From positions 3,380,501-3,444,500 of the forward strand of contig NZ_CP043930.1 of assembly GCF_009720525.1 (NCBI RefSeq): 64,000 nucleotides of DNA, read 5' to 3'. A program made the translations under genes and the position numbers. Positions 1 to 64,000 of the stretch are shown here, in pieces; positions within the stretch are counted from its first letter, which is position 1; each line of letters opens with the position of its first letter. Below the pieces are notes generated by a model. That model did no database searches. It was not told the origin of the DNA and was given only the letters and a program-made list of their open reading frames with translations. Source of the DNA: Gimesia benthica. Lineage in GTDB: Bacteria; Planctomycetota; Planctomycetia; Planctomycetales; Planctomycetaceae.

Positions 1-172
1 CCTGGGGTCCTTTCACCACGATGAGCTTCCCTTTCGCCTCCGAACCATCCCGGAAATTCCAGGTGCGCACTGTGAAGCGCTCGTAGCTTTCTTCTTCTGC
101 CTGCAGTGACTGTGAGAGAAACAGCGTACAGAGCAGACAGGCCAGCAGAGAGAGTTTTTGTTTCGTATTCAT
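1..172 (-). CDS. Partial exported protein, N-terminus only
   Basis: The ATG is at 172 and the frame stays open to the window edge (57 codons). The product begins with a classical signal peptide: basic MNTKQK, then a hydrophobic core LSLLACLLCTLFLSQS, with likely cleavage after LQA. The mature part starts EEESYERFTVRTWNFRDGS. The R-T-W-x-F-x-D-G-S pattern resembles the small SHD1-like beta domains common in planctomycete secreted proteins, but too little is visible to assign a family. The gene is divergent from the yqgE-like gene. Confidence 0.6.
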   Translation of the reverse strand, partial: MNTKQKLSLLACLLCTLFLSQSLQAEEESYERFTVRTWNFRDGSEAKGKLIVVKGPQ

Positions 173-324
173 CGTGATAAAACCGCCCGCATCAGGAATA
201 CATAAAGTCAGCGCATTATTTGACAGATCAAACTCTACTTACAGGTTACCCTACATCTGTTCAAGTTGAAATACTGTTTTTATGAAAAATCTGCAAATGA
301 GGGGCCTCCCCCACAGATCGGGGC

Positions 325-349
325 ATAATCTGCCTAACCCGCAGATTAT
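325..349. repeat. 9-bp inverted repeat in divergent intergenic region
   Basis: ATAATCTGC at 325-333 and GCAGATTAT at 341-349 form perfect 9-bp arms with a 7-nt loop. The site lies between the divergent partial gene and the yqgE-like gene, with no T-run beside it, so it could be an operator or a leader hairpin. Nothing else was recognised in the 326-nt gap. Confidence 0.4.
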
Positions 350-498
350 TGCTGTGACACGGTAAGGGCGCTGGAGGGTCTCAAATCTAACTCTGTTTTT
401 TCAGCTTTTGTCCAGATATAATGCTACCTGTTCACTCGAGGAGATTTTCCCGGACCGTCCGGAATTCAGTTCTGAACCAGAGGAGAAACATTCGCTTT

Positions 499-1065
499 AT
501 GCTGAAATCGTTAAAGGGACACTTTTTAATCGCCACCCGGAAACTTAATGATCAGAATTTTTACCGTTCCGTTGTGCTGATCGTAGAACATAACAATGAG
601 GGTGCCACCGGTCTGATTGTGAACCGTCCATCCTCGTTCTCAATCACTAATGCGCTCTCCAGATACTTTGACATGCCCAAGCTGGAAGATCTGGTTTTTA
701 TGGGCGGTCCTGTAGAGCCCAACGGTATGTTTGCCCTGCATAATGCCGGCGATCTGGAAAAAGCCAAAGACGCCATCGTTCCCGGCCTGTTCATGGGCAG
801 CAGTCCCGAGGTCTTCGAGCAGGTGGTCTGGCGGATCTCCGAAGGGGATCCCAATCTGGATTTCCGCATTTTCTTCGGCTGTGCCGGCTGGGCACCATCG
901 CAACTGGAATCTGAACTCGATCGGATGGACTGGCTCACAACCCCCGCAACCGCGGAAGACATTTTCGAAATTGATCCCTACGATCTGTGGGACACGCTGC
1001 ACGGCCGGGCGATGGAAGAACGACGTTTTCTTCCACAGGAAACCGCCCATCCCGAATGGAACTGA
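499..1065 (+). CDS. YqgE/AlgH family protein
   Basis: The 188-residue product matches the YqgE/AlgH family (DUF179) along its length. It opens with MLKSLKGHFLIATRKL, followed by the typical F-x-R-S-V-V-L-I and the G-A-T-G-L-I-V-N-R-P motif. Later come F-M-G-G-P-V and the F-F-G-C-A-G-W-x-x-x-Q-L-E segment. The family's molecular role is unresolved; AlgH was linked to alginate regulation in Pseudomonas. The frame extends upstream to an ATG at 421, but those 26 extra residues are unlike the family. The ATG at 499 follows AGGAG at 481-485 and gives the usual length. An aldose epimerase gene follows 61 nt downstream. Confidence 0.88.
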   Translation: MLKSLKGHFLIATRKLNDQNFYRSVVLIVEHNNEGATGLIVNRPSSFSITNALSRYFDMPKLEDLVFMGGPVEPNGMFALHNAGDLEKAKDAIVPGLFMGSSPEVFEQVVWRISEGDPNLDFRIFFGCAGWAPSQLESELDRMDWLTTPATAEDIFEIDPYDLWDTLHGRAMEERRFLPQETAHPEWN

Positions 1066-1126
1066 AACGAACTGCCAACCCAGTCGACACCACATATAAC
1101 ACCTGGAAACGAAACGACTCTGACAC

Positions 1127-2092
1127 ATGACGCCCCTGATAATTACCGATCCGGAAACCGGCTCCACCGCTCGCATCCTGCCCGAACTGGGATTTAACTG
1201 TTACCAGTTCCACGCAATGGTCGACGGCCAATGCATCGACGTGATCGACTCCCATCCCGAGTTCGAGACCGGAGAACAACGCCCCAGCAGCAGCGGGATT
1301 CCGATCCTGTTCCCCTTCCCGAACCGGATCGCCGGAGGTCGCTTCAAGTGGGAGGGAACCGCATATGAACTCCCCCCCGAAAAAACCTATCACGACAAAA
1401 CAGGGAACGCCATTCATGGTTTCTGCCTGGACCTCCCCTGGCGAGTGATTGCCCACGAAGAAAACTTCGCCATCGCCCAGTTTCAGCTGAGCATTGATGG
1501 CAGACACCGCCTCCCCTGCTGGCCCGGCGATGCCTTTATTGAGGTCCGCTATGAAGTCAAAGGAGCCACCCTGCGGGCTGACTTCCGCATCGGGAATCCG
1601 GGCGACACCCCCATTCCCTGGGGACTGGGCACTCACCCCTACTTCAAGGTGCCGCTCTCCGCAGAGGGAAATCCGAAGAACTGCCTGATCGAGTCGCCGG
1701 CTACCGAAGAGTGGATTCTGTCTGACTGCCTGCCCACCGGAGACAAGCAGCCGATTCAGCCCGCACACGATTTACGTGAGGGTGCCTGGTTCGACCAGTT
1801 AAAAGCCGATGACATCCTCAGCGGCTTACCGGAAGACATCGATCAGTACGAATGTCTGATTATGGACGAGCAGGCGGGTCTGGTCCTCACCCAGGACTAC
1901 GACAGTCTGTTCACCGAGCTTGTCGTATTCACCCCGCCCGAGCGGAACTGCATCTGCCTGGAACCTTACACCTGTGTGACCAACGCCCTCAACCTTACCG
2001 AAAAAGCGCTGGAAACCGGACTGCGGGTACTGCCCCCCGGGTCGGAAATCAAAACCTGGATCGAAATCCGGGCCGGCAAAGTGATCGTCTGA
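1127..2092 (+). CDS. Aldose 1-epimerase family protein
   Basis: This 321-residue galactose mutarotase-like protein interconverts alpha and beta anomers of hexoses or of a related sugar. The signatures are in order: N-R-I-A-G with the substrate arginine near residue 67, the first histidine in AIHGF (H97), the second in GTHPYF (H170), and the likely catalytic base in CLEPYT (E279). There is no signal peptide, so it should act in the cytoplasm. No Shine-Dalgarno is obvious before the ATG at 1127, but family homology begins within the first residues. The next gene starts 19 nt downstream, so the two may be co-transcribed. The exact sugar is unknown. Confidence 0.85.
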   Translation: MTPLIITDPETGSTARILPELGFNCYQFHAMVDGQCIDVIDSHPEFETGEQRPSSSGIPILFPFPNRIAGGRFKWEGTAYELPPEKTYHDKTGNAIHGFCLDLPWRVIAHEENFAIAQFQLSIDGRHRLPCWPGDAFIEVRYEVKGATLRADFRIGNPGDTPIPWGLGTHPYFKVPLSAEGNPKNCLIESPATEEWILSDCLPTGDKQPIQPAHDLREGAWFDQLKADDILSGLPEDIDQYECLIMDEQAGLVLTQDYDSLFTELVVFTPPERNCICLEPYTCVTNALNLTEKALETGLRVLPPGSEIKTWIEIRAGKVIV

Positions 2093-2111
2093 TTAAGCGG
2101 AGTAACACAGT

Positions 2112-5100
2112 ATGCCCATTCGATTCGATCTGTCCCGCACGGTGGTCTGCAGCCTGATTGCGTTCCTGCTCTGTTCGCCTCTGGTCAACGCACAGTCATC
2201 CCGGGCTCCTCAATCAGGCAGCCCACAGAAAGAATCGGAACGAACCAATGCCCGGGTCCGCCAGCAACTGGGGGAAATCGAGGCCCGCTTAAAAACCCGC
2301 AACCATAAACCGGCGCATCAGCCGCTGGTCTCTGAAAAAACGAAACTGTTCTTAACCCTGGATCAATCACTCAAAGGTTCCCGAAACAATCGGGGCCCGG
2401 ACGAGTATCAATACTTATTGACCCAACTCACCCTGGTCAACGATTCGACGAAGCCGGTTAAACTGCAACGCGCGCAGGTGAAAGCATTCGTCGATGGCCA
2501 ACCTCATCCGTTCGCCGGTCTGCCCTCAAATCTCAATAACCAAAGTGTCTTACTGGGGAAAAAGCGTCAGTTACTCAGACAATTGAAATTTGAAGATGAG
2601 GTCGTCGTCCCCCCCGGTAAAGTGGGTGGCCTCTGGATTCTACTGGGCGATTTGCCTGGAGGCGCCCAGACTCCGGAGATCGAATTTCGGACGACCATCG
2701 ACCAGCAGCCACTGGCGTTGAACGTCAATCGCTTCGAACAGGGCAAACTGGATTACCAGGTCGAACTGTTGGGCCCCAGTCGCTGCCTGGCAGAACTGAC
2801 CATCACCGGAGAGCTAAACAGCATCAACATCGGCGCCCTTGTCAAAGTCGTCGATGACCTGACTCTGAAAAACGTGAAACGCTTCGTACTCTACTTCCCC
2901 AAAGATAAGGTGGAAATTGAACACGACATCAGCCAATGGCTGCCCCGCATCGCCGCTTCTCTGGGGTCGAACGCCGTCCTGGGTGTTCCCTTCCCCCTGT
3001 TTCCGTCTGTCATCACGGAACTGCACCTCGCCGGCGAAGCGTTTAAAAATATCACAGTCCCCTACCTCGGCGGGACTGCTCCCCGGGTGACACATGCAAC
3101 GGAAGAAGCAGCCATCCATGCCGCGCTGGATAGCGCCCTGGAAGTCCTCTCCCGCGACAAAATCGCCGAGCAGATCCGCACCGGTTCCCCAGCCATCAAA
3201 GCCGCAGCCCTCATCAGCGGCGGGCGACAGTTGACCAATGCAGAACTCCCCCTGGTGCTCGAGTTGACTTCCCACGAGAATCCCCGCGTCCAGGAAGCGG
3301 CATTGTATGCCCTGCGTTTTCTGGGTGATCCACGGGCATTCCAACGACTGGTGGAAGTCGCAAAGATGCCACCCGGCCCCCAGTTTGAGATGGCCATCGC
3401 CAGCCTGGCTGAGTCCCGTTATGCAGGCGGACAACAGGCGCTGCTGAAGATCCTGAAATCGCATCCGCCGGCGTCACAGAAAATCATCATCGAAGTCATT
3501 GCCCGTAATCCCCGTCCCGAGTGGGGCGCCGCGATTTACGAGTTCCTGGACAGCGACAACCGGGAGCTGCGTGAGGCAGCCATCCGGGCACTGGTTTTGA
3601 ACGGGCACCCCCGCCTGTTTGAAGTCCTCAGCGATGCCCTTAAGTCCCCCGAAGAAGAAATTCGCAATGTCGCTTTCAGGGAATTAATCAAACGCAAAGA
3701 CAATGCGAGTGAAGCCCTGGCCATGGAATATGTCCTGCAGCAGATGCAGCATTCCCTGCCCACGGGCGACATGCTCAGCTTCATCGACCGCATGAAAGAT
3801 CCGCGGGCGATCCCCCTGTTATTTCAACACCTGGAAAAAGACAAGCTGGACGCCGGCCTGAAGGTCATGCTCATCAAAACGCTGGCTTCCATCGGTGATG
3901 AATCCGTCGAAGACCGGTTTGTAAAGTATTACCCCGGTGCCCAGCAGACCGAAAAACTGCTGATCCTCTCCACGCTCCAGAAACTGGAATCGCCCCAGTT
4001 CTTTGAACTCGCCAGGCAGGCACTGGACGACAGCAATCATTCGATCGTGAACGGCGCCGTCTCCGGCCTACGAAGTTCCGATTCCAATAAAGCGGTCGAG
4101 ATTCTCGCAGAGGGTCTGACCAAAACAACCAAGTCATCGACCTGGGGTTCCATCTTCGGAGCCTTGGCCAATATCGGCACTCCCGAAGCCCGCCGCACTA
4201 TTATGGATGCCCGAATCGCTGGAACCAATGCCGACAAAAAACGGGCCGCTCAATCTGCGCTGGAGAACATTTATCAGCGTTCCCCGGGAAATCACTATCT
4301 CAAAAAAGGCGAACAGGCACATCGTCGTAAAGAGTACAAGGAAGCCGTTGAGGACTATGATACCGCGATCAGCATCGACCCGCTGCTCGTACCAGCCTAT
4401 CTGGCCAAAGCCAATACTCTGAACACCATGAAAGAGTACGACGCCGGTCTGAAAGTCGTAGAACAGGGCCTGGAAGTCGATAACATCTACGCCCGTCTGT
4501 ACGTCACCCGGGGTTTACTTTACAGCAATCAAAACAAATTCGAGGCGGCCCTGGCAGAGCTGAAGAAGGCCATCGAAATTGCGCCTCAGGATCCCTACGG
4601 TTACACCGTGCTGGCTTCGCACTACTCCCGCATGAAACAGGATGACAAGGCGCTCGCGACCTACGACGCCTGCATCAAAGTGAATCCCAAACTAATGTCG
4701 ATTTACGGCTTCAAAGCCGATCTGGAAATTGCCCTGAATCGTCCCGACGAAGCCATTAAAACGTTTGACCGGGCCATCGAAGCCAACCCCCGGCACATGA
4801 TATCCTATTCTGAAAAAATCGCCCTGTTGCGCAAACTCAATCGGGAATACCAGGCCATCGCAACCTGCGACGATGTCCTGAAAGTCGACAAAAATTCGAT
4901 CTACGCTTATATCACCAAGGCCTACATCTACCGGGACCTGAAACAGCTGGCCGATGCCATCGCTGCCTGTGACGCCGCGATCAATGTCGCCCCCAACAAC
5001 ATGGATCTCTACCTGATCAAGGCACAGACTTATAACAATGCCGAGCAGTGGGACCAGGCAATCCAGGTCTTCAATCGGGTCCTGCTAACGGAGAAAAAGG

Positions 5101-5603
5101 GTGATCAGTCGAATGAGAAAACAGAGAAAGTCCTGTTACAGGCCTATACGGGCCGCGGACATTCCCACCTGATGAAGCAGGACTGGAAGGCAGCCCAGGA
5201 AGATTTTCAGAATGCATTTGAACTGGATAAGCACGACTCACAGGCCATCACCGGACTGGCGATCTGCATGGTCTATAATCATCAGGAAGACAAAGCGATT
5301 CAGTTTGTCGAGAGTCAGTTGAATAAGTTCGAGAAGAACGACCTGTTTCATTATAACGTTGCCTGCGTGTTCGGCCGGGCGCTGGTCAACCTCAAAGACC
5401 AGCCTCAAACTCCCGCCGTCCAACAGCAGATCGCCGCTTATCAGAAAAAAGCGATCCACTACCTGGCTCTCTCTTCCCAACTCGGATTTGACGATGCCGA
5501 GTGGATGCAGAAAGACCCCGATCTGGCAGAATTGCAGAATCTGCCCGACTTTCGCAAGCTTGTTCAGCAGATTCAGAAGAAACCTGCCACCGTTAAACCG
5601 TGA
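2112..5603 (+). CDS. Exported HEAT-repeat / TPR protein
   Basis: The 1163-residue product has a signal peptide (hydrophobic VVCSLIAFLLCSPL, likely cleavage after VNA at residue 27). A beta-rich N-terminal region follows, to about residue 330. Next come HEAT-like alpha repeats with recurrent E-x-A-L-x-x-L and R-x-A-A patterns (about 340-720). The end is a TPR superhelix (about 726-1090) in which A-x-x-x-Y-x-x-A-I-x-x-D-P units repeat. The architecture suggests a periplasmic scaffold; no catalytic motif was seen. GGAG lies 9 nt before the ATG. It sits 19 nt after the epimerase gene. The function is unknown. Confidence 0.8.
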   Translation: MPIRFDLSRTVVCSLIAFLLCSPLVNAQSSRAPQSGSPQKESERTNARVRQQLGEIEARLKTRNHKPAHQPLVSEKTKLFLTLDQSLKGSRNNRGPDEYQYLLTQLTLVNDSTKPVKLQRAQVKAFVDGQPHPFAGLPSNLNNQSVLLGKKRQLLRQLKFEDEVVVPPGKVGGLWILLGDLPGGAQTPEIEFRTTIDQQPLALNVNRFEQGKLDYQVELLGPSRCLAELTITGELNSINIGALVKVVDDLTLKNVKRFVLYFPKDKVEIEHDISQWLPRIAASLGSNAVLGVPFPLFPSVITELHLAGEAFKNITVPYLGGTAPRVTHATEEAAIHAALDSALEVLSRDKIAEQIRTGSPAIKAAALISGGRQLTNAELPLVLELTSHENPRVQEAALYALRFLGDPRAFQRLVEVAKMPPGPQFEMAIASLAESRYAGGQQALLKILKSHPPASQKIIIEVIARNPRPEWGAAIYEFLDSDNRELREAAIRALVLNGHPRLFEVLSDALKSPEEEIRNVAFRELIKRKDNASEALAMEYVLQQMQHSLPTGDMLSFIDRMKDPRAIPLLFQHLEKDKLDAGLKVMLIKTLASIGDESVEDRFVKYYPGAQQTEKLLILSTLQKLESPQFFELARQALDDSNHSIVNGAVSGLRSSDSNKAVEILAEGLTKTTKSSTWGSIFGALANIGTPEARRTIMDARIAGTNADKKRAAQSALENIYQRSPGNHYLKKGEQAHRRKEYKEAVEDYDTAISIDPLLVPAYLAKANTLNTMKEYDAGLKVVEQGLEVDNIYARLYVTRGLLYSNQNKFEAALAELKKAIEIAPQDPYGYTVLASHYSRMKQDDKALATYDACIKVNPKLMSIYGFKADLEIALNRPDEAIKTFDRAIEANPRHMISYSEKIALLRKLNREYQAIATCDDVLKVDKNSIYAYITKAYIYRDLKQLADAIAACDAAINVAPNNMDLYLIKAQTYNNAEQWDQAIQVFNRVLLTEKKGDQSNEKTEKVLLQAYTGRGHSHLMKQDWKAAQEDFQNAFELDKHDSQAITGLAICMVYNHQEDKAIQFVESQLNKFEKNDLFHYNVACVFGRALVNLKDQPQTPAVQQQIAAYQKKAIHYLALSSQLGFDDAEWMQKDPDLAELQNLPDFRKLVQQIQKKPATVKP

Positions 5604-5805
5604 CACAACGGTCCCGCTAAGCCTCTATATCCGAACATCTTAGAGACACTGAGCGCATCGAGACTTTTTTGCCAGCGCCTGAACGCAGATTGCCGTTCCC
5701 GCAATTCCACCTTTGTGCTACATTTCGGCTCATCTCTGTCAGCACCTCTGATGTCCCCTGCCCTTCTCACAGTCTCATTTTCCCAGATTTTCTAAGAGTT
5801 CAGCG

Positions 5806-6888
5806 ATGCATCGTCATCCCTTCTTTACGTACAGCCTCATCCTGCTGGTAGTCTCTTCTGCGCATGTTCGTGCCGCCGAGGAGCAGACTCCGGTAAACAC
5901 CATTCTCACCCAATGGTCGGCCGCTTCGCGCTTTCTGTCTCCGGTCACACCGCAGTCCACGGTCGAGCAGTTCAAACAGCAGAACCAGGCTTATTTCAGC
6001 GGACACGAACTCGCACTGTTCTCCGAGTTTCAACAACCGGTTTCCCTCGATAAACTGAAAACCGAATACCGCTGGAAACTGATGAGTCAGTCTCAGAGCA
6101 GAATCGTCCTGCAGGGACAACCGCAGGACGCACTTACCCGCCGACTCTGTCGCCCTTTCGAACTCCAGATCAACGCCCGCTCCATGCTGCCGGAATCGCT
6201 GATGTTTCTGACACGAGAGTCAGCTCAGAAAGACCAGTTCGCTTCAATTGAGCTGACGGCGTTGAAAGTCACTCCAACCACTCGGATTCACACCAGCCCG
6301 GAACCGCAGTTCGTCAGACAGACAGTCGCGAAAGCGGTTTTCCCAGCTGCACAACTGGTACCAGCGGGTCAGTCTCCGATCAAACGGGTTGCTTTTACCA
6401 GTGATAATGACACCGAACGAAATCCAACAGAACGCCTGCAGATCGAGAAGCTGGTGACACGCTGGATTACAGAAACATCCCGTATCGATTCTGTACGGTT
6501 GGGTAACGGTATAACCATCTTCAAACGCAATCAGCGACAAACTGACGGGAAGCTGCTGTCGACTTACCGTAGTGCTTCAGACTCAACGGTCCGTGAAAAA
6601 CAGGCATTGCAGGAAGTACTGCCCGGCTGGTTGATTGACGTCGATCAGAAGTCATTTCAGATCGAATCATTCACCATTGAGCTGGATGCAGAGTCCGCTG
6701 AAGCAGCGTCTCCCTGGTTTGTCACCTTGAAGCTCAAGCCTCATCCGGATGTCCCCCGGCCCGACTGGGAAAGTGTGGAACTGGAATTCAGCAGCAGACA
6801 GGCCCTGCCCATCCGCATCAGTGAGACCAGGAATGATCGTATCTCTGAATTCCTGCTGTCGGACGTCCAGGTGCACTACGCGAAATAA
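5806..6888 (+). CDS. Exported protein of unknown function
   Basis: The 360-residue product starts with a signal peptide ([18 protein letters not shown], likely cleavage after VRA). The rest is a soluble mixed alpha/beta sequence without cysteine pairs, repeats or recognisable catalytic motifs. It resembles the many planctomycete secreted proteins of unknown role. Its last 71 nt overlap, on the opposite strand, the 3' end of the exonuclease gene. Both frames stay open and protein-like up to their stops, so the convergent overlap appears genuine. Confidence 0.65.
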
Positions 6889-7723
6889 AATCGTATCCGC
6901 CTTTATTCCTCGGGGGCTCCCAGTCACCCCAGTGCTGCAGATAATGTTGATACGCTTTACTTTCGTTTTCCCCTGCCTCGCGTTCCAGATAACGGTAAGC
7001 CTCGGTAACGATGTCCTGTTCCTGTTCCAGGCTCAAGTGACCGGTCAACACCCGTGATCTGAGAAATACGAAGTAGGTGTCCAGGACATCACAACGACAA
7101 TAGTCATTGATTTCATCTGCCTGCCCTGCATCGTACATCTCCTGCACCTTGGAACCGTCGATGCCGGTCTTGCCCGGCTTGCCGATCAGATTCGCCAGCA
7201 GATTCAGCCCGCCCGTCATGCGGGCAGCGCCGAAGTTGGTAAACATGTCCATCAGATCGATGTGCGCGTTCGTATTATAACGATTACGAGACTGATCGAA
7301 GCTGCGGGCATCGACGTTGAACCATTCCGGTAATGCAATCCCATAGCGATACGCGGCCAGTTCCAACACCGGCAGGTCGTAGCCCCTGCCGTTAAAGGTG
7401 ACGAACGTCGGCTGTCCATAATGCCGCCAGCCCTGCCAGAACTTACCCGTAATCACATGCGGGCGATATTCGGGAGCATCCAGCACCGTCAAGTCCTGCA
7501 GACGATAGTCGGCTGTCAGTTTGGCTACCGCCACGGAAATCGGCAGCATAAATGTAGCCGGAATAAAGTTGCTGCCCGTTGCCTCAATCTGCTCTTCCTG
7601 ATATTTCGCCAGTGCATCCCCGGGTGAGAGCCCTTCGCCCGGATAACGGACCCGGGAAATCAGGTCCCCATCGGCGATCGCTTCGACATCAAATACGAGA
7701 TAAGCTACTTGAGACTGGGACAC
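6818..7723 (-). CDS. Predicted 3'-5' exonuclease, PolB-like (DnaQ fold)
   Basis: The 301-residue product carries the three exonuclease motifs of the DEDD superfamily in the PolB-like form (PF10108-type). Exo I is LVFDVEAI (D12, E14). Exo II is [13 protein letters not shown]. Exo III is [10 protein letters not shown], with the last acidic residue. It should degrade DNA from the 3' end using two metal ions, in the cytoplasm; the physiological role of this subfamily is not established. The start is GTG at 7723, with no in-frame ATG nearby and only a weak ribosome site. The last 71 nt overlap the convergent exported-protein gene. Confidence 0.85.
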
Positions 7724-7921
7724 GTTTTTACTCGCTTTTTCGATCTAAATAAGGATAATAGCAGTACTTAACATACAAACCCGATCAGAACTGCCAGGTC
7801 TGATCTCGTCCGACTGGGCTGAGGTGACAAACGGCCCCTTCCAATCGGTTCTGCTGATAAGTATAAACAATAAACAGCGTTTATAGCAGTTTGGTTTTTT
7901 CTTGATAAGGCTGTGGTGGAC

Positions 7922-8995
<1,074 letters not shown>

Positions 8996-9096
8996 GATCA
9001 GACAATCAGCGCGGCTCAACACCACTAAGTAAAACAATACAAGAGTACGTCTCCATTTTTGCCTGATGTTACAGGTAACCTGAATACAGGCCCGTC

Positions 9097-10245
9097 ATGT
9101 CGATTCCCGCTGCACAACGGATTTTTCTGGATAACAATTCGACCACACCACCGCTGGATGAAGTCATTGACCTGGTGGCTACGGAATACCGGACTCACTA
9201 TGCCAATCCGGGAAGCGCCCATGCAGACGGACGTCAGTCGCGCCGCGTCCTGGAAGATGCCCGCGAACTGCTGGCCTCACTGGTAGGCGCTCATCCCCAG
9301 GAAGTCATCTTTACCAGCGGAGGCTCCGAATCGATCAACCTCGCGATCCAGGGTTTCCTCCCCGGGACGGCGGGGGAAATCGCGCTCTCCGCGGGAGAGC
9401 ATCCGGCAACCGTCAATACAATCCGCAGACTGGCGCCGCGGGGTATCAGGCAGAGAGTTATCCCCCTGGAATCCGATGGTCGGATTGATGTCGCAGCTCT
9501 GGAAGAGTTCGACTGGCAGCAGATTCAACTGGCGACACTGATCCTGGCTCATAATGAAACCGGCGTCATTCAGGATGTCGCTCCACTGGCAGCAATCTGC
9601 GAGAAATACCGGATTCCCCTGCACCTGGACGGCGTGCAGGCGATTGGAAAAATCCCGTTCCATTTCCACGATTCCGGCGCTACCGCAGTCAGTCTGGCAG
9701 CTCACAAATTTCATGGGCCGCGAGGCGTGGGTGCACTGATCGTGAAAGAGAATGCACGATTACTCCCCCAGATCACCGGCGGTCATCAGGAACGAGGCAA
9801 GCGGGCGGGTACGGAACCTGTTGCCCTGGCCGCGGGGATGGCATGGGCACTGGAGTGTGCCATCCGCGATCACAGACAGCGATCAGAACAGATGGCCGCC
9901 CTTCGCGATCGCCTGCAACAGGGCCTCCAGGAACATTGCCCGCCGGTCGTGATCAATGGTTCGCTGGAGCACCGGTTACCGAACACATTGAATATTTCGT
10001 TCCCTGGACTGGACGGGGAGGCGCTGCTGATCTCCCTGGACCTGGCGGGCATTTCCTGTTCCCTGGGCAGTGCCTGTGCCAGCGGTTCCCGGGATCCCGC
10101 TCCGGTTCTGCTGGCGATGGGCTGTCCCGAGCCGGTCTATCAGTCTGCTGTCAGGCTGAGTCTCTCGTTCCTGAATACAAATGAGGAAATCGAGGAAGCG
10201 ATCCGCCGGATCAGCAGGGTCGTGCACCAGCTCAGAAGTGCATAG
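9097..10245 (+). CDS. Cysteine desulfurase, NifS/IscS type
   Basis: This 382-residue PLP enzyme takes sulfur from L-cysteine as an enzyme-bound persulfide for Fe-S clusters and thio-cofactors. The N-terminal IFLDNNSTTP, FTSGGSESINLAIQG and AHNETG are diagnostic. So are LDGVQAIGK and the PLP-lysine segment AAHKFHGPRG (near residue 203). The active-site cysteine is C327 in GSACASGS, a short class I-type loop. No scaffold gene (iscU or nifU) is adjacent, so whether it serves general Fe-S assembly or a tRNA thiolation route cannot be told. The small downstream gene is convergent. Confidence 0.92.
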   Translation: MSIPAAQRIFLDNNSTTPPLDEVIDLVATEYRTHYANPGSAHADGRQSRRVLEDARELLASLVGAHPQEVIFTSGGSESINLAIQGFLPGTAGEIALSAGEHPATVNTIRRLAPRGIRQRVIPLESDGRIDVAALEEFDWQQIQLATLILAHNETGVIQDVAPLAAICEKYRIPLHLDGVQAIGKIPFHFHDSGATAVSLAAHKFHGPRGVGALIVKENARLLPQITGGHQERGKRAGTEPVALAAGMAWALECAIRDHRQRSEQMAALRDRLQQGLQEHCPPVVINGSLEHRLPNTLNISFPGLDGEALLISLDLAGISCSLGSACASGSRDPAPVLLAMGCPEPVYQSAVRLSLSFLNTNEEIEEAIRRISRVVHQLRSA

Positions 10246-10267
10246 GCACAGGAAACAGTGCCCGGGG

Positions 10268-10540
10268 TTATTCCCCGGGATCGTCAAAAATGGTGAACTG
10301 GGGCATGGGCAGCTCAGATTCCGCCAGTTCTTTTAATTGGGCTTCAATAGTCTGGATGCGACTGGCAATCAGTTCGCGACGATGCATCCACTTCTGTTCC
10401 CAGGACTGGAACATGGATTTCAGATTTTCAGATTCGACTGCTGAGTCATGACGGGCTTTCTGAATTTTTACAAGTGATCCTCCTAATCGTGATTGGGCTT
10501 CCTTAACCTGCTGACTGATGTGTTGGGGACACAAAGGCAT
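10268..10540 (-). CDS. Small coiled-coil protein of unknown function
   Basis: The 90-residue charged product has no signal peptide or membrane segment. Heptad-like spacing of hydrophobics (about 12-75) predicts a helical coiled coil, ending in an acidic tail (IFDDPGE). The ATG at 10540 is preceded by GGGAG at suitable spacing. It is convergent with the cysteine desulfurase gene, 22 nt away. Family unrecognised. It is kept as a gene because of the ribosome site and helical composition. Confidence 0.5.
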   Translation of the reverse strand: MPLCPQHISQQVKEAQSRLGGSLVKIQKARHDSAVESENLKSMFQSWEQKWMHRRELIASRIQTIEAQLKELAESELPMPQFTIFDDPGE

Positions 10541-11388
10541 GCGATGCTGCTCCCTAAGGTATGCGATTTATGATTATGGTCTGCTGAGGATGATTTAATC
10601 CTGGCAAGCGAATGGACCGGTGCAGGTGAACTATGATTCTTCTTATTTATTCCATCAACCGTTGCGACATCATCTGTCTGACTATTCAACCACCTGCGGT
10701 TGCGGATTCGCTTTTGGTAAGATATGAAAAATGGATCGTCATTGCCGATCAGCGATCTTGAGCAATAAGCGAAGACTTTTTGCATGAACTGTTTCAGTGA
10801 GAGTGCGAACTAAGTTCATTTGTTACGACCTGCATTCATCAGAAGAATCAGCATTAACCCGTATAATCAATAACTCTGCGACAGCAGGCATAAAAAGTTG
10901 TCACCTTCGCCTGTGAACGTGATTCGTATTAACGCAAACGCAATCTGCCTGGAAACAGATTAATGATTCCTCTCTCGCCGTTATTTTATCACCAACGAAC
11001 CACTGACAATTGTTGCGACCTGCGCGACCAGTAAGTGAGTCAATCCGCACTCCCCCAATGCGCGCGAGTCACTCCCTCAAACCAACAGGCTGAATCATCG
11101 AGACAACACCAGCCAGAGTCGCTCCAGGCCCTGAGTCTTTCCCGGCATCGCGCAGAGGATGCTTCCTGGTGTTTCATAACGACGACTTCGCCATCCACTT
11201 GTAGAGGAGATCCTCACGAGCCGGCAGCGCCTGTCACTCGCTGAACGACTGACTCTTTCCCCCCTCTGGAATTCTATTCAGATCAAGCTGAGCCGAGTCG
11301 GTTTTCGAGCAGCCTGTCAAAATATGACGGTTAGCCCGACCCTGCCCGTTTCATCGCCGAGGCAACGTCCTGTCAGGTAAAACGTAAC

Positions 11389-11436
11389 GATCATGACGAC
11401 TGACTCGGTCTTTCTGTCGCTTCGCCTGTCATGATC
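11389..11436. repeat. 9-bp inverted repeat upstream of flagellin
   Basis: GATCATGAC at 11389-11397 pairs perfectly with GTCATGATC at 11428-11436 across a 30-nt loop. The loop is long for a terminator and no T-run follows, so a protein-binding site or RNA structure is more likely. It lies about 430 nt upstream of the flagellin start. Confidence 0.35.
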
Positions 11437-11591
11437 ACCATTTTCCTCTCTCACGTTAAGGCAGGTGCAGCCGAACTTTTGATGAAGGATCGGATAACAG
11501 TTACAGGTCATCCCTTCCTGCATGGGAAAACGGAGAGATCGGTTTATTTTCAAAAAAACACCAGAGTCGCTTAATTTACCCAAAGTAACAT

Positions 11592-11599
11592 TCCGATAG
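11592..11599 (+). promoter_or_regulatory. Candidate sigma-28-like -10 element of flagellin
   Basis: TCCGATAG matches the flagellar sigma factor -10 consensus GCCGATAA at 6 of 8 positions. An AT-rich TTAATTTA lies 12-13 nt upstream at 11571, where the -35 would be. It sits 267 nt before the flagellin ATG, implying a long leader. The same CCGATA core precedes the glycosyltransferase fusion and fliD. Confidence 0.35.
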
Positions 11600-11866
11600 T
11601 TAAGGAGCGTGAATGCGCAGTTTCCCTCTGTACATTCATTGCATCATCTGAATCTGGAATGGTTTTGTTATGGAAAGATAAGCCACATCAGTTCGAGGCA
11701 TCCTGTCACGACAGATGACATTGATCCACATTTCTCGGATATGACAGGAACGAAAACTAATGTTTGCGGGCGGTTTCAGCACTGCTCGAGAACCTGAATC
11801 ATATAGTAGCTCTAACCTTGAAAACCCCTAGGGAGCTTTCATTACAAGTGAGAAAGGCTATTTGCC

Positions 11867-13678
11867 ATGACACGAATTAATACTAACGTAGCCGCGCTGA
11901 GAGGCTTACGTAGTTTGAATAAGTCTACCAACCTGCTGGACACTTCATTGACCCGTCTGTCCACCGGTTTGAAAATTAACTCTGGTAAAGATAACCCCTC
12001 CGGTTTGATTGCCAGTGAAACCCTGCGTTCACAGGTTTCCGCGATTGAACAATCTATCAAAAACTCAAACCGTGCCAGCAACGTGATTGCCACCGCTGAC
12101 TCGGCTCTGGGCGAAGTCACCAACCTGCTGAACCAGGTTCGTGGTCTGGTTCAGGAAGGTTTGAACAAAGGCGCTCTGTCTCAGGACGAAATCGAAGCGA
12201 ATCAGCTCCAGATCGATACAGCGTTATCAGCCATCAACCGTATTTCAGCGAACACCTCATTCGCTGGCGACAAGCTGATCGATGGAAGCAAAGCTTTCCG
12301 TACTCAGGCTTCTGCCACCGATGCTGCTAAACTGTCTGACTACCAGGTCAACGAAGCCGTATTCGGAACCAGCAGCACCATCACTCTGGATGCAACCGTT
12401 GTAACCGCTGCCACTCAGGCCAGCCTGGATTACAGTGCTGTTGACGGCGGTCTGGCCAGCGCAACCACCATCGAAGTAGGTGGTAAGAGCGGTAGCCAGG
12501 TGCTGTTCCTGGGTGCTTCCAGCTCACTGGATAACGTCCGAGACGCTGTGAACGGCGTGAGTGACATTACCGGTGTGACTGCAACGAAAACCAACAAGGT
12601 TGCCAGCAACCTGTCCTTCAACAACGCCAACGCTACGAACTCCGGTCTGACCTTCACAGATGCCCGGACTTCAGACAGTGTTCTCGGCGATTCCGGACAG
12701 AACATCCGCGTTCAGTTTGTCGACCCGTCTGCCAACAGTGCCGCTGCTAACATCTCATTCAGTAATAACAATACCGATATTACGATTGTGGTTAGCCTGG
12801 GAACACTGGCAAACGGTGACATCTCATCAAACGCGACTTCCATCAAAACGCTGCTGGATGGTAACGCTGACGTGAACGCTCTGATCTCCACCGCCGCAGA
12901 AGGTGATGGTTCAGGTGTCGTCGAAGCAGAAGCTGCTGCTGCCCTGTCCGGCGGAACCAACGCATACCTGACTTTCAGTGCCTCCAACTACGGTGCTGAT
13001 GAATTCGTCGATGTGAATGTACTCAACGGTAGCTTCGACACAGTGGACAACATCACCGACGGCAATGCCCTGAAGCGTGCCATTGGTTCGGACATCGTTA
13101 CTCGGATCAACGGGCAGGTTGCCCAGGGTTCCGGTCTGACTGCCAACATCCGTTCGCAGCAGCTCGATGCTTCGTTCTCCTTCACCGCAGCTGCCAACGT
13201 TGCCGACAACACGGCCAGCCTCACCATCACCGGTGGTGGTTCGCTGTTCCAGATCGGTCAGGACGTCTCTGCCGCTGGTCAGATTGGTATCGGAATCGAA
13301 GCTGTTAACACAGCCCGTCTGGGTGGTGTTTCCGGTAAGCTGTTCGAAATCGGATCGGGCGGTGGTAAGAGCCTTCTGGACGTCGGTCCTTCTGTTCCTG
13401 GTTCCGACCTGGTGAACATCATCGAAGAATCGATCAACCGTGTATCGACTCTCCGTGGTCGTCTGGGTGCGGTTCAGAAGAACGTGATCGAAACCAACGT
13501 TTCATCACTGGGTGTGGCTCTGGAAAACATTTCCGAAGCCCGTAGTCAGATCGTGGATACCGACTTCGCTGTCGAAACCGCAAACATGACCAAAGCTCAG
13601 ATTCTGAACCAGGCTGGTATTTCGGTTCTCTCGATTGCCAACCAGAACCCACAGCAGGTATTGAGTCTGCTCAGATAA
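11867..13678 (+). CDS. fliC: Flagellin
   Basis: The 603-residue filament subunit has conserved ends and a variable middle. Residues 1 to about 140 form the D0/D1 helices (MTRINTNVAALRGLRSL, TRLSTGLKINSGKDNPSG). About 505-603 is the matching C-terminal part, ending QNPQQVLSLLR. The central 360 residues are Ser/Thr/Asn-rich beta repeats that should face the solvent. They include a flagellin hook IN-like segment (TTIEVGGKSGSQVLFLG) and offer many possible O-glycosylation sites. There is no signal peptide, as expected for type III export. GAGAAAGG lies about 9 nt before the ATG. A strong hairpin follows the stop, and filament-modification genes come next. Confidence 0.96.
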   Translation: MTRINTNVAALRGLRSLNKSTNLLDTSLTRLSTGLKINSGKDNPSGLIASETLRSQVSAIEQSIKNSNRASNVIATADSALGEVTNLLNQVRGLVQEGLNKGALSQDEIEANQLQIDTALSAINRISANTSFAGDKLIDGSKAFRTQASATDAAKLSDYQVNEAVFGTSSTITLDATVVTAATQASLDYSAVDGGLASATTIEVGGKSGSQVLFLGASSSLDNVRDAVNGVSDITGVTATKTNKVASNLSFNNANATNSGLTFTDARTSDSVLGDSGQNIRVQFVDPSANSAAANISFSNNNTDITIVVSLGTLANGDISSNATSIKTLLDGNADVNALISTAAEGDGSGVVEAEAAAALSGGTNAYLTFSASNYGADEFVDVNVLNGSFDTVDNITDGNALKRAIGSDIVTRINGQVAQGSGLTANIRSQQLDASFSFTAAANVADNTASLTITGGGSLFQIGQDVSAAGQIGIGIEAVNTARLGGVSGKLFEIGSGGGKSLLDVGPSVPGSDLVNIIEESINRVSTLRGRLGAVQKNVIETNVSSLGVALENISEARSQIVDTDFAVETANMTKAQILNQAGISVLSIANQNPQQVLSLLR

Positions 13679-13724
13679 CCCCTGAGTAAGTCGATTGCCG
13701 ACTGAAAACAATCTGATACGAAAC

Positions 13725-13764
13725 AGAAAAGCACTATCCATCGCAAGGCGGATAGTGCTTTTCT
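13725..13764 (+). terminator. Rho-independent terminator after flagellin
   Basis: AGAAAAGCACTATCC (13725-13739) and GGATAGTGCTTTTCT (13750-13764) form a perfect 15-bp stem with a 10-nt loop. The distal arm ends in a CTTTTCTC pyrimidine run. It starts 47 nt after the flagellin stop and separates it from the fusion gene, so flagellin is probably monocistronic. Confidence 0.85.
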
Positions 13765-13870
13765 CATTTACCCATCCTGCCTGTTCTCCAGTCAATTGCG
13801 GAGTGTTTTCCCCTGTTTCAGGCGGATTTGCTTCCGGTTCTAGAAACTGCTTATCTTGCCACCCGGCTTA

Positions 13871-13878
13871 GCCGATAC
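13871..13878 (+). promoter_or_regulatory. Candidate sigma-28-like -10 element of the glycosyltransferase fusion gene
   Basis: GCCGATAC matches the flagellar sigma -10 consensus GCCGATAA at 7 of 8 positions and lies 106 nt before the ATG of the fusion gene, after the flagellin terminator. The -35 region (CTTAT around 13851) is only weakly consensus-like. Confidence 0.4.
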
Positions 13879-13983
13879 AGACAGAATAACCGGAAAACTC
13901 AGCCTGCCCATCCAGATCAGGCTGCCAGTCTCAGCTCAGATTGAAAACCGTTTCAATCAGCTTCATGATTGAAAGAAGAAGTC

Positions 13984-16900
13984 ATGCCTTCACCTCAGGA
14001 ATTACTGACTACTGCAGTCAAGCAGCATCAGGCGGGGAATTTGCCTCTGGCAGAGCAACTCTACCGCGAAGTGCTGCAGCATGACCCGGGACAGGTCGAC
14101 GCATTGCACCTGCTGGGTGTGGTTTATCTGCATCTGCAACAGTTCGAGAAAGCCATCGATTTCATCACCCGAGCCATCTGCCAGAATGATGGAATCGGCT
14201 CGTTCTTTTCCAACCGGGGCGCGGCCTGCAAAGGACTGGGCAAATTAGACGACGCCATTACAAACTACGAACGTGCACTGGAGCTGGAACCGAAAAATGC
14301 CGCGTTTGTTTACAATCTGGCCATCACCCTGGCTCTGGCAGGGGATCAGGAACAGGCAATCCAGGCATACCGGCGTGCACTGGAACTCAAGCCCCTCTAT
14401 CGGGAAGCATTGATCAACCTGGGCAATCTGCTTGCAGAAACGGATCAGCTTGAAGAGGCTATTTCGATCTGCCGTCTGGTTGTGGAACAGGCACCGCAAC
14501 TGCATCTCTCGCATTTCAATCTGGCTAACACCTTGGCGAAAGCCGAAGATCCAGAAGCAGAAGACGAATATCAGGCGGCTCTGGAACTCGCCCCCGGACA
14601 TCTGGATACACTCAAAAACTATGCGGTCTTTCTCTCTGCACGCAATCGAAATGAGCAGGCGATCGAGATCCTGCGAGAAGCAGCAGCCCTGCAACCGGAC
14701 TCCTGGGAGATCCTTAATAACCTGGGCATTCTGTTCGCGGAACAGGAAAATTTTGAGAAGGCACTCTCCTGCCTGCGCGAAGCACAGCGTCTGACCCCGG
14801 AGAATGTGGATATTCAGTTCCACATCGGAAAAGCCCTGGAAGAATCAAAACAGATTCACGAAGCCATGGTCGCATACCGGGAAGTGCTCAACAGACATCC
14901 TAACCATCCCGGTGCGGCGTTTCATCTGGGCTCTCTGGTCGCCTCGGTTGGTGACTACGATTATGCGTATGACATTTTTCAAAGTCTCTACCAGAGCGAT
15001 CCCACCAATACGGCTTCATTGTTCGGCATGGGTTCCGTCCGTATGCGACAGAACAAAATCGGTTCTGCCGTTGGTTACTTTGAATCGCTGGTCGCCCTGG
15101 AACCGGAACACCTGCAATCACGCCTGAACCTGCTTGAGCTCTATTCGCGACAGTTAAGAAATAATGAAATCGAAAAACATGTCGCCGCAGGCCTGGAGCA
15201 TCATCCGGAAAATGCCGTGCTCTGGAACTACCAGGGACATATCCAGAACCAGAACAGACAGGTGAAGAAAGCACTGAAGAGCTTTCTTAAAGCGGTTAAA
15301 TTTGACGACACCTATGTGCCCTCCTACTGTAATCTGGCATCCATTTATCAGACGATGGGCATGTTCCAGGAAGCCCGACAGGCTTTGGAAAAGGCATACG
15401 AGCTGAATCAATTGCCCGAATATCGTCTCGCGCTGGCCAGCTTGCTGCCACCCATCTCCGCTTCTCTGGAAGCGATTCAGGAAGTGCGTAAATCCTTCGT
15501 AAATAAAATCGAAGAGATGCATGCCGACCAGGTCCAGATCGACGCCTCAATCAAACTCACACCGGGTACGTTTTATCTCGCCTACCAGGGATTTAACGAC
15601 CGTCCGGTGATTGAACGCATGGCCGAGCTGTATCAGATTAAAAACAATCTAAGCTGGAATCCTGCAGAATCAAACGTCCACAGAGACGGTCGTATCCGGA
15701 TCGGATTCATCTCCAGCCTGTTCTACAATCACACGATCGGCTCCCTGATGAAAGGGATCATCCGCAATTTCGATCGTGAAAAATTTCATGTAATCACGAT
15801 CTCTCCTACGAAATATTCGGACGACACAGCCAAAGAAATCCGTAATCACTCTGATGAGTATGTCTTTCTCGGCGTCGATCTGCAGCAGGCAAATGAGACT
15901 CTCAAAAGCCTGGAACTGGACGTCCTGTTCTATGCCGACATCGGGATGGACCCGTTCATCTTCTCACTGGCAACCACCCGCCATGCGCCAGTGCAATGCG
16001 TCACCTGGGGGCACCCGGTCACTACCGGCCTGAAGACGATCGACTATTTCATTTCAAGTGAACTCGTCGAAGCGGAAGACGCAGACGACCATTACACCGA
16101 ACAACTGGTCAGACTGAAAGACCTGCCCGCTTACTATTACCGCCCTGCCCTCCCCGAGGAAATCAAACCCCGGGCTGCCTTTGGTCTGTCTGACGATGAT
16201 CACATCTATGCCTGCCCCCAAACGCTGTTCAAATTTCATCCGGAATTCGATCAGGTACTGGCCGGGATCCTGCGAAAAGACCCACAGGCACGCATTGTGA
16301 TGATTCGGGACCAGACCTCCCGGTGGAAGGATCTGCTCGTCGAACGGTTCCAGAAATCCTTCCCCGACGTGGTAGACCGGATTCTCTTCCTGCGTGGCAT
16401 GTCGACACCCGACTTTTTGAATCTGATTTATATCTCCGATGTCATGCTCGACCCGTTGCACTTCGGAGGCGGGAATACATCGTACCAGTCTATGGCAATC
16501 GGCACACCAATTGTGACACTCCCCTCCAGCTATATGCGAGGTCGCGTCACCCTGGCGATGTATAAGAAAATGGGGCTCACGGACTGTATCGTCTCTTCGG
16601 TTGAAGAGTATATCGATCTGGCTTGCCGGATCGGTTCGGATGAAAACTTCCGCGATCAACTCCGCCTCAAAATACTTGCTAAAAGTCAGCTTATTTTTGA
16701 AGACATCAGTGCGGTGCGGGAACTGGGAAGTTTTTTCGAGACTGCACTGCAAAACCACATTACAGATCGTTCAAACTCACATACTCTGACCTGTTCGGAT
16801 ACTGAAAAGGACCATGGCATGGATGCTGAATCACAGCCGTCAGAAAACTTAGATCGTTCTAACATTTACGATACGGCTATGCGAAACTATACCTGCCCGG

Positions 16901-18177
16901 CCTGCAGTTATCACATCGCAGTTCAGTTCTACGATGGTGGACTGCTGCCTTTAACCACACTGGCCTGGCCTCAAAGCACGGAAGAAGCACAGGCCATGGA
17001 ACGCCTGCCACATGATTTTATGCGGTGTGTGGACTGTGGCCATATCTCGAATGCGGCCTTCGATTATGCGAAGGTCCCCTACTCCGACAAACCCAACCTG
17101 ATGTTCAATAAAGGAGCCATCTGGTCTGAGCACCTGCAGAAAGTCTGTGATCTGATCGCTGCCAGCCTCCCCGAGAACCCGACAGTCGTCGAAATCGGTT
17201 GCGGGGAAGGACACCTCATCCGTTCGCTGGCTAGGAAAATCCCTTCCGGAAAATTCATCGGCTTCGATCCCAACGCGGAAATCGAAACCGAGGGGGGACT
17301 GATTGAAGCACGCACCATGCTGTTTGAACCCGGACAGCACCTGGCTGAACTCCAGCCCGATCTGATTATCAGTCGGCATGTCTTCGAACACCTGATGAAC
17401 CCACTGGGCTTCGCTCAGGAAGTGGCTTTCGCCGCCAATGTCGCGGGTTGTGCAACGCGTCTGTTTATCGAAGTTCCCTGTATCGACGGCGTTTTGGCAG
17501 CCGGTCGTACCGTGGACTTCTTCTACGAACACAATTCTCACTTCACTTCACAGTCGCTGGAACGGTTGTTGACCCGTTGTGCCACTCATGTGGATCTGAT
17601 CGAAACCAGCTACAATGGTGAAGTCATTTATGGCATGGCCAGTTTCGAACCACAGAAGCACCAGGTCGAACTGGCACGTCAGGCGATCGCCTTCCAGAAG
17701 AAGGCCCGACAGTCAGCTGCTCAACTGGCAGTCCAATTCGAAGAGCTGGCCAATACCGGTAAACGGACTGCCATCTGGGGAGGGACCGGTAAAGCAGCCG
17801 CCTTTATCAACCAGCACCAGTTGGATATGCAACGTTTCCCCACCGTCATCGATTCTGACATGAATAAAGCTGGCACATTCGTGCCGGGTACGGGACAGGA
17901 AATTCACTTCCGCGACTGGTTACTGGATCACCCGGTCGATGTCATTCTGATCGCCACACAGTGGCGGGCCGCGGACATCGTTCTCGAAATTCAGCGTAAT
18001 CAGATTCCCTGTGAGACGATTCTGATCGAGTATCAGGGACAACTGATCAACTATTTCGATGATAACCATCCCTACCGTCGTGAAGAAACCCGCGGTGGCT
18101 CACAGATTCCCCGCCCTCAGTTTCTCTCACAAAAAGAACGACGTCTCGACTCGATCGACGCAGATCAGAACCAGTAA
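13984..18177 (+). CDS. TPR / O-GlcNAc-transferase-like / C-methyltransferase fusion protein
   Basis: The 1397-residue product has three parts. Residues 1 to about 490 are a TPR superhelix. About 570-920 matches the SPINDLY/OGT-type glycosyltransferase fold (GT41-like): RIRIGFISS, CVTWGHPVTTG, TLFKFHPEF, DVMLDPLHFGGGNTSYQ and IVTLPS. About 970-1390 resembles sugar C-methyltransferases: a zinc-type N-domain with CPAC and CVDCGH, a SAM motif VVEIGCGEGH near 1068, and a C-terminal domain with TAIWGGTGKAAAF. The expected role is O-glycosylation of a protein plus sugar methylation in the cytoplasm. Its place between flagellin and fliD makes flagellin the likely substrate (inference). ATG 13984 is preferred over TTG 13969 because the TPR begins there. 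Confidence 0.88.
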   Translation: MPSPQELLTTAVKQHQAGNLPLAEQLYREVLQHDPGQVDALHLLGVVYLHLQQFEKAIDFITRAICQNDGIGSFFSNRGAACKGLGKLDDAITNYERALELEPKNAAFVYNLAITLALAGDQEQAIQAYRRALELKPLYREALINLGNLLAETDQLEEAISICRLVVEQAPQLHLSHFNLANTLAKAEDPEAEDEYQAALELAPGHLDTLKNYAVFLSARNRNEQAIEILREAAALQPDSWEILNNLGILFAEQENFEKALSCLREAQRLTPENVDIQFHIGKALEESKQIHEAMVAYREVLNRHPNHPGAAFHLGSLVASVGDYDYAYDIFQSLYQSDPTNTASLFGMGSVRMRQNKIGSAVGYFESLVALEPEHLQSRLNLLELYSRQLRNNEIEKHVAAGLEHHPENAVLWNYQGHIQNQNRQVKKALKSFLKAVKFDDTYVPSYCNLASIYQTMGMFQEARQALEKAYELNQLPEYRLALASLLPPISASLEAIQEVRKSFVNKIEEMHADQVQIDASIKLTPGTFYLAYQGFNDRPVIERMAELYQIKNNLSWNPAESNVHRDGRIRIGFISSLFYNHTIGSLMKGIIRNFDREKFHVITISPTKYSDDTAKEIRNHSDEYVFLGVDLQQANETLKSLELDVLFYADIGMDPFIFSLATTRHAPVQCVTWGHPVTTGLKTIDYFISSELVEAEDADDHYTEQLVRLKDLPAYYYRPALPEEIKPRAAFGLSDDDHIYACPQTLFKFHPEFDQVLAGILRKDPQARIVMIRDQTSRWKDLLVERFQKSFPDVVDRILFLRGMSTPDFLNLIYISDVMLDPLHFGGGNTSYQSMAIGTPIVTLPSSYMRGRVTLAMYKKMGLTDCIVSSVEEYIDLACRIGSDENFRDQLRLKILAKSQLIFEDISAVRELGSFFETALQNHITDRSNSHTLTCSDTEKDHGMDAESQPSENLDRSNIYDTAMRNYTCPACSYHIAVQFYDGGLLPLTTLAWPQSTEEAQAMERLPHDFMRCVDCGHISNAAFDYAKVPYSDKPNLMFNKGAIWSEHLQKVCDLIAASLPENPTVVEIGCGEGHLIRSLARKIPSGKFIGFDPNAEIETEGGLIEARTMLFEPGQHLAELQPDLIISRHVFEHLMNPLGFAQEVAFAANVAGCATRLFIEVPCIDGVLAAGRTVDFFYEHNSHFTSQSLERLLTRCATHVDLIETSYNGEVIYGMASFEPQKHQVELARQAIAFQKKARQSAAQLAVQFEELANTGKRTAIWGGTGKAAAFINQHQLDMQRFPTVIDSDMNKAGTFVPGTGQEIHFRDWLLDHPVDVILIATQWRAADIVLEIQRNQIPCETILIEYQGQLINYFDDNHPYRREETRGGSQIPRPQFLSQKERRLDSIDADQNQ

Positions 18178-18217
18178 GCAGGCATTTTCAAGACTCGCTC
18201 TGAAACAGGATTAGAAC

Positions 18218-18910
18218 ATGATTATCTTCAATTTCGGTATCCCCAACTCCGGTACGGACTGGTCACAGGCCGTCTTTAAAAAAATCTGGGAAAACCAGAA
18301 TCATACTTTCCGGGTTGAGGAACCTGCGTGTATCGAAGAATTGAATCAGATTATCGGTACGCTGAACGTTCATGAGCGCATGATTCTAAAGTTTGATCTG
18401 TTAACAGAAGAGGCGATCCAGGCAGCACAACAGGGGGCTGTCCGTCCGTTTTACCACTATCGTGATCCACGGGATGTGGTCAGTACTTCGATGCAGTTGC
18501 ATCAGACTTCTTTTTCAGATGCCGTAGAAGCCACCGTTTCCGCGTACCAGGAAATTCACCATGCACTGCCCCTGCCGGGCATTATGGTCATCCCTTATGA
18601 ACATATCGCAACTCATTCAGAAGCCCTGATCTTCCAGATGGCGACCCAACTGGGAGTTCTCTTAAAGCTGGATGTTGTTGCCCGTATTGCGGAAGAAGTT
18701 CGCGAGCTGTCTATACAACCAGCCTCATCTGAATCGGATGAACCGAAAGTGGGACAGACGGTCCGCATCGACCAGGAACATACCGCGGACACTTCGGTCG
18801 TACAACCACTGCAGATCGGGAAATGGCGCGATGAACTTTCTCAATCAGAACAGGCCATGGTGAACCGGTTCTTTAAACCTCTGGTAACACAGTTTGGTTA
18901 CCCGGAATAA
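18218..18910 (+). CDS. Sulfotransferase-like protein
   Basis: The 230-residue product has the layout of PAPS-dependent sulfotransferases. A 5'-phosphosulfate loop, FGIPNSGTDW, opens the protein. The 3'-phosphate motif FYHYRDPRDVVSTSMQ follows at about residues 78-93. A C-terminal GKWRDELSQSE matches the G-x-W-x-x-x-L segment. In most members the loop reads P-K-S-G-T-T-W; here the lysine is asparagine, so activity or donor use may differ. AGGA lies about 8 nt before the ATG. It follows the glycosyltransferase fusion by 40 nt with no terminator between, so the two are probably co-transcribed and may act on the same glycan (inference). Confidence 0.78.
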   Translation: MIIFNFGIPNSGTDWSQAVFKKIWENQNHTFRVEEPACIEELNQIIGTLNVHERMILKFDLLTEEAIQAAQQGAVRPFYHYRDPRDVVSTSMQLHQTSFSDAVEATVSAYQEIHHALPLPGIMVIPYEHIATHSEALIFQMATQLGVLLKLDVVARIAEEVRELSIQPASSESDEPKVGQTVRIDQEHTADTSVVQPLQIGKWRDELSQSEQAMVNRFFKPLVTQFGYPE

Positions 18911-19034
18911 GCTGTGCTTTACATCGCTTCAGCATTTTCAGCCAGTACAGCCGACACAATCCCTCAACTCAACCTGAGATCAAGTTCCACAGGCTGAGAT
19001 AAAACAGGCCGACTCAAGCAGCAGGTTTTAACTA

Positions 19035-19042
19035 ACCGATAA
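19035..19042 (+). promoter_or_regulatory. Candidate sigma-28-like -10 element of fliD
   Basis: ACCGATAA matches the flagellar sigma -10 consensus GCCGATAA at 7 of 8 positions and lies 82 nt before the fliD ATG. The upstream -35 region is poorly conserved (TCAAG near 19015). Confidence 0.4.
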
Positions 19043-19123
19043 ATATTGTGAGTCTGTAGTACTCCCTGCGCGGACAGATTTTGGAAATGACGAACCTCAG
19101 TAGAATCAGATCGATTTACTAAC

Positions 19124-21841
19124 ATGTCAGGCATCAGTTCCGGTGTCGGTCTGGCAACCGGATTAAACATCAATGAGATTGTAGATGCGATCATCGGCGT
19201 GCAGAAAAATGCGCTGGTGAAGTTGTCCAGCCGTGCGCAGGCTTTCGAAGCGACGGAAGGGGGCATTAAAACCCTTGAAGCCAACCTGCTGACTCTCAAG
19301 ACCGCGACTCAGAAACTGAATCTGAAAAGCACCTTCGAAACCCTGAAGGCCACCAGCTCCGATACCCAGCAGTTCAGCGTCGCTGCCAACAGTACCGCCA
19401 CCGCAGCCACTTACCAGTTACAGGGGCTGCAGACCGCTACCAACCATCAGGTTATTTCCGACGGTTTTCCCGACACCGACACCACACCCATCGGCACCGC
19501 GACCACGATTACGATTTCCAACGGCGGGGAATTGAATCAGCCCAGATTGCTGGAAGAACTCAATAATGGCGCAGGAGTGCAGCGCGGCAGCATTCGGATC
19601 ACTGACCGCGACGGACAAACCGAAATCGTCGATCTTTCCAAAACGCTGACCATCGACGATGTCGTAAATCAAATCAACCAGTCAGCCACATCGGTGGTTG
19701 CCAGCATCCAGAATGATCACCTGGTCATCAGCGATACCAGCTCCGGTTCGGGGACTCTGAAAATCAGTGAAGTGAGCGGCGGAAAAACAGCAGCCGACCT
19801 GGGAATTCTGAAATCCGTCGTTGGTCCCTCTTTTGACGGTGATTCTGTCTACCGCATCACCGAAGAATTCAAACTGTCACAAATCAACGACGGTAACGGT
19901 ATCACAACTGTCAGCGGACTGGATGATTTTCAAATTCTCGCTTCGGACGGCAGTACCTTTGATGTCAACCTGGATACTGCCCAGTCGGTCGGCGATGTGG
20001 TCGATCTGATCAATAATCATGCTTCCAACGGTGGTAATGTTACCGCAGCCGTCTCCAATAACGGACAACTGACTCTGACCGACAACACCGGTGGGGCAGG
20101 CTCCTTCACCGTCAGTGCTCTGAATGGATCACTGGCGGCCCGGGAACTGGATATCGAAACGACGGGTACAGGCGGCGTCATCACGGGCACACTCAGCGGC
20201 GGGCTGAATTCAGTCCTGCTCAGAAATCTGAATGGGGGAGTCCAGTCCGGGGGACCGGTTTTAAATGCCGGGTCGGTATACATCGAAGATGGGGCGGGAG
20301 GAAATGCCACCATCGATTTCTCTTCCGCAAAAACGCTGGACGAGGTAATCGATCTCATCAATGGCAACGGCAGTATTCAGATTGAAGCCAGTCTGAATCA
20401 GGCGGGAACCGGTATTTCCATCAAGGATACTTCCGCCGCCTCGGGCACATCGATTGAAATTCAGGACGTCAGTGGCAACCTCGCGAGCACACTCAAAATC
20501 GACACGCTGCTGGCAGATAACAAACACACGGTCGACTCCGGCTCGCTCGACCTGCGATACGTCAATCAGAATACATCACTGGAAACCTACGGAAAAAACG
20601 GGACCGAGATCCCTTCGGGTAGTATCCGCATTATCGACCGTGATGGTACCAGCTTCGTAGTTGACCTGTCCGATACAGAGACCACTAAAACCATCGGCGA
20701 TGTCCTCACGAAGATCAACGATGCCGCAGGGACCGCGGGCGCCCAGATCAATGCCCGCCTGAACGACACCGGCGACGGCTTCATCGTGGAAAGCACGGGG
20801 GGCAGCTCATTTGATGTAAAGATCGAAGAAGTTTCAGGAGGTTCGGTCGCAGCCAGCCTGGGTATTCTGGGTTCCGGAACTACCGGTGTTACCAGTCGAC
20901 AGACCACGGAAATTTCCATCGAAGCAACCGACACTCTGGCAGACATCGCCGAGAAGTTCAATGCCTCTGGAGTAGCCTCCGCTACGATCATCGACGATGG
21001 AACCGCCTTTAATTCATCACGGTTGTCGATTACATCCTCACGCAGTGGTGCAGGCGGCGAGTTGATTCTGGAAAGCGACTATGATTTCGGGTTTTCGACC
21101 TCCGTCGAAGCCAAAGACGCGTTGATCCGCATCGGCAGTAACCCCCAGACATCCTTCCTGCTGACTTCATCGACCAACAGTTTCGATGATGCCATCACCG
21201 GACTGGAAATCGATCTGCTCTCGGTCGGAGACGCACCGTCCACAATCAATGTGGCCCGCGATACATCCGGTATCAAGACCACGATAAAAAGCTTTGTGAA
21301 CTCCTACAACAGTTTTGTCGATGCGACTGATAGCCTGACAGGCTTTGATCCAGAGACAAACCAGCGCGGGGTTCTCAACGGGAACAGCCTGATCTTTAAC
21401 ATCACTTCCCGACTGGAAGGTCTGCTGACGAAAAAACTTTCCGTCAGCAACAACTCGATCAAGAGCCTGTCCGAGTTGGGGATTGTGTTCAACAGCAGCG
21501 GCAAACTGCAACTCAAAGAAAGCACGCTGGATCAGAAGCTGGCAGATGATCCCACTGCGATCACGGAATTCTTCCAACAGGAAGATCATGGCTTTGCGGT
21601 GGTGATGGATGAAGTCATCACCTCAATGACTGACCCGTTCACCGGCACATTGAAAGCACAAACAGATTCACTCCAGGCTTCTGCCCTGTCACTCAACACC
21701 CGGGTTGCGGAACTGAACGAGATTCTGGAAGCACGACGACAACGCCTGATTGAGCAGTTCACTCTGCAGGAAACGATAGTGAATCAGCTGAACTCTCAGC
21801 AAACCGCTTTGAACAGGCTTAATGCATCATCCGATAAGTAA
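19124..21841 (+). CDS. fliD: Flagellar filament cap protein FliD (hook-associated protein 2)
   Basis: FliD caps the growing filament and folds incoming flagellin. The N-terminus MSGISSGVGLATGLNINEIVDAII and the C-terminal coiled coil (ARRQRLIEQFTLQE, LNSQQTALNRL) are typical. At 905 residues it is about twice the E. coli length. The extra middle holds at least four flagellin hook IN-type units built as D-x-D-G-x-x-x-x-V-D-L ... T-x-x-D-V-x-x-x-I-N, near residues 165, 275, 390 and 505. No strong Shine-Dalgarno is seen before the ATG. fliS follows 52 nt later. Confidence 0.92.
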   Translation: MSGISSGVGLATGLNINEIVDAIIGVQKNALVKLSSRAQAFEATEGGIKTLEANLLTLKTATQKLNLKSTFETLKATSSDTQQFSVAANSTATAATYQLQGLQTATNHQVISDGFPDTDTTPIGTATTITISNGGELNQPRLLEELNNGAGVQRGSIRITDRDGQTEIVDLSKTLTIDDVVNQINQSATSVVASIQNDHLVISDTSSGSGTLKISEVSGGKTAADLGILKSVVGPSFDGDSVYRITEEFKLSQINDGNGITTVSGLDDFQILASDGSTFDVNLDTAQSVGDVVDLINNHASNGGNVTAAVSNNGQLTLTDNTGGAGSFTVSALNGSLAARELDIETTGTGGVITGTLSGGLNSVLLRNLNGGVQSGGPVLNAGSVYIEDGAGGNATIDFSSAKTLDEVIDLINGNGSIQIEASLNQAGTGISIKDTSAASGTSIEIQDVSGNLASTLKIDTLLADNKHTVDSGSLDLRYVNQNTSLETYGKNGTEIPSGSIRIIDRDGTSFVVDLSDTETTKTIGDVLTKINDAAGTAGAQINARLNDTGDGFIVESTGGSSFDVKIEEVSGGSVAASLGILGSGTTGVTSRQTTEISIEATDTLADIAEKFNASGVASATIIDDGTAFNSSRLSITSSRSGAGGELILESDYDFGFSTSVEAKDALIRIGSNPQTSFLLTSSTNSFDDAITGLEIDLLSVGDAPSTINVARDTSGIKTTIKSFVNSYNSFVDATDSLTGFDPETNQRGVLNGNSLIFNITSRLEGLLTKKLSVSNNSIKSLSELGIVFNSSGKLQLKESTLDQKLADDPTAITEFFQQEDHGFAVVMDEVITSMTDPFTGTLKAQTDSLQASALSLNTRVAELNEILEARRQRLIEQFTLQETIVNQLNSQQTALNRLNASSDK

Positions 21842-21893
21842 TACGAATAATTAAAAACGACTGAAGAACTAAATAACGAAGGGCCAACAGGAG

Positions 21894-22367
21894 ATGAATG
21901 GTAATGACTACCTGGAGAATCAGGTTCTAACCGCGAAACCCCACCAGTTGCATCTGATGGTTGTAGACGGCGCACTGCGTTTTGCTCGAAAAGCCCTGGA
22001 GGCTGCAGAATCGAGACAGTATGAACAGGCTCACTTTGCCCTGGACCGCAGTCGCGATCTGGTTGCTGAACTGATCGGGGGACTCGATCCCGGTCAACAA
22101 CCCGAAATGATTGAACAGCTCAAGGCGTTGTTCGTGTTCGTGTACGAAAACCTGAATCATGCCGATGTGAAACAGGAAGCCAGCTATATCAATAACGCTA
22201 TCAAGGTCCTCGAAATTCACCGGAAATCCTGGTACGAGCTGATGGAACGTCTGCTGGAAAGCACACCCCAGGAGCCCCGTCAGCCACAGTCGGGTCCGAT
22301 CGTGCATCCGCCGCATCAAATCGAGCAGTCAGCTCAGCCTCATCAGAGCCGCTCCTGGATCACCTGA
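21894..22367 (+). CDS. fliS: Flagellin export chaperone FliS
   Basis: FliS binds the C-terminus of flagellin in the cytoplasm and prevents premature polymerisation. The 157-residue product shows the family pattern: N-D-Y-x-x-x-Q-V-L-T-A-x-P-x-Q-L at the start, VVDGALRFARKAL, a helical core with LDPGQQPEM, and VYENLNHADVK. About 30 residues of proline/glutamine/histidine-rich tail extend beyond the usual end. GAAGG lies about 11 nt before ATG 21894; AGGAG directly abuts the start. It probably shares a transcript with fliD. Confidence 0.9.
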   Translation: MNGNDYLENQVLTAKPHQLHLMVVDGALRFARKALEAAESRQYEQAHFALDRSRDLVAELIGGLDPGQQPEMIEQLKALFVFVYENLNHADVKQEASYINNAIKVLEIHRKSWYELMERLLESTPQEPRQPQSGPIVHPPHQIEQSAQPHQSRSWIT

Positions 22368-22381
22368 TCTCTACCGCGCAT

Positions 22382-22418
22382 AAAAAAGCACCCTGACCAG
22401 ATTCGCTGATCAGGGTGC
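22382..22418 (-). terminator. Terminator of the minus-strand pilin-like gene
   Basis: A 13-bp stem with one mismatch (22388-22400 with 22406-22418, loop ATTCG) is flanked by six A's at 22382-22387. Read on the minus strand this is a GC-rich hairpin followed by a T-run. It can also end fliS transcription from the other side, since it lies 20 nt after that stop. Confidence 0.8.
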
Positions 22419-22504
22419 CTGAGGTGGAGACCTCCGCCTCGATGCATGCCTGCTTCCCGTTGAGGAAACATTATCTTTGAGCAGAACTGCTGTTCCGCGA
22501 TAGT

Positions 22505-22825
22505 TTAATTGTAGTAGCCGTTCCCTTCGCTGCGGGGCGGACGATCACAGACGATGTCATTCTCGCCGTCACAGAAGTCCGCCTGATCGCGGAAACTGCT
22601 GCCGTCCGTGCAGGCCTTATGACCATGCGCCCCTGCGACATAGAAACTCTGATTGATGCGGCCAAACGCCGAGCCGACGTCTTCCAGTTCCTGGTTAATG
22701 CCATGGGCGACTTCACTGAGCCCCACGATCATCGCCAGAACGGCGATCGTTGAGATCAGTACCAGTTCGGCAGAGACAATAAAGCCCGCCTCCTCGTTCA
22801 TGAAACGGATCAGCACAGTATTCAT
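22505..22825 (-). CDS. Flp-like small pilin-type protein, copy 1
   Basis: The 106-residue product has a short N-terminal leader with E-E-A-G, then one hydrophobic helix (FIVSAELVLISTIAVLAMIVGL). A helical V-N-Q-E-L-E-D-V-G-S-A-F-like segment (INQELEDVGSAF) follows, then a polar cysteine-containing tail. The layout resembles Flp/Tad pilins, but the conserved glutamate is six residues after the glycine instead of five, so prepilin processing is uncertain. ATG 22825 has GGAG 9 nt upstream; a GTG lies two codons earlier. A paralogue sits just upstream. No Tad secretion genes are in the window. Confidence 0.7.
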   Translation of the reverse strand: MNTVLIRFMNEEAGFIVSAELVLISTIAVLAMIVGLSEVAHGINQELEDVGSAFGRINQSFYVAGAHGHKACTDGSSFRDQADFCDGENDIVCDRPPRSEGNGYYN

Positions 22826-22961
22826 GTTCACAGACTCCAGAGATTAAGAGATTTTGGTTTTGTTTCGGGTGACCGGATGCCTGCAGAGGTGGTGAATCCC
22901 TGCAGGCGGTCGTCTTCGGAAAAAAGCAGTTTCGGGTAGAGTTGTTTTCAGAGCGTCAGGC

Positions 22962-23240
22962 TTAGTAGATGTCCCACTGACCTGAGCAGAAGTCGGGGCA
23001 GTCACGGAAATTGCTGCCACTGAGTTCCCCTTTGTGACCTGAGACTTCACAGAGGTTGTAAGTCTGGTTGATGCTGGAGAAAGCGGATCCGACATCTTCC
23101 AGTTCCTGGTTGACGTTATTGGCGACTTCAGACAGTCCGACGATCATGGCCAGTACGGCGATCGAGGAAATCAGAACCAGTTCTGCAGAAACAATGAAAC
23201 CGGCTTCGTCGTTGATCAGTTGGTTGAGGATGTTTTTCAT
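22962..23240 (-). CDS. Flp-like small pilin-type protein, copy 2
   Basis: This 92-residue paralogue of the preceding gene shares DEAGFIVSAELVLIS, the single membrane helix and NQELEDVGSAF. The tails share G-H-K, S-x-F-R-D, D-F-C and G-x-x-D-I, so the C-terminal module is conserved although copy 1 is longer. ATG 23240 is chosen because GGAG lies 9 nt upstream, the same spacing as in copy 1; the frame continues upstream without support. The gap to copy 1 is 136 nt with no hairpin seen, so co-transcription is likely. Confidence 0.7.
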   Translation of the reverse strand: MKNILNQLINDEAGFIVSAELVLISSIAVLAMIVGLSEVANNVNQELEDVGSAFSSINQTYNLCEVSGHKGELSGSNFRDCPDFCSGQWDIY

Positions 23241-23253
23241 AGTTGTGGTCTCC

Positions 23254-23279
23254 AAAGTTGTTTGATTTAAAGTTGTTTG
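23254..23279. repeat. 11-bp direct repeats in the leader of the pilin-like gene
   Basis: AAAGTTGTTTG occurs exactly at 23254-23264 and 23269-23279, 15 bp apart. A shorter AAAGTTG follows at 23297-23303. The repeats lie 14-63 nt upstream of ATG 23240, overlapping the expected leader or promoter, and may be an operator. Confidence 0.4.
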
Positions 23280-23723
23280 CATCGAGTCAACGTTTCAAAG
23301 TTGATACTGGGATGTAAAGCAAGCTGAATACCAAACGTGCCGGAGCGTAAATAAATTTTTACAAACTGTTCACAGCAGTGATCACAACCTGTTGAAATAT
23401 AAGGAGATAAAAATAGTCCGCCCGTTGAAATAAATCTTGCGGCACGCGGCACACGGCCTGAGCGGACTGTGGTGAAAAATCAACACGCTCTGAGGGGCGA
23501 GGAGCAGAGAGGCCTTAACCCGCTGTTATCAGGTCAGTTAGCGCGATGTTGTTTCAAAGCAACACGTGGCGAATCGGCAACAGGGACCAAAAGCAGTCGA
23601 AAAGTGTGTGTCGAAAAAGGTGAGGAGATGAAATCCCTCTTCACACAAGACCAGATTCCTGCTATGAAACGCGCCCGAATTACCTGGGGTTATTGTTTCT
23701 AATTGACTGGGAAAGGAATCCCA
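23280..23723. other. Intergenic region between divergent genes
   Basis: About 440 nt with no supported gene. It holds a 7-bp inverted repeat (AGTCCGC at 23415, GCGGACT at 23462) around a GC-rich segment, an AT-rich stretch near 23345-23410, and a repeated GTTGAAATA (23391 and 23424). It should carry divergent promoters for the pilin-like and lipoprotein genes. Confidence 0.4.
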
Positions 23724-23918
23724 ATGCGTAGACAATTACACCTGACAACATGTTGCCTGCTGTTGAGCGGCCTGACCTGGACAGGCTGTCAGATGGGCTC
23801 GGATGGCCCGATCACCAGCACGCTCGGCTTTCGTGATGTGCCCAAACAGAGCGAACCTCCCGTAGAAACGGCTGAGGAAATCGAAAGTCGACTGGCAAAA
23901 GAAGCCGATCAGGAATAA
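23724..23918 (+). CDS. Small lipoprotein of unknown function
   Basis: The 64-residue product has a lipoprotein signal peptide: MRRQ, a hydrophobic core with CCLLLSGL, and lipobox WTGC, with lipidation expected at the cysteine. The mature part is about 40 charged residues. AAAGGAATCCCA precedes ATG 23724, giving good Shine-Dalgarno spacing. A second small lipoprotein gene follows on the same strand 191 nt later. No family was recognised. Confidence 0.65.
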   Translation: MRRQLHLTTCCLLLSGLTWTGCQMGSDGPITSTLGFRDVPKQSEPPVETAEEIESRLAKEADQE

Positions 23919-24109
23919 ATCTGTAAACTGCTGAGTCTGGATGACTTCGCAGGAACTATTTTCTCCCGGAAAACATCGATCTGGGGAAAATATCAAATCT
24001 GAAGGCCTCCGACAGCCGATGACGATACAGGCTGGTATTGCGCTGAGCGTAATCTCCGGAGTCAGATAAAATCAGAATTGACTTGGACAAGGATGGAATA
24101 AGTCAAGCA

Positions 24110-24520
24110 ATGAATGGGCTGCGATTACTGGGAGTTCTCTGTATCAGTGGACTCCTCATGAGTACACAGACGGGCTGCCAGGGTCTGGGAAACAAGGTTT
24201 TCCAGATGGACAGCAACGGGCGATCTCCATTCTTTGGACTGGAGTTTTACACCCAGAAAGACAAACATCCAGCGAAAATCCAGACTGTCTCTCAGGACCA
24301 GCCTGTGGAACTGGAACCTGCCATTCTGCAGACCAAATCGGAAGAGCCCTCTCGCTTCTCCCGGCTCCCGAAATGGCTGAACCCGATGTCCAAATCAGCG
24401 GAACAGGGTGAACGTATTCCCCTGCCCCGTACGGATCTGGAAGAAAACGAGGTCGTCCTCGAAGAACCAGCTGAAGATTCTGCCCCCACCGAACTGGGCT
24501 CATCGCTGGAAAACTTCTAA
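24110..24520 (+). CDS. Lipoprotein of unknown function
   Basis: The 136-residue product begins MNGLRLLGVLCISGLLMS and has lipobox TGC with lipidated cysteine near residue 23. The mature part is polar and proline/glutamate-rich with an acidic C-terminus and probably little fold. ATG 24110 is chosen because the signal peptide starts there; the frame opens at a TTG nine codons earlier. Its stop codon directly abuts the stop of the convergent YHS-like gene, with no bases between. Confidence 0.62.
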   Translation: MNGLRLLGVLCISGLLMSTQTGCQGLGNKVFQMDSNGRSPFFGLEFYTQKDKHPAKIQTVSQDQPVELEPAILQTKSEEPSRFSRLPKWLNPMSKSAEQGERIPLPRTDLEENEVVLEEPAEDSAPTELGSSLENF

Positions 24521-25297
24521 TCAGCGAGACTGCGACTGCTTCCGGCGTTCTTCCGCTTTCTGCTTCGCTTCTGCGATAAAGGTCTCGGGATCGTCCTCAA
24601 ACGCCTGCTTACAGCCACTGCAGCAGACATAGTAGGTCTTGCCTTTGTGGCTGACCGCAATCGTGCCGGCACCACCGGTGACGATGCACTCCGGACCACC
24701 GCTCCCCGAAGCTGCCAGTCGCGTACCGGCCCGGGTATATCCGACTTCCGCCAGTCGATAATAGAATGACTGCCCCTGGTTCCGCTGTTCAAACAGAACC
24801 AGAGTCCGTTTTTCATTCAGCTTGCGGATCGAGATCCGATAGACGGCCCCCTCTGCATCTGGCTGGGATTCAAGTACCAGTGTGTCCTTCTGCAGCGCGC
24901 CTGTATAATCGCGTTTCGTACCGTCGGGGAGGATGGTCGCCAGTTGATAGGTCTTCTGTTCTGGATCGTACGACAACAGGGCCGACTTCAGAAATTTGCC
25001 ATCCTCAACTTCATATGCGATGCCTGACTGCTTCGGGTCAAATTTCCAGACCCATTCCGCCTTCTCTGACCAGGCCCCTTTCCGGGAATTGCGTTTGATC
25101 ATTCCCACACCCCGCCAGCCACCAATCAACGAGTTGAACTCAGACAGAGCCTGCTTGATCTCCGGTGGGAGGGATGCGGATTTTTTCACCCCGGCTGTGG
25201 ACGCGGATTTCTCTGGCTCTCCCTGCACGCTGCTGAGGGACCAGAACAACAGAGAGACACACAACAGGCCGACAACGGTCTGGCAGCATTTTCGCAT
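24521..25297 (-). CDS. Exported protein with C-terminal YHS/TRASH-like metal-binding domain
   Basis: The 258-residue product has a signal peptide (MRKCCQTVVGLLCVSLLFW, cleavage near VQG). A beta-rich central domain follows (about 45-195), with G-x-W-x-G-x-G and strand-turn repeats reminiscent of lipocalin-like extracytoplasmic domains. The last 60 residues resemble YHS domains: an early cysteine in PECIVTGG, K-G-K-T-Y-Y-V-C-C-S-G-C, then F-x-x-D-P-E-T-F-I. The cysteines suggest metal binding. ATG 25297 follows AGGAA at 9-10 nt. The function is unknown. Confidence 0.75.
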   Translation of the reverse strand: MRKCCQTVVGLLCVSLLFWSLSSVQGEPEKSASTAGVKKSASLPPEIKQALSEFNSLIGGWRGVGMIKRNSRKGAWSEKAEWVWKFDPKQSGIAYEVEDGKFLKSALLSYDPEQKTYQLATILPDGTKRDYTGALQKDTLVLESQPDAEGAVYRISIRKLNEKRTLVLFEQRNQGQSFYYRLAEVGYTRAGTRLAASGSGGPECIVTGGAGTIAVSHKGKTYYVCCSGCKQAFEDDPETFIAEAKQKAEERRKQSQSR

Positions 25298-25435
25298 CAG
25301 ATCGGTTCCTGACAGGACAGACGGGTAGAAAAGTCGCTTCTTAGATGAAACACCACTCCCCGGCAATCCGACCGTAGAGAGTGGTATTTTCTTATCCTAC
25401 CAGACCCGTTACCGTCTGCAAGAACCTTCTCCAGT

Positions 25436-26293
25436 TCAGGAGCGTGTCAGCTGTTTGAACTTTTCATTCAGATCTTTGGTGATCGGTCCTGGCTTGCCTG
25501 TCCCGATCTCGCGGCCGTCCAGCGCCACCACCGGGATGACTTCCGCTGCAGAACCGGTCAGGAAGCATTCGTCTGCGACAAAAATGTCATGCCGCGTGAA
25601 GGGGGACTGCTCGACCTTGATTCCCGATTCCTCGGCGAGTTTGATTACCGCGTTGCGGGTGATCCCTTCCAGAATGCCGGCATCCACGGGCGGCGTTTTG
25701 AGCACGCCGTTCTTGATGATGAAAATATTATCGCCGGTACACTCCGCCACTTCCCCTTTGTGATTGAGCATCAAAGCTTCGATGCAGCCGGCGTCAGTCC
25801 CTTCAATCTTGGCGAGGATATTATTCAGGTAGTTCAGCGACTTCACGCGTGAGGAAAGCGCTGCCGGATGGTTGCGGATCGTCGCTGCGGTGATGATCTT
25901 CAAACCGTCGACATACAGCTGCGGATCGTACAGGGAAATATTGTCGGCGATGATAATCACCTGCGGGTTGCTGGTACGGCGTATGTCGAGACCTAGAGAA
26001 CCCGCGCCGCGTGTGATTACCAGACGCACGTAACCATCTTCAATGCCGTTGGCGGCCACAGTCTCATTGACGGCTTTGATCATCTCTTCCTTGGAGAGCG
26101 GAATCTCCAGGCGGATCGCCAGTGCGCTCTCATAGAGACGGTCGATGTGCTCCTGCATCAGGAAGACTTTTTTACCGTAAACCCGAATCCCCTCAAAGAC
26201 ACCGTCGCCGTAGAGCAGACCATGATCGAAGACACTGATTTTCGCCTCTTCCTTGGGAAGCAGTTTTCCGTCAATATAAACTTGGAGCGACAT
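25436..26293 (-). CDS. ilvE: Branched-chain amino acid aminotransferase (class IV)
   Basis: This PLP fold-type IV aminotransferase should carry out the last step of valine, leucine and isoleucine synthesis, or the reverse. The 285-residue protein shows YGDGVFEGIR, ALAIRLEIP, the PLP-lysine segment SSRVKSLNYLNN (K151), EVAECTGDNIF, GITRNAVI and ECFLTGSAAEV. The close relative D-amino acid aminotransferase cannot be excluded from motifs alone, but the R-V-K-S-L-N-Y-L-N-N signature fits IlvE. The Shine-Dalgarno is weak. It follows the exporter genes on the same strand after 185 nt. Confidence 0.9.
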   Translation of the reverse strand: MSLQVYIDGKLLPKEEAKISVFDHGLLYGDGVFEGIRVYGKKVFLMQEHIDRLYESALAIRLEIPLSKEEMIKAVNETVAANGIEDGYVRLVITRGAGSLGLDIRRTSNPQVIIIADNISLYDPQLYVDGLKIITAATIRNHPAALSSRVKSLNYLNNILAKIEGTDAGCIEALMLNHKGEVAECTGDNIFIIKNGVLKTPPVDAGILEGITRNAVIKLAEESGIKVEQSPFTRHDIFVADECFLTGSAAEVIPVVALDGREIGTGKPGPITKDLNEKFKQLTRS

Positions 26294-26478
26294 GTGACTC
26301 AGGTACCATTCTCAAACTGGGCCAGAACGCAGCTGGCAGGTTTTGGCGGACTTTCCATCCTGTGTGGGGAATTGGCGAAATCCATTTCAGACAGAAGCAT
26401 CATACGCTGTGCGTATGCCATAGACACTACGCAGGCGACAGCGGTTCAACCCGAACAGCAGATACTGACCGTTTGTAT

Positions 26479-27225
26479 CTAGGCTGATGCCGAGGTGGGA
26501 TGAGATTTGCCCAGGACCTCGATCTGGCCTTCCGTCAGACGAACTGTTCGATGCGCCTGAGCGGCGATCGCGTTGTCGTGCGTAACCATGATAATAGTGA
26601 GCTGATCCTGCTCATTCAAGCTGGTGAGCAGGTCCATAATTTCTTTGCCGGTGCTGCTGTCCAGATTTCCCGTCGGTTCATCGGCCAGCAGGATCTGGGG
26701 CTTGGCAATCAGGGCCCGGGCAATCGCAGCCCGCTGCATTTCCCCGCCCGACATTTCCGAGGGACGGTGCTTGATCCGGTGCGAGAGACCGACCTTTTCG
26801 ATGATCTCCAGCGCATCCTGTTTGAACTGTTTTTTCTGCTTCCAGTATTCCCAGGTGGAATAGCGGATCATCAGCGGCGAGAGCACATTTTCCAGCAGAT
26901 TGAGCTCGGGCAGCAGATGATAAAACTGGAAAATGAAGCCGAAAACGCGGTTACGGATCTGGTCGCGGGCGTGATCGGGCAGATCGTCAATCCGCTGACC
27001 TTCGAGGTGAATTTCCCCGATATCCGGGGAATCAAGCAGACCGAACAGATGCATCAGGGTACTTTTACCGGAACCGGACTGCCCCACGATCGACAGGAAC
27101 TCGGCCTTCTGCACGTCGACATCGATGCCCCGCAACACAGGCACTTTATGCTTGTCTTTCCGGTATGCTTTTTCGATGGCGATTGCTGATAACTGTGGAT
27201 GAGGCATGGAAATCGTCTCGGTCAT
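26479..27225 (-). CDS. lolD: ABC transporter ATP-binding protein, LolD type
   Basis: The 248-residue ATPase has Walker A GQSGSGKST, the Q-loop, signature MSGGEMQRAAIARAL, Walker B ILLADEPTGNLD and the switch histidine in MVTHD. G-x-x-G-S-G-K-S-T-L-M-H-L-x-G-L-L-D places it in the LolD/MacB family, which drives mechanotransmission or lipoprotein release at the inner membrane. The permease gene lies 78 nt upstream on the same strand, giving a complete LolCD-type pair. Lipoprotein sorting is likely but not proven. ATG 27225 and an in-frame ATG at 27207 are both possible starts. Confidence 0.88.
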   Translation of the reverse strand: MTETISMPHPQLSAIAIEKAYRKDKHKVPVLRGIDVDVQKAEFLSIVGQSGSGKSTLMHLFGLLDSPDIGEIHLEGQRIDDLPDHARDQIRNRVFGFIFQFYHLLPELNLLENVLSPLMIRYSTWEYWKQKKQFKQDALEIIEKVGLSHRIKHRPSEMSGGEMQRAAIARALIAKPQILLADEPTGNLDSSTGKEIMDLLTSLNEQDQLTIIMVTHDNAIAAQAHRTVRLTEGQIEVLGKSHPTSASA

Positions 27226-27303
27226 GAGTTCATACTCGATTAAAACGGATTAGTAACTCTGGTTCAGAACCTGTCGCGGGCTAAAGGGGAAGTAAACCAT
27301 CGG

Positions 27304-28908
27304 CTATTCGTAACGCAACGACTCGACCGGATGGAAGCGGGCCGCTTTGCGGGCCGGCAGGATACTTGCCAGAACCGCGATTACCATCGCCCCGATCGCC
27401 ACCCAGAAGACCATCATCGGCTCGACGTGCGTCGAAATTTCCGGGAAGTAATAGATCCGCTGATCGAAGACCTTTCTCCCGGTGAGCCACGTGATAAACC
27501 CTTCTATCTCATTGATATATTCCACAAACAGCAGCCCCACGATCACACCGACACCACTGCCCACCAGACCTAACGCCAGGCCGTAAGACAGAAAGATTGA
27601 CATGATACCGTTCGAGCTGGCACCCAGCGCTTTGAGAATGCCGATATCCCGAGTCTTCTCAATCGTGATCATGAAGAAGATCGCCAGGATGCCGAAACCG
27701 GCAACGGCAATAATCAGGAACAGCAGCACATTCAGAATCGCCGATTCCACTTCTACAGCGGCCAGCAGTGGTCCCTGCTTGTCTTCCCAGGTGCGTATCC
27801 TGAACTGACTGGCAGGCAGGGCTTCTTCCAGCTTGCTGACGACCATCGCCGCATCGTCCTGGTTTTTCAGCTTGATCTGAATCGATGTAATCGACCGTTC
27901 GCCGCTCTCAGGAGAAATCATCCCGCGAGCTTCCTGCAGGTATTCCAGGTTACAGAACACCAGACTGCTGTCGTGCTCGCTCATGTCACTCTTAAACAGG
28001 TCGACCACGGTCGCATTAAAGTGTGTTGGCTCAGGTGGATGTCCGGCAGTGACGGTACTGATTTTGATATCATCACCCGGCTTGACGATCTGAAACATTT
28101 TCGTTTCGCCGGTCTCTGGATCTTCGTAAGGGAAACTCACCAGACCGTAACCAATATAAACGCGGGCCTTCAAAGGTTCGCTCGGATCCCGATCTTCTTT
28201 TTTATCGAACTGGCTGAAAGGATTGATGGCTTTCCCCTGCTGCTCCGCAAACTGGGGTGCACTGCCCTTTGGCTCAGCAGCCGCATCGAAGGGGGACTCT
28301 CCGGAATCCTGGGCAAACTTCGGTTCCGGCTCCGGCTCGAGGGGGACGGACTCCTCGAAGGAGACCTGCTCGTTGCCCTCATCTGCTTCTTCCAGTGGTG
28401 GGGGATTGTGATTCCAGCGATCGACCATCCACTGGGCCCGGGTGGTCCACTCTTTACGGTAGGCCATCGCCTCGGGAGACAGATTCCAGTCAGGTACCGT
28501 CCCCTCTTTGGTATGCATCAGGTATTTGGCCAGCGGACCGACCGTGGCTTTCGTCGCCGGGTCGATGCCGATCAGGGTGACCGGCTTACTCTGCCACTGG
28601 GAACCGTACTGCACGCTGAGCATAGCGTAAATTTCCACCGTGGCTGTCATGCCTTCGATGTCGTTACCCACCGCGCGTTGAATGCGGTCTTTAAGCTCCT
28701 GCGTGTTCTCTTCGCCATCAAGCGAGTTGGTTTCCACGATGACATCCGCCAGGATCCCCCGTAAGCGGGTTCGCATGTCGGTGCTGAAACCATCCATGAC
28801 GCTGTTGACGACAATCATCGTCGCGACACCAAGCGTCATACTGATGATGCTGGCCAGCGCAATGTAGCGCGTTTTCAAATATCGCAGGCAAAGTAATGAT
28901 TTATACAT
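27304..28908 (-). CDS. ABC transporter permease, LolC/LolE type
   Basis: The 534-residue permease has one N-terminal membrane helix (RYIALASIISMTLGVATMIV), a large extracytoplasmic MacB-type domain, and three C-terminal helices. Those contain the FtsX-type motif TRDIGILKALGASSNGIMSIFLSYG and end in PARKAARFHPVESLRYE. It should work with the neighbouring ATPase to release or move lipoproteins. It is well over 100 residues longer than E. coli LolC because of an acidic insert (about 150-255, EPEPEPKF region). ATG 28908 follows AAGGA at 8 nt; the frame continues upstream without support. Confidence 0.87.
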   Translation of the reverse strand: MYKSLLCLRYLKTRYIALASIISMTLGVATMIVVNSVMDGFSTDMRTRLRGILADVIVETNSLDGEENTQELKDRIQRAVGNDIEGMTATVEIYAMLSVQYGSQWQSKPVTLIGIDPATKATVGPLAKYLMHTKEGTVPDWNLSPEAMAYRKEWTTRAQWMVDRWNHNPPPLEEADEGNEQVSFEESVPLEPEPEPKFAQDSGESPFDAAAEPKGSAPQFAEQQGKAINPFSQFDKKEDRDPSEPLKARVYIGYGLVSFPYEDPETGETKMFQIVKPGDDIKISTVTAGHPPEPTHFNATVVDLFKSDMSEHDSSLVFCNLEYLQEARGMISPESGERSITSIQIKLKNQDDAAMVVSKLEEALPASQFRIRTWEDKQGPLLAAVEVESAILNVLLFLIIAVAGFGILAIFFMITIEKTRDIGILKALGASSNGIMSIFLSYGLALGLVGSGVGVIVGLLFVEYINEIEGFITWLTGRKVFDQRIYYFPEISTHVEPMMVFWVAIGAMVIAVLASILPARKAARFHPVESLRYE

Positions 28909-28972
28909 CGGGCCAATCCTTTGGCTGGTTCTCGCCGGCACTCAATCCGCTGGTGCCGGTCACATCCCTGGT

Positions 28973-30454
28973 TTACTCTTTCGGTGCCGGCTGTCCTTCG
29001 GGTCGGAGCAGCGGGAAGTAGATCACATCGCGAATGCTGTGACTGTTGGTCAACAGCATAACGAGGCGATCAATGCCTATTCCCAATCCTCCGGCCGGCG
29101 GCATACCGACTTTCAACGCCTTAATAAAATCTGTATCCATTTTCGCCATCGAGTCTTCTTCGGAAAGTCCCGACAGCTGTGTCTTAAACAGTTCTTCCTG
29201 CAGCAGGGGATCGTTGAGCTCGGTATAAGCGTTGGCCAGTTCCATACCGTGGACAAACAGCTCAAACCGCTCTGCGATCTCCGGGTTGTCCTTCTGCCGC
29301 TTGGTCAGCGGACAAATGGAAGCCGGGTAGTCGATCACGAAAACCGGACCGGTCAGATGTTCTTCGCAGGTTGCTTCAAACACTTCATTGAGCACCACAT
29401 CCGGGTGCACGTTCTCTGTATCAATGCCATGCTGCTTCGCAACCGCTGCTACAGCAGCCGGATCGTGGGGATCACAGCCTGCATGCTCGCGAACCAGGTC
29501 GTGGTATTTTTTCCGTTCCCAGGGACCACTGAAGTCGATGGTCTTGTCTTCGCCCCAGGGCAGTACCATGGTATCGCTGATCGTTTTGACGGCGTCGGTG
29601 ACGATGGCCTCGGTCAGATCCATCATCGTTTCATAGTTACCGTAGGCCTGGTAAATTTCGATCATGGTGAATTCGGGATTATGAGTGGCGTCAATCCCTT
29701 CATTGCGGAACACCCGCCCGATTTCATACACACGTTCTACGCCACCGACCATCAGTCGCTTGAGATGCAGCTCGAGGGCGATCCGCATGTAAAGCTCGAT
29801 GTCCAGCGTATTATGATGTGTAATGAAGGGCCGTGCCGCTGCACCACCGGCAACTGCGTGCAGCACCGGTGTTTCCACTTCATGAAACTTATGACTGCGA
29901 AGTGTCTGACGGACGGAATCGATGATCTGACTCCGCTTCAGCATCTTTTCCAGCACGCCTTCGGTATAGATCAGATCGAGCGAACGCTGTCTCAGCAGCA
30001 GTTCAACGTCTTTGACACTGTGATGTTTTTCCGGAGGCTGCGCCAGCGATTTACAGAGCACCGTCAGCTCTTTAACGAACACGGAGATTTCTCCGGTCTC
30101 GGTCCGACGCAGACAGCCATCGACGCCGATCAGGTCGCCCAGGTCGAGCTGGCCCATCAGCTCCCACTGTTCTTCGCTCAGGTCACCCCGCGAGAACAGC
30201 AGCTGAATTTTTCCAGTCCAGTCTTTGATATCGTAAAACCGCAGTTTACCGGCTTTGCGCCGCAGCATGATCCGCCCGGCGATCCGCACGTCTTCGCCAT
30301 CGACACCCGATTCCGCGGGAGCCTGATCGCGAGCGTCTGCAATCGGAATGTGACCGTCAAACCGCTGCCCCCAGGGATCGAGTCCCAGGGATTGAATTTT
30401 CTCTAATTTTTTGATCCGTTCTGCTTCAAAACGGTTGGTTTTCTCTTTGGACAT
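28973..30454 (-). CDS. lysS: Lysine--tRNA ligase, class II
   Basis: The 493-residue enzyme charges tRNA-Lys in the cytoplasm. An N-terminal OB fold (about 60-150) contains [11 protein letters not shown] and DLIGVDG. The class II catalytic core shows motif 1 around [21 protein letters not shown] and motif 2 [23 protein letters not shown]. Motif 3 is [14 protein letters not shown] near the end. ATG 30454 ([17 protein letters not shown]) is chosen because the family start aligns there; the Shine-Dalgarno is weak. The exporter permease gene follows after 64 nt. Confidence 0.94.
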
Positions 30455-30662
30455 TGAAATTAAATTACTTGGGTCTATGTAAGCGAGTTTTACTGATATC
30501 AGGACACACGCGAGCGGTTTTCCGTTCATCAAGTGTGTCAAATAAGAGAATTTATACGACAGAGAGAGGTGGGATAATGGCGAAATCTGCCGATCAGGTC
30601 AATGGCAACCCACTCCGAATATACAAACCACCACCAGGAACAACCAAAATCAAGTACTTCTG

Positions 30663-31481
30663 TCAGGCCGACTCTCCGTCGCAGTCCCAGCCAAGTGGAT
30701 CCGATTCCACTTCACTGGCCCAGATTTTTAGATCCCCGAACTGCGCCTGCAGGAGTTCGGCCATCTGCTCCATCGCGGGACGTTCAGTGGCGTAATGCCC
30801 CGGCAGAATCAGAGCCATCCCACGGGAACGGGCCTCCAGGCAGGCATGAAACCGGGCTTCTCCTGTTAACAGCGCCTGGCATTCATGTTTGTGTGCATCT
30901 TTGAGGAACTCGGCGGCCGCACCACAGGCAATTCCCAGTCGGCTGACCCGCATCTCGGGATCTCCGACAAACTGCAGATTCTCAACCTTCAAAGCCTGTT
31001 TGATCAACTGATTGAGCTGGGCCAGCGAGAATTCGGCAGGCAAATCACCAAACCGCCCTGCTCCCTGCGCTTCTGCTGCTGGTTCCGGGCCGGGTTGTGG
31101 TCTCAGAATCCCGATCTGTTCCAGCCCCAGCAGACTGGCCAGTTGCCAGTTGATGCCCCGCTCTGCGCTGTCGTAGCAGGTATGCGGGCTGTAAACCGAG
31201 ATTCGTGCCTGGATCAGATCGAGCAGCATTTTTCCCTCGACAGTCGCCGCGGTGATCTGCTGCACGGGACGAAACAGAATCGGGTGGTGGCTGACAATCA
31301 GATTCGCTCCAGTTGAAATCGCTTCGGCAGCGACATCGGGTGTGAGTGTCAGACAGGTCAGGATTTTCTCGACCTTGAAAGTGGGATCGCCCGTCAGCAA
31401 TCCGACGTTATCCCAGCTTTCGCCCAGTTCTGGTGGTGCCAGATTGATCAAATAATCCTGAATGTCCGCGACGCTGGTCAT
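30663..31481 (-). CDS. Nif3-like dinuclear metal centre protein (YbgI family)
   Basis: The 272-residue product belongs to the Nif3/YbgI family, which forms hexameric rings with a two-metal site. Signatures are the N-terminal APPELGESWDNVGLLTGDP, NLIVSHHPILFRPVQ with the paired histidines, and YSPHTCYDSAERGINWQLA. Near the end come LLTGEARFHACLEA and LPGHYATERPAMEQMAEL. The biochemical role is unsettled (a GTP cyclohydrolase-like activity has been proposed for relatives). ATG 31481 is preferred; GGGAG lies about 9 nt upstream. It is the first gene of a minus-strand run; lysS starts 208 nt beyond its stop. Confidence 0.88.
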   Translation of the reverse strand: MTSVADIQDYLINLAPPELGESWDNVGLLTGDPTFKVEKILTCLTLTPDVAAEAISTGANLIVSHHPILFRPVQQITAATVEGKMLLDLIQARISVYSPHTCYDSAERGINWQLASLLGLEQIGILRPQPGPEPAAEAQGAGRFGDLPAEFSLAQLNQLIKQALKVENLQFVGDPEMRVSRLGIACGAAAEFLKDAHKHECQALLTGEARFHACLEARSRGMALILPGHYATERPAMEQMAELLQAQFGDLKIWASEVESDPLGWDCDGESA

Positions 31482-31653
31482 GTGCTCCTGCTCCCAAACG
31501 ATAGGGTAATCCCCGTTCCGAACCCGACTGCGTTCAGCAAAGTTCCATGTTTTGCTTATCAAATCTGAATTGATCAATGTATCATACAGCACTATACTTA
31601 ACCAGAACCAAAGCCACGCGTTTCCATTCTGCGAATTTAAGCAAGGTTGGACT

Positions 31654-31845
31654 ATGTCACTGCTTCATCGATTAATCGCTCTTTTCGTGATCGCCTTCGG
31701 AGCCTGTATTGTTCTGAACGGGCCTGACATTCTGGTCTACCTGATCGCTCAGGCCGCCATCTCGGGTACTTTCATCTTTATGTGCCTCAAGAAAGAGCGC
31801 GAAATCATCGCGAAACAGAACCAGACCGACGCCGGAACGGAATAA
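31654..31845 (+). CDS. Small two-helix membrane protein
   Basis: The 63-residue product starts MSLLHRLIALFVIAFGACIVL and has a second hydrophobic stretch (VYLIAQAAISGTFIFMCL). A charged tail follows (KKEREIIAKQNQTDAGTE). AAGG lies 7 nt before ATG 31654; the frame opens further upstream but those residues are not membrane-like. It is divergent from the Nif3-like gene. The family was not recognised. Confidence 0.55.
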   Translation: MSLLHRLIALFVIAFGACIVLNGPDILVYLIAQAAISGTFIFMCLKKEREIIAKQNQTDAGTE

Positions 31846-32000
31846 TTCCCGCCCCTCGCTCTGCGTAATCCCGAAAAAATCGGTTTCCTGCGCCTGAAGT
31901 CTGCCCACAGACAAGACTTTTACGGCCCGTGTCGGTTAGAATGTGGGTGAATGTTTTGAACGATTCTCACTTTCACTCCAACCAAAAAGTAACCGAACGA

Positions 32001-32915
32001 ATGCTGTTTCCCCAATCCCGCTCACCTTACTCACCGCAAACTTCTCAATCTGCGCTGCACGTACACAAACGCGGCTTTACTCTGATTGAACTCCTGGTCG
32101 TGATTGCCATCATCGCTGTTCTGGTGGCCCTGCTCCTGCCCGCTGTCCAGCAGGCGCGCGAAGCGGCCCGTATGGCCCAGTGTAAAAACAATCTGCGTCA
32201 GATCGTGCTGGCCTGCCATATGTACGCAGATTCCAACGGCGGTTACTGGCCCCGAGCAGCCCCCGATCAACATGTCGGCTTTGGTGGTAAAAAACGCTGG
32301 CACGGCGAACGGACAACAACAGACGCCACATCTAAATTCCAAGCACATCTCGGACCATTAGCTCCATTCCTTGAACAGAATGCAGAAATCAAAAAATGTC
32401 CCACCTTCGGGAACTTTGCTGCTCACGGAACCGTTTCCAATGCCTTCGAAGGGGGCACCGGAGGTTATGGTTATAACCAGGCTTATCTGGGAGGAACATC
32501 CTGGAAATATACTTATCCCACCTGCAATATGATCGCCACCAACATGCGGGAAATCGGTAGTCTAGCCCGCACAGTCGCCTTCGCCGACTCTGCACTGGCC
32601 CAGGGATTCCCGGATCTGCATATCATCGAATACAGTTTCATCGAACCGCCGTACTTCATTGATAACTGGACCCCGACTTTCGAAGAAGCTCCCTGGCGGC
32701 CCGATCCTTCAATTCATTTCCGACATACGGGAACCGTTGCCAACATCGGCTGGGCCGATGGCCGCGTGACCTCAGCTGTCATGTCGGGTACCGGTACCTC
32801 TGCCTACGGCGGCGATCCGAAAAAATTCCAGATCGGCTGGTTCGGTCCCATGGACAGTAACGTGCTGTTTACCAATAAAGATAAGCTGGAGGCAGACATG
32901 GGAGGCGTCCAGTAA
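32001..32915 (+). CDS. DUF1559 pseudopilin-like protein heading a four-gene cluster
   Basis: The 304-residue product carries a type IV prepilin-like N-terminus: short basic leader, KRG with cleavage expected before [22 protein letters not shown], then V-Q-Q-A-R-E-A-A-R. The DUF1559 domain follows, ending with [19 protein letters not shown], the usual sample-of-glycines region near the C-terminus. DUF1559 proteins are abundant in planctomycetes and their roles are largely unknown. Starts at 31929, 31941 and 32001 are possible; 32001 leaves a leader of about 26 residues. Its stop overlaps the next gene's ATG by one base, indicating translational coupling. Confidence 0.82.
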
Positions 32916-33253
32916 TGCGTATCCCGCGTCGCCTGTTTTCACTGCTGGCACTCTGCCTGCTCATCACCGGTTGTGCAGAAGAGCGTCCCTTTGTGCCTCA
33001 ACCTTCTGCAGAGTACGTGGTCATTGTGGACCCGGCGGGGAAACCGGACAATATGCTGATGGAACAGTTCTTTAAAAAGGGAGAGCATCCTGAAGGCACT
33101 AAAGTTGTGGTCGTGGATAAACAGACTCGGCAGCAGGCCCTGATCCCGCCAGCCGAGTTGTTAAAACAGAACCCCAATGCCGGTCGGTATCTTGTTTTCA
33201 AACACGATGACCCGGAGCGTCCGTTTGATGACCTGCCGGGCGCTTCAAATTAA
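32915..33253 (+). CDS. Small lipoprotein, second gene of the cluster
   Basis: The 112-residue product has signal [20 protein letters not shown] with lipobox ITGC. The mature part is about 90 residues with two short beta-like segments (EYVVIVDPAG, TKVVVVDKQT). Its ATG overlaps the preceding stop as TAATG, so it should be translated from the same mRNA as the DUF1559 gene. No family was recognised. A lipoprotein directly after a DUF1559 gene recurs four more times in this window. Confidence 0.75.
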   Translation: MRIPRRLFSLLALCLLITGCAEERPFVPQPSAEYVVIVDPAGKPDNMLMEQFFKKGEHPEGTKVVVVDKQTRQQALIPPAELLKQNPNAGRYLVFKHDDPERPFDDLPGASN

Positions 33254-33272
33254 ACATCCAGGAAACGACACC

Positions 33273-34379
33273 ATGAAACGATTGCACCTCATTCCGCTGC
33301 TCGTGCTGTTCTGCATCGCCGCAGCACCGCTGTCTGCTCAGACCATCAAAACCATCGCCGGAACCGGCAAGCTCGGACACTCGGGCGATGGTGGCCCCGC
33401 AGTCAAAGCACAGGTGGGAGAACCTTACGGACTGACGCTTGGTCCGGACGGAGCACTCTACGTCTGTGAAATCAAAGGTCATGTCATCCGTCGCATCGAC
33501 GAAGAGACAGGCAAGATCTCAACGGTCGCCGGCTCGACCAAGAAAGGCTACAGCGGAGACGGCGGCCCCGCCCTGGAAGCTGAACTGAATGAGCCCTATG
33601 AAGTGCGTTTTGACAAAGCGGGCAACATGTACTTTGTGGAAATGGTCAACAACATCGTTCGCCGCGTTGATGCAAAAACCGGAAACATCTCGACCGTCGC
33701 AGGCACAGGTGAAAAAGGTTTCTCAGGCGATGGAGGCCCTGCCACCAAAGCCACTTTCTCCCGCCCCCACTCGATCGCCCTGGATAACGATGACAACCTG
33801 TATATCTGCGACATCGGCAATCATCGCATTCGCCGCGTCGATCTGAAGACAGGCATTGTGTCCACGTTCTCCGGAACGGGAGCACGCAAGCCGACTCCCG
33901 ATGGAGCACCCGTCTCAGGCACACCGCTGAATGGTCCTCGTGCACTGGACTTTTTTGCAGACGGGAAAGGCAAAGGTTCACTGTATCTCGCGTTGCGGGA
34001 AGGGAATATGGTTTACCGCATCGATCTGGACAATGGGACTTTACATCACATTGCAGGCACTGGTAAAAAAGGATATACGGGACACGGCGGACCGGCGAAA
34101 AAAGCCACGCTCTCCGGTCCCAAAGGAATTTCTGTCGCCCCCAATGGAGACATCTACCTGGCGGATACAGAGAGTCACACCATCCGCGTCATTCGTAAAA
34201 AAGATGGAACAATTGAAACCGCTGCCGGCGACGGCAAACGGGGAGATGGTCCTGATGGAGATCCCGCCAACTGCCGCATGGCGCGTCCACACGGCGTTTA
34301 TGTCGGCCCTCAAGGCAATGTCTATATTGGTGACAGTGAAACTTATCGCGTTCGCAAGTTAACAACGGGAAAACAATAA
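33273..34379 (+). CDS. Exported NHL-repeat beta-propeller protein
   Basis: The 368-residue product has a signal peptide (MKRLHLIPLLVLFCIAAAPLSA) and about six NHL-type blades. Each repeats I-A-G-T-G-x-x-G-x-S-G-D-G-G-P-A ... G-x-D-G-x-L-Y-V-x-D ... V-I-R-R-I-D. The G-D-G-G-P-A turn recurs near the start of most blades. It should fold as a six-bladed propeller outside the cytoplasm; ligand unknown. AGGAA lies 8 nt before ATG 33273. Its TAA overlaps the next gene's ATG by one base. Confidence 0.85.
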   Translation: MKRLHLIPLLVLFCIAAAPLSAQTIKTIAGTGKLGHSGDGGPAVKAQVGEPYGLTLGPDGALYVCEIKGHVIRRIDEETGKISTVAGSTKKGYSGDGGPALEAELNEPYEVRFDKAGNMYFVEMVNNIVRRVDAKTGNISTVAGTGEKGFSGDGGPATKATFSRPHSIALDNDDNLYICDIGNHRIRRVDLKTGIVSTFSGTGARKPTPDGAPVSGTPLNGPRALDFFADGKGKGSLYLALREGNMVYRIDLDNGTLHHIAGTGKKGYTGHGGPAKKATLSGPKGISVAPNGDIYLADTESHTIRVIRKKDGTIETAAGDGKRGDGPDGDPANCRMARPHGVYVGPQGNVYIGDSETYRVRKLTTGKQ

Positions 34380-35596
34380 TGCACATGCTTCAGCCAGTCT
34401 ATCGTCATTGGAATTACTTTTCTGTCGCCGCTCTGCTGGTCATGTTGACGGGCACGACCGGTCTGTCAGCCGGGGAAACCTGGCAGCGTCAGGAACTCGA
34501 TGCGGCATTCCGTTCGGAAGGCTCTGCCGCGGCTGACGTCAACAAAGACGGTAAGATGGATGTCATCGCCGGTGATGTCTGGTATGAAGCCCCCGACTGG
34601 AAAATGCATGAAGTCCGCAAGCCCGGGAAATTCGTAGCGGGCGTCGGCTACAGCGACAGCTTTTGCAACTTCGCCTATGACATCAACCAGGATGGCTGGA
34701 CCGACTTCATCTACGTCAGCTTTCCCGGCAAGGAGTTCTACTGGTACGAAAACCCGAAGAACAAACCCGGTCACTGGAAAGAACACCTGATCTGGCACAG
34801 CATCTGTAATGAAACCCCCAAGTTTGCCGACCTCACAGGTGATGGAAAACCTGAACTCATCTTCGGTTCACAGCCCGAAAAACAGATGGGCTACATTGAG
34901 ATTCCCTCCCCTGACCAGGCGACCAAGAAGTGGGATTTCATTCCGATCAGCAAACCCGGCGACCCGATGGTCAACGGAACTTTCAAATACTACCACGGTC
35001 TGGGTGTCGGTGATTTCAACAACGATGGTCGCCAGGATGTGCTTATCCCCCACGGCTGGTGGGAAGCCCCGAAAACTCTGGGCGAAGGCCTCTGGGAATT
35101 CCATCCCTTCAATCTCACCGCGACCGGAGAAGCTCCGGAAAAGATGGCTGACCTGTACGTGCAAGACCTCGACATGGATGGCGACAACGACATCATCGGC
35201 AGCTCTGCCCATGCGTTCGGCGTCTGGTGGTTCGAAAACCTGGACGGTGGTGACTCGCCCAAGTTCAAGGCGCACCTGATCGACAAAAGCTATTCGCAGA
35301 CCCACGCCATGCATTTCATCGACATGAACGGTGATGGCCAGAACGACATGGTGACCGGGAAACGCTTCTTCGCACACAACGGCAAAGATCCGGGTGGTAA
35401 GGAGCCGGTCGTAATGTACTGGTATGAGATCAAGCGTGAAAAGAACAAAGCTCCTCAGTTCATTCCGCACAAAATTGAAGCCGGAAATGACACGGGAGTC
35501 GGCACCCAGTTCTCAATGTCCGACCTGAACGGCGACGGACGGCCCGATATCGTGCTGTCCAATAAAAAGGGTGTCAACGTGCTGATTCAGAAGTAG
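34379..35596 (+). CDS. Exported FG-GAP/VCBS beta-propeller protein
   Basis: The 405-residue product has an N-terminal signal sequence (hydrophobic YFSVAALLVMLTGTTGLSA). It contains seven calcium-loop motifs: DVNKDGKMD, DINQDGWTD, DLTGDGKPE, DFNNDGRQD, DLDMDGDND, DMNGDGQND and DLNGDGRPD. These fit a seven-bladed integrin-like propeller. Its ATG overlaps the NHL gene's stop (TAATG), so the four genes from 32001 to 35596 form one translationally coupled unit. No enzymatic motif is visible; a cell-surface or substrate-binding role is plausible. Confidence 0.87.
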   Translation: MHMLQPVYRHWNYFSVAALLVMLTGTTGLSAGETWQRQELDAAFRSEGSAAADVNKDGKMDVIAGDVWYEAPDWKMHEVRKPGKFVAGVGYSDSFCNFAYDINQDGWTDFIYVSFPGKEFYWYENPKNKPGHWKEHLIWHSICNETPKFADLTGDGKPELIFGSQPEKQMGYIEIPSPDQATKKWDFIPISKPGDPMVNGTFKYYHGLGVGDFNNDGRQDVLIPHGWWEAPKTLGEGLWEFHPFNLTATGEAPEKMADLYVQDLDMDGDNDIIGSSAHAFGVWWFENLDGGDSPKFKAHLIDKSYSQTHAMHFIDMNGDGQNDMVTGKRFFAHNGKDPGGKEPVVMYWYEIKREKNKAPQFIPHKIEAGNDTGVGTQFSMSDLNGDGRPDIVLSNKKGVNVLIQK

Positions 35597-35603
35597 TCGC
35601 CAA

Positions 35604-36773
35604 CTACTTCTTTTGCTCACGATCATCGAGGACCCGCTGATAGATTTCACGCAATCGGCGGGTCATCGTCTCGTGACGGAACTGATCCGTGAATCGCTCA
35701 CGTCCCGTCTGTCCGAAGCGGGCACGTTTCTCAGGATCTGCAGCCAGTTCCGTTAACGCCTGGGCCAGCGGCTCAATCGATTCTGCAGGCAACAGGTAAC
35801 CGGTCTGTTCCGGAATCACGACTTCCCGCGCCCCGTCCACGTCATAAGAGACCACCGGCTTACCGGCTATCAGTCCCTGGGGCAGCACCCGCGCCAGTCC
35901 TTCCCAGACACTGGTATGCACCACGATATCCATCGCATGGATCAGTTCGGGGACCCGTTCCGGGGGAACCAGACCGGCGAAGATAAAGTTCTCGGTCAGC
36001 CCCAATTCGGCGATGCGCTGCTCGAATTCTGATCGTAAGATTCCATCCCCGACCAATAGAAACCGAACCTGCGGCTGTGCATCAACCACCTGCCGGGCTG
36101 CTTCGATCAGGTACTTGTGCCCCTTTAAATGAAACAGCCGCGCGACCTTGCCAATCACAATATGCTCGGGTTCAATTCCCAGTTCCCGCCTGACCTCTTC
36201 CGGTGGACGCAGGGGTGTGAGAAACGGTTCGACTTCCATCCCACTGTAAACGGTATCGCATAGTTCAGGGGTCGTAATGCCTGCGGCGACATACTGGTCG
36301 GTCATCGCATCACAAACGCTGATCAATCGATCGCAGCGGCGAGCCGCCCACTTCTCTGCGGCAATGTAAGCGTGATAATTTAAAGGAGACTGACCGAAAT
36401 GAAAGGCGGCACCGTGAATCGTATGCACGCAGGGCAGCTTAAGATGCCAGGCGGCAGCGCGTCCCAGGATGCCCGCTTTCGAACTGTGAGTATGAACCAG
36501 GTCCGGCTGATAGTCACGCAAAGCGGCGATCATTTCCCGATAAGCCCGCCAGTCATTCAGCGGACTGATGCTGCGCAGGAGATGCGGGATGATCTGTAAG
36601 TCAAAGCCCCCCTGCTCGGCCCGGGGGATCAGTGTGCCTTCCGGACCGGTAGTCGGTCCGGTGATCAGCGAAACCTCGTCGCCATAATCCCGATACTGAT
36701 CTTCCACTGTGTAAAGCGTATTCTGCTGCGCACCGCCGATGATCATTCGCGTGATAATATGTGCTACTCTCAC
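35604..36773 (-). CDS. Glycosyltransferase family 4 protein
   Basis: The 389-residue GT-B enzyme has N-terminal HIITRMIIGGAQQNT, the LVHTHSSKAGILGR loop and CVHTIHGAAFHFGQ. The nucleotide-sugar domain contains IGKVARLFHLKGHKYLIEA, LLVGDG and HTSVWEGLARVLPQGLIAGKPVV. In the E-x7-E donor motif the second glutamate is Q, a form seen in some GT4 subgroups. It should transfer a sugar to a lipid-linked or surface polysaccharide. No other polysaccharide genes adjoin it, so the acceptor is unknown. It is convergent with the propeller gene, 7 nt away. Confidence 0.88.
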   Translation of the reverse strand: MRVAHIITRMIIGGAQQNTLYTVEDQYRDYGDEVSLITGPTTGPEGTLIPRAEQGGFDLQIIPHLLRSISPLNDWRAYREMIAALRDYQPDLVHTHSSKAGILGRAAAWHLKLPCVHTIHGAAFHFGQSPLNYHAYIAAEKWAARRCDRLISVCDAMTDQYVAAGITTPELCDTVYSGMEVEPFLTPLRPPEEVRRELGIEPEHIVIGKVARLFHLKGHKYLIEAARQVVDAQPQVRFLLVGDGILRSEFEQRIAELGLTENFIFAGLVPPERVPELIHAMDIVVHTSVWEGLARVLPQGLIAGKPVVSYDVDGAREVVIPEQTGYLLPAESIEPLAQALTELAADPEKRARFGQTGRERFTDQFRHETMTRRLREIYQRVLDDREQKK

Positions 36774-36862
36774 GCGAACATCCGCCTCCGGTCTCGCGGC
36801 TCGGAATCATTCCCGTGCCTGTGGGATCTACAATACATGGCCTGCTGACTGCACCTTCTCTA

Positions 36863-37972
36863 CTAACTGGCTGGCGGCGGTGGAGGAGGTGTGGCTGCCT
36901 GGAAGAGTGCCGCCAGCTGGGGAACCTGTCCCGCCGGTAACCAGCCCGACATGCCGGCTGACCAGACCTGGGTATTGGCGGTAATCTGCCCCTTGGCGAT
37001 ACCGTCCGAAATGATTTCCAGCGCAAATGGACCTTGCGACTGCCCGTTCGCAGCGATGTGCCAGGCTGCCGGCGGTGGAGGGGGTGGCGACATTGGTCCG
37101 GGGACGCCCGCTGCTCCGGGCTGCATCATCCGATTGGCCATCGCGAAGCCCATGCCCAGCCCCATACCGTCTGCAGCGCCGCCTCCGGCGGGGTTCTCAG
37201 CCGCAGAGAGCATCGCCTGCCCCATCTGGTACTGCTGGAACTGGTTCATATCGCCGATGACTCCCATGCTGGTTCTCGTATCGAGCGCCTTCTCGACACT
37301 TTCGGGCAGGGAGATATTCACGATCATCATCTGGGGCACTTCCAGCCCGTATTCATCGTCGATGCGTTCGTTGACCAGCTTTTTCAACTCGAGCGAAATT
37401 TCGGTGTATTTGGAAGCCAGATCCAGGGCCGCGTATTTTGATTCTCCCAGGAGATCAGCGAAGGAACTGATGATGATCGACCGCAGGAGCTCATTGATTT
37501 CGTTGGAATGAAACTCGGAATCGGTGCCCACCAGTTCCTTGACCAGAATCCGGGGATCGTTGGCCTTGAGCGAATAATTCCCGAATGCCCGCAGGCGGAT
37601 GGGGCCGAATTCCGGATCACGCAGCATGATCGGGTTGGGAGTTCCCCACTTCAGGTCTGTGATCTGCGTCGTGTTGACGAAGTAGACTTCGGATCGAAAC
37701 GGGCTGTTGAAACCATGTTTCCAGCCCTGCAGCGTTGCCAGAATCGGCAGGTTGTCTGTTGTGAGCTGGTAATGGCCAGGCTCGAAGACATCGGCTACCT
37801 GTCCACGATGGACAAACAGGGCCATCTGCCCCGGTCGTACGATCAACTCGGCTCCATTTTTGATTTCATTCTGATACCGGGGAAAACGCCAGGTCAGGGT
37901 ATGCTTGGAATCATCGATCCACTCGATGATATCGACCAGCTCTCCCCGTAATTTATCCATCCAGAATCCCAT
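36863..37972 (-). CDS. SPFH-domain protein with C-terminal GYF-like domain
   Basis: The 369-residue product begins with an SPFH/band-7 domain of the virion-core-like (YdjI) type. Typical are W-R-F-P-R-Y-x-N-E-I-K-N-G-A-E-L-I-V, a beta region with FVNTTQITDLKWGTP, and helices to about 240. A glycine/proline-rich linker (MSPPPPPP) leads to a GYF_2-like domain (about 305-360: W-H-I-A, G-Q-S-Q-G-P-F, V-W-S-A-G-M-S-G-W-L-P-A). No membrane helix is evident. SPFH proteins oligomerise at membranes or act as scaffolds; GYF domains bind proline-rich peptides. Good GGGGAG precedes ATG 37972. Confidence 0.82.
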   Translation of the reverse strand: MGFWMDKLRGELVDIIEWIDDSKHTLTWRFPRYQNEIKNGAELIVRPGQMALFVHRGQVADVFEPGHYQLTTDNLPILATLQGWKHGFNSPFRSEVYFVNTTQITDLKWGTPNPIMLRDPEFGPIRLRAFGNYSLKANDPRILVKELVGTDSEFHSNEINELLRSIIISSFADLLGESKYAALDLASKYTEISLELKKLVNERIDDEYGLEVPQMMIVNISLPESVEKALDTRTSMGVIGDMNQFQQYQMGQAMLSAAENPAGGGAADGMGLGMGFAMANRMMQPGAAGVPGPMSPPPPPPAAWHIAANGQSQGPFALEIISDGIAKGQITANTQVWSAGMSGWLPAGQVPQLAALFQAATPPPPPPAS

Positions 37973-38315
37973 ATTGATCTCCCCTGTCTGTTCTCTCGCT
38001 GTTTACTTTATCTGATCGGTTGAAAGGTCAATGAGAATCGCGGGCCACGAATGTGCCGCTCAACTGATTGTACCCCTCTGTCAACTTGGCCCGCAATCAA
38101 AGAAATCGCTGACCGACTGAATATTCTCGAATCAGGCGCCTCACAGAGCAAAAATCCTGCCCGATGTTGTTCTCGCCCTGATTATGCAACTGGAATCGAC
38201 TCTACCAGTGCCTGTGCAGAAAAACGCAAACCGATGACTTTTGGCTCAAAAAACAGCGATATTTCTGGTGAAAAAGGCGAAAAAACACCTGCTTTTCCGC
38301 TCCAATAAATTGCTG

Positions 38316-38344
38316 TTGACCTGTTTCGTTGAAAGTTTTACATT
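38316..38344 (+). promoter_or_regulatory. Candidate sigma-70 promoter of the PpiC-like gene
   Basis: TTGACC (38316-38321), a 17-nt spacer and TACATT (38339-38344) match the housekeeping consensus at 5/6 and 4/6. Transcription would start near 38351 and leave a leader of about 205 nt. The rest of the gap 37973-38315 shows no supported gene. Confidence 0.45.
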
Positions 38345-38464
38345 TCCGCCGCGCTCTTATGGTAGAGCTTGAGACAAGGAAGTTTCGTAAATCTTCTGAC
38401 GAATCAGTATCAACGTGATTGATGACTCCGCAAACGTTTCCTCGCGATCCGCAGACCCAAAGGA

Positions 38465-38490
38465 TCCTGGAACCCGGCCAGGAGAGCCGG
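38465..38490 (+). promoter_or_regulatory. Leader with two mutually exclusive stems
   Basis: TCCTGG (38465-38470) can pair with CCAGGA (38478-38483). Alternatively CCGGC (38474-38478) can pair with GCCGG (38486-38490). The two stems share bases and cannot form together. They lie 66-90 nt before the PpiC-like start. No known riboswitch was recognised. Confidence 0.3.
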
Positions 38491-38555
38491 TGGGGGTGAA
38501 CTCAGGCAATCACATGATCCACTCGCGTCGGATACAAAAATGGAGATTTTAAGCA

Positions 38556-39656
38556 ATGGGCGAACCAACCCCAAACCCGCATGCGACCCAGACCAAGACT
38601 AAATCAAAACGGAAAATCATCTTTTTCGCAGCCGGTACCGGACTGGTTCTTCTCGCTGGCGTCCTCTTTTTTCAGACCTTCAACGCCAAAACCGGTTCTG
38701 CCGGAGAAGACAAATCCGCTGGCAAAGTACGCCTCTCAGGTAACCAGCCCGCCGTTCGCAGCCAGCCCGTTGCGAAAGTCGGCAGTGTGGTTATCACCGA
38801 AGATGAACTGGCCCGCGAATGTATCGCCCTTTACGGTCCGGAAGTTCTGGAAAACGTAATTAACCGTGCCGTCATCGAACAGGCTTGTCAAAAAGCCGGC
38901 GTGACTGTTGAACAGGCTGAAGTCCACGCTGAAGTCGAAAAAATCGCCAAGCGTTTCAACCTGGATACCAAAACCTGGTACGACATGCTGCAGGCAGAAC
39001 GGAAAATGAATCCCAGTCAGTATCGTCGCAATGTTATCTGGCCGATGCTGGCCCTGCGGAAACTGGCTGGACAGCAGACTCACCTGACACAGGCTGAAGT
39101 CCAGAAAGCCTTCGTTCGCGATTACGGCCCCCGGGTCAAAGCCCGCATGATCATGATGGACAACCTGCACCGCGCACAGAAAGTCTGGGATGACGTGAAA
39201 CGGAACCCCGCCGACTTCGAACGCAAAGCCCGCGATTTCTCCATCGAACCTAACAGCCGTGCCCTGGGTGGTGCTATCCAGCCGATCCCACAGTACTCTG
39301 ACAATGAAAGTCTCTGGAAAGCAGCCTTCAAACTGAAAGAAGGCGAAATCTCCGGAATCATTCAGATCGGTCCCAGCCGGTATGCCATCCTGATGTGTGA
39401 AGGTCACACCGATCCGGTCGTTACCAACATCGAGGAAGTCAAAAGCCAGCTGATCGAACAGCTGACCGAAGAACAGACTCAGGAAGCAGTTGCCCGGGTC
39501 TTCGCCAAGCTGAAAGAAGAAACCCGTGTCGACAACTACATCACCAACACCGTGACCGGTGGTGTTTCCCAGACATCGGGGACCAACTTCGGACAGAATC
39601 CGGTACAGCAGGCCATTCCCAGCCCCACACAGGGACTGAACCGTCCGACTCGCTAA
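38556..39656 (+). CDS. SurA/PpiC-like peptidyl-prolyl isomerase-family protein
   Basis: The 366-residue product has a basic N-terminus and one membrane anchor (KIIFFAAGTGLVLLAGVLFFQ, about 20-41). An extracytoplasmic SurA-like N-domain follows, with A-K-V-G-S-V-V-I-T-E-D-E-L and V-I-N-R-A-V-I-E-Q-A. A parvulin-type PPIase-like domain comes next (about 190-310: ARMIMM, F-E-x-K-A-R-D-F-S, G-G-x-I, A-A-F-K-L-K-E-G-E-I-S-G-I-I-Q). Such proteins fold exported proteins. Several parvulin catalytic residues are not clearly conserved, so it may be only a chaperone. A strong terminator follows the stop. Confidence 0.83.
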   Translation: MGEPTPNPHATQTKTKSKRKIIFFAAGTGLVLLAGVLFFQTFNAKTGSAGEDKSAGKVRLSGNQPAVRSQPVAKVGSVVITEDELARECIALYGPEVLENVINRAVIEQACQKAGVTVEQAEVHAEVEKIAKRFNLDTKTWYDMLQAERKMNPSQYRRNVIWPMLALRKLAGQQTHLTQAEVQKAFVRDYGPRVKARMIMMDNLHRAQKVWDDVKRNPADFERKARDFSIEPNSRALGGAIQPIPQYSDNESLWKAAFKLKEGEISGIIQIGPSRYAILMCEGHTDPVVTNIEEVKSQLIEQLTEEQTQEAVARVFAKLKEETRVDNYITNTVTGGVSQTSGTNFGQNPVQQAIPSPTQGLNRPTR

Positions 39657-39706
39657 GAGTGGATTCGGCCTGAATATTCTCCTGTAAGAGAACCAGTTCA
39701 CCCCGG

Positions 39707-39742
39707 CGCGTGTCAGTCCTGCCTTACTGACACGCGTTTTTT
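39707..39742 (+). terminator. Rho-independent terminator after the PpiC-like gene
   Basis: CGCGTGTCAGT (39707-39717) pairs perfectly with ACTGACACGCG (39726-39736) over an 8-nt loop, followed by six T's (39737-39742). It begins 51 nt after the stop. Confidence 0.93.
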
Positions 39743-39921
39743 CGTGTCCTGCTGCGTTCTGTGAAAAATTACTCATATTCCGCAGGCGCATTTTTCAGGA
39801 CAATCGCGTAAAATGGCAGAGGTCAGGCCAGGGCCATCGCCTCCGGTGGAAGCGAATGGAACAGACGCCCCCTGGATGACAGTAGACAAATATTCCATGT
39901 ATTACAGGTAGTGTTTTCATT

Positions 39922-41160
39922 ATGCGTGGCGAATCCGAAGTTCCCTCTTCAGATGACGGTTTTACCATCCCGGTTGCTGAACGAGTAAAGCGTTTACCCC
40001 CATACCTTTTCGGAAAAATTAACAAGCTGAAATACCAGAAACGGGTGGCGGGAATCGATGTCATCGATCTGGGTATGGGGAACCCCACAGACCCGCCGGA
40101 TCCGCTGATCGTTGAGAAAATGTCCGAAGCACTCGCTGATCCGCGGAACCACCGCTATTCAGTTGCGAACGGGATTGCCAACCTGAGAAAAGAAGTAACG
40201 GCCCGTTATTGGAAAAAATATGGTGTCCGACTCGATCCCGACTCCGAAGTCGTGACCTGTATCGGATCTAAAGAGGGCTTCAGCCACATGTGCCTGGCAC
40301 TGATGGGCCCCGGGGACACTGCCATCGTGCCGTCCCCCTCGTTCCCGGTCCACGTCTATGCCGTGATGCTGGCTGCAGGCAACGTGATTGAACTCGACGT
40401 CCGCGAGCCGGATCAGTTCCTCTCGAACATCGCTTACACTTGCGAACACCTGTATCCCAAACCCAAGGTCGTTGTGGTCAACTTCCCCCACAATCCGAGC
40501 GCGACCGTCATTGAACAGGATTTCTATGTCGAGCTGGTTCGCCTGGCCCGCAAGTACTCGTTCATGGTGATCAGCGACTTCGCCTACGCCGACATCTGCT
40601 TCGACGGTTATAAGGCTCCCAGCTTCCTCGCTACTCCCGGTGCCACAGACGTCGGCGTCGAATTCACAACCATGAGTAAAGGCTTCAGCATGGCCGGCTG
40701 GCGTATCGGCTTCTGCTCAGGCAACTCGGAAATGGTGCGGGCACTTTCCACCATTAAAGGCTACTACGACTATGGCCTGTTTCAGCCGGTTCAGATTGCA
40801 GCCATCGTCGCCATGCGGCACTGTGAAGCCGCCGTCGACAGTATCGCCGCCGAGTACCAGCAGCGACGGGATGTCTTCTGTGATGGCCTGGAACGCCTGG
40901 GTTGGGAAATTGAACGTCCCAAGGCCGGTATGTTCATCTGGGCCAAGATTCCAGAACCCTGGGCACAGATGGGCTCAATCGACTTCGCCATGAAACTGCT
41001 GGACGAAGGAGGCGTCGCTGTCAGCCCCGGACGTGGATTCGGTGAAGACGGCGAAGGCTACCTGCGGATGGCCATCGTCGAGAATTCTCAGCGACTGCGA
41101 CAGGCCGTCAAGCAGATCGGCAAAGTCATGAAGTCGGAAGAAATCGCCGCCAACAAGTAA
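39922..41160 (+). CDS. Class I/II aminotransferase, AlaC-like
   Basis: This 412-residue fold-type I PLP enzyme has the features of the AlaC/LL-diaminopimelate aminotransferase group. These are [13 protein letters not shown], the substrate turn Y-S-V-A-N-G-I, and NFPHNPSA. The PLP lysine is K253 in [16 protein letters not shown]. It probably transfers the amino group between alanine or a similar amino acid and 2-oxoglutarate, in the cytoplasm; the exact substrate is open. It lies alone between two terminators. The Shine-Dalgarno before ATG 39922 is weak. Confidence 0.88.
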
Positions 41161-41172
41161 ACAACGGGTCGC

Positions 41173-41202
41173 GCACTCTGATTCCAACGGGGATCAGAGT
41201 GC
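41173..41202. terminator. Bidirectional hairpin between convergent genes
   Basis: GCACTCTGAT (41173-41182) pairs with ATCAGAGTGC (41193-41202) over a 10-nt loop. It lies 12 nt after the aminotransferase stop and directly abuts the stop codon of the convergent beta-helix gene. No T-run is present on either side. Confidence 0.65.
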
Positions 41203-42549
41203 TCAGGTCGCCTGACGTTGATCGTCAATCGACTTCATGAAGCCTTCAATCTTGTTGTCAGCCAGCTCAATCTTGCCTGCGTCCGGACCAATGCGAATCC
41301 CGGTCCGCTGCATTGGCTGGCGTTGTTCGCTGATCAGATTTTCTTTGATGACCAGATCTGAAGTCCGGCCCGTAATATCGATGGCCACTCCGTTCGCGGC
41401 ACCGCTGTTGAGGATCTGATTTTTGACCACGGTATTCCGGTTCGCCCAGAAGTTTTTGCCGCGGGCGTCGTTGCGGAACAGAATTCCCACCTGCTTGCTG
41501 TCGGCGACAATATTCTCACGCATCACATTGTCGGTATCGTTGTGACCGATTGAGATGCCGATATCATTTCCCGTCAGTTGGTTCTTTTCGGCCAACCCGT
41601 ACTTCACACCCCAGCACCAGAACAGTCCAATATGATTGTTCTCCAAGCGGTTCTTCTGAATCAGGGGGCGTTGTGAACCGGAGCCCGGGTGCACGCCCAG
41701 TCCCTCGTGATCATGACTGTGGCAGTTTTCGACTTTCACATCGTGACAGATCTGGAAGCTGATGCCGTCCCCGTTGTAGTTGCGCGCGGTGACATTACGG
41801 ACTGTGTAGCGATTGCAATCCTGCAGAAAGATGCAACCCCCGTAGTTGCCGTTGAGGTTGGTATTGTTTTTCCGATTGCCGTCCAGCGTCAGATTTTCGA
41901 TCACAACATCGCGGGTATATTCACTCGTCAACAAAGGGAACAGTGAAGCAACCGTCGGCTTCCCGGAAAGCCAGACATTTTTCCGCAGCCCATCATTCAA
42001 CTTGAAACGATTTCCCGAGCGTGCCACGAGTGTGCGTCTTATAACGTCCTGTCCGCCGGTACTCGGATTCTTTGTCACCAGCACGACACCATCGCCTACC
42101 TGGAAACCGGCTGACTTCTCCAGTGTGATCTCCTGATCATACCAGTCCGAGTCTTCAGAAATCGCCACCGTTTCGGAAGGACCTTTGGTGATGATCGTCT
42201 CGGGGCCACTTCCCAGCAGGCGGATATGAGAAGGCAGATGCAGGGCATTACGCAATGTGAACGTACCGGGCAGGATCTGAACCGTGCCACCTCCTTTGCC
42301 GGCGATATAGTCGATGGCGGCCTGCAATGCTTTATCGCTGCTGCCTACGATGTCCCCTTTGTCGGTTCCCACAGAGATCGACAGTCGCTCGTCCCAGTTC
42401 GGTTCAAACCGTTGATCGCCATCGGTGGCCCGCGGATCGTTTACCGCTGGCTTCTGACCTGCGGCCAGCTTTCCAGTCGCAGCTGACCCCAGTCCAGTAG
42501 CGAGTGCGGCTCCGAGAAACTGACGGCGGGATACGGACGATGCAGGCAT
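41203..42549 (-). CDS. Tat-exported right-handed beta-helix protein
   Basis: The 448-residue product opens with a twin-arginine signal (VSRRQFLGAALATGLGSAATG). A parallel beta-helix repeat region follows, with recurring N-x-I-x-x-N and G-I-x-I-x-x-x units (R-N-V-T-A-R-N-Y-N-G-D-G-I-S-F, N-H-I-G-L-F-W-C-W-G). The pectate-lyase-like fold suggests binding or cleavage of acidic polysaccharides. An early D-x-x-A-L-Q-A-A-I-D-Y-I-A-G-K-G-G-G-T-V motif is typical of this class. No specific catalytic set could be assigned. GGAG lies 6 nt before the ATG. Confidence 0.8.
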   Translation of the reverse strand: MPASSVSRRQFLGAALATGLGSAATGKLAAGQKPAVNDPRATDGDQRFEPNWDERLSISVGTDKGDIVGSSDKALQAAIDYIAGKGGGTVQILPGTFTLRNALHLPSHIRLLGSGPETIITKGPSETVAISEDSDWYDQEITLEKSAGFQVGDGVVLVTKNPSTGGQDVIRRTLVARSGNRFKLNDGLRKNVWLSGKPTVASLFPLLTSEYTRDVVIENLTLDGNRKNNTNLNGNYGGCIFLQDCNRYTVRNVTARNYNGDGISFQICHDVKVENCHSHDHEGLGVHPGSGSQRPLIQKNRLENNHIGLFWCWGVKYGLAEKNQLTGNDIGISIGHNDTDNVMRENIVADSKQVGILFRNDARGKNFWANRNTVVKNQILNSGAANGVAIDITGRTSDLVIKENLISEQRQPMQRTGIRIGPDAGKIELADNKIEGFMKSIDDQRQAT

Positions 42550-42720
42550 GTTGAACTCCGAAACGATAAAGGGAATTAATAAACACTCTTAAACAATCAG
42601 TCTCCCGTAAGCAGCCTGTCAGTTCAAGAGAAATTCCACCTAAATCAGGAATCGCCTGAGTGTGCTTGCGCTATCGGCCAGCTGCCTGTCACTTTCAGAC
42701 AACCGGCCCACTTAGCACCG

Positions 42721-43887
42721 TTAGTCTTTTCCGTAAATCGCCGAGAGGGGAATCAAGGTAATCTGTGATTCTGCCAGACCATTGTTCTTTGTTCGGTCTC
42801 CGGCACAATGTCCGAGCAGCACGCCATCCTTTGTAAATTCAATCGCGGTATAGCAGTACCACCCGTTCGGATTGTCTTCCACATTCTGGACGAGTTCCCA
42901 GGTCTGCCCCTCATCCTTTGAGATCGCAATCGTCAGGGGAGTACGTTTCCCGCGCAATGCCGGTTGAATGTCCTGATGGTTGTTCCAGACCAGCAACAGA
43001 TCGCCTGTGGAGGGAATACGCTCAATCGACGCGGGTGAAACGGGAGAGATGATCTGCGAGGGTTTGAGTGTGGAAAATGTTTTACCACCATCTTTCGATG
43101 TGGCCACATACTGGCTACCACCATTCGTGCGGCAGAACCCCATAACCGTTCCGTCTTTAAGCTGAACGATTCCCGGTTCCTGCATGTAAGGTTGTTTCTT
43201 GCCGGGTTGCGTCTCGACCTCAGCTGCCTGACCCCGGTGCCAGCTCTTTCCCAGGTCATCAGAATAGTAACAGAGAAAACGGGCATTGGGATTGAAGCGG
43301 TTCGAACCAGGCAGATTCTGGTGCAAGGCTAAAGGCAGTACGAGTCGACCATTCTTTAACTGAATCACCCGATCATTATTCATGACATAGTAACCGACTT
43401 CTGATACAGGAATGATTTCGGTCGCTTCACTCCAGGTAGCTCCTTCATCACGGCTGATCCGCATCACCGGTCGGAGATCATGAATGGAGTTCTTGCGCAG
43501 ATAGAACAGCGCGATCGCACCATCCTGCAGACGCAACAGTGAAACAGACATAATGTTCTGCTGCGCGTCGTTCGGCATGATCGTTTCATCTTCTGCGGTC
43601 CAGGTTTTACCGCCATCAGAGGAGTAACGTCCGGCCAGGAAAGCGGAAGAGTGATCGGCGGCCCCATCGGTAAAATGGGTATAGACAAACAGGATGCGAC
43701 CATCTTTGAGGGTAATGAAGTCCCCTTCACTGTTGCGGGGATTATCCTTAGCAGGAGGCAGCTGCAGCGCACGTGTGGCTTTGCCTTGCTTCACCAGCGA
43801 ATCAGCTGATTGCTCAGCAGCACTCAGAAATGAGATCGGTAACAGACCTGCTATTACAAACTTCCAGATCACTGTGCGACTACTCAT
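42721..43887 (-). CDS. Exported sialidase-like (BNR repeat) protein
   Basis: The 388-residue product has a signal peptide (VIWKFVIAGLLPISFLSAAE). It carries at least five Asp-box motifs: SSDGGKTWTA, SRDEGATWSE, SDDLGKSWHR, SKDGGKTFST and SKDEGQTWEL. These define a six-bladed sialidase/neuraminidase-type propeller. Many planctomycete members act on other glycans or are lectins, so sialidase activity is unproven. GGGA lies 6 nt before ATG 43887. It is on the same strand as the beta-helix gene, 171 nt upstream of it, and both may serve polysaccharide use. Confidence 0.85.
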   Translation of the reverse strand: MSSRTVIWKFVIAGLLPISFLSAAEQSADSLVKQGKATRALQLPPAKDNPRNSEGDFITLKDGRILFVYTHFTDGAADHSSAFLAGRYSSDGGKTWTAEDETIMPNDAQQNIMSVSLLRLQDGAIALFYLRKNSIHDLRPVMRISRDEGATWSEATEIIPVSEVGYYVMNNDRVIQLKNGRLVLPLALHQNLPGSNRFNPNARFLCYYSDDLGKSWHRGQAAEVETQPGKKQPYMQEPGIVQLKDGTVMGFCRTNGGSQYVATSKDGGKTFSTLKPSQIISPVSPASIERIPSTGDLLLVWNNHQDIQPALRGKRTPLTIAISKDEGQTWELVQNVEDNPNGWYCYTAIEFTKDGVLLGHCAGDRTKNNGLAESQITLIPLSAIYGKD

Positions 43888-44593
43888 AGATGTCCCTGCT
43901 TTCTAATCCTTGTTTATTTTTTCGGCCAGCCATTATTCAATGTTGTTAATTTTTTACCGGCGTCTGTTTTACTATCTTCGATTGGACTCGAAGCAGATCG
44001 CCTGTTCAAGCGGAGTGCTTTTGAATTTGCAGTTTTCCAGACAAATGAATGATCGATCAATAAATGTTCAATTCTGGAGTGACTTCTGTGTTCTCAACAG
44101 ATCGTACTCTGTGTTTGCTTTGAATGTTGATAATAAGTCTGTCATACGAAATGCAATCTGGTGCATGCTTAACGATGAGGAGAAAACCTCAAAAAAAACG
44201 TTGATTTATAAACGCATGTAATCACATAAGATAGCGGTCTCAATATGGAATGAACGTTTTTGAATTTTCAAAAAATTGTTGACAAATTTTGATAATGGTT
44301 TTATATGAAAATCTAGTCTATTCTATCAGGGCATTCGACCCTTCAAAGCGAGTCTATTTCTGTCGATTCTGGCAGTTAATGTGGCGTAATATATTATTCT
44401 TTACTCTTGTCTGAACTCCATAGTCGCTCTTAATTCCTGTCTGAAAATTGCGTTCGCATAGGTCGATCTCCTTTCTTTCGTATACCGCGTTGTGTGCGCT
44501 GATTTTCGCTTCACTCTGAGACTGGATGAGCTCCAGATGAGAGTAAGAGAAGTTCTATATTTCTCTTAATCCACTTAATCTCTGGAGGTGAAG
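43888..44593. other. AT-rich intergenic region before the DUF1559 array
   Basis: About 700 nt with no convincing gene; a 103-codon open frame at 43910 has AT-rich, unbiased codon use and no ribosome site. The base composition is clearly more AT-rich than neighbouring genes. It contains the promoter at 44279-44307. Confidence 0.5.
44279..44307 (+). promoter_or_regulatory. Candidate sigma-70 promoter of the first array DUF1559 gene
   Basis: TTGACA (44279-44284, 6/6), a 17-nt spacer and TATATG (44302-44307, 4/6). The ATG at 44594 lies about 280 nt beyond the predicted start, so the leader is long. Confidence 0.55.
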
Positions 44594-45541
44594 ATGAAAC
44601 GGCTCACAAAACAAAGACGAGGTTTTACCCTGATTGAATTGCTGGTTGTGATCGCGATTATCGCAATCCTGATCGCTCTGCTACTACCAGCAGTACAACA
44701 GGCCCGCGAAGCTGCCCGGCGCTCGACCTGCAAAAATAATCTGAAGCAGATCGGCCTGGCATTACATAACTATCACGACACACACCGAACTTTCCCTCAA
44801 ATGGAAGTTGAAAGCAGACGAACCGCTGCTGACGACATTCCCACCGAAAGCTATCTTGCCTGGAGCACTATGATCCTGCCCTTTATGGATCAGACTCCGC
44901 TTTATAACAAAATCAACATGGATGCTCCCTGGCGGCTGCCTACTGGTGGAAACCCATTACAGCTCGCAATCGCCAAAACAGTACTTCCGGCCTTCAACTG
45001 TCCTTCCGATCCCATGGAGGGCATCAACTCGAACATTGGTTCCTGGGGCAAGTCAAATTACCCTGCGATTCACTCACCCTGTGACATCAACCCTGCAAAT
45101 GGACGAGGCCGCTGTTATTCCTCAGCCTGGAATCACCACACGGCAAAACGCCTACGTGACATCACTGACGGTGCCAGCAATACCATCTTGATTGGTGAAA
45201 GAACCACCGAAGGTCGTCATTCCGGTGCACTCTGGATTGGCGCACATTCTTATGTCCATGCAACGGCAGGAAATATTGGCAACTGGCCTTATCACACTGC
45301 GTTAATGCGTACCTGGCAAGGTGCTACAGCCACACCAACTCCTTCCACCATCTACTTGATTAATGGGATTAACCAAAACGATGGGCTGGCCTATGCATGG
45401 TCATTGAGCAGCTCACATGAAGGTGGCTGTCACTTTGTCCTCGGCGACGGCAGTGTTCGGTTTGTCAGTGAGAACACTGATGGAAATACACTGGTGTACC
45501 TGGCTGCCATCAACGATAAAAATGTACTCGGTGAGTGGTAA
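44594..45541 (+). CDS. DUF1559 pseudopilin-like protein (array copy 1)
   Basis: The 315-residue product has leader MKRLTKQRRG, then [22 protein letters not shown] and the array-wide [21 protein letters not shown]. The C-terminal DUF1559 part has D-G-A-S-N-T-I-L-I-G-E and GGCHFVLGDGSVRFVSEN. Prepilin peptidase would cleave before FTLIE, leaving the helix as membrane anchor. GGAGGTGA precedes ATG 44594; a GTG at 44588 is less likely. It is the only array member on the plus strand with its lipoprotein partner downstream. Confidence 0.85.
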   Translation: MKRLTKQRRGFTLIELLVVIAIIAILIALLLPAVQQAREAARRSTCKNNLKQIGLALHNYHDTHRTFPQMEVESRRTAADDIPTESYLAWSTMILPFMDQTPLYNKINMDAPWRLPTGGNPLQLAIAKTVLPAFNCPSDPMEGINSNIGSWGKSNYPAIHSPCDINPANGRGRCYSSAWNHHTAKRLRDITDGASNTILIGERTTEGRHSGALWIGAHSYVHATAGNIGNWPYHTALMRTWQGATATPTPSTIYLINGINQNDGLAYAWSLSSSHEGGCHFVLGDGSVRFVSENTDGNTLVYLAAINDKNVLGEW

Positions 45542-45582
45542 GCATAGACCCGAATCGCTTCGAGTAGTTAAACACTTAATTT

Positions 45583-45626
45583 CCCGGTTCTACCAGTCTC
45601 TGATAGAACCGGGGATTCTTTTTTTT
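45583..45626 (+). terminator. Hairpin with T-run between DUF1559 and lipoprotein genes
   Basis: CCCGGTTCTA (45583-45592) pairs with TAGAACCGGG (45604-45613), followed by GATTC and eight T's (45619-45626 region). It looks like a strong terminator, 41 nt after the DUF1559 stop and 120 nt before the lipoprotein start, so the second gene needs read-through or its own promoter. Confidence 0.88.
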
Positions 45627-45747
45627 GTGGGCCTGTTTCAAGCTTGGCGCATGATGCCGGTTCGAGATGGCCTACCTTTTAAATTGAAATGTAGACCACA
45701 GAAACAGAGTCATCAACTTAAGATCTAACTTAAACAGGAACGGTTGA

Positions 45748-46275
45748 ATGAAACGTGTTTATGGATTGCCTTCACACATCCTTCTGACACTACTCACAGT
45801 AAGCTGTTGTGTGGGATGTGGGGGCGGAGACAAGGTAGACCTTGGCGCTGTCAGCGGGGTTGTCACCATGGATGGAGAACCACTGTCAAATGTGATCGTC
45901 GTATTTAGCCCTGAAGATGGAAATCCGTCCTCCGGGCTGACAGATTCTGAGGGCAAATACTCACTCAGCTATCTGGGCAAATCCGACGGGGCTATCATTG
46001 GAAAGCATAAAGTAAGCATCACTACGGCAGATCTTTCAATGAATGAAACAGAACTGGATTCAGGAGACGCCGATTTAGCCAATGCTGATTTATTAGATAC
46101 CACAAACATCTCTAGTCCTCCTCCTGAAGATGGGGATGTGACCAAGCGACAACCACGGATCAAAGTCAAAATTATGAAAGAACCCATTCCATCGAAATAT
46201 AATGCAAAATCTACACTTACAGCGGACGTACAATCAGGTGAGAATACCTTCGATTTTCAACTGGATTCCAATTAA
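45748..46275 (+). CDS. Lipoprotein with carboxypeptidase-regulatory-like domain (array partner 1)
   Basis: The 175-residue product has a lipoprotein signal (HILLTLLTVSCCVGCGGG, lipidation at a cysteine of VGC). A CarboxypepD_reg-like beta domain follows: V-S-G-V-V-T-M-D-G-E-P-L-S-N-V-I-V-V-F-S-P, then G-L-T-D-S-E-G-K-Y-S-L. An acidic, proline-containing loop (SSPPPEDGD) precedes a final strand (FDFQLDSN). AGGAA lies 8 nt before the ATG. The ligand is unknown. Two further lipoproteins in the array share this fold. Confidence 0.8.
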   Translation: MKRVYGLPSHILLTLLTVSCCVGCGGGDKVDLGAVSGVVTMDGEPLSNVIVVFSPEDGNPSSGLTDSEGKYSLSYLGKSDGAIIGKHKVSITTADLSMNETELDSGDADLANADLLDTTNISSPPPEDGDVTKRQPRIKVKIMKEPIPSKYNAKSTLTADVQSGENTFDFQLDSN

Positions 46276-46329
46276 TTCTTGAGGTCTTGAGAAGACATGA
46301 GTCACTTGATTTAGAATCCTGAAATTCCT

Positions 46330-46660
46330 CTCACCGATCACGGCTGATTTTCTCTCCCTGGAGTTTTCTAAATGAACTCCGGGGATTTTTCTTTGGTATG
46401 AATTCACTTGTTCTCCACACGGGGAGTTCCAGCGGCAAAACTGTATTCTACGATAGACAGCAACAGTTGGATTGTTACCTACGTTGTTATCGAAAGTGAT
46501 AGAGCCCCATGCTCAGGTAGCTGCGGGATCCATGGGCTTGATATTAAGCCAGTCAAGAATACGGAGCCCCAGTCCTTGCCGTCTTGATTTAATCTTATAC
46601 GGTGCCGGGAATAATAAGCCCTCTGAATGTGGGATGTCTGGAACACTGAAAGTCGACGAT
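46330..46660 (-). pseudogene. Possible decayed coding remnant
   Basis: On the minus strand one frame reads protein-like on both sides of a TGA at 46513-46515. Before it is LRILDWLNIKPMDPAAT, after it AWGSITFDNNVGNNPTVAVY. The upstream open stretch begins after a stop at 46660 and has no start with a ribosome site. The family is unrecognised. The rest of 46276-46866 holds only hairpins. Confidence 0.25.
46360..46390 (+). terminator. Weak terminator after lipoprotein partner 1
   Basis: GGAGTT (46360-46365) pairs with AACTCC (46375-46380), followed by GGGGA and a T-rich run. The stem is short, but it lies 84 nt after the lipoprotein stop. Confidence 0.5.
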
Positions 46661-46763
46661 TATCAGCAGAAGAGAACTATGGCTCCATCGATTCCGCCGA
46701 GGTTAGCCACTTAAACTGGGGAATCTGGCTACACAACAGTCCTACATCACGAGATGTATTCAA

Positions 46764-46800
46764 CAAAAAACAGGGCAATCCCCAACGGGACTGCCCTGTT
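46764..46800 (-). terminator. Terminator of lipoprotein partner 2
   Basis: On the minus strand AACAGGGCAGTCCC pairs with GGGATTGCCCTGTT (one mismatch, loop GTTG), then TTTTTTG. It lies 66 nt beyond the stop at 46867. Confidence 0.9.
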
Positions 46801-46866
46801 CATAGTAGGGACCAGTGCGTTTTTTTTGCAGACAGTTATTGCAGTCTGCTAAATGGGTAAGCTTTC

Positions 46867-47313
46867 TTATTTTTTACCCTTGATTTCAAATTTGAATGGT
46901 TCGTTGGTCTGTCCAACGGTCGCCGTGAGAGGTGACCCTTTGGGATCGTTGTAAACCTCGGGTAGTTGATTGACAGCACCCACGTCGGCTGCCATCTCTT
47001 CGCCACCAATGGGGCTGCCATCCGGCTTGACCAGGCGTGTCAGCAGGACGCGATAAGTGCCCTCGGCAACGCCATCACGTTGATCCCGGTCTTTCAGTGT
47101 AAACTGACCGGAAGCATCTGTCGCCCCGAAACCACCATTGCCTTTGGTCGTCCCTTCCGGGAAAAATGTGACCGAGACACCCTGCATGGCTTCTCCATCA
47201 ACGGTAACTGTTCCGCTGACCGGGTAGACTTCCAGCGTGTTTTCGCTGCCGCCTCCACCGCAGCCCACCAGACCGAGAAATAAACAACACAAAAGTATTC
47301 GATTGTAACGCAT
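46867..47313 (-). CDS. Lipoprotein with carboxypeptidase-regulatory-like domain (array partner 2)
   Basis: The 148-residue product has signal MRYNRILLCCLFLGLVGC with lipobox VGC and a GGGG spacer. A transthyretin-like beta domain follows: V-S-G-T-V-T-V-D-G-E-A-M-Q-G-V-S-V-T-F-F-P, then G-A-T-D-A-S-G-Q-F-T-L and G-T-Y-R-V. The end, L-P-E-V-Y-N-D-P-K-G-S-P-L-T-A-T-V, is shared with partner 3. AGGA lies about 10 nt before the ATG. It follows a DUF1559 gene by 138 nt with a hairpin between. Confidence 0.83.
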   Translation of the reverse strand: MRYNRILLCCLFLGLVGCGGGGSENTLEVYPVSGTVTVDGEAMQGVSVTFFPEGTTKGNGGFGATDASGQFTLKDRDQRDGVAEGTYRVLLTRLVKPDGSPIGGEEMAADVGAVNQLPEVYNDPKGSPLTATVGQTNEPFKFEIKGKK

Positions 47314-47383
47314 TGACTTGAGATCCTGTCCTGTCAGTAAATCAAAAGAATGAAAGATCGGTGAAAGCAGACGTGAAGAGACA

Positions 47384-47414
47384 GACCACGGGCGACATCA
47401 CCTCACCCGTGGTC
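47384..47414 (-). terminator. Intercistronic hairpin between DUF1559 copy 2 and its lipoprotein
   Basis: GACCACGGG (47384-47392) pairs with CCCGTGGTC (47406-47414) over a 13-nt loop. On the minus strand it is followed by TGTCTCTTC, a weak T-run. It lies 37 nt past the DUF1559 stop and may be an attenuator or a 3'-end stabiliser. Confidence 0.6.
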
Positions 47415-47451
47415 TTGCAGTTATGCCAGCAGCGCATCGGCGCTGCAGAGA

Positions 47452-48456
47452 TTAGAATTCCCCGATCGGGTTACCGTCAGAGATGTAAGCCAGGTTATTG
47501 CGGGTTGTGGCGTCGATGTTTTCGCTGATGAAACGAACGGCTCCATCACCCATCAGCACATGAGCACCACCGGTGTGCAGACTGCCCACGGTAGACCAGT
47601 CACCCAGACGACCAGGTCCGGTAGGACGAGCGAATGGGGGAGAGTCCCAGGAGCAGCAGGGCCACCAGTTAATTCCACGTGAGTAAGTCAGGTCGACCCC
47701 GTGGCCCACCCATTTCGCGTGACCCCAGGTCTGAGAAACACCGTTGTAGGTCCAGCGCAGAGTCTCAGCAACGGCCACAGTGTTACTCATACCGTCTTTG
47801 ACATCACGAATCTGACTACAGGCGTTGATACCAAACATCCGGCGGGTCGTACGACCTTCCAGCAGCCAGTTGCTGGCGGAACTGGATGTACGAGTCGTGC
47901 TGAAATCGTAGTTCGTGTACGCGCCATACTCGCTGGAGCTACCAGGAGCGATTGCGTAGTGCGGACTGGTCGTAGAACGGTAGTGCGTGTCATTGTCATC
48001 GGAAGGACACATGAATGCAGGAATGATCTTCGAGATCACCTGATCGTTCGCATTACCGGCTGCCCCAGGCAGAAGATTACCAGGCACAGGCTTCGCGGAC
48101 GGAGCCCCGGTACTGGCTGCCAGGCTGAAGTTAAACTGGTTGTAGAGGTTTGCCTGATCAATGTAAGGCAACAGCATCAACCATCCACGGTGATTCAGGC
48201 CAAATGGAGTACTGGCGGATCCTGATGTAATACTATGCGCATGCGACACAGAATAAGGAAATACCTTGTGTGCATCGTGATAGTTGTGCAGGGCCAGTCC
48301 AATCTGCTTCAGATTGTTTTTACAAGTCGAGCGACGGGCTGCTTCACGGGCCTGCTGAACGGCAGGTAACAAGAGAGCGATCAGAATTGCGATAATCGCG
48401 ATGACGACCAGCAATTCGATCAGTGTGAACGCACGCCTTTTTTTGAGCTGCAGCAT
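47452..48456 (-). CDS. DUF1559 pseudopilin-like protein (array copy 2)
   Basis: The 334-residue product has leader MLQLKKRRA, then [22 protein letters not shown]. In this copy the residue before the cleavage point is alanine, not the usual glycine, so processing may differ. The rest is a full DUF1559 domain with [15 protein letters not shown] and [20 protein letters not shown] near the end. GGAGGTGGAAA precedes ATG 48456. An AT-rich leader with a palindrome lies upstream. Confidence 0.86.
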
Positions 48457-48933
48457 TTTCCACCTCCGGAAAAAAGAAAAGAAATGAGGTATAAATACGC
48501 TTAAGTGCGGGCTCAAACAGATTTTAAAATGCGCAATTGTCTAACTGATTCTGGACATGAAATAGAAGCTGAAAAGAACAATGAATCAACAATCACACAG
48601 CATGAAATTGTATGTGCCGACACTAAGAACTTAGTGAATACTGAAACAACACAAAACGAATTTATGATTAGACGATTTTAAAGTCAGAAGGGAATTACAT
48701 CTCTGAAACTAGATATGAAGAGATGATTAATAATTCTTATTATGTTATTGGGGCTTTCAATATGTCAATCATTTTTCTGAGGTTCGTTAACTTTTTCGAC
48801 ATTTCGTTGACAGAAGTGTGAAACGCATCCCTCCGGACTCAAAGTCAACCAGCCTTACCTGCTCACGTATAGAACAACCAGTACCCCAGGCGACAACGCC
48901 TGCTGGTGAATAGGAATTATTCTCTAAAGCCAT
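48457..48933. other. Intergenic region with a 16-bp palindrome
   Basis: No gene is supported here. The region is AT-rich and should carry the promoter of DUF1559 copy 2. CACTAAGAACTTAGTG at 48621-48636 is a near-perfect palindrome (7-bp arms, 2-bp centre), about 165 nt before the start, and could be an operator. Confidence 0.45.
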
Positions 48934-48962
48934 AAAAAATGGGAGGTTGGAACCAACCTCCC
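48934..48962 (-). terminator. Terminator of lipoprotein partner 3
   Basis: GGGAGGTTGG (48941-48950) pairs perfectly with CCAACCTCCC (48953-48962). Read on the minus strand it is followed by ATTTTTTAT. The hairpin is 67 nt past the lipoprotein stop. Confidence 0.88.
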
Positions 48963-49029
48963 TGAAATTCCATGTTGATGTAAACTTGCTCCAGACCGTT
49001 CGGGACTGAAGCATTTCTGATTGCGAACT

Positions 49030-49488
49030 TTATTTTGATTTAATTTCGTAATCCAGAGTTGCGGAGGGCGCTTTCACCGTGGCGATGGTCAGATTCATCT
49101 CACGGTTGGGATTGGTGTACTGCTCAGGCAGCAACTGCACTGCACCTACATCGGCCGCATCTTTCCCTTCAGGAATGGGACTTCCGTCTGGCAGACCCAT
49201 CATAGAGAAAGTGACAACATACTCTCCCGGTTCCACGCCAGGCTGATTGCTGCGGTGAGTCAGCGTGTACTTACCATCTTTATCAGTCACACCATACCCA
49301 CCCGTTCCGGAGGTCTTCTTTCCCGGGTTGAAGATAACCGTAATGTTCGCCTTCGGCGCACCATCCAGTTTCACGGTACCTGTAACAGGAACAAGGTCAT
49401 CGGGGACTTCTGAAGTGTGACCACCACAACCACTCAGTAAGCCGACAGTCATCAGCAGAACGGCAATCTGTCTATTCATTTTCAACAT
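49030..49488 (-). CDS. Lipoprotein with carboxypeptidase-regulatory-like domain (array partner 3)
   Basis: The 152-residue product has signal NRQIAVLLMTVGLLSGCGG with lipobox SGC. A transthyretin-like domain follows: V-T-G-T-V-K-L-D-G-A-P-K-A-N-I-T-V-I-F-N-P, then G-V-T-D-K-D-G-K-Y-T-L. It shares D-G-S-P-I, A-A-D-V-G-A-V-x-x-L-P-E-x-Y with partner 2, so the two are paralogues. ATG 49488 is chosen; an ATG at 49479 is also possible. It follows DUF1559 copy 3 with a hairpin between. Confidence 0.83.
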   Translation of the reverse strand: MLKMNRQIAVLLMTVGLLSGCGGHTSEVPDDLVPVTGTVKLDGAPKANITVIFNPGKKTSGTGGYGVTDKDGKYTLTHRSNQPGVEPGEYVVTFSMMGLPDGSPIPEGKDAADVGAVQLLPEQYTNPNREMNLTIATVKAPSATLDYEIKSK

Positions 49489-49600
49489 GCATCTTTCTTT
49501 CAATCTTGTCAGATGGGAATTCGACGTTGGTTACTCTCAGTCACATCGCTTCAGATCCTGCTCATCTAGTTTCGCCCCGGAAAGGGTGAATAAGACAGTC

Positions 49601-49629
49601 CTCCTTCGTCCGGTTGCGGGACGAAGGAG
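49601..49629 (-). terminator. Intercistronic hairpin between DUF1559 copy 3 and its lipoprotein
   Basis: CTCCTTCGTCC (49601-49611) pairs perfectly with GGACGAAGGAG (49619-49629), an 11-bp stem with a 7-nt loop. On the minus strand only scattered T's follow (GACTGTCTTATT). It lies 30 nt past the DUF1559 stop. Confidence 0.65.
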
Positions 49630-49659
49630 AACAACCAGATCTGACTCTGGAATTTATAA

Positions 49660-50637
49660 TTAGAACTCTCCCAGAACGTTTCCGTCAGAGATATTCGCCA
49701 GATTATTACGGGTTGTCGTGTCGATGTTTTCGCTGACGAATCGAACAGCACCGTCGCCCATCAACACATGCAACCCACCCACATGGGTACTACCAGGATC
49801 GCCCCATTCACCGAGTCGGCCAGGCTGAAACTGTTGCATGGGTGGAGTTCGCCAGGTGCAGCAACGGAATTCATTAATACCCCGGCTCGACTTGAAATTC
49901 GTTCCCAGACCTACGTGCGACGCAGCGGCCCAGGACTGGCATTCACCATCATCAACATCCAGTGTGGTTTCTACGACAGCGACTGTGTTACTGGTACCAT
50001 CTTTGACATCACGAACCTGACAGTTTGAGCTGATCCCGAACATGGCACGTGAGGTTTTGCCTTCCAGAGTCCAGAGATTACAGCCCCCCGTGTCGTGGGC
50101 ATTCGTCACACTGAAGCCATAGCTGGTGCGTGCGGAATTGGCGACCCCAGTTCCGTAGGCCGTGCTGGCAGGAGCATACTGGGCCCCGCCATCATCAGAA
50201 GGGCAGATCAAAATAGGAATGACATTCGTACCAAGAACCGCATTCCCGCTGGCAATCGCGCCTCCACCTGCCAGAGTCCCGCCGACATCGTTTCGTGATC
50301 CTGTGGCAGCACTGAAATTGTACTGGTTATACAGGTTTGCCTGGTCCATGAAAGGCAGCAGATAAAGCCAGCCGGTATGGTTCGTGATTGTGGCTCCACC
50401 AGCGGTTGTACAAGTCCCCGGATTGGCAGTGGCATAGGGGAATACGCGATGGGTGTCATGGTAGTTGTGCAGTGCCAGACCGATCTGTTTCAGGTTGTTT
50501 TTGCAGGTTGATCTGCGGGCTGCTTCACGCGCCTGTTGTACCGCCGGCAAGAGCAGAGCAATCAGGATCGCAATGATGGCAATTACCACCAGCAGTTCAA
50601 TCAAGGTAAAGCCCCGCTTGAATAATTTCTGTCGCAT
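49660..50637 (-). CDS. DUF1559 pseudopilin-like protein (array copy 3)
   Basis: The 325-residue product has leader MRQKLFKRG, then the same [22 protein letters not shown] helix. Its domain contains [36 protein letters not shown], and [20 protein letters not shown]. It is closely similar to copy 4 over its whole length, so the two look like a tandem duplication. GGAG lies 8 nt before ATG 50637. Confidence 0.87.
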
Positions 50638-50925
50638 TGGGTGTCTCCAGTTAAAAAAAGAGAAAGGAACGAAAAAAAAACGACTAAATGAGATGACTAC
50701 AATTCGGAGTCGAATTGAATAAGACAACTAAATAAACACTCGTTAGATGTTGATGTAACGATCAAAAATAAAGGAGACTTAAAAAATCTCAATTAATTAC
50801 CCGTAAGGGAATCACCTTTAAATATTTAACTTTAATAATTATTGAGTTTGGGAGAATTCCCTGTCAACCAGAATTGTGGGACCCGCGTCCGAAATGCGAA
50901 CACATGCAAATTGGCCTATGCATCA
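50638..50925. other. AT-rich intergenic region before DUF1559 copy 3
   Basis: No gene is visible. It contains a short inverted repeat CAATTCG-GAGT-CGAATTG (50700-50717), 63 nt upstream of the start, and a long AT-rich tract (50720-50850) where the promoter should lie. Confidence 0.4.
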
Positions 50926-50958
50926 CGACGGGCCGGATTTGAATCAATCGGCCCGTCG
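50926..50958 (-). terminator. Hairpin after the frameshifted DUF1559 gene
   Basis: CGACGGGCCG (50926-50935) pairs perfectly with CGGCCCGTCG (50949-50958) over a 13-nt loop, 20 nt past the stop of the frameshifted gene. There is no T-run. Unlike the other modules, no lipoprotein gene follows. Confidence 0.6.
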
Positions 50959-50977
50959 AAATCAGCCTAAATCACTC

Positions 50978-51960
50978 TTAAAATTCTCCCAGGGGATTCC
51001 CATCGGAGATATTGGCCAGATTGAGGCGCGTGTTGGTATCGATATTTTCGCTGATAAACCGAACTGCGCCATCCGCCAGCAGAACGTGCATTCCACCGGT
51101 ATGAGTACTGCCCGGCTCTCCCCATTCTCCCAGGCGTCCTGGTTGAAACTGAGCATTGGGAGGAGTTCGCCAGGTACAGCAGCGGAATTCATTGATGCCC
51201 CGACTTGCTTTCAGCATGACCCCCATCCCCACATGTGAAGAGGCAGCCCAGATCTGACACTCGCCATCATCGACATCCAGGGTTGTCTCAGCAACGGCGA
51301 CAGTGTTGCTGGTTCCATCTTTGATATCGCGGATTTTGCACTTCGAATTCGCACCAAACATGGTGCGGTTGGTTTTGCTTTCATTCACCCAGTAGGTACA
51401 GCTGCCCCCCAGTACTCACCAGTGGTCACACTGAACCCGTAACTGGTGCGGGCCGAGTTGGCTACGCCGGTGCCGTAATTCGTATCGGCTCCCGGGTAGG
51501 CTGAGCCGCCATCGTCAGAGGGACAAAGCAGAATCGGAATGACATTCGTTCCCAGCTGGGCATTCCCGGTAGTGATAGAGCTACCGCCGGCCAGCGTATT
51601 TGAGGTTTTGTTATGCTGCCCGGTCGCTGCACTGAAATTGAACTGGTTGTAGAGGTTTGCCTGATCCATGAAAGGGAGCAGGTAGAGCCAGCCGGTATGA
51701 TTGGTGATCGTGGCATTCGGGTCTGCTGGGATACAGTTACCGGGGTTCGCGGTTGCATACGGGAAGAGCTGATGTGTGTCGTGATAGTTATGGAGAGCCA
51801 GTCCGATCTGCTTCAGATTATTTTTACACGTAGAGCGACGGGCTGCTTCACGGGCCTGCTGAACAGCGGGGAGTAACAAGGCAATTAGAATCGCAATGAT
51901 GGCAATCACCACCAGAAGTTCAATCAGAGTAAAACCGCGCAAAGTTGTGCGATGTTTCAT
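50978..51960 (-). pseudogene. DUF1559 gene (array copy 4) interrupted by a frameshift
   Basis: The 5' part (51960 to about 51411) encodes leader [31 protein letters not shown] and most of the DUF1559 domain, then runs into a premature stop after [13 protein letters not shown]. The remainder continues in another frame from about 51404 to 50978, ending [17 protein letters not shown] and [13 protein letters not shown]. The break coincides with six C's at 51405-51410. A seventh would restore Y-W-G-G-S-C-T-Y-W, which matches G-G-C-N-L-W in copy 3. It could be a real mutation, a slippage site or a sequencing error. GGAG lies 7 nt before ATG 51960. Confidence 0.85.
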
Positions 51961-52485
51961 GTCGGTCTCCAGTCTCGGATCTATCAAGAAATAGTATGAA
52001 GTCGCAGCCAGACAATGATCAAGACTTTGCCTGGAGCGTCATGCAGCATAAGGTGACTCGTTTCTGGGTCGTTCAGTGCAGGCATTTCCTTTCAGCGCAG
52101 GGGAAAAGCATGCAATGCGTAGTGGAGGAATCAGTAGTCAGGGCATCAGTCCTGTGTTATGTGGAAACGACAGTTCAGGAGCGCCCCGAAGGTGGGTTAT
52201 GGATGATCTTCGAATCAATAATTCACCAGTCATCTGAGATTCGAATTACTTTCAGGTTACCCTGAATGGAAAGGGAGTCAATCCCGATCAGCGCATTATC
52301 TTGCTAATTAGAATGGAATACTAATTAACGCTGACCACTGCGCGGTCGACCTGGCATGAAAAAACACCTGATCGCTGCAGACAGAAAAGTTTGTCTGCGG
52401 TTGGCGAATAGGGACGACAAGTGGAGATTGTGTGGCGAATGACATCACCAGCATGGAGGTCAGAGAGTTTGTGATGTAAAGCAGC
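51961..52485. other. Intergenic region, nothing recognised
   Basis: About 520 nt upstream of the frameshifted copy. No open frame shows a ribosome site or protein-like composition, and I saw no strong promoter match or repeat. Confidence 0.4.
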
Positions 52486-52517
52486 GGGGAGAGTGAAATG
52501 ATCATCTCACTCTCCCC
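52486..52517 (-). terminator. Terminator hairpin after the small lipoprotein gene
   Basis: GGGGAGAGTGA (52486-52496) pairs perfectly with TCACTCTCCCC (52507-52517) over a 10-nt loop. It lies 78 nt past the lipoprotein stop; no long T-run is present. Confidence 0.6.
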
Positions 52518-52594
52518 GACAAATCGTCATAATAACTGTAGGAGCCATTCCGGAATCTGCTGCAAAACGGAAACGCTCCGCAGACCGAAGCCTG

Positions 52595-52765
52595 CTATTT
52601 GCCCCCCTGATCCATCTGGGCGCTGGACTCTTCAGCATTCAGTCCGGGATCAGGCTGGGTGTATTCGGCAGTCGTTTTGTCAGCACACGCTGAAAGCGAC
52701 AGACAGAGACAGAACAGACTCAGGGGAATCAGATTCCAGCTGCGCTTGATTTTTTTCAGATGCAT
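52595..52765 (-). CDS. Very small lipoprotein (partner of DUF1559 copy 5)
   Basis: The 56-residue product is short but well supported. AAAGGAGAAACC gives a strong Shine-Dalgarno 6 nt before ATG 52765. The signal peptide reads MHLKKIKRSWNLIPLSLFCL and continues to lipobox LSAC. The mature part is a short polar tail ending QMDQGGK. It starts 47 nt after the stop of the DUF1559 gene, on the same strand, and fits the pattern of a lipoprotein behind each DUF1559 gene, though it lacks the transthyretin-like domain. Confidence 0.72.
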   Translation of the reverse strand: MHLKKIKRSWNLIPLSLFCLCLSLSACADKTTAEYTQPDPGLNAEESSAQMDQGGK

Positions 52766-52812
52766 GGTTTCTCCTTTCGAAACAGGTACTCCTCGTTTTA
52801 GTCAGTTCCTGA

Positions 52813-53871
52813 TTAAAAATCGCCGAGGGTCAATCCATCATTTCTGTGATGCAGCCGCTGATAGATGCCAAAGTGATTACCGAGATAAGCTTTGTCATTC
52901 CAGCCCCCCGGAGCACCTGGCGCGCAAGCGTTGGCGTCATTACTCCATTCACAGCCACAGTTATTCGTGGCACAGGTAGAAGCACTACGGGTGGAAACGA
53001 TGTGCTGAATGTTTTCGGAAATGAACCGGACGGCTCCATCAGCCATCAGGAAATGCGCGCCGCCCGTATGCACACTGCCATACCGCCAGTTCGGGCTACC
53101 CAGACCGGGAGTGAGCTGGTTGGTCATCGGATAGATCCCCGCTCCCAGGTACCAGTCCTGGCAGCAGGCGGTATCATTCCCCGGGCTGGAAGTCTGATAG
53201 GTATTGTGTTGCACGCCCAGCCACGAGCCACCGGTCCAGACCTGGTAAGACTTCTCTCCCACAGCAATGGTGTTCGAGGTCCCATCGCTGATGGAGGCGA
53301 TCTTGGTGGGGCGTGCCCGATCATAGGTGAAAAAGCCACCGGAAAGCCGGGGATCTGTACTGTCTCCGTTCTGGAAACCGCCGATGCTGCCGAAATAACT
53401 GGTGCTCGGGATTGAGCTCATATAGTTGGGCGTACTCGAAGAGTGAATACTGCGTGTCGGAGCCCGGTCGGTGTCACTGGGACAGAGCACGATACTCAAA
53501 CCAGAAACGGCGTTGATCGCGGTTTTGTTGGTTCCCTCATAAATTCCAATGTTGAAATTGAGTTTGTTATACAGCGGTGCCTGATCCATGTAGGGAAGAA
53601 TCAAGGCCCCCCAGGAAGCACCACTTCCCAGTTCGACAGTACCATTCCAGCCGCGAATCTGTCCCGGAGGAAAACAACCAAAGGCTTCATGATAATTATG
53701 AAGTGCCAGGCCCATCTGCTTCAGATTGTTTTTACAGGTGCTTCTGCGTGCCGCCTCGCGCGCCTGCTGGACTGCCGGTAGCAACAGGGCAATCAGGATC
53801 GCGATGATGGCAATCACCACCAGCAACTCAATCAGGGTAAAACCTCGTCTTTGCCATTGATGACGTCTCAT
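52813..53871 (-). CDS. DUF1559 pseudopilin-like protein (array copy 5)
   Basis: The 352-residue product has leader [10 protein letters not shown] and [22 protein letters not shown], followed by the full DUF1559 domain. Distinctive parts are [31 protein letters not shown] and [21 protein letters not shown] cysteine-containing stretch follows ([17 protein letters not shown]) that copies 2-4 lack. AAGGAG lies 7 nt before ATG 53871. A promoter and an inverted repeat lie upstream. Confidence 0.87.
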
Positions 53872-54059
53872 GTCTTTGCTCCTTTTTTAGATAAAGAAAA
53901 TGAAAGGACGGTCGAACAACTGAGACCTGATTGAATTCACCAGGCCCCGGCTTCGGATCGAAAGATCTCATGAAAGGAAGTCGCGGGGGCATACTGCCGC
54001 AGCGCCGAACGACAACATCAATCATCAGTACATTAATATACAAATGATTAATTAGGTTT

Positions 54060-54089
54060 AGTTTAGACACCGTGAACTTAGCCTGTCAA
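54060..54089 (-). promoter_or_regulatory. Candidate sigma-70 promoter of DUF1559 copy 5
   Basis: On the minus strand TTGACA (54089-54084, 6/6), an 18-nt spacer, and TAAACT (54065-54060, 4/6). The start of translation lies about 180 nt further on. The remaining gap to hisF (54132-54387) shows no supported gene. Confidence 0.45.
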
Positions 54090-54098
54090 TCTCTTAGT

Positions 54099-54131
54099 CT
54101 ATACAAATTCAGACAACATTCGTTTGTATAG
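54099..54131. repeat. Perfect 9-bp inverted repeat upstream of the copy 5 promoter
   Basis: CTATACAAA (54099-54107) and TTTGTATAG (54123-54131) are perfect inverted arms with 15 bp between, about two helical turns centre to centre. They lie directly upstream of the -35 element, a position typical of an activator site. Confidence 0.45.
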
Positions 54132-54387
54132 TATGTTTAGAAAATCTCCTGTGTTCGTGGCGTGAAACAGTGATTCCCCGAAAGCGGACGAGTGGGAAAA
54201 AGGCAGAGAATCAGCACCACCAGTAACATTGAAACGACAGTTTCGGAAAGAACTGATACTGGTGAGTCAGTGGCTTATTCGCTTCTGCAGGCTACCGAAA
54301 CGGGGCACAGTCGTTTAATCTACAATGCAAAGGGAACAAAACCTGTCAGTTCCCACCTCAACTGTCTGAACCATTCCAGGTAATTTC

Positions 54388-55182
54388 ATGCTGGCTAAAC
54401 GCATTATTCCGTGTCTCGATGTGCATGCGGGACGGGTCGTCAAAGGGGTCAACTTCGTTAATCTGCAGGACGCCGGCGATCCGGTCGAGGTTGCTGCCCG
54501 CTACGAAGAACAGGGAGCCGACGAGCTGGTCTTCCTGGATATTACCGCCAGCCACGAAGAACGTGACATCATCCTGGATATCGTGCGTCGCACGTCCGAA
54601 GTCATCTTCATGCCACTCACCGTCGGTGGGGGCATCCGCACGCTGGAAGACATTCGCGCCCTGCTGAATGCGGGCTGTGATAAGGTATCCATCAATTCTT
54701 CGGCTGTGAAAAATCCGGACCTGATCCGCGAGGCGGCCCTGCGGTTCGGCAGCCAGTGTATCGTGGTGAATATCGATCCCAAGCGGGTACAGAAAGACGG
54801 AAAGGAATTCTGGGAAGTACACGTTAACGGCGGACGGGTTCCCACCGGACTGGAAGCGATCGAGTGGGCCAGACGAGTTGAAGAGCTGGGTGCGGGGGAA
54901 ATCGTCCTCACATCCATGGACGCAGATGGTACGAAAGACGGCTACGATTTACCGATGACCAAGGCCGTTGCGGAAGCGGTTTCCATCCCGGTGGTCGCCA
55001 GTGGTGGTGCCGGCTGCCCTGAACACTTATATCAAATCTTAACCGAAGGGAAAGCCAGTGCAGCGCTGGCCGCCAGTATTTTCCATTATGGCACCCACCC
55101 TGTTGACGAAACCAAACACTACCTGGCCGAGCGGGGAATTCCGATCCGTTTCAAAAGCGAAGTTTCACTCACGCGGTCGTAA
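54388..55182 (+). CDS. hisF: Imidazole glycerol phosphate synthase cyclase subunit
   Basis: HisF condenses PRFAR with ammonia from HisH to give imidazole glycerol phosphate and AICAR, in histidine synthesis. The 264-residue (beta/alpha)8 barrel has both catalytic aspartates: D11 in [15 protein letters not shown] and D130 in VVNIDPKR. Other hallmarks are [22 protein letters not shown] and V-V-A-S-G-G-A-G. No hisH or other his gene is adjacent, so the pathway is dispersed. AGG lies 7 nt before the ATG. Confidence 0.95.
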
Positions 55183-55422
55183 CCGACAGCCGTTCCAGAT
55201 CAACCGGTGGCCTTATCAGAGTGACAAATTTACCGGTATCACGATAAAAGGAGCTTGCATGTTCCTTGAGAGTCTTCAAAATAGTAATAGCGGCTTCTGC
55301 TGCAGCCACTGATTTTGGCCCGTTGGCCCGAAATCGTGACCACATGTCAGAACAGTCATTCCTGTCAACAATGCTGCAGGCTCTTGCAGTGAAATCGAAT
55401 ATGAGATTAGTGGAGTTTGTTA

Positions 55423-56577
<1,155 letters not shown>

Positions 56578-56608
56578 TCGCTGGCCGCATCATAAATCAG
56601 ACCAGACT

Positions 56609-56640
56609 ACAGGGTGCTGTCTCACCAGGCAGCACCCTGT
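56609..56640. terminator. Bidirectional terminator between pilT and the SMP-30 gene
   Basis: ACAGGGTGCTG (56609-56619) pairs perfectly with CAGCACCCTGT (56630-56640) over a 10-nt loop. A T-rich stretch GTTGTTTT follows on the plus strand. It lies 31 nt after the pilT stop and just beyond the convergent gene's stop. Confidence 0.8.
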
Positions 56641-56652
56641 GTTGTTTTGGAC

Positions 56653-57579
56653 TCAGCGGTACTGGCCACCCGGGACTTTCATTTTCAGGCTGTAAACCTT
56701 ATTGGAACAGGTCAGCAGCAAAGTCTTGCCATCCACGCCGCCGAAGCTGACGTTCGAACAGAAGACAGGCACGGGAATCAGTCCCAGCGATTTCCCCTCA
56801 GGGCTCGCCACCCAGACACCGCCCCGCCCTGACAAATACAGATTCCCCTCGGCATCGATGCTCATCCCATCGGGCGAATCCTGACGTGCGGTCTCCGGCT
56901 TGAAAAAGACCTTGCCCTCACCAACAGTGCCGTCTTCCAGAATGGGGTAGCTCCGCCACAGTTTCTCATGACTGTCGCCGACATACAAAGTCTTGCCGTC
57001 ATTCGACGCGATAATTCCGTTCGGCACCGGCATCTCGGTAATGATTTTCTTCACGGCACCATCGGTAGTCCTGACGTAGACAGCGCTCGTTTTCCGGTTC
57101 TTGAAATCCGGGTCGGTAAAATAGATATTTCCATTCGGAGTCTGACAGACATCATTGGGCTGATTCCATTTCGGGTTCGCGGCAATCACGGTTGTCTCAC
57201 TCGGCCCCGATTCACCAAAGCCGTAGCTCATCACATGCTGACCGTAGGCCTGCGCTCCCAGCATGTTCCCCTCGTTGGAGAGATAGGTACCATTGATGCC
57301 TTTAGTTTTATCCAGCCAGATGCTCGCCTGCCCTTCCCCGTCCAGACGGAGGATCTTGGTGTCTTTGTCCACAAACGAAGTGAAGTACCACTTCTTCCCC
57401 ACGGGATCCCAGACGGGGCCCTCAAAGAAGGCTTTCGCAGCATACTCTTCCTCTAACTCGGCCCCGGGAGCCACAGTCCGGGGGACCGGGTGCGCTTCTT
57501 TCGGCTCTGCTCCAGATAGTGGGAGCGTGTCACAGACGAGCAGGCACAACAGCAGTATCGATGTAACAGATTTCAGCAT
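56653..57579 (-). CDS. Exported SMP-30/gluconolactonase-like protein
   Basis: The 308-residue product has a signal peptide (MLKSVTSILLLCLLVCDTLPLSGA). The SMP-30 propeller follows: F-F-E-G-P-V-W-D-P, W-N-Q-P-N-D-V, G-N-I-Y-F-T-D-P-D, P-V-P-N-G-I-I and D-S-P-D-G-M-S-I-D. Conserved Glu, Asn and Asp residues that bind the divalent metal (E in FFEGPVW, N in QPND and PNGI, D in SPDG) are present. It should hydrolyse sugar lactones or similar esters outside the cytoplasm. ATG 57579 follows AGGA at 10 nt. Confidence 0.87.
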   Translation of the reverse strand: MLKSVTSILLLCLLVCDTLPLSGAEPKEAHPVPRTVAPGAELEEEYAAKAFFEGPVWDPVGKKWYFTSFVDKDTKILRLDGEGQASIWLDKTKGINGTYLSNEGNMLGAQAYGQHVMSYGFGESGPSETTVIAANPKWNQPNDVCQTPNGNIYFTDPDFKNRKTSAVYVRTTDGAVKKIITEMPVPNGIIASNDGKTLYVGDSHEKLWRSYPILEDGTVGEGKVFFKPETARQDSPDGMSIDAEGNLYLSGRGGVWVASPEGKSLGLIPVPVFCSNVSFGGVDGKTLLLTCSNKVYSLKMKVPGGQYR

Positions 57580-57868
57580 GGCAGCAGGTTCCTGGTGCGA
57601 ATGATTTTCAAAAAAGAACAGACCGTGATTCAACAAACAGGGAGATTCGTCGTAATGAAAGTATGACGACCGGCGTTCCCCTGTGAGAATCAGAGAATCC
57701 CCGGGGAATCACCATGGTTTACTTGATTTTGGACTGTTCTCCCCTCAGACTGATAGTCAGATTCTGAATTTCCTTTAAAAATCCCGGAATCTTCTCACCT
57801 GAACTCCTGCCCTGTTCATTCCCTGTGAATCAGGATCCGCGAAATTTGTAATCAAAGGAACGGGAACA

Positions 57869-60800
57869 ATGAAACTGCGATTGTTCTTACTGCTCACCAT
57901 CCTCGCCTCCGGTTCTCTCTACGTCGTCAGCCAGGCGGCTCCTCCGACACCGCCACCCAATAATACGGGAGGCGAATTTTTCAGCCCCGCCGACTCGCTG
58001 AAACAGTTCACCGTTCCGGACGATCTCAAACTCGAACAGGTGCTGGCGGAACCGCTAGTCAAACAGCCGATCTTCCTCAACTTTGATGAACGGGGGCGGA
58101 TGTGGGTCATCAACTATCTGCAGTACCCTTACCCTGAAGGGCTGCGAATCCTCAGTAAGGATAAACATCACCGGGCCGTCTACGACAAAGTCCCCCTGCC
58201 TCCCCCGCACGGCGACAAGGGAGACGACCAGATCACCATTCACGAAGATACCGACGGTGACGGCAAGTACGACAAACATTCCGTCTTCCTCGACGATTTG
58301 AACATCGCCTCTTCGTTCGTCAAAGGACGGGGCGGCGTCTGGGTATTGAACCCGCCTTACCTGCTGTTCTATCCGGATAAAAACAACGACGATGTACCGG
58401 ACGGCGATCCCGTTGTGCACCTCGAAGGTTTCGGCCTGGAAGATACCCACTCGGTCGTCAACAGTCTCCGCTGGGGACCGGACGGCTGGCTCTATTCCTC
58501 TCAGGGGAGTACCGTCTCCGGTAAAGTGAAAAAGCCGGGACAGAAAGACAGCGAAGCCATCCAGACACTCGGCCAGTTGATCTGGCGTTATCATCCCGAA
58601 AAGAAAATCTACGAGATCTTCGCGGAAGGGGGCGGCAATGCGTTCGGCGTCGAGATTGACGATAAGGGACGTCTTTACTCCGGTCATAACGGCGGTAACA
58701 CACGCGGCTTCCACTACACCCAGGGAAGCTACTACCAGAAAGGGTTCGGCAAGCACGGCCCCCTCTCGAATCCTTACGCCTTCGGCTACTTTCAGGCCAT
58801 GAAGCACGCCAAGGTTCCCCGCTTCACGCACAACTTCATTATCTACGAAGCCGAGACACTGCCCCAAAAGTACTGGGGGCACCTGTTTGGCATCGAACCT
58901 CTGCAGGGCCGCGTGGTAGAAAGCGCAGTCACTGCCGACGGTTCATCCTACCAGACCGAAGACCTGCAACGTCCGGTCGCGACCACAGACAAACGCTTCC
59001 GCCCCGTCGACATTAAGCTCGGCCCGGACGGTGCGATCTATTTCTGCGATATGTACGAACATCAGATTGCCCACGGACAACATTACTCGGGGCAGGTCGA
59101 AAAAGGGGATGGCCGCATTTATCGGCTGACAGCGAAAGATGCCAAGCCGCTGGCCCCGTTTGACCTGGGCAAGAAGTCGTCTCAAGAACTGATCGCGGTG
59201 CTCGATCACCCCAACCGCTGGTTCCGTCAACAGGCACTGCGGCTGTTCGGCGACCGCAAGGATGCCTCGGTGATCCCCGCCTTGAAACAGAAGCTGTTCG
59301 AAACCGACGGCCAGTCTGCGCTGGAAGCACTCTGGGCGTTGAACCTCAGTGGCGGCTTTGATGAAGCGGTCGCAGCGAAGTCACTCAAACACGCAGATCC
59401 CTTCGTCCGGGCCTGGACGATTCGCCTGCTCTGCGATGACCACCGGGTCTCTCCCGAAATCGGACAACAGTTGATCGCCCTGGCACTGACCGAGCCTCAC
59501 GTTCAGGTTCGCAGTCAGCTGGCCAGTTCATCGAAACGGCTTCCAGCCGATCCGGGACTGCCGATCGCCTTTAACCTGCTCACTCGCTCTGAAGATCTGG
59601 ACGACGTGCATATCCCGCTGATCCTCTGGTGGTCGCTGGAAAAACGGGTCAATGAAGACCGGGACGCCCTGCTGGCTTATTTCGCCAAACCGGAAGTCTG
59701 GCAGTCGCCACTCGTGGAGAAATACATCCTGGAGCGGATCATGCGTCGCTTCGCTGCAACCGGCTCGCGTAACGATCTATTGGTCTGTGCGAAACTGCTC
59801 GAGCTGGCTCCCGAAAAATCACACGCCGAAATCCTGATGTCCGGCTTCGAAACCGCCATGAAGGGACGTTCCACAGCCAGCTTCCCCAAAGAACTGGTCG
59901 CCGCCATGTCGAAGTACGGCGGACAGTCGATCTCCCTGGGTCTGCGACAGGGTGACAAAGAGGCCATCCAGAAAGCGCTGAAGATCGTCGCGGATTCCAA
60001 AGCAGACAACCAGAAGCGACTCGACCTGATTCAGATCTTTGGTGAAGTCAAAGTTCCTGCCTGCGTCCCCGTGCTGCTGGATATCATTTCCAACTCAAGT
60101 GACCTGCAGATGCAGATCGCTGCCATCAGTGCCCTGCAGCAGTACCCGGATGACGCCATCGGCAAAACGGTAACCGCCCTCTATCCCAGCATGTCGGACG
60201 ATCTGCGGAGTGCCGCCCAGACCCTGCTTACGATTCGGAAAGCATGGGCGAAGGATTTCCTGCAGGCCATTGATGCCGGCAAGATTAATAAGACAACAGT
60301 CCCCGTCGAAACCGCCCGCAAGATGACCGTCTTTAGCGATGATGACATCAGCAATCTGATCCAGAAGCACTTCGGCTCGATCGCGGGTGCGACAACCGAA
60401 CAGATGCAGCAACAGATCGCAGCGCATCAGAAGATGCTGCTCGCCAGCCAGGCAGAGCCCGATCGCTACGCCGGTGAGAAACTCTTCCAGAAGCACTGTG
60501 GTAAATGCCATAAACTGTTCGGCGATGGCGGTGAGATCGGCCCCGACTTGACGTCCTTCAAACGGGACGACGTGGGCCGCATGCTGGTCAACATTGTCAA
60601 TCCGTCCAATGAAATCCGGGAAGGTTTCGAAACGTATCTGGTTGTCACTGATGACGGACGGGTAGTGAACGGCTTCCTGGCGGACCAGGACAACAATGTG
60701 ATCGTCATCCGCAGTGCGGACGGCCAGAGCATCACCGTTGAACGCGACAACATCGACGAAATGCTGCCGCAGAAAAAATCGCTGATGCCCGAGGGGCTGC

Positions 60801-60871
60801 TCGACAAGCTCTCGGATCAGGAAATTCAGGACCTGTTCAGCTACCTCCGCAGCTCCCAGCCGCTGCCGTAA
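57869..60871 (+). CDS. PVC-type haem-binding CxxCH protein
   Basis: The 1000-residue product has a signal peptide (MKLRLFLLLTILASGSLYVV). An N-terminal propeller of the membrane-bound-dehydrogenase type follows, with N-F-D-E-R-G-R-M-W-V, W-G-P-D-G-W-L-Y-S-S-Q-G-S and G-P-D-G-A-I-Y-F-C-D-M-Y. A helical HEAT-like region spans about 445-800. A cytochrome c domain has haem motif CGKCH near residue 876 and a likely axial methionine in SLMPEGLLDKL near 972. The fusion is typical of planctomycetes and relatives. The substrate is unknown; a sugar or polysaccharide is plausible. Good AAAGGAACGGG precedes the ATG. Confidence 0.9.
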   Translation: MKLRLFLLLTILASGSLYVVSQAAPPTPPPNNTGGEFFSPADSLKQFTVPDDLKLEQVLAEPLVKQPIFLNFDERGRMWVINYLQYPYPEGLRILSKDKHHRAVYDKVPLPPPHGDKGDDQITIHEDTDGDGKYDKHSVFLDDLNIASSFVKGRGGVWVLNPPYLLFYPDKNNDDVPDGDPVVHLEGFGLEDTHSVVNSLRWGPDGWLYSSQGSTVSGKVKKPGQKDSEAIQTLGQLIWRYHPEKKIYEIFAEGGGNAFGVEIDDKGRLYSGHNGGNTRGFHYTQGSYYQKGFGKHGPLSNPYAFGYFQAMKHAKVPRFTHNFIIYEAETLPQKYWGHLFGIEPLQGRVVESAVTADGSSYQTEDLQRPVATTDKRFRPVDIKLGPDGAIYFCDMYEHQIAHGQHYSGQVEKGDGRIYRLTAKDAKPLAPFDLGKKSSQELIAVLDHPNRWFRQQALRLFGDRKDASVIPALKQKLFETDGQSALEALWALNLSGGFDEAVAAKSLKHADPFVRAWTIRLLCDDHRVSPEIGQQLIALALTEPHVQVRSQLASSSKRLPADPGLPIAFNLLTRSEDLDDVHIPLILWWSLEKRVNEDRDALLAYFAKPEVWQSPLVEKYILERIMRRFAATGSRNDLLVCAKLLELAPEKSHAEILMSGFETAMKGRSTASFPKELVAAMSKYGGQSISLGLRQGDKEAIQKALKIVADSKADNQKRLDLIQIFGEVKVPACVPVLLDIISNSSDLQMQIAAISALQQYPDDAIGKTVTALYPSMSDDLRSAAQTLLTIRKAWAKDFLQAIDAGKINKTTVPVETARKMTVFSDDDISNLIQKHFGSIAGATTEQMQQQIAAHQKMLLASQAEPDRYAGEKLFQKHCGKCHKLFGDGGEIGPDLTSFKRDDVGRMLVNIVNPSNEIREGFETYLVVTDDGRVVNGFLADQDNNVIVIRSADGQSITVERDNIDEMLPQKKSLMPEGLLDKLSDQEIQDLFSYLRSSQPLP

Positions 60872-60931
60872 GCAAATTCCCGCCCAGGTGGCGGGGCAAT
60901 TGAGAAAACGGCACAACTTGCTAAAATTGAG

Positions 60932-60966
60932 GCCGGTGTTCTGCTGACAGATCACCGGCTTTTTTA
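60932..60966 (+). terminator. Rho-independent terminator after the CxxCH protein
   Basis: GCCGGTG (60932-60938) pairs with CACCGGC (60953-60959), followed by six T's (60960-60965). It lies 61 nt past the stop. Confidence 0.8.
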
Positions 60967-61010
60967 CATGAAGACAATATTTACACTCTCTTAGTGACAG
61001 GAAACAAACC

Positions 61011-62435
61011 ATGTCGGGGTTTCGAACCGAACGTGATTCAATGGGCGAAGTGCAGGTTCCCGCAGAAGCGTATTATGGCGCACAGACGCAGCGGGCCGTT
61101 GAGAATTTTCAGATCTCCGGGAACACATTGCCCCCCAGCCTGATCCACGCCATGGGCAAGGTCAAGCTGGCCGCCGCACATGCGAATCGCGATCTGGGAA
61201 AACTCTCAGGCACGGGCAAGAATCCCCTCAATGACGAACAGATCAAGGCCCTGGTCTCAGCTGCCACCGAAGTCTTCGAAGGCAAATACGACGATCAGTT
61301 CCCGATCGACGTCTACCAGACCGGCTCGGGAACCTCGAGTAACATGAACGTCAACGAAGTGATCAGCAACCGGGCGATTGAAATTCTGGGGGAAGACCGC
61401 TTCGCCGCAGACAAATCCGTGCATCCCAACGATCATGTGAATATGGGACAGAGCACCAACGACACTTTCCCGACCGCCATTCACGTCGCTGTCGCGACCA
61501 GTATTCACGAACAACTGATCCCCGGTCTGGAAAAGATGGCTGCCAGCCTGAAAGAAAAAGCGAAAGCCTGGGACCAGATCATCAAGATCGGACGGACTCA
61601 CCTGGCAGACGCCACACCTCTGCGACTCGGTCAGGAATTTGGCGGCTTCGCCCGTCAGCTGGAACTGAGTATCGGGCGAGCCAAACGAGCTGCGGAAGCA
61701 GTCTATGAACTGCCCGTCGGTGGAACGGCGGTTGGTTCCGGAATCAACACGCACCCCGAATTCGGCAAACGGGTCAGCGAAGAACTGGCGAAGCTGACTG
61801 GAATCGCTTTCGTCGAAGCTGTCGACCACTTCGAAGGCAACGCCCAGCGCGACGGTCTGGTTGAGTGCCACGCCGAACTGAAAACCATCGCCACCACTCT
61901 GTTCAACGTCTCCAACAACATTCGCTGGCTCGGCTCGGGTCCGCGCTGCGGATTCTATGAAGTCAAGATCCCCGACCTGCAACCGGGCAGCTCCATCATG
62001 CCGGGCAAGGTTAACCCGGTTATGTGCGAAAGCATGATGCAGGCCACCACCCGCGTGATCGGCAACGACCAGACCATCACCATGTCGGGAGCCGCCGGTG
62101 GCCAGTTCCAGTTGAATATCATGATGCCCGTCATGGGCTTCACGGCTCTGGAAAGCGTGCATCTGCTGGCGAACTCCTGCAACGAATTCGTGAAGCTCTG
62201 TCTGGAAAACATGGAAGCCAACGAAGAGGCCTGCAACGCGGCCGTGGAAAACAGCCTGTCGATGGTGACCAGCCTGAATCCACATATCGGCTACGAGAAA
62301 GCGTCTGCGCTCGCCAAGGAAGCGTTCAAGTCAGGCAAGACAATTCGCGAGCTCTGCACCGAGCAGGAAATCCTGCCCGCAGAGACTCTGAATGAAGCCC
62401 TTGACCCCATGAGCATGACCGAGCCTCAGGCTTAA
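61011..62435 (+). CDS. fumC: Fumarate hydratase class II
   Basis: FumC hydrates fumarate to malate in the citric acid cycle. The 474-residue protein has Y-Y-G-A-Q-T-Q-R-A-V, N-F-Q-I-S-G, the T-G-S-G-T-S-S-N-M-N-V-N-E-V motif, and N-M-G-Q-S-T-N-D-T-F-P-T. Further on are K-I-G-R-T-H-L-A-D-A-T-P with the catalytic histidine and the superfamily signature GSSIMPGKVNP (about 326) with the catalytic serine. The latter distinguishes it from argininosuccinate lyase or adenylosuccinate lyase. AGGAAAC lies before the ATG. It is a single gene, convergent with the phosphoesterase gene 4 nt away. Confidence 0.96.
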   Translation: MSGFRTERDSMGEVQVPAEAYYGAQTQRAVENFQISGNTLPPSLIHAMGKVKLAAAHANRDLGKLSGTGKNPLNDEQIKALVSAATEVFEGKYDDQFPIDVYQTGSGTSSNMNVNEVISNRAIEILGEDRFAADKSVHPNDHVNMGQSTNDTFPTAIHVAVATSIHEQLIPGLEKMAASLKEKAKAWDQIIKIGRTHLADATPLRLGQEFGGFARQLELSIGRAKRAAEAVYELPVGGTAVGSGINTHPEFGKRVSEELAKLTGIAFVEAVDHFEGNAQRDGLVECHAELKTIATTLFNVSNNIRWLGSGPRCGFYEVKIPDLQPGSSIMPGKVNPVMCESMMQATTRVIGNDQTITMSGAAGGQFQLNIMMPVMGFTALESVHLLANSCNEFVKLCLENMEANEEACNAAVENSLSMVTSLNPHIGYEKASALAKEAFKSGKTIRELCTEQEILPAETLNEALDPMSMTEPQA

Positions 62436-62439
62436 GTGG

Positions 62440-63153
62440 TCACTCTTTCTGACTTGCTTCTGCAGTCATTCGTCCATTCCGGAGAACGCTGGCGCCCAGC
62501 TCCAGTGATTCTCCGGAAAGGCCGGCTGCTTCCATCTGACGAATCGCGGCCTCGATATCATATTCCTGCCGCTTGAGAGTTACCTGCCCGTCCTCTATGA
62601 TCGCATAGGAACAACGCGGGTCCCCGTCGCGAGGCTGTCCCACGCTGCCCGGGTTGATCACCTGCTTGTCTCCCAGGTCGAGATGGAACGGAAGATGGGT
62701 ATGTCCCACGCAGACAAAGTTCGCATTGATTCCCTGCAGACGTGACCTCCAGCCCGCTTCGTTTTCACCCAGATATTCATCCAGGGGATCGCGGGGGGTT
62801 CCGTGTACCAGGTAGAAGGTCACCCCTTCAATTGTGATCTGCTGTGAGATCGGCAGCCGCGCCAGGTATTTCATACGTACCCGATCCAGCAGGTCCCAGT
62901 GCAGCGGGCGCGTGAAACAGGCCAGCTTTCGAAATCCGGTCGAACCCTTGGCTTCCACTCGTTGGGCGACGGCGTGATCGTGGTTCCCCCGCACACAGGC
63001 GGTCGCATGCTGCTTCACCCATTCGATGCACGGCACCGGGTCGGTGCCATAGTCCACAAGATCGCCGATACAGAGACAATAATCGAATTCTTCCTGAAGC
63101 GAAGACAGAGCCGCCCAGTTGGAATGAATGTCCGAAATCACGAGTACACGCAT
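62440..63153 (-). CDS. Metallophosphoesterase, YfcE/MJ0936 family
   Basis: The 237-residue calcineurin-like phosphoesterase has its metal-binding motifs in order: D-I-H-S-N-W, G-D-L-V-D-Y-G, G-N-H-D-H, L-V-H-G-T-P and G-H-T-H-L-P-F. It should hydrolyse phosphodiesters with two divalent metals in the cytoplasm. The natural substrate is unknown. The N-terminus MRVLVISDIHSNW fits the family start. It is convergent with fumC, with stops only 4 nt apart. A TATAAT-like -10 lies upstream on this strand (63244-63239), but no matching -35 was seen. Confidence 0.9.
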   Translation of the reverse strand: MRVLVISDIHSNWAALSSLQEEFDYCLCIGDLVDYGTDPVPCIEWVKQHATACVRGNHDHAVAQRVEAKGSTGFRKLACFTRPLHWDLLDRVRMKYLARLPISQQITIEGVTFYLVHGTPRDPLDEYLGENEAGWRSRLQGINANFVCVGHTHLPFHLDLGDKQVINPGSVGQPRDGDPRCSYAIIEDGQVTLKRQEYDIEAAIRQMEAAGLSGESLELGASVLRNGRMTAEASQKE

Positions 63154-63521
63154 GTCTGCTTTCCTGCTAAGACGCCGCCACAGTGAGGCTCTGTGCCCCT
63201 TACCCTCTACCTTATCTTATTATCTTGTTTACACTTAGATTATATGTCTCTTCGAGCAGGCAGGGGAATCTTTTTCTGACTTTGTGAGTGAAATCCCGCT
63301 GATTCTCTCAAGAACCAGCCCCCTGAAAGACGAGAGAAATCAGCTCTGGACTCAATTTTGCAGAACTGCTAGACTCCCCCGCACATGTCTGAGTCATCTC
63401 AACATCTTCACGACCAAAGTCTGTAACACGGGTACCGATTCGCGCTCAGGATGCAGTGGAATCTCCGCCCGCTAGCCTTAAAATTCCAACCGGTTCGGAC
63501 GCTTTCAGAAGGGATACTGAT
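63154..63521. other. Divergent intergenic region
   Basis: About 370 nt with no supported gene between the phosphoesterase and the partial exported gene. It is AT-rich at 63205-63250 and should hold both promoters. Apart from the TATAAT-like element on the minus strand, nothing was recognised. Confidence 0.4.
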
Positions 63522-64000
63522 ATGCGGACCACGCAACTGCTTTGCAAAAGCCTGATCATTTTACTCACCGCCATTGTCTGTTCGACAGCCATCATGCCGG
63601 AAGCGCACGCCCGGATTGAAGCTGAGAAAGGCAAGAAGTACAAGCTCACCAAACGGCACGGGCCCTGGATGATCATGGTCGCCAGCCTGCGTGATATTCC
63701 TGAGAGCAGGCGTTCCAAAGGTTTGTCCGCCCAGGAAGCAGCCGACGAACTGGTCTTCGAACTGCGTAAACGGGGCATTCCCGCTTATACCTTCAGCCAG
63801 GAAGCCGTTATTCAGCGTTTCAATACACTGGATCGTCTCGGCCGGGAAGAACGCCGCAGCTACGCTGCCCAGAGAGCAATGATCTCCGTGATCGCTGGTA
63901 ACTATTCCGACAGCGAAGACGATGTCGCTCAGAAAACTCTGAAGTACATCAAGAACTTCCATCCTAAAGTCATCACCGAAAACGGCGTTTATAAAAAGAC
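63522..64000 (+). CDS. Partial exported protein of unknown function
   Basis: The frame begins at ATG 63522 with GAAGGG 8 nt upstream and stays open to the window edge (159 codons). It starts with a signal peptide (MRTTQLLCKSLIILLTAIVCS, likely cleavage after AHA). The mature part contains K-K-Y-K-L-T-K-R-H-G-P-W-M-I-M-V-A-S-L, then A-A-D-E-L-V-F-E-L-R-K-R-G-I-P-A-Y-T-F. The latter suggests an alpha/beta domain that might resemble SPOR-type repeats (A-x-x-L-x-x-x-L-x-x-x-G-I-P-A). The identity is open. Confidence 0.68.
   Translation, partial: MRTTQLLCKSLIILLTAIVCSTAIMPEAHARIEAEKGKKYKLTKRHGPWMIMVASLRDIPESRRSKGLSAQEAADELVFELRKRGIPAYTFSQEAVIQRFNTLDRLGREERRSYAAQRAMISVIAGNYSDSEDDVAQKTLKYIKNFHPKVITENGVYKK

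What the first reader, a model, noticed from the sequence alone, without database searches (positions are those of the whole stretch)
11867..22367. Flagellar locus with a built-in filament-modification pathway
Between flagellin and the FliD/FliS genes lie a protein-glycosyltransferase/sugar-methyltransferase fusion and a sulfotransferase-like gene, all on one strand. Known flagellin glycosylation loci put modifying enzymes next to flagellin. Here sugar transfer, methylation and possible sulfation are combined in two genes. The flagellin has a large Ser/Thr-rich surface domain. I infer a planctomycete filament decorated with a methylated, possibly sulfated sugar.
Basis: partly seen in the sequence, partly recalled or inferred. 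Interest (0 to 1): 0.85.

Follow-up and report, generated by a model that had tools for sequence, protein, structure and literature searches.

The report
Swappable flagellin-sugar gene cassette
A planctomycete keeps, between its flagellin gene and the gene for the filament cap, a large enzyme that probably attaches a methylated sugar to the filament plus a sulfotransferase-shaped protein that seems to have lost its active site, and related strains appear to swap pieces of this cassette, a possible way of changing the coat of the filament.

Summary
The genes are as described: flagellin, TPR–GT41–sugar-methyltransferase fusion, sulfotransferase-fold gene, FliD, FliS, all on +. The genome is Gimesia-like; the fusion is its only GT41 match. 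The order is kept in all 14 same-genus genomes sampled, own included. Twelve also carry PhyH-type and TylF-type genes, missing at this locus here. Outside the genus, 17 of 51 loci with a related methyltransferase hold flagellin, FliD or FliS. Flagellin glycosylation with a methylated sugar is the best reading. Two corrections. (1) Sulfation is doubtful: the fold is a PAPS sulfotransferase, but cofactor and catalytic residues have decayed, though the gene is under purifying selection. (2) The cassette is a mosaic: 12-22% divergent from two relatives where the window median is 3.5%, and a third relative shares one half only, with a sharp break inside GT41. Strains exchange half-gene modules. GT41–methyltransferase fusions in enterobacterial flagellin islands (PMC4875605) and the TPR–GT flagellin transferase FlmG (PMC7591256) are precedents, so this is a new variant of a known kind; no chemistry is shown.

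The parts
11867..13678 (+). flagellin, 603 aa; followed by a 16-pair hairpin at 13725-13764
   Evidence: hairpin (the scan lists it as terminator-like on the - strand; its number of terminator-like sites is at chance level)
13969..15588 (+). N-terminal TPR domain of the fusion (about residues 1-540); ATG start at 13984 is an alternative
15646..16755 (+). GT41 (OGT/SPINDLY-type) domain, about residues 560-929; H588 and K755 align with catalytic His/Lys of O-GlcNAc transferases
   Evidence: roles of the residues recalled
16894..18174 (+). C-methyltransferase-like domain (zinc-type Cys4, SAM fold, C-terminal Rossmann) similar to D-mycarose 3-C-methyltransferase and TcaB9
18218..18910 (+). sulfotransferase-fold protein, 230 aa, with a decayed active site (N10, D60, T90, no TSxxxM segment, QPLxIG for QSGxxG)
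14300..16257 (.). mosaic module 1 (TPR plus first half of GT41): the window differs from G148, G088 and G049, which resemble each other here
   Evidence: left edge is gradual, 14.3-14.8 kb
16257..18990 (.). mosaic module 2 (rest of GT41, methyltransferase, sulfotransferase-fold gene): shared with G148, differs from G088/G049
18911..19123 (+). intergenic stretch where 12 of 14 genus genomes hold PhyH and TylF genes; right edge of the exchanged stretch near 18990
19124..21841 (+). FliD filament cap, 905 aa
21894..22367 (+). FliS chaperone, 157 aa

Best explanation
It is a cytoplasmic flagellin-glycosylation cassette. The TPR arm probably docks flagellin before export (inferred from FlmG), the GT41 domain moves a sugar from a nucleotide donor to Ser/Thr (inferred from fold and conserved catalytic residues), and the C-terminal domain methylates the sugar, most likely as a 4-keto nucleotide sugar before transfer (inferred from similarity to sugar 3-C-methyltransferases). 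In most sampled Gimesia a 2-oxoglutarate dioxygenase-like and a TylF-like O-methyltransferase would add further decorations. The sulfotransferase-fold protein no longer looks able to use PAPS in the usual way; it is kept as a partner protein or has another activity. The cassette is exchanged between strains by homologous recombination in two modules between conserved flagellin and FliD genes (supported by the sequences), which would change the filament surface (inferred).
For: Domains and folds. The only PF13844 protein of the genome sits beside one of its two Flagellin_N matches. Order kept in 14 of 14 same-genus genomes, own included. Outside the Gimesia cluster 17 of 51 loci with a related methyltransferase hold flagellin, FliD or FliS within the at most 10 kb fetched on each side (11 of the 27 loci of 15 kb or more), and 34 of 51 hold GT41 within 3 kb. 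dN/dS is 0.01-0.11 for fusion, sulfotransferase-fold, PhyH and TylF genes where it could be computed. Mosaic: for window vs G088, pS is 0.46-0.80 in the fusion beyond residue 317 and in the sulfotransferase-fold gene, against 0.03-0.38 in flagellin and FliD; in the triplet window/G148/G088 the break is at 16257, max-chi 68.5, 0 of 1000 permutations reach it, highest 20.2. Possible donor pathways: RmlB at 479.8 bits and a legionaminic-acid-type cluster.
Against: No mass spectrometry, motility or mutant data. Two of five TcaB9 active-site positions (Tyr76, Tyr222; recalled) read as Val and Phe here, so C-methylation of a 4-keto sugar is not certain. No sugar-biosynthesis gene lies in the cassette. 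34 of 51 related methyltransferase loci show no flagellin, FliD or FliS, 16 of them in loci of 15 kb or more. G029 has GT, MT and sulfotransferase in a row without these flagellar genes in 20 kb. The GT-MT model is of low confidence (mean pLDDT 68.8, pTM 0.47). Of the 13 genome pairs profiled, the more distant ones are evenly divergent and show no module step.
Confidence: 0.72

Rival explanations
1. One reading: the filament carries a methylated and sulfated sugar, with 18218-18910 as an active PAPS-dependent sulfotransferase.
For: Sulfotransferase fold, profile match to cytosolic sulfotransferases, the R, P and D of the RDPRD motif kept in all 52 rows, purifying selection; 5 of 14 genus members keep the His and one keeps a P-loop Lys; a relative with intact residues stands directly behind GT and MT in G029.
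Against: In the window protein the P-loop Lys/Arg is Asn, the catalytic His is Asp, the Ser of the 3'-phosphate site is Thr in this alignment, the TSxxxM segment is deleted and the QSGxxG motif is QPLxIG, whereas 42 of 42 aligned non-Gimesia relatives keep the His and 41 of 42 the Arg (roles of the residues recalled).
Confidence: 0.12
2. The fusion modifies another target than flagellin (cap protein FliD, a surface layer or a free metabolite) and its place is only regulatory convenience.
For: GT41-clade loci of the class without the methyltransferase mostly lack flagellar genes (3 of 19 have one, against 4 of 8 with it, by the script; one of the 19, L069, does hold an MT match). FliD is next door and as rich in Ser/Thr. 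G029 has the module without flagellar neighbours.
Against: Linkage to flagellin and FliD in the whole sampled genus and in a third of the loci elsewhere; FlmG precedent for a TPR-GT that binds and modifies flagellin (PMC7591256).
Confidence: 0.13
3. The high divergence of the cassette reflects relaxed constraint or a high local mutation rate, not exchange.
For: Long repetitive TPR genes can evolve fast (recalled); other kilobases of the window are divergent too.
Against: dN/dS of the fusion stays 0.06-0.09 while synonymous divergence is high; divergence stops sharply, and G148 shares one half with the window and the other with G088.
Confidence: 0.04

Closest known systems
Enterobacterial flagellin glycosylation islands (De Maayer and Cowan 2016, PMC4875605; abstract, sections 7 and 10 and passages read)
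   Same: Insert beside the flagellin gene; GT41 (SPINDLY-type) transferases most of which also contain a methyltransferase domain; variable content, evidence of horizontal exchange in pieces.
   Different: Those lie between fliC and fliA; as a group they carry sugar-synthesis genes, lower average G+C and mobile elements; the terms tetratricopeptide, TPR and sulfotransferase do not occur in the text. Here the exchange is within single genes between near-identical flanks, and the methyltransferase is of the sugar C-methyltransferase type. Whether the two fusions are homologous end to end was not tested.
FlmG of Caulobacter crescentus (PMC7591256; abstract and sections 7 and 10 read)
   Same: N-terminal TPR domain plus C-terminal GT-B glycosyltransferase for flagellin. 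Caulobacter is one of two control genomes that ring for PF13844 (not shown to be FlmG itself).
   Different: FlmG has 596 residues; only a TPR and a GT domain are described; it needs pseudaminic acid. Donor here unknown. FlmG was not aligned to the window protein.
NDP-sugar 3-C-methyltransferases (D-mycarose 3-C-methyltransferase 4rv9, sugar 3-C-methyltransferase 5t64, TcaB9 3ndi)
   Same: Similarity over profile positions 21-375 of 456 including zinc-type Cys4, SAM and C-terminal domains.
   Different: Fused to a protein glycosyltransferase; two active-site Tyr positions differ.
Cytosolic PAPS sulfotransferases (PF00685; SULT4A1, 1zd1, is also among the fold matches)
   Same: Fold (Foldseek probability 1.00, TM-score about 0.6 by query, rmsd 5-9 A) and RDPRD motif.
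   Different: Cofactor and catalytic residues lost, wholly in the window species and mostly across the genus.
Sulfated archaellin N-glycans of Halobacterium (PMC11980604, PMC11239922; listings and abstract starts seen)
   Same: A motility filament whose glycan carries sulfate.
   Different: Archaeal, N-linked, unrelated filament.

Membership tests
GT41 protein glycosyltransferases | PF13844 match over the curated cut-off | tested here: met
   93.2 bits against 25; PDB matches to OGT, SPINDLY, NGT
GT41 protein glycosyltransferases | catalytic His and phosphate-binding Lys | tested here: met
   H588 and K755 align to the OGT His and to the mutated Lys of TtOGT, whose PDB entry is titled K341M; roles recalled
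FlmG-type flagellin transferase | TPR arm followed by GT-B domain | tested here: met
FlmG-type flagellin transferase | TPR arm binds flagellin and is needed for its modification | not testable with these tools
   needs two-hybrid or pull-down
FlmG-type flagellin transferase | nonulosonic acid donor | tested here: inconclusive
   a cluster with LegC, NeuB, NeuC, NeuD over their cut-offs and LegB and a cytidylyltransferase below theirs is in the genome at about 1.6227-1.6296 Mb, unlinked to the cassette
Flagellin glycosylation island | transferase and sugar-modifying genes inserted beside flagellin | tested here: met
Flagellin glycosylation island | variable, horizontally exchanged | tested here: met
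Flagellin glycosylation island | aberrant G+C or mobile elements | tested here: not met
   G+C 50-53% like its surroundings; one 22-base repeat pair only; mobile-element genes were not searched as such, none among the genes scanned with Pfam. Fits exchange inside the genus
Sugar C-methyltransferase (TylC3/TcaB9 type) | zinc-type Cys4, SAM and C-terminal domains | tested here: met
Sugar C-methyltransferase (TylC3/TcaB9 type) | active-site Tyr76, His181, Tyr222, Glu224, His225 (recalled) | tested here: inconclusive
   His181, Glu224, His225 kept; Tyr76 is Val, Tyr222 is Phe by my reading of the alignment
PAPS sulfotransferase | fold and RDP motif | tested here: met
PAPS sulfotransferase | P-loop Lys/Arg | tested here: not met
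   Asn in 13 of 14 genus members, window included, Lys in one
PAPS sulfotransferase | catalytic His | tested here: not met
   Asp in 9 of 14 genus members including the window, His in 5 of 14
PAPS sulfotransferase | C-terminal 3'-phosphate motif (RKGxxG; QSGxxG in this family) | tested here: not met
   QPLxIG or alike in 14 of 14 genus members

The most novel reading that the evidence does not exclude
In Gimesia a sulfotransferase has become a genus-wide pseudoenzyme (or gained a PAPS-independent activity) that works as a fixed partner of a TPR-GT41-methyltransferase enzyme on flagellin, and strains swap half-gene modules of this enzyme between constant flagellin and cap genes, giving environmental planctomycetes a serotype-like switch of filament chemistry, for instance against flagellum-binding phages or grazers.
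Probability: 0.35. Interest if true: 0.7.

Novelty: new variant of a known kind. Interest (0 to 1): 0.5.

Why it matters
It extends flagellin glycosylation islands to planctomycetes, with a one-protein transferase-methyltransferase that has unfused relatives in several phyla. It gives a natural experiment: relatives with a median divergence of about 3.5% in this region carry different enzyme modules, so module-to-glycan mapping is directly testable by mass spectrometry. It also offers a conserved sulfotransferase-fold protein with a lost active site, kept under selection.

Tried and rejected
Considered and set aside: sulfation as the working model (active site); co-variation of the flagellin central domain with the TPR module (G088 and G049 differ in the flagellin but share the TPR-GT module; the window and G088 have nearly the same flagellin, 99% identical, but different modules); gene conversion from a paralogue (one PF13844 protein in the genome); foreign origin from far away (no G+C shift). 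TylF and NDP-hexose 2,3-dehydratase gave no match in the own genome, but nothing rang in the control genomes either, so absence is not shown; PhyH has only three weak matches there (best E 7.4e-8). CDP-glucose 4,6-dehydratase: 11 matches, none over the cut-off. The GT-MT model is weak and is used only for fold identity of the GT part. CoaD and an OCD-family gene around the G029 locus say nothing on the donor. The table lists L069 as without MT; one search has an MT match there. The hairpin behind the flagellin gene is no firm terminator.

Full report
What is there. Window 11867-22367 holds, on the + strand, flagellin, a 1402-residue (TTG) or 1397-residue (ATG) fusion, a 230-residue gene, FliD and FliS. 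A 16-pair hairpin follows the flagellin gene (13725-13764); the scan calls it terminator-like on the - strand, and its count of such sites is at chance level (13 found, 12.4 expected). The fusion and the next gene are 40 bases apart, and 213 bases separate that gene from fliD, so fusion and 18218-18910 may form one transcript (inference). The fusion consists of TPRs, a GT41 domain and a methyltransferase with N-terminal cysteines of zinc type and a C-terminal Rossmann domain. Its methyltransferase part matches D-mycarose 3-C-methyltransferase and TcaB9 (profile E 7e-19 and 2e-13, profile positions 21-375 of 456; single sequence E 6.5e-8 and 2.4e-5), so it resembles sugar C-methyltransferases. 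The GT41 part matches O-GlcNAc transferases with aligned catalytic His and Lys.

Where it occurs. The genome (8.03 Mb, one contig) has one protein that matches PF13844, this one, and two Flagellin_N matches, one of them here. Named relatives place it in or next to Gimesia. Among 297 genomes of the class, 144 have some match to the GT-MT part at E 1e-10 or better, and all 14 same-genus genomes, own included, have the full fusion. The sulfotransferase-fold gene is found in 21 of 297: these 14, G029, G278 and five weak ones. In the 14 the order is flagellin, fusion, sulfotransferase-fold gene, FliD, FliS; 12 of 14 also hold a PhyH and a TylF gene before FliD (Pfam scan of one pair; the others by similarity to that pair), with iron-site and metal-site motifs (recalled) intact in the 9 and 10 aligned. 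The window genome and its near twin G148 lack both at this locus, without remnant. Outside the genus the fusion also exists in G275, G287 and G289, and as separate neighbouring GT and MT genes in G029, G077, G142 and G215. A protein search with the methyltransferase part (limited to long proteins; only the 7995 candidates sharing most words were scored) returned 60 proteins at E 1e-20 or better, most with TPR, GT41 and methyltransferase domains; 35 of them are 51-66% identical over most of the part, largely without a named organism, one labelled Magnetococcales.

Link to flagella elsewhere. A scan of one genome per species gave 56 loci with a related methyltransferase, in Planctomycetota, Vampirovibrionales, Bryobacterales, Desulfobacterota-type genomes, Alphaproteobacteria, Paenibacillus and others. 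Of the 51 outside the Gimesia cluster, 17 hold flagellin, FliD or FliS, nine of these within 500 bases of the methyltransferase, and 34 hold GT41 within 3 kb; of the 27 loci of 15 kb or more, 11 hold a flagellar gene. Other flagellar genes were not looked for. My rough expectation by chance is about 1% (estimate, not computed by a tool). Within the class, among 27 non-genus loci around the better GT matches, 4 of 8 with the methyltransferase and 3 of 19 without it hold these flagellar genes by the script (L069, counted as without, has an MT match). In a Paenibacillus locus a distant relative (28% identical) stands behind FliS with CDP-glucose 4,6-dehydratase and glucose-1-phosphate cytidylyltransferase, both over their cut-offs, which fits a 4-keto-6-deoxy sugar as substrate of this family.

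Sulfotransferase. An AlphaFold model (mean pLDDT 86.9, pTM 0.82, residues 168-192 below 50) matches cytosolic sulfotransferases (best Foldseek E 6.5e-8, a retinol dehydratase of that family; TM-score about 0.6 by query, rmsd 5-9 A in the rows shown). In an alignment of 52 sequences, 42 non-Gimesia relatives keep the catalytic His (42 of 42), the P-loop Arg (41 of 42) and the 3'-phosphate Ser (41 of 42). In the 14 genus members the P-loop residue is Asn in 13, the His is Asp in 9, and the QSGxxG motif is gone in all 14. The window protein has all of these losses. Yet dN/dS is 0.03-0.11 in the pairs where it could be computed (dS is near saturation in several and not computable in eight of 13). 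I read it as a pseudoenzyme or an enzyme with changed chemistry; the roles of the residues are recalled from estrogen sulfotransferase. Five genus members keep the His and one keeps a P-loop Lys, which speaks against a single clean loss.

Mosaic. Between the window and G088/G049 the 64 kb differ by a median of 3.5% per kb, but 14-19 kb differ by 12-22%. Synonymous differences for window vs G088 are 0.03-0.38 in flagellin and FliD, but 0.46-0.80 in the fusion beyond residue 317 and in the sulfotransferase-fold gene. G148, comparable only up to about 22.6 kb, shares the second half with the window (2-6%) and the first half with G088. The switch lies at 16257, inside the GT41 domain (residue 763), with max-chi 68.5 and no permutation of 1000 reaching it. 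The right edge is at about 18990. Of the 13 pairs profiled, G013/G008 shows a similar excess in TPR-GT (0.51-0.83, against 0.03-0.22 in the methyltransferase part), and G104/G225 a weaker one (0.39-0.85 against 0.27-0.46). G088/G049 is evenly low; the more distant pairs (for example with G033, or G281/G045) are evenly high and show no step. dN/dS is low and G+C normal, so exchange of old alleles within the genus is the simplest cause. The flagellin variable domain does not follow the same pattern. Other divergent kilobases in the window lie at 32, 44-47 and 50 kb, so the cassette is not the only such spot.

Donor. The genome has a dTDP-glucose 4,6-dehydratase over the cut-off and a cluster with LegC, NeuB, NeuC and NeuD over their cut-offs and a LegB-like enzyme and a PseF-like cytidylyltransferase below theirs, so both a 4-keto-6-deoxy sugar and a nonulosonic acid are possible donors. 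Nothing here decides between them.

Literature. FlmG (PMC7591256, abstract and sections 7 and 10) and enterobacterial flagellin islands (PMC4875605, abstract, sections 7 and 10 and passages) are the closest precedents. Searches for planctomycete flagellin glycosylation, Gimesia flagella, TPR-methyltransferase flagellin systems or sulfated bacterial flagellin listed no paper that names this locus; only titles and abstract starts were seen, some lists were cut (30 of 36, 15 of 25, 15 of 28, 12 of 94), and most subscription papers are not held. [quoted passage not shown]

Noticed in passing
window 32001-33000, 44001-48000, 50001-51000: Further kilobases with 11-29% divergence from G049 and/or G088 while most neighbours are 2-6%; the 45-47 kb stretch is partly without match in G049.
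   Followed up: no
L184 (G000:C1:1613001-1633000), about 9655-16618: Legionaminic-acid-type cluster on one strand: LegB-like, nucleotidyltransferase, NeuC, NeuB, NeuD, LegC, PseF-like cytidylyltransferase.
   Followed up: partly
G000:C1:2707795-2708193 (L158): Second Flagellin_N match in a 754-residue open frame, far from the cassette; FlgL/FlgK-like or a second flagellin, not resolved.
   Followed up: no
L061 and L062 (G217, G113): 1788-residue proteins with more than one match to the GT41 query region (seen for G113), no flagellar gene found in the stretch.
   Followed up: no
L151 and L152 (Paenibacillus): Distant methyltransferase relatives; in L151 next to flagellin, FliD and FliS with CDP-glucose pathway genes and a gene distantly like rhamnosyl O-methyltransferase.
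   Followed up: partly
L053 (G029) 6305-13244: CoaD, GT, MT, intact-looking sulfotransferase and an OCD-family gene in a row, without flagellin, FliD or FliS in the 20 kb.
   Followed up: partly
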